A DNA stretch of 25,342 nt from a virus: IMG/VR virus record IMGVR_UViG_3300042477_000086, positions 1 through 25,342 of that record; one strand, 5' to 3'. The notes below the pieces were generated by a model, which saw only the letters and a program-made list of their open reading frames with translations, was not told the origin of the DNA and did no database searches. A program made the position numbers and the translations under genes. Of the stretch, positions 1 through 25,342 are shown piece after piece (the first letter of the stretch is position 1; the number at the start of each line of letters is the position of its first letter).

Positions 1-60
1 GCCACAGGAGCCGGCGCTACCGGAGTCTCGACCACAGGTGCCGGTGCTACAGGGGTTGAG
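1..60. repeat. 30-bp tandem repeat, two units visible
   Basis: Bases 1-30 and 31-60 align with about 22 of 30 identities (both contain CCACAGG, CCGG and GCTAC). On the minus strand each unit encodes ten residues ending TPVAPAP. The array may continue beyond the window edge. Confidence 0.6.
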
Positions 61-266
61 ACAACCGGAGACACTGTGACAGTAACGGGGACAGTCACCG
101 GAGACTCGGCAGCGGGGACAGTTGTCACAGGCACCTCAACAGGAGTAGGATTCACCACCTTCGCCACTTCCGCCTGGGCAGCAGCGGGGAGCTTCTCGAC
201 CAGCATCTTCAAGACCATCGTGTTAGCAAGGATCGCTTCAGCAATGATGTGGATTTCAGATTTCAT
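1..266 (-). CDS. Pro/Val/Ala-repeat protein, 3' end beyond window
   Basis: The frame is open from ATG at 266 down to base 1, so only the first 88 or so residues are seen and the C-terminus lies outside. The first 35 residues look helical (MKSEIHIIAEAILANTMVLK, then LVEKLP). After that the protein becomes a low-complexity Pro/Val/Thr/Ala tail that settles into 10-residue units of the form V-V-x-T-P-V-A-P-A-P. The ATG overlaps the stop of the upstream gene (ATGA at 263-266), so it is probably translationally coupled to the small DNA-binding-like protein. I do not recognise the family. A helical head with an extended Pro-rich tail could be a linker or scaffold-type protein, but this is a guess. 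The gene is supported by the overlap and the long repeat-preserving frame. Confidence 0.6.
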   Translation of the reverse strand, partial: MKSEIHIIAEAILANTMVLKMLVEKLPAAAQAEVAKVVNPTPVEVPVTTVPAAESPVTVPVTVTVSPVVSTPVAPAPVVETPVAPAPV

Positions 267-463
267 TTTGTTAGTCCTTTGGTAAATAGAGGGTTCAACT
301 TGGGTGCTTCGATCTCAATGCGGTTCTCGATGAACGCAGTCACCAACTCACGCAGTACGAATGAGGTGCCACCGTACTTTGCGGATAAGTTGATGAAATT
401 CCTGCGGACTTCGGGTGACAGTCTCACCGCTACTGTCTGATCCTTCGTCTTCTTGGTTGCCAC
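263..463 (-). CDS. small ribbon-helix-helix-like protein (66 aa)
   Basis: A 66-residue basic protein. Residues 9-16 (QTVAVRLS) look like the short beta strand of a ribbon-helix-helix DNA-binding fold. They are followed by PEVRRNFINLSAKYGG and a second helix (SFVLRELVTAFIENR), which is the usual strand-helix-helix order. The preferred start is GTG at 463, because AAAGGAG lies 8 bases upstream; the longer ATG start at 523 would overlap the promoter -35 box. The stop overlaps the start of the next gene as ATGA. A near-consensus promoter lies just upstream. Proteins of this class often act as dimeric repressors of their own operon, so autoregulation at the divergent 464-554 region is plausible. 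It is not shown by the sequence, and the fold call rests on pattern only. Confidence 0.7.
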   Translation of the reverse strand: MATKKTKDQTVAVRLSPEVRRNFINLSAKYGGTSFVLRELVTAFIENRIEIEAPKLNPLFTKGLTK

Positions 464-494
464 TTCTGATCTCCTTTGTGAGTAGGTGTTGCAA

Positions 495-523
495 ATCATA
501 AAGACTTGTTTTACACTTGTCAA
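495..523 (-). promoter_or_regulatory. near-consensus sigma-70 promoter, leftward
   Basis: On the minus strand there is TTGACA (523-518), a 17-base spacer and TATGAT (500-495). The -35 is perfect and the -10 matches five of six. Transcription would begin near 488 and read the 66-aa gene and the repeat protein. A weak opposing pair with 17-base spacing (TTGCAA at 489-494, TACACT at 512-517) overlaps it and could serve the HNH and primase genes. Confidence 0.75.
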
Positions 524-554
524 TAGCAGTCAAACAAAAATTTACGAGGTAACC

Positions 555-1313
555 ATGTCAGCACTTCCAGACCATCTAGTTTTACTACCTATCTCGGTAG
601 CAAAACTCAGAGGAATCAAGATGTTCTATAAGTCAGTAGGGTGTAAGAAATGCGGTTGTCATGCGTATTGGGTCAGTGACAGTAGATGCTACGAATGCGC
701 TAAACAGCGGTTGAGGGATAGGTACAAGACTAATCCAGACAAGGAAAAGGCTAGAACCAGTGCCTACAGCAAACAACCCGAAGTCCGATTGAGAAACGCT
801 GAGAGACTTAGACAGAGGCGCAAAGAGAACCCCGAACGATTCAGAGAATACGACGCAACCAAGCGATTGAAGATAGTTTCCGATCCTGTATCACTGACTA
901 AAGAACGACAAAGACAACGAGTAAAACAGAAACGTGCATACGAGAAAGACCCTGAGAAATTCAAGGAGCGTAGAAGACAATGGTACGCAGTAGAGGATAA
1001 CGCTAACTACTCACGGCAATACTGTACTGAGTACAAACGGAATCATCCAGATGTCATACGAAACCTGAATCTCAAACACAATGGGAAAGACCGAGCAGCA
1101 AGGAAGAAAAGGCTTCCCGCATGGCTAACCCAAGAGGATTTCAATCAAATGAAGAAGATTTACGAACAAGCAAAGACGTTAGGATTACACGTCGATCACA
1201 TCATCCCGCTACAGGGTAAAAATGTAAGTGGTCTTCATGTACCGAGTAATCTTCAGCTTCTGAGTCAAGCTGAGAATTGTGCAAAGAAAAACAGATACGA
1301 GGTGGAACTATGA
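555..1313 (+). CDS. HNH endonuclease, probably free-standing homing type
   Basis: A 252-residue, very basic protein. Near the N-terminus is a zinc-ribbon-like Cys cluster (C30, C33, C35, C45, C48: CKKCGC ... CYEC). The middle is charged and repetitive, with several 'NPEKxRE'-like units such as NPERFREYD and DPEKFKERR. The C-terminal HNH motif starts at about residue 212: HVDHIIPLQGKN, then GLHVPSNLQLL and ENCAKKN, giving the DH, N and terminal N positions of phage HNH nucleases. The start at 555 has ACGAGGT upstream. An alternative start at 621 (MFYKS) with AGAGG upstream would drop 22 residues that do not look part of the family. The stop overlaps the primase start as ATGA. Such enzymes nick or cut DNA and spread themselves into phage lacking them. 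Arg codons are mostly AGA/CGA, unlike the head genes. Confidence 0.85.
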   Translation: MSALPDHLVLLPISVAKLRGIKMFYKSVGCKKCGCHAYWVSDSRCYECAKQRLRDRYKTNPDKEKARTSAYSKQPEVRLRNAERLRQRRKENPERFREYDATKRLKIVSDPVSLTKERQRQRVKQKRAYEKDPEKFKERRRQWYAVEDNANYSRQYCTEYKRNHPDVIRNLNLKHNGKDRAARKKRLPAWLTQEDFNQMKKIYEQAKTLGLHVDHIIPLQGKNVSGLHVPSNLQLLSQAENCAKKNRYEVEL

Positions 1314-3799
1314 GTGCTGTACCGAAGATGTCACCAATGCTTGCCGCTTATGAGAGTTATATTAATGTCGGATTTTCACTGGTCCCCATTGTTTCAGGAA
1401 AAGGTCCGGTCGGTCTAGGTTGGAATGCGAGAGAGCGATGTGTCACTGACATCTCGAAACTAAACGATACGATTGGAGTTGGTCTAGCTCATGCGTACAG
1501 CGGAACGATGGCGTTGGACATCGATGAGTGGGATAAAGCCAGTGAATTCTTGGCTACCCATGATATTGACCTGAAATCACTATTTGATGCTCCTGACTCA
1601 GTGACTATCAATAGTGGTAATCCCGGTCATGCCAAGCTGCTTTACCGTATGCCGTTTGGTATGTCATTGACTAGCAAGAAGCTGATCTATGTCGAATCGG
1701 ATGGTATGAAAAAAAACTATCTCGACTTCCGCTGCGCCACCGCATCAGGACTAACTGTGCAGGATGTGTTGCCAAGTGCAGTACGTCACCCGATTACTTG
1801 TCAGCCGTATAGTTGGGGTGGAAATGGACATTACACCAACCTCCCCGCCATACCCGAGGCATTACTTGCTCTTTGGCAGTCCCTCTTGACCAAGGATACC
1901 GAGCGTAGTATTTCGGTCAAGGGTTCCCCGGTCGATGCCTCATGGGATGAGATCAAACAGGCACTCGACCATATCAACCCGGACATCAGCCGCGACGAGT
2001 GGGTGCAGATCGGTATGGCGCTGCACTATGCCGGCACTGCCACGCAGCAACTCGACCAGGCACTCACTGTATGGAATGATTGGAGTGCCAACGGGAGCAA
2101 GTACAAGGGTGAGAAGGATATCCTGACCTGCTGGAAATCCTTCACAGCAGACGATACCGGAGTCAAGCTCGGCACCCTGTTCCACTACGCCCGAGATGCC
2201 GGCTGGGTACGTCCGTTGCCAGATGTGACCTATATGTTCAGCGAGGTGACCGCATCCTCCCCAAAGTCCATTATTGACGGGCTGGTGATCCATCCTCCCG
2301 TCTGCGATATCGACCTGTTCCCCGAAGTGCTAACCAATCGCGCCAAGGTGATCGCCCGTGCATTCGCCGCTGACCCTCTAGTCCCCATCTTCGCCGGACT
2401 TGGGGCTATACAGGCGGCAGTCGATCAGCGTACCCGTCTGCATCTGATGGACGGCTGGGAAGTGCCACCTATCCTCTGGACGATGACAGTCGGGTCACCA
2501 TCGGCCAAGAAGACCCCTGCTGCCACCCCCATGTTGGAAATACTGGCAAAGCTGGAGAAGGAAGACCTTCCCCGGTATCGTCAAGAGTTCGCCTTATATG
2601 AGGCACTTGAGGCGGCATACGCAGCATCGAAGAAGGCATACCTGCAAGCTGCTGCTGATCCCAATCATATGCTCGGGGGTAATCTGGATGTCGCCGCCTT
2701 ACCGACCGTTGCCGCCCAGCCTATAGCTCCTGTAGCCCTCCGAATGACCGTGGGTAATATCACCAGCCAGAAACTCGCACGAATGGCTATAGAACGTCCC
2801 CGTGGGCTTCTGTGCCATCTGGATGAAATGAGAAGCTGGGCAGACAAGCTATCGGACAAAGGATCAGGCGAGGATCGATCCACATGGGTACAGTCCTATG
2901 AGGGCAAAGAGTACAAGATGGATCGGGTAGGCGATGGCGACCTATGCGCTGACCATCTGGCAGTCGGGATACTCGGCAATATGCAGCCTCATGTACTGAC
3001 CGAAAAACTACCCATGCTTATATCAGATGGTCTTATACAGCGGTTTATATTCGCCGTCATATCGGATCACCATAGTGACAAGCTCAACGATCCCTCGGCC
3101 ATAGACCCGATAGGGCAGCTACAGTACGAAGAAGCCATCCGCGCCATATATGCCCTGCCAGTGACCACCTATCGCCTGTCAGAGGGTGCTTATACGGCTT
3201 TCCGGGCTTATCAGGAATGGTTCCTTATATTGAAGAAGGATGAACGTATCACCCAGGCCTCGAACGTATATATGGAAGCCATAGGTAAAGTCGAAGGCAC
3301 CACTGGCCGCCTTATGCTGCTGCTGCACCTTATAACTGATCCCCACGCTATCGAGGTATCAGCGGATACTGCCGTGAGAGCTATACGACTGGTACAGGGC
3401 TATATCGTACCAGCTATGCGTTATGTGTACGGCAATATCGAGGGAATCGACGCAAGCTCTCTCGATAAGTGGGTTTTGGATCACGTTCTATATGTGGCAA
3501 GTCAAGCCAGTACGATAACCCTCTCCGAATTGCGTAGGTCTGCCCGACAGCAGATCAAAGGTATAACACCACAGCGGGCTGATTTGATGCTATCTGATGC
3601 AATGGGGATTCTTGAATCGAATGGGTGGGTTAGTCTGCTGGAACAGAATCAGAAAACCACTAAATGGGCGATTAATCCCGCCATCAAGGATATTGACAAG
3701 GATTACCGGCAGACTGTTATCGATGCGCGGCAAAGGATATATGATCATATCCACGCGACATCAGGCGGAAAAGCCCCTAGGCGCATCGCCAAGGGATAA
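1310..3799 (+). CDS. primase-helicase (prim-pol + PriCT-2-like + DUF3987-type helicase)
   Basis: An 829-residue replication protein with three regions. Residues about 10-195 resemble the bifunctional primase/polymerase domain: the acidic pair D70/D72 in ALDIDEWD, H107 in NSGNPGHAKLLYR, and LDFR (138-141) followed by VLPSAVRHP. Residues about 207-300 match a PriCT-2-like linker (WDEIKQALDHINPDISRDEW, then WKSF and GTLFHYARDAGW). Residues about 335-640 resemble the DUF3987 P-loop region, with a variant Walker A (GSPSAKKT, 395-402) and a Walker B-like LCHLDEM (501-507). Together they would lay primers and unwind DNA at the phage origin. The start at 1310 is preferred over the upstream ATG at 1277, because it has GAGGTGG upstream and overlaps the HNH stop. 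The helicase region uses ATA for isoleucine far more than the rest of the gene. Confidence 0.9.
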   Translation: MSAVPKMSPMLAAYESYINVGFSLVPIVSGKGPVGLGWNARERCVTDISKLNDTIGVGLAHAYSGTMALDIDEWDKASEFLATHDIDLKSLFDAPDSVTINSGNPGHAKLLYRMPFGMSLTSKKLIYVESDGMKKNYLDFRCATASGLTVQDVLPSAVRHPITCQPYSWGGNGHYTNLPAIPEALLALWQSLLTKDTERSISVKGSPVDASWDEIKQALDHINPDISRDEWVQIGMALHYAGTATQQLDQALTVWNDWSANGSKYKGEKDILTCWKSFTADDTGVKLGTLFHYARDAGWVRPLPDVTYMFSEVTASSPKSIIDGLVIHPPVCDIDLFPEVLTNRAKVIARAFAADPLVPIFAGLGAIQAAVDQRTRLHLMDGWEVPPILWTMTVGSPSAKKTPAATPMLEILAKLEKEDLPRYRQEFALYEALEAAYAASKKAYLQAAADPNHMLGGNLDVAALPTVAAQPIAPVALRMTVGNITSQKLARMAIERPRGLLCHLDEMRSWADKLSDKGSGEDRSTWVQSYEGKEYKMDRVGDGDLCADHLAVGILGNMQPHVLTEKLPMLISDGLIQRFIFAVISDHHSDKLNDPSAIDPIGQLQYEEAIRAIYALPVTTYRLSEGAYTAFRAYQEWFLILKKDERITQASNVYMEAIGKVEGTTGRLMLLLHLITDPHAIEVSADTAVRAIRLVQGYIVPAMRYVYGNIEGIDASSLDKWVLDHVLYVASQASTITLSELRRSARQQIKGITPQRADLMLSDAMGILESNGWVSLLEQNQKTTKWAINPAIKDIDKDYRQTVIDARQRIYDHIHATSGGKAPRRIAKG

Positions 3800-3802
3800 A
3801 AG

Positions 3803-3827
3803 AAAAGCCCCGATTAAGGGGCTTTTT
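3803..3827. terminator. bidirectional Rho-independent terminator
   Basis: Stem AAAAGCCCC (3803-3811), loop GATTAA, and GGGGCTTTT followed by another T (3818-3827). Downstream of the rightward primase this leaves a T run. Read leftward, the reverse strand ends in TTTTCTTTT, so it also serves the convergent small-gene cassette. A second AAAAGCCCC inside the primase end (3769-3777) could compete for the same GGGGCTTTT. Confidence 0.9.
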
Positions 3828-3845
3828 GTTTGGTTTGAGGTTAGG

Positions 3846-3902
3846 CTAACTGCGCCACAGGATACCGACTAAGGCGAGGCAAAGGGCTAACAGTGTGGAC
3901 AT
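3846..3902 (-). CDS. possible 18-aa single-span membrane peptide
   Basis: ATG at 3902 overlaps the stop of the 53-aa gene (TAATG), and GGAG lies about six bases upstream of it. The peptide is MSTLLALCLALVGILWRS: one continuous hydrophobic segment ending in a Trp-Arg interface. Its stop (3846-3848) comes just before the shared terminator, so it would be the last gene of the leftward cassette. Tiny one-span peptides occur among phage lysis and membrane proteins, but nothing here assigns a function. A chance ORF of this length cannot be excluded; the coupled start and hydrophobic composition are the only support. Confidence 0.35.
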   Translation of the reverse strand: MSTLLALCLALVGILWRS

Positions 3903-4063
3903 TATTTCTCCGGATGTTCTGATTGATAAACGTCTTTGGCTAACTTGATAAGGGATTCTGCCTGATCTGGATACAACCCATTGTGTTCGGCGTATCGTTC
4001 AATGGTCAGATAGTTATTGAACCAATCAAGGTATACAGCGATTAGTGTGTCGCGCATGATCAT
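3902..4063 (-). CDS. conserved-looking small phage protein (53 aa)
   Basis: Begins MIMRDTLIAVYLDWFNNYLT and continues IERYAEHNGL, then ends in a charged helix (DQAESLIKLAKDVYQSEHPEK). The 'YLDWxNNyLTxExfAEhxGL' pattern is one I associate with small uncharacterised proteins common in tailed phages. The segment LTIERYAEHNGLYPDQAESLI has the look of a small helix-turn-helix, in which a fixed-in-place helix is followed by a recognition-like helix. The ATG at 4063 overlaps the preceding stop as ATGA, and the gene's own stop overlaps the next ATG. It is too short for ordinary ORF thresholds, but the coupling on both sides and the familiar motif make it a good call. Function unknown; an early-gene role is suggested only by its cassette. 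Confidence 0.75.
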   Translation of the reverse strand: MIMRDTLIAVYLDWFNNYLTIERYAEHNGLYPDQAESLIKLAKDVYQSEHPEK

Positions 4064-4290
4064 TTCCCATTCTCTAGTTTTTCTATACTCGCTTTCAATT
4101 CGTCGATAGTCTCCAAGGCGGACTCTAACTCTAGCCCTAGCTCTTCGTAGCTCTTCCAGTCACAAAGTCGCATTTGATCTAGCAATGATTCGAGCGTATT
4201 GCGCATTGCGTCCGGAGTACCATATCTGACAACCTCATCGATAGCAGCAGCCGACAAGTAGGTGCCTTGTGATTGTTCATGGTTTAGCAT
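4060..4290 (-). CDS. hypothetical protein, acidic coiled-coil C-terminus (76 aa)
   Basis: The start is ATG at 4290, with AAGGGGA six bases upstream; an in-frame ATG at 4350 lacks a site and would run into the upstream gene. Residues 1-40 are mixed (GTYLSAAAIDEVVRYGTPDAM). The C-terminal half (ELGLELESALETIDELKASIEKLENGK) is a strongly heptad-like acidic helix, probably a coiled coil. Its stop overlaps the next start as ATGA. I do not recognise the family. It lies in the leftward small-gene cassette and is probably expressed early with its neighbours. Confidence 0.7.
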   Translation of the reverse strand: MLNHEQSQGTYLSAAAIDEVVRYGTPDAMRNTLESLLDQMRLCDWKSYEELGLELESALETIDELKASIEKLENGK

Positions 4291-4300
4291 GGTGTTCCCC

Positions 4301-4867
4301 TTAGTGAGAGATAAAACAAAGTTTGCCTTTAGCGCCGGCAAGTTTGGCAATGGCTAACAGGGCTTGGCGCATCGAATCGGAACCACATCCGCCAATATGT
4401 GCGCGTTTCTTTAGGTCTTCTTTGACCTGATGGCGTAGCGTGCGCGGTACAGTGCACCGATAGTGGTATCCGGCATCCTCGCTTATCGCATAGGCGGCAT
4501 CAAGTGCCGCATCAGAATAGTCGGGATTTGGATAGTCTGCCCATACCATTCCCTTATCATCGGCGTATTGGCTACCGTATAGCTCAATCCCTGCCGATTC
4601 AATCGCGTCCGCTAGTGCCTGGCTTTCCTTGTGGTAGCCGTATCCGCCCGCGCTACCTTTCCCGCTCGCGTGGATGGCACCATGTACCCATAGCGATATA
4701 TAGACCACACTGGCAGAGCCACTGCGCCCCATGTATGCACGCGCAGTGACAATCTCGCGTAGCTCACCATTGATTGTGCCGACTACGGAATAGGCGCTCA
4801 CCAATTCTTTATCGCGCCCATAGTTGTAAGCGTTCGATTGATCAGGCTTGATTAGTTTGGCTTTCAT
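4301..4867 (-). CDS. conserved hypothetical phage protein (188 aa)
   Basis: A 188-residue soluble protein. The N-terminal half reads as a beta-rich segment (SAYSVVGTINGELREIVTARAYMG, then ASVVYISLWVHG) and passes into a Gly/Ser/Tyr loop (GKGSAGGYGYHKES). The C-terminal half is helical and ends in a basic, Cys- and Gly-containing tail (KRAHIGGCGSDSMRQALLAIAKL). I know this as a type of uncharacterised phage protein but cannot attach an activity; no catalytic motif is clear. The start at 4867 has GAGGT upstream, within the preceding gene, and overlaps that gene's stop as ATGA. The stop is only 10 bases before the next start. Confidence 0.8.
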   Translation of the reverse strand: MKAKLIKPDQSNAYNYGRDKELVSAYSVVGTINGELREIVTARAYMGRSGSASVVYISLWVHGAIHASGKGSAGGYGYHKESQALADAIESAGIELYGSQYADDKGMVWADYPNPDYSDAALDAAYAISEDAGYHYRCTVPRTLRHQVKEDLKKRAHIGGCGSDSMRQALLAIAKLAGAKGKLCFISH

Positions 4868-5019
4868 TTCAATACCTCATGAAGGATAGTAGATAGACCG
4901 GCAAAGCTCATGGCGATGCCGGATTCTGCGACACTAAACACACCAGCGATAAATCCCGCACCGACTAGCGCAACAAGTGCCAGTAGTGCGAGACGAAAGA
5001 TAAGTTCAGCGGATGTCAT
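4864..5019 (-). CDS. small membrane protein (51 aa)
   Basis: ATG at 5019 has AGGGGA upstream. The peptide starts MTSAELIFRLALLALVALVG and continues AGFIAGVFSV, giving one membrane span over about residues 5-30, followed by a short amphipathic tail (GLSTILHEVLK). The stop overlaps the start of the 188-aa gene as ATGA, which supports translation. A single-span small protein encoded by an early phage cassette could act at the membrane (host takeover, superinfection exclusion, holin-like), but nothing distinguishes these. It was missed by length-limited ORF calling. Confidence 0.65.
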   Translation of the reverse strand: MTSAELIFRLALLALVALVGAGFIAGVFSVAESGIAMSFAGLSTILHEVLK

Positions 5020-5028
5020 GATGATCCC

Positions 5029-5103
5029 CTAGAGAGTGATGCCGTGGATGAATCGGGCTTTGTAGTAACAGTGGAACAGATAGGCTAGTTCTTGTTGCGT
5101 CAT
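5029..5103 (-). CDS. possible 24-aa peptide
   Basis: ATG at 5103 is preceded by a full GGAGG (5113-5117) nine bases upstream, one of the strongest ribosome sites in the cassette. The peptide is MTQQELAYLFHCYYKARFIH plus GITL, rich in aromatic residues. Its stop lies within the ribosome site of the 51-aa membrane protein, an arrangement expected of a leader or coupled gene. Function unknown. It could instead be a non-functional leader whose strong ribosome site simply loads ribosomes for the next gene. Confidence 0.4.
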   Translation of the reverse strand: MTQQELAYLFHCYYKARFIHGITL

Positions 5104-5146
5104 GGTTTGCTACCTCCATGTGCATTATTCTAGTGATTCATTCCAT

Positions 5147-5184
5147 AAAGTCTAATCATTGTTTCTGATACTCGATTAGACTTT
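5147..5184. repeat. 11-bp perfect inverted repeat in leftward cassette
   Basis: AAAGTCTAATC (5147-5157) and its exact complement GATTAGACTTT (5174-5184), 16 bases apart, lie in the 89-bp gap between the 119-aa and 24-aa genes. TTCCATAA occurs as a direct repeat at 5141-5148 and 5183-5190. The stem is AT-rich with no T run after it, so it is not a standard terminator. An operator, RNA-processing site or attenuator is possible. Confidence 0.75.
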
Positions 5185-5192
5185 CCATAAGG

Positions 5193-5552
5193 TTATGCTG
5201 ATAGTTCTTTCTGAATCATTCGCATGATTCGATCACGATCAGCAGGGAATTCTTGCCCGACGTGCTTGCTCGCATCAAATAGGCTTGCACTTCCTCGGTC
5301 AATCTCTTTGACCCAGTATGCTACCTCTTCATGGATTGCCTGATCACTGGCACCATGTACCGCTACCTTTTTGGTTACAGTCTTCGTGGCGATTGTGGGG
5401 ACGTATTCCACATTGCGCACGAACGGAAAGAGCGAATCCATCATCCCTAACTTGTGCGCTTTGCGATACGCGACACTGTTGCCGCGCCAAAAGTCAGACC
5501 TAGTTTTGTAGTTACTTGCTTCTTTGATCACTGCCATTGCGTCCCATTTCAT
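5193..5552 (-). CDS. small protein with 'YKTRSEF'-type DNA-binding module (119 aa)
   Basis: The start at 5552 has AAGGGGA upstream. The N-terminus (residues about 7-40: AVIKEASNYKTRSDFWRGNS, then VAYRKAHKLGMMD) matches the 'A.kYkTRseF.k.ssgAY.aA.r.G.lD' module. I associate that module with DNA-binding segments next to phage VSR-type and homing endonucleases. No nuclease motif follows. The remainder is a Thr/Lys/Val stretch (TIATKTVTKKVAVHGAS) and a helical C-terminus (IHEEVAYWVKEIDR, FPADRDRIMRMIQKE). It is the first gene of the leftward cassette, next to the inverted-repeat control region, so it may be a DNA-binding early protein. Whether it binds those repeats is inference. Confidence 0.75.
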   Translation of the reverse strand: MKWDAMAVIKEASNYKTRSDFWRGNSVAYRKAHKLGMMDSLFPFVRNVEYVPTIATKTVTKKVAVHGASDQAIHEEVAYWVKEIDRGSASLFDASKHVGQEFPADRDRIMRMIQKELSA

Positions 5553-5594
5553 GATGGTTCCCCTTCGTGGTGGATAAGTTAGTTCAGTCTAACA

Positions 5595-5757
5595 TGTAAA
5601 TGTAAATAAGTGTAACTGTTCCATCCGTCTAGTTTTGGGGATATGGATACTTTGAAAAATTTAGTTTTGTAGTTGGAATTATTACAAGAATTTAACTCAT
5701 CCAAAAATTCTCGCACGGAAAGCACGGATGGAACAGTTACACTTATTTACATTTACA
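5595..5757. repeat. perfect 34-bp inverted repeat with 95-bp AT-rich spacer
   Basis: The left arm 5595-5628 and right arm 5724-5757 are exact reverse complements over 34 bases; pairing fails on the first base outside and inside. Each arm contains TGTAACTGTTCCA and TGTAAATGTAAA-type repeats. The arms flank the AT-rich 5629-5723 and sit 42 bases upstream of the 119-aa gene start. Confidence 0.95.
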
Positions 5758-5827
5758 CATTGTCACAGTTACACAGTCCCGAATCATTCGGGATTCTAGG
5801 ATAGTTCGATAGTCTGTAACTGTTCCA
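5611..5827. promoter_or_regulatory. four TGTAACTGT sites (putative operator or iteron cluster)
   Basis: TGTAACTGT is found at 5611-5619 and 5815-5823 on the plus strand, and at 5733-5741 and 5765-5773 on the minus strand. Three of the four are extended to the 13-mer TGTAACTGTTCCA (5611-5623, 5729-5741, 5815-5827). Two sites lie inside the inverted-repeat arms and two outside, so the motif is repeated independently of the arms. This is what a multi-site protein-binding region would look like. Confidence 0.65.
5777..5793. repeat. short perfect hairpin
   Basis: TCCCGAA (5777-5783), loop TCA, TTCGGGA (5787-5793). There is no T run on either side, so it is probably not a terminator. It lies between the third and fourth TGTAACTGT sites. 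Confidence 0.6.
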
Positions 5828-5976
5828 AGTGTGACAACCATGTATTACCTGACCAGGTTAGTCGGGTATCCAGGTCGGCTCGGGTCTGTGGTGTCACTGC
5901 TCCACCTGCTACCGCGTCACCTCCAGATGCGAATGATTCTTGTTCGTGATGCCAGGGGGGGAGGGTCTGACTCATC

Positions 5977-6034
5977 TGTGTAAGTTTTAGCCAGAGCCCC
6001 CCACGCGCCGAAGAAGCTAAAATGACCTTACACA
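5977..6034 (+). promoter_or_regulatory. 15-bp bulged hairpin upstream of terS
   Basis: TGTGTAAG plus TTTTAGC (5977-5991) pairs with GCTAAAA (6016-6022) and CTTACACA (6027-6034), leaving a TGAC bulge and a 24-base loop. The loop carries C6 (5997-6002), which is complementary to the G7 run at 5955-5961, so a pseudoknot-like fold is possible. It ends 46 bases before the terS start and could be a leader structure or part of the DNA packaging site. Confidence 0.55.
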
Positions 6035-6080
6035 TTCCATAATCAGTTAAACTGTGATACCCTAGGGCAGCACATCAACA

Positions 6081-6605
6081 ATGGAACCTATCATGGACAA
6101 TTCCACGTTACCAGACTGGCTCAGACCCACTGATGACCAGATATCAGAGCAGGACATGAAATTCCCGCGAACAAAGGATCACAAGGAAATCCAGCGGATT
6201 ACCTTTGAGTCGATCTTTGAGCGGGTGATTGAATCCTTGGAAGCGGGAAGACCGGCAAGTCAGACAATCAAGGAAGACCCGAGAGGTGTCGATGTTGGTC
6301 GCTTTATGGCATGGGTGAGAAGGGATGCCCAACGGTTCGACAGATTTCAGGAAGCCAAGAAGAACGGGATGCTCATCCTGGAAGACAGGCTTATGGAAAC
6401 TGTGGATGACACGGAATCGATGGAGGATGTCCAGCGGACCAAGTTGAGAGTGGATACGATCAAGTTCGTGTTGCAGTCATGGGATAGGCGATATAAGTCG
6501 AACGAGAAGGCTGAGTCGAACAATGGTGGTCCGATCAATATCACCATCACAGGTGTCACAAGTCCGTACAACCAGATCGAGAGTGGAGTGACTGTCGATG
6601 GCTGA
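6081..6605 (+). CDS. terS: terminase small subunit
   Basis: A 174-residue protein that would recognise phage DNA and hand it to the large subunit. Residues about 40-90 form a helical segment with an HTH look (ITFESIFERVIESLEAGRPA ... GRFMAWVRRDAQRFDRF). Residues 92-138 match the familiar TerS tail: AKKNGMLILEDRLMETVDD, then EDVQRTKLRVDTIKFVLQSW. The last 25 residues are a flexible tail that could contact TerL. It overlaps terL by 8 bases. The start is uncertain: 6081 has only a poorly placed AGGG, and 6093 (MDNS) is an alternative. Arg codons are mainly AGA/AGG, as in terL and unlike the portal. Confidence 0.85.
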   Translation: MEPIMDNSTLPDWLRPTDDQISEQDMKFPRTKDHKEIQRITFESIFERVIESLEAGRPASQTIKEDPRGVDVGRFMAWVRRDAQRFDRFQEAKKNGMLILEDRLMETVDDTESMEDVQRTKLRVDTIKFVLQSWDRRYKSNEKAESNNGGPINITITGVTSPYNQIESGVTVDG

Positions 6606-7866
6606 TCTCAATTTCACGTTGTTGAACTGGCAGAGACAAGTCATATCCGATAACTCACGGTTTAAGGTGATAGTGGCTGGGCGACGGACGGGGAAGACGC
6701 AGTTCTCTCTGGTACAGACGGTGATACGCGCGCTGGAGTGCAGGGAGAATTCGGCGGTGGTGTTGTATGTAGCCCCGACATGGGGAATGGCGAGGATGCT
6801 GGCATGGGAGCCGTTGATCCAGTTGGCAGCGCCGGTGATCGCTAGTAGTAACGTGAATAATGGTGAGATACGGCTGGTCAATGGGATGCGGATATGTGTC
6901 CGTGGTAGTGATAACCCGGATAGCTTGCGGGGGATGAAGTTGTACCATGTGACGCTGGACGAGTATCAGGACGCGAAGGCGCAGACATGGGAGTACATCA
7001 TCCGTCCTGCGTTGAGTGACTTGAAGGGGACTGCGGTGTTCATTGGTAGCCCGAAGCCGGATGCTGACAGTTTCAGGAGGTTGTACGACCTGGGGCAGAC
7101 GGGTGAGGATAGTGATTGGAAATCGTGGTTGTTCAAGACTTGCGATAACGAGCTTATCGATCCGAAGGAGATCGAGGCGGCGAGGAAGTCGATGAGTACG
7201 GCAGCGTACTTGCAGGAGTATGAGGCTGAGTGGGATACGGCTGGTGCGAATATCCTGAAGATGGAGTGGTTCGCTACGGGAGAGGAGCCGAAAGGTCAGT
7301 ACAGTACCTACATAGCGATTGACCCTGCGGGGTTTGAGAATGCCGCAGTGGATGACATGAAGAAGAAGTATCTGGACTTCTTCGCTATTGCTGTGGTCAG
7401 GGTGTACGACAACGGGAACTGGTGGGTGCAGAAGATCGACTATGGACGATGGGATGTCAGGGAGGCTGCTGTGAGGGTGCTGATGGCAGTGAGAAGTCAC
7501 AAGCCGATTTGTGTGGGTATGGAGAAGGGTGCGCTGATGAGAGCGTTCATGCCGTACTTTCAGGACTTGTCTAGGAAGAACAACGTCCATTGCCATGTGG
7601 AGGCGATCCCGACCAGCGGGAGCAGTAAGGCTAACCGGATCGTGTATTCGCTCCAGGGGAGAATGGAGCATGGCAGGATCACGTTCAACCCCAAGGAGGA
7701 TTGGATGGAGATCAAGAAGGAGATGCTGGCATTCCCGTCACAGAAGGCGCATGATGACTTGCTGGATGCGCTGTCGATGGTGGATCACCTGGCTACGGTG
7801 GTCTATGGTGATCTGAACGAGGTGCAGGAGGAATATGAAGTGATTGACGAGATTTGTGGATTCTGA
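6598..7866 (+). CDS. terL: terminase large subunit
   Basis: A 422-residue packaging motor and DNA-cutting enzyme. The ATPase region has Walker A at residues 27-34 (AGRRTGKT) and Walker B ending in D121-E122 (YHVTLDEYQDA). A coupling-motif-like FIGSPKP is at 148-154. The RNase H-like nuclease region carries the expected acidic residues: D242 in YIAIDPAG, E309 in GMEKG and D386-D387 in AHDDLLDALSM. Length is typical. It starts inside terS and is probably translationally coupled. Codon use is distinctive: I count AGA or AGG for 14 of 25 arginines, against about 2 of 30 in the portal next door, so the terminase pair probably has a separate origin. Confidence 0.95.
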   Translation: MADLNFTLLNWQRQVISDNSRFKVIVAGRRTGKTQFSLVQTVIRALECRENSAVVLYVAPTWGMARMLAWEPLIQLAAPVIASSNVNNGEIRLVNGMRICVRGSDNPDSLRGMKLYHVTLDEYQDAKAQTWEYIIRPALSDLKGTAVFIGSPKPDADSFRRLYDLGQTGEDSDWKSWLFKTCDNELIDPKEIEAARKSMSTAAYLQEYEAEWDTAGANILKMEWFATGEEPKGQYSTYIAIDPAGFENAAVDDMKKKYLDFFAIAVVRVYDNGNWWVQKIDYGRWDVREAAVRVLMAVRSHKPICVGMEKGALMRAFMPYFQDLSRKNNVHCHVEAIPTSGSSKANRIVYSLQGRMEHGRITFNPKEDWMEIKKEMLAFPSQKAHDDLLDALSMVDHLATVVYGDLNEVQEEYEVIDEICGF

Positions 7867-7896
7867 TACCCTCGCGGCAATCGATAGGAGAAAGCT

Positions 7897-7947
7897 ATGG
7901 CTTGCAAACCCAAGAAGACGAAACGCCCTCCCGTCAAACGCCGCTAG
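7897..7947 (+). CDS. 16-aa basic peptide between terL and portal
   Basis: ATAGGAGAAAGCT precedes an ATG at 7897, a strong and well-placed ribosome site. The peptide is MACKPKKTKRPPVKRR: nine Lys/Arg in sixteen residues, with no acidic residue. The stop TAG forms part of TAGGAG, the ribosome site of the portal gene, so translation of the two is probably linked. It may bind nucleic acid or the negatively charged portal or terminase, or act only as a translational leader. The ribosome site is the main evidence, since a 16-codon ORF alone proves little. Confidence 0.5.
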   Translation: MACKPKKTKRPPVKRR

Positions 7948-7956
7948 GAGCGACTC

Positions 7957-10020
7957 ATGGACGCAGATAACGTCAATTACGAACAGACAGGGCAGGTCAT
8001 TGACGTTGCCGCTGAAGACGAGCAAGCACCTCAGTATTACGAGCCTACCGAGTCCGACAAGGAGCTAACTGCCTTTGTTGTCGATCATACGGACCGTTGG
8101 CGCGAGTTCCGCGATCAGAACTACCTCGACGATTGGCTCAAGTACGAGCGTATCTTCCGTGGGCAGTGGGCGGAAGAGGACAAGACCCGTGGTTCCGAGC
8201 GCTCCCGTGTCATCAGCCCGGCTACCCAACAAGCAGTAGAGACTCGCCACGCTGAAATCATCGAAGCGATCTTCGGTCAAGGGGAGTTCTTCGACATCAA
8301 GGACGATCTGGCTGACCAAAATGGTCAAATTGACGTTGAAAAGCTGAAAAATCAGCTAATGGAGGATTTTGCACAGGACAAAGTGCGGAAATCCTTCGAT
8401 CAGATCACTCTTTTAGCTGAAATTTACGGTACGGGTATCGGTGAGATCACTGTTGGCAGCGAAAAACAGTTCAAACCCATGCAAGTACCCCTCGACCAGC
8501 AGCAAATGGCTTACGGTGTGGGTGAAAAAGACCGTGTTTGCGTGAAATTGGTACCGGTTAATCCGAAAAACTTCCTTTTCGACCCCAACGGTACGTCGAT
8601 TGACGACTGTATGGGTGTAGCGATTGAGAAGTACGTCAGCATCCACAAGATCGCGGCTGGTATCAAGTCTGGCAAGTACAAGAACGTAGATATTGGCTCA
8701 CTTTACGAGGATGACTCGCTGGAAGTGACCCAGGAGGATGTCCAGTACGAGGATGACAAGGTTCTCCTGCTGACATACTACGGTCTGGTGCCGCGTGAGT
8801 ACGTCACGGGCATGGAAGAGGTCGAGGAACTGTTCCCGAATGAAGGGGAAATGGCAGTCAGCGAGCAGATTGAGGACTACACTGACATGGTGGAGGCGAT
8901 CATCGTCATCGCCAACGGTTCCCTGCTCCTGAAGGCCGAAGAGTCGCCCTACATGATGAAGGATCGACCGGTGATCAGCTATCAGGCTGATACGGTGCCT
9001 AATCGCCTCTTGGGGCGGGGTACGGTCGAGAAGGCATACAATATGCAAGCCGCCATCGACGGCAGCGCCAGAAGCCACATGGACGCTCTGGCGCTGACTG
9101 TTGCCCCTATGATGGGGATGGACGCTACCCGACTGCCTCGAGGTGCCAAGTTTGAGGTCAAGCCGGGTAAGGCGTTCATGACCAACGGCAACCCTGCCGA
9201 GATTCTGATGCCGTTCAAGTTCGGCACCAACGATGGTCAGGCGATGCAGACCAGCAAAGAGTTTGAACGGATGCTGCTGATGGCAACCGGCACGATTGAC
9301 TCCAATGGTACGCCGAGTGCAGTCGCCCGTGATGGTCAGTCGATGGATATGGCTACTGCCACGATGATCAAGAAGTACAAGCGGGTACTGACGAACTTCC
9401 AAGAAGACTTCCTGATCCCGTTCATCTACAAGACCACTTGGCGCTATATGCAGTTCGATCCCGAGCGGTATCCCTCTGTCGATGTCAAGTTCATCCCGAC
9501 CGCTACGCTGGGCATCATCGCCCGTGAGTATGAGCAGAAGCAGCTTGCCTTCCTGATCCAGACGCTGGGTGCACAGTCCCCGCTGACTCCGGTACTCATG
9601 CAGGGCGTGGTCAAGAACTCCAGTCTGAGTAACAAGGAGCAGATGCTGGCACAGATGGCGCAGATGAGTCAGCCTAACCCGCAGCAACAGGCGATGGCTC
9701 AACAGGCGGCAGAGATGGAAGCTCGTCTGAAAGCGGCTGAAACGGCGCTTAAAGAGGCCCAGGCAGAGAAGGCTAGGGTTGAGGCTCAACTGGCACCGGA
9801 AGAGACTAAGGCGAAGATCATCAGCGCACTGGCGAACAATCTGGACGAGGACAACGAAGGTAAAGACTTCGAGCGCCGCGCCAAGATAGCCGATCTGATG
9901 CTCCGTGAAGAAGATATTCGGTCTAACGAGCGGATCGCTACCCAGCAGATGCAAGCGAAACAGGCCGAAGCCGCCAAGACCAGCGACTACATGAGTAAAG
10001 CCTCTGAATTGATGCAATGA
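7957..10020 (+). CDS. portal protein
   Basis: A 687-residue protein following terL, in the standard position for the dodecameric ring through which DNA enters and leaves the head. The N-terminal body (residues about 35-110: WREFRDQNYLDDWLKYERIF, then SRVISPATQQAVETRHAEIIEAIFG) and the core YGTGIGEITV ... VPVNPKNFLFDPNGTSIDD are typical of podovirus portals. The crown or barrel end at residues about 575-615 is a predicted coiled coil rich in Gln/Ala/Glu (QQAAEMEARLKAAETALKEA). GGAG lies six bases before the ATG. Arg codons are mostly CGT/CGC. The stop overlaps the collagen-like gene as ATGA. Confidence 0.92.
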   Translation: MDADNVNYEQTGQVIDVAAEDEQAPQYYEPTESDKELTAFVVDHTDRWREFRDQNYLDDWLKYERIFRGQWAEEDKTRGSERSRVISPATQQAVETRHAEIIEAIFGQGEFFDIKDDLADQNGQIDVEKLKNQLMEDFAQDKVRKSFDQITLLAEIYGTGIGEITVGSEKQFKPMQVPLDQQQMAYGVGEKDRVCVKLVPVNPKNFLFDPNGTSIDDCMGVAIEKYVSIHKIAAGIKSGKYKNVDIGSLYEDDSLEVTQEDVQYEDDKVLLLTYYGLVPREYVTGMEEVEELFPNEGEMAVSEQIEDYTDMVEAIIVIANGSLLLKAEESPYMMKDRPVISYQADTVPNRLLGRGTVEKAYNMQAAIDGSARSHMDALALTVAPMMGMDATRLPRGAKFEVKPGKAFMTNGNPAEILMPFKFGTNDGQAMQTSKEFERMLLMATGTIDSNGTPSAVARDGQSMDMATATMIKKYKRVLTNFQEDFLIPFIYKTTWRYMQFDPERYPSVDVKFIPTATLGIIAREYEQKQLAFLIQTLGAQSPLTPVLMQGVVKNSSLSNKEQMLAQMAQMSQPNPQQQAMAQQAAEMEARLKAAETALKEAQAEKARVEAQLAPEETKAKIISALANNLDEDNEGKDFERRAKIADLMLREEDIRSNERIATQQMQAKQAEAAKTSDYMSKASELMQ

Positions 10021-10502
10021 TCGACAAACTTAAGAAACTTCTCGCACCGGATGTCGATATCGCGGCCAAGTTGGTCGTGGTATCGACGTTCTTCGGGAAA
10101 GTTCTAACAAGTTATGGTGAAAGATTAGTAGAACTGGAAGCCCGACAGCTACAGAAGGGCGATAAGGGTGATCGCGGTGAAAAAGGCGAGAAAGGTGATC
10201 CTGGTCCTGCTGGAGCGGTTGGTCCGGCTGGAGCTATCGGTCCTAAAGGTGACGCTGGCATCAATGGTAAGGATGGAAAACCGGGTAAAGACGGAAAACA
10301 GGGTGTATCGGTAGTCGATTCTGAAGTCGATATTGATGGGCATCTGGTTCTTAAACTGTCAAATGGTAAAGTAATCGATGCAGGTCCGCTACCGGAAGGT
10401 AATACGGCTTCCACCTTCGTATCTGGAAACGCTTGGCAAATTGAAGTATCATCCACACCACCATCTAACCCGCAGCTTAATCAGTTGTGGCTACAGATTT
10501 AA
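10017..10502 (+). CDS. collagen-like protein coupled to portal
   Basis: A 161-residue protein with three parts. The helical N-terminus (1-46, MIDKLKKLLAPDVDIAAKLV ... YGERLVELEARQ) is followed by an unbroken Gly-X-Y run, with Gly at every third position from 48 to 96 (17 glycines). Next is a compact beta segment (VSVVDSEVDIDGHLVLKLSNGKVID, positions about 97-123). A C-terminal stretch ends in PPSNPQLNQLWLQI. Collagen-type runs form trimers, and the beta segment after such a run resembles trimeric fibre tips. The C-terminal 'NPxxxxLW' ending is common in phage structural proteins. It overlaps the portal stop as ATGA, so it is probably a virion component such as a thin head or neck fibre. Confidence 0.85.
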   Translation: MIDKLKKLLAPDVDIAAKLVVVSTFFGKVLTSYGERLVELEARQLQKGDKGDRGEKGEKGDPGPAGAVGPAGAIGPKGDAGINGKDGKPGKDGKQGVSVVDSEVDIDGHLVLKLSNGKVIDAGPLPEGNTASTFVSGNAWQIEVSSTPPSNPQLNQLWLQI

Positions 10503-10512
10503 GGAGTAACAC

Positions 10513-10926
10513 ATGGCTACATTCGTAAAAGTCGCGGACGCTATTGAACCGCTGTTGGAGGCAATCAACTCGGGGTCTGACACTTGGAAGATCGCCCTTG
10601 CTGCCACTTCTCCTGCCTCGTCTGCTTTCGTGGCTGGTACGACTGACCTGACGACCTCTGGCGGCTATACGGCTGGCGGCAATACGGCTACCGTATCGAG
10701 CGCCACTCAGTCTGCCGGCACCTACAAGTTGGTGCTGAACAGCCCCTCGACTTGGACTGCTACGGGCGGTGGTTTCACCTTCCGCTATGTTCTCTTGGTC
10801 AATAGTACCAACAACATCACGGTCGGCTACTGGGACTACGGTGGTAACGTGGTGATGAACGGGACGAACGGTGACACTTTCACCGCGAACCTCGATGGCA
10901 CTAACGGTGTATTCCAGGTCACCTGA
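10513..10926 (+). CDS. virion structural protein (137 aa)
   Basis: AAGGAGTAACAC precedes the ATG. The protein is Gly/Thr/Ser-rich and beta-type: WKIALAATSPASSAFVAGTT, LTTSGGYTAGGNTATVSSAT, then a region ending YWDYGGNVVMNGTNGDTFT. The 'WKIAL...GTTDLTTxGGYTAGG' pattern is one I associate with small uncharacterised structural proteins in phage and prophage head regions. A decoration or adaptor role is inferred from its place between portal and capsid. The stop and next start overlap as TGATG. Confidence 0.75.
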   Translation: MATFVKVADAIEPLLEAINSGSDTWKIALAATSPASSAFVAGTTDLTTSGGYTAGGNTATVSSATQSAGTYKLVLNSPSTWTATGGGFTFRYVLLVNSTNNITVGYWDYGGNVVMNGTNGDTFTANLDGTNGVFQVT

Positions 10927-11561
10927 TGACTCTCACCTTCCGATCAGTTAAGGGGTCCGGTCTTACCAACGAGGAAATCGATGGTAATACCACCCATTTT
11001 AACGACCGTACCAAGAATGGTTGGGCGGACATCGTAGCTGAACTGTACACGCGGGGAGGTAATGCCTCTCCGGTTACATCGCAGTTCAAGGGTGGTATCT
11101 ACCTGTACGAATTCACTCCTAGCGATGTGCTGGAAGTCTTTAGTAACTTCCATATCCCTCATGCGTGGCGAACTGGAACAATGCTGTATCCGCACTTCCA
11201 TTTCTCCTGCAAGACGAACGATTCTGGGGTTGTCCGGTTGGGATTTGAATACACAGGGGCTAGGCGGCATGATGACTCGGGTACTGTAGTCTTCCCTGAT
11301 ACGCAGACGATCTATGTGGAATTCGAGATTACTGCAAACAGTGCCTTTGAGCATTTCGTCGCAGAGGCACCAGAGAATCAAGGCATTCCTGGCACACTAT
11401 TGAACGTCGATGCGATGGTAATGACGCGAATCTTTCGTGACGCTACCCATGTGAATGACACGTTCCCAGAATCTATTTACGGTATCACGGCGGATTTGCA
11501 CATTGAGGTAGATAAAGCCTCTACTCCGTTCCGCGCACCTGACTTCAACACAGGGGTTTGA
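10926..11561 (+). CDS. virion structural protein with 'MPHAW/PHxHF'-type core (211 aa)
   Basis: The N-terminus (FRSVKGSGLTNEEIDGNTTH) is a short leader of the kind that joins phage fibre or head proteins to a partner. The core contains LEVFSNFHIPHAWRTGTMLY followed by PHFHFSCKTNDSG, and later MVMTRIFRDATHVNDTF and DLHIEVDK. I recognise the 'hIPHAWxxGTxxYPHxHF' signature from a widespread but uncharacterised family of phage structural proteins. It is probably beta-sandwich. The TGATG overlap with the previous gene suggests coupled expression. I cannot say whether it sits on the head, neck or tail. Confidence 0.75.
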   Translation: MTLTFRSVKGSGLTNEEIDGNTTHFNDRTKNGWADIVAELYTRGGNASPVTSQFKGGIYLYEFTPSDVLEVFSNFHIPHAWRTGTMLYPHFHFSCKTNDSGVVRLGFEYTGARRHDDSGTVVFPDTQTIYVEFEITANSAFEHFVAEAPENQGIPGTLLNVDAMVMTRIFRDATHVNDTFPESIYGITADLHIEVDKASTPFRAPDFNTGV

Positions 11562-11562
11562 C

Positions 11563-12219
11563 ATGGCTCAAGCTAACGATTCGATCTTAGTAACTCCTGG
11601 TTCTGGAGCAACAGTAGCGACACAACTCGCCAACAGCAAAGAGTACCAAGTTATTTGTACGGCAGATGAAGGTGGGCATATTGTCGGATCGAAAGATACC
11701 TATCTCTACGCAATCCCGTCGCAGGTTCATGTTGCTGTCGCCAACACGGTTCATTGGGACATCTTCAACGCAGACGCGACCTTGTTGGTTCGTATTGTCT
11801 CCATCAAGCAAATCCCCAACATCACCACAGCGGTTACTGGTGTTGTGTTCGATTGGCAATTGTTCCGTACTTCTGCTGTGGGTACAGGCGGTTCTGCACA
11901 GACAGCATGGTTGCCGGATACCTCACAGACTGCTTTGAGTGCTAACGTCACCTGCCGTAGCAAGCCGACAGGAGGGGCGACCACTTCCGGTTCATCCATC
12001 AAGAACTACGCTTTGCATGGCGAAGAGACAAACAACGGTTCTATCGTCGTAACGTCGCTTGGTGGTCTTGAGCTTGTTCCTCAGTCGATTCAAGGATCAC
12101 TGACGGGTGGTATCCAACACGGCATTCTTCTGCGTCAGAACCAAGGATTGAAGTGCGTACAAGTGACGAACTCCGCAGCAGGTAACACTGCTTGGGAAAT
12201 CACCTTCACGGTGGAGTAA
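11563..12219 (+). CDS. virion structural protein (218 aa)
   Basis: Starts one base after the previous stop, with CAGGGG as a weak ribosome site. The protein is beta-rich and low in charge: an N-terminal half (YQVICTADEGGHIVGS ... TVHWDIFNADATLLVRIVSI) and a C-terminal half with NYALHGEETNNGSIV, LGGLELVPQSIQGS and GIQHGILLRQNQGLKCVQV, ending ITFTVE. I do not recognise a named domain. Membership of the tightly packed portal-to-capsid block is the main evidence that it is a virion protein. Confidence 0.7.
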   Translation: MAQANDSILVTPGSGATVATQLANSKEYQVICTADEGGHIVGSKDTYLYAIPSQVHVAVANTVHWDIFNADATLLVRIVSIKQIPNITTAVTGVVFDWQLFRTSAVGTGGSAQTAWLPDTSQTALSANVTCRSKPTGGATTSGSSIKNYALHGEETNNGSIVVTSLGGLELVPQSIQGSLTGGIQHGILLRQNQGLKCVQVTNSAAGNTAWEITFTVE

Positions 12220-12222
12220 GTC

Positions 12223-13209
12223 ATGCTGCTCCCACTGCTACTTGGGCAGGGAACAGCCGGTGGGCCGACCAATTACAGTCTCACCTGTGCTAACGGGTCT
12301 TATACCTACACAGGGCAAGCCTCTGGCACGTTAAAGCGCGGTCATAGCCTTACCTGCGCCCATACGACCTACTCATATACGGGTCAGGCATCAGGGACAC
12401 TAAAGCGTGGTCATAGCCTCACCTGTGCGCATACGACCTATAGCTACACAGGGCAGAACACTGGATTACTGAAGATTGGGCATAGCCTCACTTCGGCTCA
12501 CGGTTCTTACACCCTAACGGGGATTGACGCTACCCTAAGTTACATCCCTGGTGCAGCCAAGGTTGATTATTCGCTCTCCTGCTCCCATGCTGACTACTCA
12601 TTAACTGGTCAGGCGACTACTTTCGTTTTCAATCGGAAACTCGCTCTAGCTCACGGTTCCTACAGTTCGACCGGCTACTCGGCTACTTTTGTCCGGGCAG
12701 TCAAACTGATCGCCAGTAACGGCACTTATACCTTCAGTGGCCGCTCGGCTACACTGAATAAAGCATCGCAGATCATCGCGTCCCACGGTGGCTATACGCT
12801 CACCGGACAGGACATCACCACACCTTGGACTCGATCCATCACCTGTGAAGCGGGGACGTTCTCGCTCGCAGGGCAGGATGCCAGCCTCGCCTACTCCGCA
12901 GGGCAGATAGACTACGCGCTATCCTGCTCACATGGCGCATACAACTGGTACAGCGGCTACGCTAGTCAGGATTATTTCGCAGAGGACTACAATGCGTCAG
13001 GTGCCACGTTTGATCGTACCTTCGTTGTAGCTAACAACTACCTCGACTGTAACGTAGCTATCTACACGCTTCAAGGGTTCAATCTGACAGGGACGTTCTC
13101 TTTCTCGACGTTCCCGCAGACGGGTGGTAGTTCGACATTGGCATATTGGAACGGATCAGCTTGGGTTGATGCTCAACTGAGATACTGGAACGGGAGTGAT
13201 TGGGTATGA
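12223..13209 (+). CDS. beta-repeat virion protein with about ten 'SLTCAHxxYxYTGQ' repeats
   Basis: A 328-residue protein. From residue 17 it is built from about ten units of 22-29 residues on the pattern SLTCAHGxYxLTGQxAxL; the first three are 23 residues each, back to back (17-39, 40-62, 63-85). This 'Gxyx.tGq' repeat is known from uncharacterised phage and prophage surface proteins and probably makes a beta-solenoid-like or pseudo-repeat fibre. The C-terminus changes to another module (DRTFVVANNYLDCNVAIYTL) and ends with two copies of YWNGSxWV. GGAG lies upstream, overlapping the previous stop. The stop overlaps the next start as ATGA. A role on the virion surface is inferred. Confidence 0.75.
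   Translation: MLLPLLLGQGTAGGPTNYSLTCANGSYTYTGQASGTLKRGHSLTCAHTTYSYTGQASGTLKRGHSLTCAHTTYSYTGQNTGLLKIGHSLTSAHGSYTLTGIDATLSYIPGAAKVDYSLSCSHADYSLTGQATTFVFNRKLALAHGSYSSTGYSATFVRAVKLIASNGTYTFSGRSATLNKASQIIASHGGYTLTGQDITTPWTRSITCEAGTFSLAGQDASLAYSAGQIDYALSCSHGAYNWYSGYASQDYFAEDYNASGATFDRTFVVANNYLDCNVAIYTLQGFNLTGTFSFSTFPQTGGSSTLAYWNGSAWVDAQLRYWNGSDWV
12271..12546 (+). repeat. 69-bp in-gene tandem repeats
   Basis: Units begin at 12271, 12340, 12409 and 12478 with an exact 69-base period. The second and third units are nearly identical at their start (GGTCATAGCCT-ACCTG-GC then CATACGACCTA). The fourth diverges. Repeat number may vary between relatives. Confidence 0.8.
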
Positions 13210-13526
13210 AACGGCTAGGTCAAGCAGCAGTAAGTACGGGTGGTGGCACAACGCTCTACACGGTCCCCACGGGCTACCGGACGGATATGGCTGATGTACT
13301 TATCGCCAACACCTCGGCTACCCCGACAACCATCGCTCTACACATCGTCCCGGTAGGTGGTTCTGCTACGGCATCCAATGCCATGTTCCCGACAGTGACG
13401 ATCCCCGCGAACACCTTGGTTCAATGGACCGGCACCCAGCACCTGAACACTGGCGACTTCATCAAAGGGATCGCTGGGGCTTCTGGTATCACAGTGACGA
13501 TTACTGGTGAAGAGGTGCGATTATGA
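13206..13526 (+). CDS. virion structural protein, 'TLYTVPxGYRTD' family (106 aa)
   Basis: ATG at 13206 overlaps the previous stop (ATGA) and is preferred over the TTG at 13200. The sequence TTLYTVPTGYRTDMADVLIA, then ALHIVPVG, NAMFPTVTIPANTLVQWTGT and GDFIKGIAG is a compact all-beta protein. I recognise it as a common phage type found with head, neck or tail genes. Its exact place on the virion is unknown. The stop overlaps the next start as ATGA. Confidence 0.8.
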   Translation: MKRLGQAAVSTGGGTTLYTVPTGYRTDMADVLIANTSATPTTIALHIVPVGGSATASNAMFPTVTIPANTLVQWTGTQHLNTGDFIKGIAGASGITVTITGEEVRL

Positions 13527-14030
13527 TCACTCAGTTCCCTGCTAACAATGAGTCGATTGACTACGCTCACCAGAAGATTCACGAAGGCCGCTTCTTCTCC
13601 GGTGGCTACTATAACAGTTCATTGAGCGCCGGCAGTAGTCAGGACATTTTGGTGCAGGTCGGATCATCCAGTAACTTCCATGCGATCATGGCGGTGTCCA
13701 TCTCCGGTGAAGCGACAGTCTTCATCTACGAGGGTACGACCTTCTCGGCGGCAGGGTCTGCGGTGACGATGACCAACCATAACAGGACATCTGCCAAGGT
13801 GTTCAGTGGCACAGTCACCTATTCTCCGACCGTTACGGGTACGGGGGACTCAGTTGAACGGGACGCAGTACATCCCTGCCGGCGACAAGCATACGAACGG
13901 TGTGACAGCAGGATTCACTTCCGAGTTGATCCTGTCCCCCTCGACCAACTACCTGATCCGTTGTACGAACATATCAGGTGGGGCGGTCAAACTTTCCATG
14001 CACATTGAAGGGTATCAACCGTCACTATGA
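13523..14030 (+). CDS. virion structural protein split by a one-base frameshift
   Basis: The frame starting at 13523 reads sensibly (FSGGYYNSSLSAGSSQDILV, then VFIYEGTTFSAAG, VFSGTVTYSPTVTGTG). It turns into implausible Arg/Cys-rich sequence after G5 at 13843-13847. The neighbouring frame from 13848 continues in family style: TQLNGTQYIPAGDKHTNG, then TSELILSPSTNYLIRCTNIS and KLSMHIEGYQPSL, ending at 14030. That end overlaps the next gene as ATGA, while the 14008 stop does not. Removing one G restores one protein of about 168 residues. The causes to separate are a homopolymer sequencing or assembly error, a real mutation, or programmed slippage. The first is most likely. Confidence 0.8.
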
Positions 14031-14284
14031 CCCCAGAATTGGATGCTTACTATACCCGCCGACTAGCCATGATGGGCGACCAAGCATGGCGCGACCTGTT
14101 GGAAGATGTCGAGGCTATGCTACAGGCGACCAACGATATTACTACAGTGCAGGACGAGAAAACTCTACATTTCAAACGTGGGGAAATCTCCATCATGCGC
14201 TGGATTCTCTCGCTCAGAGAGGTCAGTGAAGAGGCTTACAACACACTTAAGGAAGAAAATGGCACGTCTAATGAGAGACTTTAA
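14027..14284 (+). CDS. small conserved phage protein near capsid (85 aa)
   Basis: The sequence (LDAYYTRRLAMMGDQAWRDL, then LEDVEAMLQATND and DEKTLHFKRGEISIMRWILS) is an all-helical small protein. It resembles a family seen beside capsid genes of many tailed phages ('YY..R..MM...GW.dL.eDv...' and 'DEKTL.FrRGElsIm.W'). Its function is not established to my knowledge. The ATGA overlap with the preceding gene (14027-14030) supports both ends. It overlaps the zinc-ribbon gene by 26 bases. Confidence 0.8.
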   Translation: MTPELDAYYTRRLAMMGDQAWRDLLEDVEAMLQATNDITTVQDEKTLHFKRGEISIMRWILSLREVSEEAYNTLKEENGTSNERL

Positions 14285-14492
14285 ATGTGACTCCTGCGGG
14301 GCAAGTTACGAAAGGTTTATCGACACTCAAGTGCATTACATCCCTTGCGAGTGCGGCCAGAAGGCTCACCGTATTGTCGGTATGCCGCGTGTTGCTCTGG
14401 ATGGTACTGACCCCGGTTTCCCTGATGCTTATGATCGTTGGGCGACGATCCGTGAGAAAAATGCCCAACAGAAAGCGAGGCGGGACGCTTGA
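14259..14492 (+). CDS. FmdB-like zinc-ribbon protein (77 aa)
   Basis: The start at 14259 follows AAGGAAG; an ATG at 14271 is the alternative. Cys10, Cys13, Cys30 and Cys32 (FKCDSCG ... IPCECGQKAHRI) form a zinc ribbon of the FmdB-like type. The tail (VALDGTDPGFPDAYDRWATI, then a charged helix) matches the form common in phages ('GDFP.A.drW'). A structural zinc site is expected; a role in capsid assembly or DNA binding is unknown. The stop lies inside the -35 box of the promoter at 14489. Confidence 0.8.
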   Translation: MARLMRDFKCDSCGASYERFIDTQVHYIPCECGQKAHRIVGMPRVALDGTDPGFPDAYDRWATIREKNAQQKARRDA

Positions 14493-14517
14493 CATAGACT
14501 AATACTAGGTATATAAG
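14489..14517 (+). promoter_or_regulatory. near-consensus sigma-70 promoter before scaffold and capsid
   Basis: TTGACA (14489-14494), a 17-base spacer and TATAAG (14512-14517). The start of transcription would be near 14524, about 70 bases before the scaffold ATG. It overlaps the stop codon of the zinc-ribbon gene. It would give extra transcription of the scaffold, capsid and decoration genes, bounded by the terminator at 16827. Confidence 0.8.
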
Positions 14518-14592
14518 GAAACTATTCAGTCATGCAACCGTATAGGACATGGCTATTGAACAACCTGGAACCCGATAGGGCAGGAGAACCAA

Positions 14593-15366
14593 ATGGCTGA
14601 GATGCAAGATTTTGAAGCACCCGAGTTAGGCGAACTCGAAACTGTTGAGACTGAGATCAAACAGCAAGAGACAATCGCAGAGGAACCGAAATCCGAAGAA
14701 CCCGAAGTACCTGAGAAGTATCGTGGCAAGTCCGTAGCGGATATTGTCAAGATGCACCAAGAGGCTGAGAAGGTTATCAGCCGTCAGGGTCTGGAGGTGG
14801 GTGAGGTCCGAAAACTCGCTGATGAGCTTCTACGATCACAGTTGCAGCCCAAGAAAGAAGTAGAGCAGCCGAAGGAAGTCGATTTCTTTGAGAATCCTCA
14901 AGAGGCGATTCGTCGGGCAGTAGAGACAAACCCTGAAGTGATGGCAGCAAAGCAGTACGCTGTCCAGGCACGGCAGGAGCAAGCGCGGCAAGCATTGGCG
15001 GCAAAGCACCCTGACTTCGGTCAGTTGCTTCAAGACAGTGAGTTTGCTCAGTGGGTACAAGCCTCAAAGGTGAGAACTGCACTGCTCAAACAAGCCGACG
15101 CTTACGATGTCGATGCGGCAGATGAGTTGTTTTCGACCTTCAAGCAACTGCGTCAGGTGAAGCAGAACCAGGTCCAGCAGGTCGAGAAGACCGAGCGGAA
15201 CAAGGCGATGCAAGCCGCAGCAGTGGATACTGGAGGTAGTGGGGAGTCTGGAAGGAAAGTCTATCGTCGCGCTGATCTCATCCGTTTGAAAATGACTGAC
15301 CCTGCGAGGTATGACTCCATGAATGATGAAATTCTGGCCGCCTACGCAGAAGGTCGCGTGAAGTAA
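14593..15366 (+). CDS. putative capsid scaffold protein
   Basis: A 257-residue, highly charged, helix-rich protein directly upstream of the capsid, the usual place for a scaffold. The N-terminus is acidic (ELGELETVETEIKQQETIAE, EEPKSEEPEVPEKY). It is followed by YRGKSVADIVKMHQEAEKVI and long Gln/Ala/Lys helices. The C-terminus contains a conserved-looking segment (GRKVYRRADLIRLKMTDPAR) and ends in AEGRVK; basic C-terminal helices of this kind bind capsid protein in other podoviruses. CAGGAGAACCAA precedes the ATG. It would fill the procapsid and leave before DNA packaging. Confidence 0.85.
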   Translation: MAEMQDFEAPELGELETVETEIKQQETIAEEPKSEEPEVPEKYRGKSVADIVKMHQEAEKVISRQGLEVGEVRKLADELLRSQLQPKKEVEQPKEVDFFENPQEAIRRAVETNPEVMAAKQYAVQARQEQARQALAAKHPDFGQLLQDSEFAQWVQASKVRTALLKQADAYDVDAADELFSTFKQLRQVKQNQVQQVEKTERNKAMQAAAVDTGGSGESGRKVYRRADLIRLKMTDPARYDSMNDEILAAYAEGRVK

Positions 15367-15391
15367 CCCATTCATTTATAAGGAATTTATC

Positions 15392-16420
15392 ATGGCTCTC
15401 GGCTCAAACCAAACTACTGTAACTACCTCGGCTAACTTTATCCCCGAGGTGTGGTCAGATGAAGTATTGGCCCGTTACAAACAGAACCTCGTACTGGCGA
15501 ACCTCGTCACCAAGGTTAATTTCAAAGGCAAGAAGGGTGACACCCTGCACCTGCCGGTCCCCGCTCGCGGCTCCGCTTCGGCCAAGGCTGCTAACACTCA
15601 AGTCACGCTGATCGCTGACACCGCGACTCTGGTCGATGTGTTGATCAACAAGCACTTCGAGTACAGCAAACTGTACGAAGACATCGCTGAGATGCAAGCT
15701 CTCTCGTCCATGCGTAAGTTCTACACGGATGACGGCGGCTACGCTCTGGCGAAGCAAGTGGATCAGGACATCGCTCTCATGGCTCACTACTTCAACAGCG
15801 GTAACACGACTCCTTCGCTGACCAACGTGTGGGAAACCGCCGTTATCGGTGGTGACGGTTCGACCGCTTTCGACGGTTCGGCTGATGGTAACGGTACTGC
15901 CCTGACTGATGCTGGTCTGCGTAAGGCGATCCAGACTCTGGAAGACAACGACATCCCGTCGAACGAACTGAAACTGGTGATCCCGCCGGTCGAGGCTTCC
16001 GTTCTGCGTGGTATCTCGCGCTTCACTGAGCAAGCGTTCGTCGGCAACGGCAACGTCATCAAGACCGGTATGCTGGGTAATCTGTACGGTGTTGAAGTGT
16101 TCGTTTCGTCCAACGTGCCATGGCTGCACTGCGAAGGCACCGACGATGCAACGGCTACCAACTTCTCCAGCACCACGCTGTCTGGCGCAGGTACTGACGC
16201 ATTTGGTCTGTCGTATGACTTTACTGGTCACACCGACACCAAGTACCGCGTCTGCACCCTGATGCACAAGGACGCTGTTGCTCACGCTGAACAGCAGGGT
16301 ATCCGTACCCAGGCTCAGTACAAGCAAGAGTACCTTGGTACCTTGGTGACTTCGGATACGGTCTATGGTGTTAAGACCCTCCGCAGCTACGCTGGTCTTG
16401 CTATCGTTGTTCCGGCCTGA
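15392..16420 (+). CDS. major capsid protein (HK97-fold expected)
   Basis: A 342-residue protein with AAGGAATTTATC upstream. The start (NFIPEVWSDEVLARYKQNLV, then LANLVTKVNFKGKKGDTLHL) and the later core (LYEDIAEMQALSSMRKFY ... ALAKQVDQDIALMAHYF) are typical of podovirus-type capsids. The middle carries DAGLRKAIQTLEDNDIPSNE and LVIPPVEASVL, and the C-terminal half has MLGNLYGVEVFVSSNVPW and KTLRSYAGLAIVVP. Codon use here is the most biased of the window (C- and T-ending, CGT/CGC for Arg), as expected of the most highly expressed gene. The HK97 fold is inferred from family, not visible. Confidence 0.9.
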   Translation: MALGSNQTTVTTSANFIPEVWSDEVLARYKQNLVLANLVTKVNFKGKKGDTLHLPVPARGSASAKAANTQVTLIADTATLVDVLINKHFEYSKLYEDIAEMQALSSMRKFYTDDGGYALAKQVDQDIALMAHYFNSGNTTPSLTNVWETAVIGGDGSTAFDGSADGNGTALTDAGLRKAIQTLEDNDIPSNELKLVIPPVEASVLRGISRFTEQAFVGNGNVIKTGMLGNLYGVEVFVSSNVPWLHCEGTDDATATNFSSTTLSGAGTDAFGLSYDFTGHTDTKYRVCTLMHKDAVAHAEQQGIRTQAQYKQEYLGTLVTSDTVYGVKTLRSYAGLAIVVPA

Positions 16421-16433
16421 TAACCCCTGACAG

Positions 16434-16465
16434 TCAGGTAGGCAACGCCAATAAGCCCTACCTGA
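16434..16465 (+). promoter_or_regulatory. 9-bp hairpin after the capsid gene
   Basis: TCAGGTAGG (16434-16442) pairs with CCTACCTGA (16457-16465) around a 14-base loop. There is no T run, so it is not a strong terminator. CCTGA-CAG-TCAGG just upstream is an alternative fold. It may stabilise the capsid message 3' end or reduce read-through. Confidence 0.55.
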
Positions 16466-16490
16466 GTTCAATTCTCTGAAAGGATAAATC

Positions 16491-16814
16491 ATGGCTGTAG
16501 TCATTGAACAAGGTAATAAGCAGTTCCAAGGTGCGTTCAGCGAGATGTGGGCGGTTACTGATACCGCTTGCAACTTCGGTAACGCTGCTACGGGTTCGGG
16601 TACATTCGCTTCTGTGGATGTCACGGTTCCTGGTGTTGCTCTGGGTGACATGGTGATTGGTGTTGCTGTTGGTGTGGATACTGTCGATGCAGTTATCGGC
16701 GGTGCTGTCACTGCGGCGAACACTGTAACCCTGACGCTGATGAACAACTCGGCTGGTGCTGTTGATCTGGCATCGACGACCTGTAAGTTCTTGGTCGGAC
16801 GACCCGCTTGGTAA
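16491..16814 (+). CDS. probable head decoration or minor capsid protein (107 aa)
   Basis: AAAGGATAAATC precedes the ATG. A small Ala/Val/Thr-rich, beta-type protein: FSEMWAVTDTACNFGNAATG, TVPGVALGDMVIGVAVGVD, then VTLTLMNNSAGAVDLASTTC. It ends right before the strong terminator, so it belongs to the same transcription block as scaffold and capsid and would be made in similar amounts. High dose and position favour a head decoration or cement role. I know no named domain for it. Confidence 0.75.
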   Translation: MAVVIEQGNKQFQGAFSEMWAVTDTACNFGNAATGSGTFASVDVTVPGVALGDMVIGVAVGVDTVDAVIGGAVTAANTVTLTLMNNSAGAVDLASTTCKFLVGRPAW

Positions 16815-16826
16815 TGAGTAACACGA

Positions 16827-16848
16827 CCCCCTCTTCGGAGGGGGTTTT
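16827..16848 (+). terminator. strong Rho-independent terminator with TTCG loop
   Basis: CCCCCTC (16827-16833), TTCG loop, GAGGGGG (16838-16844), then TTTT and CGCTTT. A 7-bp GC-rich stem closed by the very stable C(UUCG)G tetraloop. It ends the scaffold, capsid and decoration block. Confidence 0.92.
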
Positions 16849-16858
16849 CGCTTTAGGA

Positions 16859-16887
16859 TTGACAGAATGAAACCCGTTGTGTTTAAA
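16859..16887 (+). promoter_or_regulatory. possible restart promoter after the terminator
   Basis: TTGACA (16859-16864), a 17-base spacer and TTTAAA (16882-16887, four of six matches). It overlaps the first codons of the 67-aa gene, so it would serve the genes from 17063 on. The perfect -35 just 10 bases after a strong terminator suggests a purpose, but the -10 is weak. Confidence 0.4.
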
Positions 16888-17070
16888 TGCAAACGGTCGG
16901 GGAACTACGTCAGCTTCACGCTTGAGGGTGACATAGCCGGGATGCGAAAGCACGAAGGTTACGAAGAGGTTATTGATGCCCCTGTTCCCGATACTCCAAC
17001 TGAATCTGCACCTATCGACCTACCAAAGCGTCGAGGCAGACGACCGCGTATGGAGCTAAGTGATGGCTGA
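16867..17070 (+). CDS. small conserved phage protein (67 aa)
   Basis: Begins MKPVVFKCKRSGNYVSFTLE and continues GDIAGMRKHEGYEEV, then a flexible Pro-rich linker and a basic end (PKRRGRRPRM). The 'KCKRSGN.VsFt.e.DIAgmrkHEGYeeV' pattern is one I associate with a short protein following capsid genes in many podoviruses; function unknown to me. The ribosome site is poor (AGGATTGACAGA). It overlaps the next gene by 8 bases. Confidence 0.75.
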   Translation: MKPVVFKCKRSGNYVSFTLEGDIAGMRKHEGYEEVIDAPVPDTPTESAPIDLPKRRGRRPRMELSDG

Positions 17071-19075
17071 TTTATCCCAATACAAAGTCAATCGGACCGG
17101 CAACACTGGCGTATGGATTGACGGACCTGATGGTCCCTATTTCTATGCCCCCTATGACGCTTTGATGGGAGGCGCAAAGGTTGGTAATACGTGGTATTAC
17201 CCAGAATACCAGTCTGGCGCGATGGGCAAGCTAAAGTCCATGCAGGCGGTGAAAGTCCCCGATTCATGGGTTACAGGGTTATCTGGTAGGGAAATCAGCG
17301 ATCCGACAACTGGATACCTGATGCCGAAGTCGGTGTTGGATACTATTTATCCCTCCACTTACATGACTTCCTATGGCGACCCCAATGCGAAATTGGGCGC
17401 AGATAACCTCTACCATTGGGGTAGTGGTAATCAGACATTCAGCATGAACCCGTGGGCCTCTGATGGTACTGCGGTACTGAATACAACAACATACACTCAA
17501 GATGGTGGTGGCGGTCTGTTTGGTGGGTTCCTTGGTGATCTTCTCGGTGGTCTTGGTGAAGCGATCATGGATATAGGGCCGATCCTCCCCATCGCCGCAG
17601 CGGTGACAGGGAACCCGATATTGATGGGGTTGAATGCTGGATCAAGCCTTGCTCAAGGTAACGTACTTGGCGCTGTTGCTCCGTTTGTTCCAGGTATGGT
17701 TGGTGATTTAGGCGGCGCAGCGTCCCCTGCTTTCGACGCAGGGTCAGTAATGGACGCTGGCATAGCGCAAGGTGCTGCTAATGCGGCAGCAGGAGGTTCT
17801 AACATGAGTTGGTTATCAGATTTAGCCGCGCAGGACTTTGCGGATTTCGGCATCACTGGTGTCGAATCGCTAGGTGATGCGCTCAACTATTCCACAGGTG
17901 CCGCAGACTTCACTGCCGGCATTTCTAACGCTACTCAAGCCGCAGACTTCTTGCGTAACTTGGGTATGGACACCAACACAGCACTCGGTTTGGTGAATAG
18001 TGTGACCAGTGCAGGTATTAGCCCAGCTAACGCGCTCAAAGCGATTTTAGGTGGGAGCGGTGCTACTGGCGCAGGTATCACAGGCGCAGGTCTTCTCGGT
18101 ACTGCCGGCAACATCGCAGGTGGCTACCTGAATACCCAAGCAGCCAAGGAAGCAGCACAGATTCAGGCTAACGCTCAGATCGAAGCTGCCAAGATTGCAG
18201 CTGAAGCTGCCAAGTTCAAACCTGTCGGGGTGACTACTCGTTTCGGTCAGTCGCAGTTCGGCTACGATGACAAGGGTAACCTGACTTCTGCTGGCTACAC
18301 TCTATCGCCTGAGATGAAGGCACAGCAGGATGCGCTGATGGCGACTTCTGGTGGTCTGCTGAGTCAGTTCCAAGGTTCGCAAACAGCAACGGCCCCTATG
18401 GGTACGGCAGCGCAGCGAGCGATGCAACTTGGTCAAGGCTACCTGGCTACTGATCCTGCTACCCAAGCAAAGAAGTACATGGCTGAACAGCAAGCTCTGT
18501 TGGCTACCGGACGCGAGCGTGAGTACGCTCAACTCCAGCAGCGTCTAGCCTCGCAAGGTCGCCTCGGATTGGCTACTGGCGGGACCACTACAGGCATGAT
18601 GGCGGCGAACCCTGAGATGGAAGCGTTCGCCAATGCCAAGCGTCAGCAAGACCTCCAGTTGGCTGCTCAAGCTACCCAAGGGGGTATGGACTACGCCAAG
18701 TTTGGTGCGGGTATGGTTGGTACAGGAAGCGATCTGCTCAAGTCGATGTACGGTACTCAGGCAGCAGCCTATCAGCCGTACCAGACTGCGATGGGTGGCG
18801 CACAGACCATCGAAGGGTTGGGGCAGAACGCGCTGACTCAGGGTATCAGTTTGGGTAGCAACGTAACCGCAGCTAACGCTGCCGGTGGTAGCTTGTTGGG
18901 TACGGGCATGATGAATGCCGCCAATACGGTGGGTAGCGTGGCACAGCAAGCCGGCAGTCCGTGGGGCAACCTGCTTCAAGGTGCAGGGAACTACCTGAAC
19001 CAACAGGCTCAACCTAATCAGCAGATGCAATACAATCCCTACACCGGACAGAAGCTGTCTGGGTATCTGGGTTAA
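17063..19075 (+). CDS. large internal virion or ejection protein I (670 aa)
   Basis: ATG at 17063 with GGAG seven bases upstream, preferred over GTG at 17060. Residues 1-145 form a distinct beta-type module (WIDGPDGPYFYAPYDALMGG, then YYPEYQSGAMG). Next comes a Gly-rich, partly hydrophobic region (about 150-205, LFGGFLGDLLGGLGEAIMDI then PILPIAAAVTGNPILMGL) that could insert into membrane. The C-terminal half has an Ala/Gln/Lys coiled coil (NTQAAKEAAQIQANAQIEAA at about 355-375) and Met/Gln/Gly-rich stretches. These traits fit podovirus proteins stored in the head and ejected to form a channel. Family membership is inferred from composition and position. An in-frame internal start is present. 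Confidence 0.75.
   Translation: MADLSQYKVNRTGNTGVWIDGPDGPYFYAPYDALMGGAKVGNTWYYPEYQSGAMGKLKSMQAVKVPDSWVTGLSGREISDPTTGYLMPKSVLDTIYPSTYMTSYGDPNAKLGADNLYHWGSGNQTFSMNPWASDGTAVLNTTTYTQDGGGGLFGGFLGDLLGGLGEAIMDIGPILPIAAAVTGNPILMGLNAGSSLAQGNVLGAVAPFVPGMVGDLGGAASPAFDAGSVMDAGIAQGAANAAAGGSNMSWLSDLAAQDFADFGITGVESLGDALNYSTGAADFTAGISNATQAADFLRNLGMDTNTALGLVNSVTSAGISPANALKAILGGSGATGAGITGAGLLGTAGNIAGGYLNTQAAKEAAQIQANAQIEAAKIAAEAAKFKPVGVTTRFGQSQFGYDDKGNLTSAGYTLSPEMKAQQDALMATSGGLLSQFQGSQTATAPMGTAAQRAMQLGQGYLATDPATQAKKYMAEQQALLATGREREYAQLQQRLASQGRLGLATGGTTTGMMAANPEMEAFANAKRQQDLQLAAQATQGGMDYAKFGAGMVGTGSDLLKSMYGTQAAAYQPYQTAMGGAQTIEGLGQNALTQGISLGSNVTAANAAGGSLLGTGMMNAANTVGSVAQQAGSPWGNLLQGAGNYLNQQAQPNQQMQYNPYTGQKLSGYLG
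17791..17806 (+). promoter_or_regulatory. possible internal in-frame translation start
   Basis: AGGAGG (17791-17796) lies exactly seven bases before an in-frame ATG (17804-17806, residue 248). Use of it would give a 423-residue C-terminal product lacking the N-terminal module and the hydrophobic region. The Shine-Dalgarno falls in Gly-Gly codons, so chance is possible. Confidence 0.35.
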
Positions 19076-19084
19076 GGAGACATC

Positions 19085-20263
19085 ATGGTAGACATCGTAT
19101 CGGGGCTTTTCGGCCTCTCTCCTTACGAAACCATGCAGCAACAGCAGAATCAGATCGACAAGTCTGCTGCCAACTTCGCCCAGATGAATGCTGCTCAACG
19201 TGGCTCAATGGGGTTGTTCCAAGGGGGCGCTGGCCTTGCTAGAGAGGCTGGCGGTATGCTCGGTTTGCAGAATCCTCAAGTAGCCGAAGCACAGGCTCGT
19301 CAGGCGGCTTTGCAAGGTCTGGACATCAGTTCGCCTGAGTCCATCCTGCAACGCGCTCAACAGGTGCAAGACCCGAAGCTGAAGATGCAGTTGATGATGT
19401 TGGCTGACCAGAAGAAGAAAGATTTGCTTGCTGCTCAGGCTACTTCGACCAAGATGGCATTGGAATTGGCTCAAGCTCAGAAGGCATTGCGTGAAAACCC
19501 GAATCTGGCAGTTACCGAAGTTGGTGTTAAGGGTAAGCCGGGCTATATGCAGCGGGTATTGTTCGACAAGACTAATCCCACCGCTGAGTATCAGGAGATT
19601 GGTGAGCCGTACCTGAGCGCAGCAGCCGCCAAGCAGACTTTCCATGTAAGCACTGGTGAAGGTAAGGTACGGTCACAAGTTGTCACTGACAATGAGGGAA
19701 ATAGCACTTTAGTAGATTTGAATACCGGCGCAGTAATTAAGAACTTAGGAAAGATTGGTAAGCCATCATCGACGTTTGAGAAGGTAGAAGAAGCTAAGAA
19801 ATCTACTTTGCGTGGTATTGGTGATGCTGAGTCCAGCATTAACCAACTACTAGGTACGGAAAACGCTCCAGGTCTTCTCTACAAGGCGACGGGGAGTGGA
19901 ATCGGTGCCGGTGTCGATCTGCTTGCGCGTGGTGTGGGATACGCCACCAAGGGCGACATAGCTAACGCCAAGATTCAGCCGTTGGCTGATGCGGTGCTGA
20001 AAATTGTCCCCCGCTTTGAGGGGCCGCAGTCGGACAAAGATACTGCCTCATATAAAGAGGCAGCGGGTAATCTGGCTAATGCGTCCTTGCCTATTAAGTT
20101 GCGGATTGAAGCGGCGAAGACGATCAAAGACATATACGCTCGACGCAAGTCGCAGTTCGTGTCCAAAGATTACGAGACTACTCCGACTCAAGCCTCCACC
20201 TATGATGCGGATAAGGAAGCGCGTTATCAGGCATGGAAAGCGCAACAGCAAGGGGTCAAATGA
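19085..20263 (+). CDS. internal virion or ejection protein II (392 aa)
   Basis: AAGGAGACATC precedes the ATG. The N-terminal third is Gln/Ala/Met-rich and helical (MQQQQNQIDKSAANFAQMNA). The middle has VTEVGVKGKPGYMQRVLFDK and VVTDNEGNSTLVDLNTG. The C-terminal third contains KIVPRFEGPQSDKDTASYKE followed by LPIKLRIEAAKTIKDIYARR, a segment I associate with podovirus ejection proteins ('fEGPqS..D...Y'). It lies between two other large helical proteins and overlaps the next start as ATGA. No lysozyme or transglycosylase motif is seen, so any wall-degrading activity must be elsewhere. Confidence 0.75.
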   Translation: MVDIVSGLFGLSPYETMQQQQNQIDKSAANFAQMNAAQRGSMGLFQGGAGLAREAGGMLGLQNPQVAEAQARQAALQGLDISSPESILQRAQQVQDPKLKMQLMMLADQKKKDLLAAQATSTKMALELAQAQKALRENPNLAVTEVGVKGKPGYMQRVLFDKTNPTAEYQEIGEPYLSAAAAKQTFHVSTGEGKVRSQVVTDNEGNSTLVDLNTGAVIKNLGKIGKPSSTFEKVEEAKKSTLRGIGDAESSINQLLGTENAPGLLYKATGSGIGAGVDLLARGVGYATKGDIANAKIQPLADAVLKIVPRFEGPQSDKDTASYKEAAGNLANASLPIKLRIEAAKTIKDIYARRKSQFVSKDYETTPTQASTYDADKEARYQAWKAQQQGVK

Positions 20264-22131
20264 TGACTGAACAGGAAGAGTTTGAATTCCGGTTAAGATT
20301 GGAGGCTGAACAAGCCGCTCCCGCCGTCCCGTCAGCACCGACTTCTGAACCATCCATTCTTGAGCAGATGGATCGTGGATCTATTGCTTCCCGTATCAAA
20401 GCTGGAACTATCCTGTACCCAGAAGAAGAAACTGCACTCCGTCAGACTCTTCAAAGTGCCGCATCTGGACCATTGATGGGCGCAGTGCAGGTTGGCGCTG
20501 AATTGCTAGGTAATAAAGACCTTGCTGAAAAGATCGCAAAGAACAAGCGTGAAGGGAATATTGTAGGTAGCATTCTTCAGCCTGAAGCATGGTTGATGGG
20601 CGGTCCGCTTTCTAAACTCACTGGTACCGCAAAACAAGCGTTAGGTTTAGGTGCCTCTGGCGCTGCGTATGGGGCGGCTTCAGCGGCTGGAGCAACCGGC
20701 GTTGAGGGTGCCAGAGAGCGCATGGATGCCGCTGAAATATCCGGTCTGGTCGGCGCAGCGATACCCGGTGCAGGAAGATTGATCACCGAATTGACTCCAA
20801 AGGCTAAGAACGTAGCCAAGTCACTACTGGCGATATTTTCAAAGGGTGGGCGCACATCTGTTGGTCAAAAGATGGTACTTGACCAACTGACACCAGAAGA
20901 GCGTATTGCGGTTCTCAACATACTGAACAAACAAGGTGTAGATACCTCGGCGTTAGGCACCCCACTAACCGCTGGTGAAACACTTGCGAAGAATCGTATC
21001 GGGGCAGAAGTGCAGTCACCGGAGGGTGCCGGAGTAGCATCGCTTGAAAGCGTGTTGTCCCGTATGCCGGGTGGCGAACAACTGCGTCAGAAAGCAGCAG
21101 AACGCGCCGCCGCCATTCGCGGTACGCTAGACACCTTATCTGGTGGTCGCGGTGCGGCAGTTGATCCATTGCTCGGTATGTCAGCAGACGATGTTGCTCT
21201 CGCCGAAGCTCGTACTGCCAGATCAAAAACCGGAGGTATGCTCTACCCAAAAGGTGAAGTGTCTGGTGACGCGGCACTTGATGCAATCATGCAGAAACCT
21301 GGAGTTAGATCTGCAATGGGTATCGACGAATTGAGCGCTGCTAACGCTGGTCGCCCCACGCAGATTGGTATTCGTAAGCCACAAGACACATTGATGAATA
21401 GCCCCGTTGAGTACGAGAAATACTCAATTAAGTCGCTTCAGAACCAATACCGATTGATGGATAAAGAGATTAATCGTTTGATGAAGACGGGCGTATCAAT
21501 GGATGAAACGAGGGCGCGTGAGTTAATGAAGGCCAAAGGTGATCTTGGTGAGTGGCTGACTGCCGCATCTCCTGAGTGGGCGCAAGCTAATCGGATGTTC
21601 GCTTCCCAATCCAGACCGGTACGACAGATGGAAGTGGGTGCCGCATTGAAAGCTAAGATGGAGCAGTCTCCTACTGCATTCAGAAAGGCAACTGAGAATC
21701 TATCCGCGCAGGAGCAATTGATCAGGAAAGTGACCGGAAGACCGGACGTTGCCCTGACTGATGTATTCAACTTGGGTCAGATGAGTAAGATCAAAGGTCT
21801 GGAGAATGAAGCTCAAATCACCGAAGAAGTTACGAAATTGGGCGATCTGGTACGCGCACAGATGGGAGATGAGGCCGCATTCCAGTTGCCGAACCTGCTG
21901 AATATCTGGGTGGCTATTGCCAACAAAGTAGCTAAGACATCTGCTGCCGCGACAGTGGATGATGTGACTCGCGCTGCGGCAGATGTAGTTGCCAACCCCA
22001 ATAAGCTGCGAATGCTGTTGGCTGAAGATGCGCGAAACATGGCGACTGCTAAACTACCGATGACTGCTGAGAGGATACGGAAGTTAGCACCAATATCCGC
22101 TGTCAGCGGTGGGATGTTATCAGGAGAATAA
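20260..22131 (+). CDS. internal virion or ejection protein III (623 aa)
   Basis: ATG at 20260, overlapping the previous stop, with AAGGGG upstream; an adjacent ATG at 20263 is equivalent. It starts with an acidic helix (TEQEEFEFRLRLEAEQAAPA). It then has an Ala/Gly-rich hydrophobic stretch (about residues 125-185: LGASGAAYGAASAAGATG ... ISGLVGAAIPGAG) that could enter a membrane, and a long helical C-terminus. LTPEERIAVLNILNKQGVD and TPLTAGETLAKNRIGAEVQS resemble regions of DNA-transfer proteins of podoviruses and related prophages. Function in DNA ejection is inferred. GGAG at its end is the ribosome site of the next gene. Confidence 0.75.
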   Translation: MMTEQEEFEFRLRLEAEQAAPAVPSAPTSEPSILEQMDRGSIASRIKAGTILYPEEETALRQTLQSAASGPLMGAVQVGAELLGNKDLAEKIAKNKREGNIVGSILQPEAWLMGGPLSKLTGTAKQALGLGASGAAYGAASAAGATGVEGARERMDAAEISGLVGAAIPGAGRLITELTPKAKNVAKSLLAIFSKGGRTSVGQKMVLDQLTPEERIAVLNILNKQGVDTSALGTPLTAGETLAKNRIGAEVQSPEGAGVASLESVLSRMPGGEQLRQKAAERAAAIRGTLDTLSGGRGAAVDPLLGMSADDVALAEARTARSKTGGMLYPKGEVSGDAALDAIMQKPGVRSAMGIDELSAANAGRPTQIGIRKPQDTLMNSPVEYEKYSIKSLQNQYRLMDKEINRLMKTGVSMDETRARELMKAKGDLGEWLTAASPEWAQANRMFASQSRPVRQMEVGAALKAKMEQSPTAFRKATENLSAQEQLIRKVTGRPDVALTDVFNLGQMSKIKGLENEAQITEEVTKLGDLVRAQMGDEAAFQLPNLLNIWVAIANKVAKTSAAATVDDVTRAAADVVANPNKLRMLLAEDARNMATAKLPMTAERIRKLAPISAVSGGMLSGE

Positions 22132-22132
22132 T

Positions 22133-22777
22133 GTGACTTTTTTACAACTTGTTAACGCCGCTCTCGCCCGTCTGCGGGAGTCATCCGTCGCTACCGTCAG
22201 CCAGACACCATACTCGTCCCTGATCGGTGCGTACATCAACGATGCCAAACGGTACGTCGAAGATGCGTGGAACTGGGACGCTCTGGCAGCTACGATCACG
22301 GTCACTACCGTCCCCGGCACAACGACCTACACGGTCGTTGGCTCCGGTCGCCGGCAGAAGGACATCACGGTGAATGATGCCAGCAACCGGATCACTCTAG
22401 CCAATGCCCCGCTGCGGTGGATCATCGACCAGCAGCAATTGTCGATCGTGCAACAAGGTGCGCCGGTCTATTACGCTTGGAACGGTACAGATGGTACAGA
22501 TAGCAAGGTAGAAATCTATCCGACACCGGATGGAGCATACACCCTGAAGTTCAACATGGTCGTACCACAGGTCGAACTCTCCGCTGATGCTGACGTTATC
22601 CTAGTCCCCTCGGAAGCCGTTGTAGCGGGTGCGGTAGCCCGTGCCTTGGCTGAACGTGGTGAAGATGGTGGATTGGCTTCCAGTGAGGCTTTTGGCCTCT
22701 ATAAGAGTATCCTATCGGATCAGATTGCGATAGAATCGGCACGTTACGTTGAAAACGATAGCTGGGTTGCGAACTGA
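22133..22777 (+). CDS. head-tail adaptor (P22 gp4-like position)
   Basis: The start is GTG at 22133 with AGGAG upstream; the ATG at 22109 lies inside the preceding gene and would add eight unlikely residues. The helical N-terminus (TFLQLVNAALARLRESSVAT ... LIGAYINDAKRYVEDAWNWD) is typical of the small neck or adaptor proteins that dock under the portal in podoviruses. A beta segment (VTTVPGTTTYTVVGSGRRQK) and a C-terminal helix follow (VVAGAVARALAERGEDGGLA). The stop and the next start overlap as TGATG. Adaptor followed by nozzle is the usual order. Confidence 0.8.
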   Translation: MTFLQLVNAALARLRESSVATVSQTPYSSLIGAYINDAKRYVEDAWNWDALAATITVTTVPGTTTYTVVGSGRRQKDITVNDASNRITLANAPLRWIIDQQQLSIVQQGAPVYYAWNGTDGTDSKVEIYPTPDGAYTLKFNMVVPQVELSADADVILVPSEAVVAGAVARALAERGEDGGLASSEAFGLYKSILSDQIAIESARYVENDSWVAN

Positions 22778-24324
22778 TGGCTTCTCCGGTCACTCCCTTC
22801 TCGATAGCGGCACCCGGCTTCTATGGGGTTAATACCTCAGATAGCCCTGTCGATCTGTCGCCCAACTTCGCCTTGGAAGCGACCAACTGTGTCATCGACA
22901 AGGCAGGTCGCGTAGCCTCCCGCAAGGGCTGGCGTAAAGCCAGCACCACCAATGCGGACCTAGGATCAGCCAACATCACCTGTATCGGGGAGCTTATCGA
23001 AAACGATGGCACCTCGACCATTGTGGCTACCGGCAACGGATTCCTCTTTAAGTTGGTCGGGACTACCCTGACCAAGCTGACCTATGGTGGTGGTGGGGTA
23101 GCCCCGACGATTAGTGACAATAATTGGCAGTTCATCCAGATCAACGGTATTGCCATCTTCCTGCAACGCGGGTACGACACCCTGATCTACGATCCGGCAG
23201 TCTCGACTACCGACTTCCGTCGCCTCAGTGAGAAAGCGGGTCATGCGGGGTCGTTCTTCCAGTGCAACACCGGCATCAGTGCCTATGGTCGCATCTGGGT
23301 AGCGGATACGGCTACCGACAAGCAGACCATCGTCTGGTCGGATCTGTTGGCTCCCCACATAATGACAGGCGGCACTGCCGGATCGCTGGATATGCGGAAC
23401 GTCTGGCCTCTGGGTGGGGACGAGATTGTTGCCCTCGCTGCCCATAATGGTCTGCTGTTCATCTTCGGTCGCCGGCAGACGGTGATCTACAGTGGAGCAG
23501 ATGACCCCAGCAATATGTCTTTGTCGGATAGCCTGATTGGTATCGGGTGCGTTGCGCGGGATAGCGTACAGAACACAGGAGAGGACATCCTGTTCCTCGC
23601 CAATGATGGTGTTCGCTCCATCATGCGCACCATTCAGGAGAAGTCGGCGCCAACCAAGACGATCAGCCGCAACGTGAATCAGGACATCCAGGATCTGACT
23701 GCGGTCGAGACTCTGGCGAACATCAAGGCAGTGTATTCCCCGACCAACACGTTCTACCTAGTCACCTTCCCTGCCAGTGCGATCACCTACTGCTTCGACA
23801 CTCGCGTACCGTTGGACACGGGGGCTTTCCGTACTACCTCTTGGCAACAGATCAATCCTAAGTCTTTCTGTGAAACGAAGTCGGGTACACTCTACATGGG
23901 GCAAGCGGGGTATCTGGGTACGCATACCGGCTACTACGATGACACCTTGCAATACCGGATGTCCTACTTCTCGACATGGATGGACTTCGGTTCGGTACTC
24001 CAGACCACCATCCTGAAGAAGGTCATCCTGACCCTGATGGGGTTGTCCAACCAGACTATCGTGTTCAAGTGGGCCTATGACTACAACTCCTCGTACTTCT
24101 CCCAGAGTACCGTACTGTCCGGCATCTCGGCTCCCGCTGAGTATGGGACCGCTGAGTATGGGATTTCTGAGTATTCCGGCGGTGACGTTGCTGTTCGTAC
24201 TCTTGGGATTAACGGGTCTAGTGCTGGAAAAGTGCTTCAGTTTGGTCTGGAAGCTCAAGTAGGTGGGTATCAGATTTCAATTCAACGCATCGACCTCTAT
24301 TCCAAGAACGGCCGGTTGCAATAA
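22777..24324 (+). CDS. tail nozzle-like protein (515 aa)
   Basis: A 515-residue beta-rich protein. The N-terminus (FYGVNTSDSPVDLSPNFALE, then CVIDKAGRVASRKGW) is characteristic of the stabilisation or nozzle proteins of P22-like and related podoviruses. The propeller-like centre (GRIWVADTATDKQTIVWSDL, LAAHNGLLFIFGRRQTVIYS and GEDILFLANDGVRSIM) supports this. Near the end is a triple (AEYGTAEYGISEYSGGD). It would close the portal-adaptor channel and carry the fibres. It overlaps the adaptor stop by one base and is followed by a short gap and GGAG for the fibre gene. Confidence 0.88.
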   Translation: MASPVTPFSIAAPGFYGVNTSDSPVDLSPNFALEATNCVIDKAGRVASRKGWRKASTTNADLGSANITCIGELIENDGTSTIVATGNGFLFKLVGTTLTKLTYGGGGVAPTISDNNWQFIQINGIAIFLQRGYDTLIYDPAVSTTDFRRLSEKAGHAGSFFQCNTGISAYGRIWVADTATDKQTIVWSDLLAPHIMTGGTAGSLDMRNVWPLGGDEIVALAAHNGLLFIFGRRQTVIYSGADDPSNMSLSDSLIGIGCVARDSVQNTGEDILFLANDGVRSIMRTIQEKSAPTKTISRNVNQDIQDLTAVETLANIKAVYSPTNTFYLVTFPASAITYCFDTRVPLDTGAFRTTSWQQINPKSFCETKSGTLYMGQAGYLGTHTGYYDDTLQYRMSYFSTWMDFGSVLQTTILKKVILTLMGLSNQTIVFKWAYDYNSSYFSQSTVLSGISAPAEYGTAEYGISEYSGGDVAVRTLGINGSSAGKVLQFGLEAQVGGYQISIQRIDLYSKNGRLQ

Positions 24325-24333
24325 GGAGTTAGC

Positions 24334-25342
24334 ATGGACTACATAAAAATCACTGACTACGCTGCCAAGGACACCCTGCTTACAGGCAATCCTGCCAAGT
24401 TGGTCAAAGGCTCCGAGATTGGCGCTGACTTCGATGCGGTAGCCGTTGCGGTGGCTACCAAGGCTGACCTTGTTAGCCCGTCATTCACTACTCCCGACCT
24501 CGGAGTAGCTACGGCAACCAGTGTTAATAAGCTCACCATCACCGCCCCTGCTACCAGTGCGACATTCACTATCGCCAATGGCAAGACGCTCACGGCATCG
24601 AACACACTGACGCTTGCGGGTACTGATTCGACCACGATGACGTTTCCTGCGTCCTCTGGTACTGTCCTTACCGCTGCGCTACAGAACGCGATTACTAACC
24701 CTAGCAACCTTTCAGTCAACTTCGGCACAGGTGCGCTGACTGCGGGGACGGGGACGTTTAGTGGTGAGTTGAGTATTACGGGCGATGTAGCCGCGCACTT
24801 GAAACAGGAATATGCTCTTAAATGGACATCCAACGGGGCATCAAATGGAACGCTTCGCTCCTATATCTACGGAAGCACATCAGGTAACTTAATCCTTACC
24901 GCGTCATCTGGGGGTGTAGCGACTCTTAACTCCACCGGACTTGCGGTGACGGGGACTCAAACTATCACCAAAGCCGTAGTAGGTGATGTTCTGACCGCTG
25001 GTGTTAGTGCTGGCAAGTCTGCGTACATGTCAATCGATTCTGCCGGTTTCGGCTTGTTCTCAGGTGCTGGTCAAACAGGATCAGGAATTTACGTCAGTGA
25101 CGCATCCAGTTTCATTTATTTTGCAACTGCAGGCACAGAACACCTCCGCATCGACTCCTCTGGCAATTTGGTCTTAAACGGAGGCGCGGCAAGTGGTAAT
25201 AAACGTGTTCAGGTCAAGCAAGCAACTTTGGCTAATAACGAGTTTGCGTATTTTGCTGCTTCTGGAGGAACCGCTGGAACAATAAACAGAAGCTTCGAGG
25301 GAGGGGTAACAAAGCACTCAGGAATTGCTAACGCTTGTGGCT
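24334..25342 (+). CDS. tail fibre or spike, N-terminal part (cut by window end)
   Basis: AAGGAGTTAGC precedes the ATG at 24334, and the frame stays open to the end (336 codons visible). The N-terminus (ITDYAAKDTLLTGNPAKLVK, then GSEIGADFDAVAVAVATKA) is the standard leader that anchors fibres to podovirus tails. A region typical of phage stems follows (SFTTPDLGVATATSVNKLTI, then ASNTLTLAGTDSTTMTFPAS). Near the end is HLRIDSSGNLVLNGG, a motif frequent in the distal parts of long fibres, where it often precedes an intramolecular chaperone or receptor-binding tip. Host-range determinants would lie beyond the window. Confidence 0.85.
   Translation, partial: MDYIKITDYAAKDTLLTGNPAKLVKGSEIGADFDAVAVAVATKADLVSPSFTTPDLGVATATSVNKLTITAPATSATFTIANGKTLTASNTLTLAGTDSTTMTFPASSGTVLTAALQNAITNPSNLSVNFGTGALTAGTGTFSGELSITGDVAAHLKQEYALKWTSNGASNGTLRSYIYGSTSGNLILTASSGGVATLNSTGLAVTGTQTITKAVVGDVLTAGVSAGKSAYMSIDSAGFGLFSGAGQTGSGIYVSDASSFIYFATAGTEHLRIDSSGNLVLNGGAASGNKRVQVKQATLANNEFAYFAASGGTAGTINRSFEGGVTKHSGIANACG

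Follow-up and report, generated by a model that had tools for sequence, protein, structure and literature searches.

A 34-bp inverted repeat between the early and late genes of an uncultured freshwater phage, and its possible role as a stem-loop replication origin

The window analyzed here is the whole 25,342-nucleotide stretch of record IMGVR_UViG_3300042477_000086, which derives from an uncultured freshwater phage. The genes are laid out as follows (Table 1). A leftward gene for a small ribbon-helix-helix-like (RHH-like) protein precedes two rightward genes, encoding an HNH/endonuclease VII-like protein and an 840-aa Prim-Pol/PriCT-2/DUF3987 replication protein. Then come the leftward small genes, an intergenic region (5553–6080), and the late operon, which begins with the gene for the terminase small subunit, TerS. 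PF09250 and PF08707 were matched in the 1277–3799 product. Its helicase part matched DUF3987 only, and a profile search with the primase C-terminus found no structure or family for a winged helix there. A contig in another metagenome record, IMGVR_UViG_3300049594_000042, is 100% identical over window 1–17863, and the merged contig is 31.9 kb long. To the left of the window, the identical contig encodes a DUF2800 exonuclease, an Enc34-type ssDNA-binding protein, a PolB-family polymerase, a VRR-NUC protein, and an SNF2 helicase. No integrase was recognized in the phage fragment. A TerL search of genome contigs found no relative and therefore gives no evidence of a host or lysogen.

Elsewhere in the window, a tandem repeat (12307–12491) lies inside a 328-aa ORF (12223–13209), and the overlapping frames 13523–14008 and 13806–14030 (together 13523–14030) suggest a frameshift or a sequence error in one gene. 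The 119-aa gene has a separate inverted repeat, AAAGTCTAATC...GATTAGACTTT, downstream of it (5147–5184). A further copy of AAAGTCTAATC lies in L206, one of the relatives described below, about 1190 beyond the primase end.

Table 1. Coordinates of the genes and sequence features discussed in the text
Feature	Position	Strand	Remark
Small RHH-like protein, candidate arm binder	263..466	-	Conserved with the replication module
Prim-Pol/PriCT-2/DUF3987 replication protein, 840 aa, proposed initiator	1277..3799	+	Likely start near 1310
119-aa protein, first gene of the leftward operon, lineage-specific	5193..5552	-	
Left arm of the perfect 34-bp inverted repeat	5595..5628	+	
Dyad site TGTAACTGTTCCA in left arm	5611..5623	+	
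Core, 95 bp, AT-rich (32% GC), promoter-like sequences on both strands	5629..5723	.	GC and promoter-matrix scan
Weak dyad site TGTAATAATTCCA in core	5674..5686	-	9/12 match
Right arm of the inverted repeat	5724..5757	-	
Dyad site TGTAACTGTTCCA in right arm	5729..5741	-	
Second, shorter stem-loop closed by TTGTCACA/TGTGACAA	5760..5837	.	GTGACAA is the family arm motif
Dyad site TGTAACTGTGACA, 32 bp from the 5729..5741 site	5761..5773	-	
Dyad site TGTAACTGTTCCA, overlaps a leftward promoter-like sequence (5820–5793)	5815..5827	+	
Weak dyad site TGTCACTGCTCCA	5892..5904	+	9/12 match
G-run GGGGGGGAGGG	5955..5965	+	Also upstream of terminase genes in relatives
TerS, first gene of the late operon	6081..6605	+	Homologous to replication-module relatives

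The inverted repeat and its dyad sites

As the preliminary description had it, the two arms are complementary at 34 of 34 positions and enclose a 95-bp AT-rich core. This is the sole exact inverted repeat in the window of at least 14 nt with a spacing of at most 600 bp. Arm scores in the 528-bp intergenic region reach 34, whereas Markov shuffles average 7.8 and never exceed 12; the single-strand fold z-score is -10.3. The core has a GC content of 32%, against 52% overall, and the lowest-GC 95-bp segments of the merged contig lie nearly all within 5571–5755. Candidate hexamers for outward promoters are present in the arms and are not distinctive in a promoter scan. Rfam gave no match for the region at the gathering threshold; the permissive hits, to miRNA-precursor families, were triggered by the hairpin shape and were set aside. 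A DNA search of 5000–6700 against phage records found no match.

Nothing beyond the perfect identity of the arms speaks for an assembly artefact, a concern named in the preliminary description. The 100% identical contig includes the repeat, which has therefore been assembled twice. This refutes the artefact reading unless both assemblies share raw reads, and the flanks agree with the architecture of relatives (see below). An artefact is thus scarcely credible.

The 9-mer TGTAACTGT occurs four times, at 5611, 5733 (minus strand), 5765 (minus strand), and 5815, all within 5611–5823. As first described, two copies are inside the arms and two outside, and three carry the 13-mer TGTAACTGTTCCA, exact at 5611, 5729 (minus strand), and 5815. 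One-mismatch copies of the 9-mer add two in the arms (5595 and 5749). A better description of TGTAACTGT is that it belongs to a 13-bp dyad, TGTAAC-N-GTTACA, of which the 31.9 kb contains four 11/12 copies (0.05 expected), all within 217 bp; two 9/12 copies are weak. With one arm removed, the dyad cluster is still beyond 300 of 300 shuffles. The 16-mer AARTGTAACTGTTCCA was also sought in viral contigs; among the matches listed there was one site per locus, read as chance.

Several copies of one dyad at predicted divergent promoters are the mark of an operator region for a dimeric repressor, and the window has this arrangement. The unique cluster thus bears out, in outline, the earlier suggestion that the region is an operator. 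The main rival to the origin proposal developed below builds on this arrangement. It holds that a regulator dimer bridges the arm dyads, silences the core promoters, and so controls early leftward and late rightward transcription, with no origin involved. In its favor are the four dyads around promoter-like sequences and two known systems. In phi29, p4 and p6 sites lie between promoters A2c/A2b and A3 and govern the early/late switch (PMC3100819); as in the window, inverted-repeat protein sites sit between early and late promoters, near promoter-like -35 elements. The phi29 p4 sites, however, are short imperfect repeats, and there is no long stem-loop or Prim-Pol origin there. In pLS20, the Xre-type regulator RcoLS20 acts at clustered operators as a looping switch at divergent promoters (PMC4207663). 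The window likewise has clustered operator-like sites at divergent promoters, and in relatives a RepC-like HTH protein accompanies the dyads. In contrast to pLS20, a search of the window phage's known 31.9 kb revealed no HTH regulator, and looping there is hypothetical. The length of the arms also sits poorly with a switch alone: the functional site is 13 bp, and a pair of operators needs no 34-bp identity. Overall, a control switch lacking an origin is possible, and the looping switch may coexist with an origin.

The stem-loop in related phages

Two sets of relatives, 159 in total, were assembled: a packaging set of 79 loci, found by TerL, and a replication set of 80 loci, for which the query was an alignment of the window and DSL-LC05 phage primases. 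The public contig of one relative, L069, starts with apparent Illumina adapter sequence. Homologues of the window's TerS, RHH-like protein, p154, and PolB are found in 60, 57, 71, and 52 of the replication-module loci, respectively, and in none of the terminase set. The distribution is reversed for TerL and portal, with homologues in the packaging set; L235 is the exception and has both. On this gene distribution, the window phage is taken to be a mosaic, with the junction between TerS and TerL (at about 6600), and the inverted-repeat region belongs to the replication side.

The stem-loop segregates in the same manner. No equivalent inverted repeat is found in the 79 TerL relatives. A profile grown from the element of one replication relative matches 60 of the 80 replication-module loci, and 58 of the 65 whose sequence extends 2.6 kb or more past the primase; none of the 79 TerL relatives gives a significant match (best E=0.68). 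The misses are contigs ending early, plus L206, L207, L209, L211, L235, L236, and L266. That the arms might be absent or random in close relatives, a worry raised at the outset, is therefore true of the terminase relatives, where they are absent, but not of the replication-gene relatives, where a stem-loop is present. The closest single relative, L206, falls in between: it has a weak, imperfect stem-loop only, and neither it nor L211 has a significant inverted repeat in a shuffle test.

In the relatives, the stem-loop spans 95–135 bp upstream of the TerS homologue, with stems of up to 16–20 bp. Typically, a pair of ACCCA-N-TGGGT dyads spaced by about 59 bp comes first; then follow the stem-loop, several further dyads, a G-run, and TerS. 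The core is AT-rich (median 1.5th GC percentile; at or below 5% in 49 of 60). In most loci the G-run follows 175–419 bp on, and TerS is at +360 to +760; the window equivalents are +198 and +324. The family arms contain GTG...CAC, and upstream of TerS the arm motif GTGACAA is enriched about 19-fold. Clusters of TGTRACW sites are present in the window, L207, and L211.

Arm pairing in the relatives is under selection. Paired cells amount to 80%, versus 42–47% when the partner strand is slid. Arm covariation is 0.116 versus 0.082 in shuffles (0 of 500 shuffles as high; 41 sequences), in statistics that treat related contigs as partly independent. Because close kin can exceed shuffles without any structure, more weight is given to the slide control and to L207, L209, and L235, which have the stem-loop with different arm sequences. 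A sequence HMM of the relatives' element found no match in the window core, i.e., no significant homology; the equivalence of the two elements therefore rests on position and architecture. The inverted repeat is a real, selected feature, since related phages have a stem-loop at the equivalent spot beside the same DNA-copying genes. The earlier proposal that selection keeps the repeat is upheld in outline: the stem-loop is in the same place in most replication-module phages, and its arms covary.

These comparisons bear on two further explanations. The first is that template switching recently duplicated a segment with one operator in inverted orientation, the symmetry itself having no function. 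The arms are 100% identical well beyond the 13-bp site, and arms as long as 34 bp are not seen in relatives, as such an event would have it. Equivalent covarying stem-loops at the same position in many relatives argue against it, and we consider it unlikely. The second is that the arms are recombination or transposition sites, i.e., an inverton or a pair of mobile-element ends. A perfect 34-bp repeat around about 95 bp fits the size of either. But no recombinase or transposase was recognized among the proteins searched, the arm pattern has 0 matches in genome contigs, and both assemblies have the same orientation. As for mobile-element ends, there is no clear target-site duplication (none >2 bp, by eye), and the family of sites extends beyond the arms. 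With an equivalent element fixed in relatives as well, the former mobile-element ends once suggested for this repeat find no place here, and either version is very improbable.

Candidate binders and the G-run

ACCCA-N-TGGGT dyads are concentrated in the relatives' region, with 324 there and 14 elsewhere (815 kb). They co-occur with RepC, a small HTH protein annotated as 'repressor protein C' in DSL-LC05. RepC is present in 58 of 58 element loci and in L236 and L266, both of which also have dyads; it is absent from L206, L207, L209, L211, L235, and the window. Three RepC loci, L249, L253, and L255, have at most one recognizable dyad each. Given this co-occurrence, RepC is likely the reader of ACCCA-N-TGGGT, making the two a candidate regulator-operator pair, and ACCCACTGGGT is a candidate site for the RepC of DSL-LC05. 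A RepC-like HTH protein is also encoded at L205 36014–36325; across L206–L284 its co-occurrence with the dyad is almost perfect.

The association of RepC with flanking dyads favors transcriptional control, and hence the switch described above. Two findings run against that reading. The stem-loop persists in L207, L209, and L235, all of which lack RepC and its dyads. Also, the dyads occupy one region only, which is unusual for the operators of a genome with two divergent regions.

In the window lineage, TGTAAC-type sites stand in place of the ACCCA dyads, without RepC. The preliminary description put forward the adjacent 119-aa protein as a binder. It has no homologue in the 159 relatives, the phage records, or the viral contigs, the identical contig excepted, and is therefore a weak candidate; it does not co-occur with the TGTRAC-type sites, although these are common to L207 and L211. 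A regulatory role limited to this lineage is still conceivable. The RHH assignment of the other small protein is based on a sequence pattern, with weak profile matches (MazE7 E=0.49, RHH_10 E=0.09). Single-sequence AlphaFold models of both proteins were too weak for a fold search.

Downstream of the dyads lies the G-run. On the TerS strand, G6-9 A G3-5 is found upstream of the terminase genes in 38 of 38 TerL relatives whose contigs reach 2.2 kb or more upstream, and at one other place in 776 kb. A C-rich partner and an A-rich stretch come after it. Most replication-module relatives also have a similarly formed G-run. Mitochondrial CSB2, G5-6AG7-9 (PMC5027508), is similar in form to the G-runs of the relatives and of the window. 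A reading of the G-run as cos or pac was discarded, as the contig starts are not concentrated at a single base. The RNA fold of the TerS leader (window 5840–6080) shows no excess.

Other arrays occur in individual loci. Dyads of the type AGTNAGTGCTNACT cluster just upstream of the G-run, before TerS, in L005, L014, L016, L021, L032, L047, and L072, and Fur-box-like GAATGATTC palindromes lie upstream of TerS in L005, L014, L030, and others. Iteron-like arrays, located at the 3′ end of a helicase-primase-like gene and ahead of a RusA-like gene, are found in L057 (8162–8444, TGTACCGAA in 11 copies) and L060 (8487–8636, TCATCCGAA).

A candidate replication origin

We propose that a replication origin of the pRN1/BIP-1 kind lies within the divergent early/late control region and that the repeat is its stem-loop. 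We put the probability of this reading at just under one half. The proposal starts from what is observed: the repeat, the dyads, the AT-richness, the co-segregation with the replication module, and the covarying arms of the relatives. From these we infer origin activity, the identity of the initiator, and each binding event, as follows. The 840-aa Prim-Pol/PriCT-2/DUF3987 protein would bind TGTRAC-type sites in and beside the arms, possibly assisted by the small RHH-like protein. The initiator would then open the AT-rich core, perhaps by hairpin extrusion, and prime synthesis for the phage PolB. The dyad cluster would also control, as an operator, the divergent promoters of early leftward and late rightward transcription, so that replication and the early-to-late switch would share a single cis-acting hub.

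The pRN1 origin is the closest model. It is a ~100-bp stem-loop, with a 21-nt stem and a 58-nt loop, that is needed for replication; its structure is conserved whereas its sequence conservation is low, and the pRN1 replicase primes at GTG (PMC4234260). The Prim-Pol protein of pRN1 resembles that of BIP-1/BPP-1, which has Prim-Pol, PriCT_2, helicase, and winged-helix parts, and in 2014 a stem-loop origin was predicted for Prim-Pol/PriCT_2 phages, based on pRN1 and a few Bordetella phages (PMC4234260). The likenesses are a non-coding stem-loop of ~100 bp (stem about 20 nt, loop about 60 nt) in which structure prevails over sequence, GTG/CAC in the stem, and a Prim-Pol protein in the same module, with PriCT_2 in both BIP-1 and the window phage. 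The window has the long stem (34 bp) and large loop (95-nt core) of this type, and structure outlasts sequence turnover, as seen in the covariation and in the changed arms of L207, L209, and L235. An SF3 helicase and a C-terminal winged helix also characterize the replication protein of this type; for the window protein, the searches gave DUF3987 and no winged-helix match. The differences are that the helicase part is annotated DUF3987, that the stem is longer, that the origin role is predicted, that the element lies in a divergent early/late region, and that dyad arrays flank it and a G-run accompanies it. Moreover, the pRN1 origin is 54 bp from the replication gene, whereas here the element lies kilobases past the primase gene, 1.8 kb in the window. 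As it is not directly 3′ of the replication gene, the element is regarded as a variant, not a member, of the pRN1/BIP-1 type. Phage P4 offers a further parallel, in that its multifunctional primase-helicase initiator, alpha, acts at repeats in its own origin; alpha, however, has a Toprim-type primase, and the P4 origin consists of repeats without a long stem-loop (PMC4234260).

Besides the selected arm pairing, the changed arms of L207, L209, and L235, and the pRN1 precedent, two findings speak for the origin: the element tracks the replication module and not the packaging module (60 of 80 versus 0 of 79 significant), and its position and architecture, i.e., AT-rich core, G-run, and TerS, are fixed among relatives. 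Against it, sequence models of the relatives' element miss the window core, L206 and L211 have no significant inverted repeat, no winged helix was detected in the primase C-terminus, the leftward gene cassette lies between the primase gene and the repeat (3799 versus 5595), and the association of RepC with dyads in relatives points to transcriptional control. Codon-position skews (codon-3 GC skew) have no replication signature and are uninformative. The origin function that the preliminary description had entertained thus stands in outline, through the link of the stem-loop to the replication module.

An extension of the origin proposal is a composite, previously undescribed origin. It would consist of a stem-loop whose covarying arms turn over fast, of lineage-specific dyad arrays, and, after these, of the CSB2-like and nearly universal G6-9-A-G3-5 run. 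Rightward transcription through the G-run would form an R-loop or hybrid G-quadruplex that serves as leading-strand primer, timing the passage from early transcription to replication and late expression. We hold this extension to be unlikely.

Few mapped origins are known from virulent tailed phages that encode Prim-Pol replication proteins of their own. In about 60 environmental phages, a covarying stem-loop segregates with the replication module, and site arrays follow one HTH gene. RepC and ACCCA-N-TGGGT thereby become a concrete candidate regulator-operator pair, and with these phages the proposal of a stem-loop origin for Prim-Pol proteins becomes directly testable.
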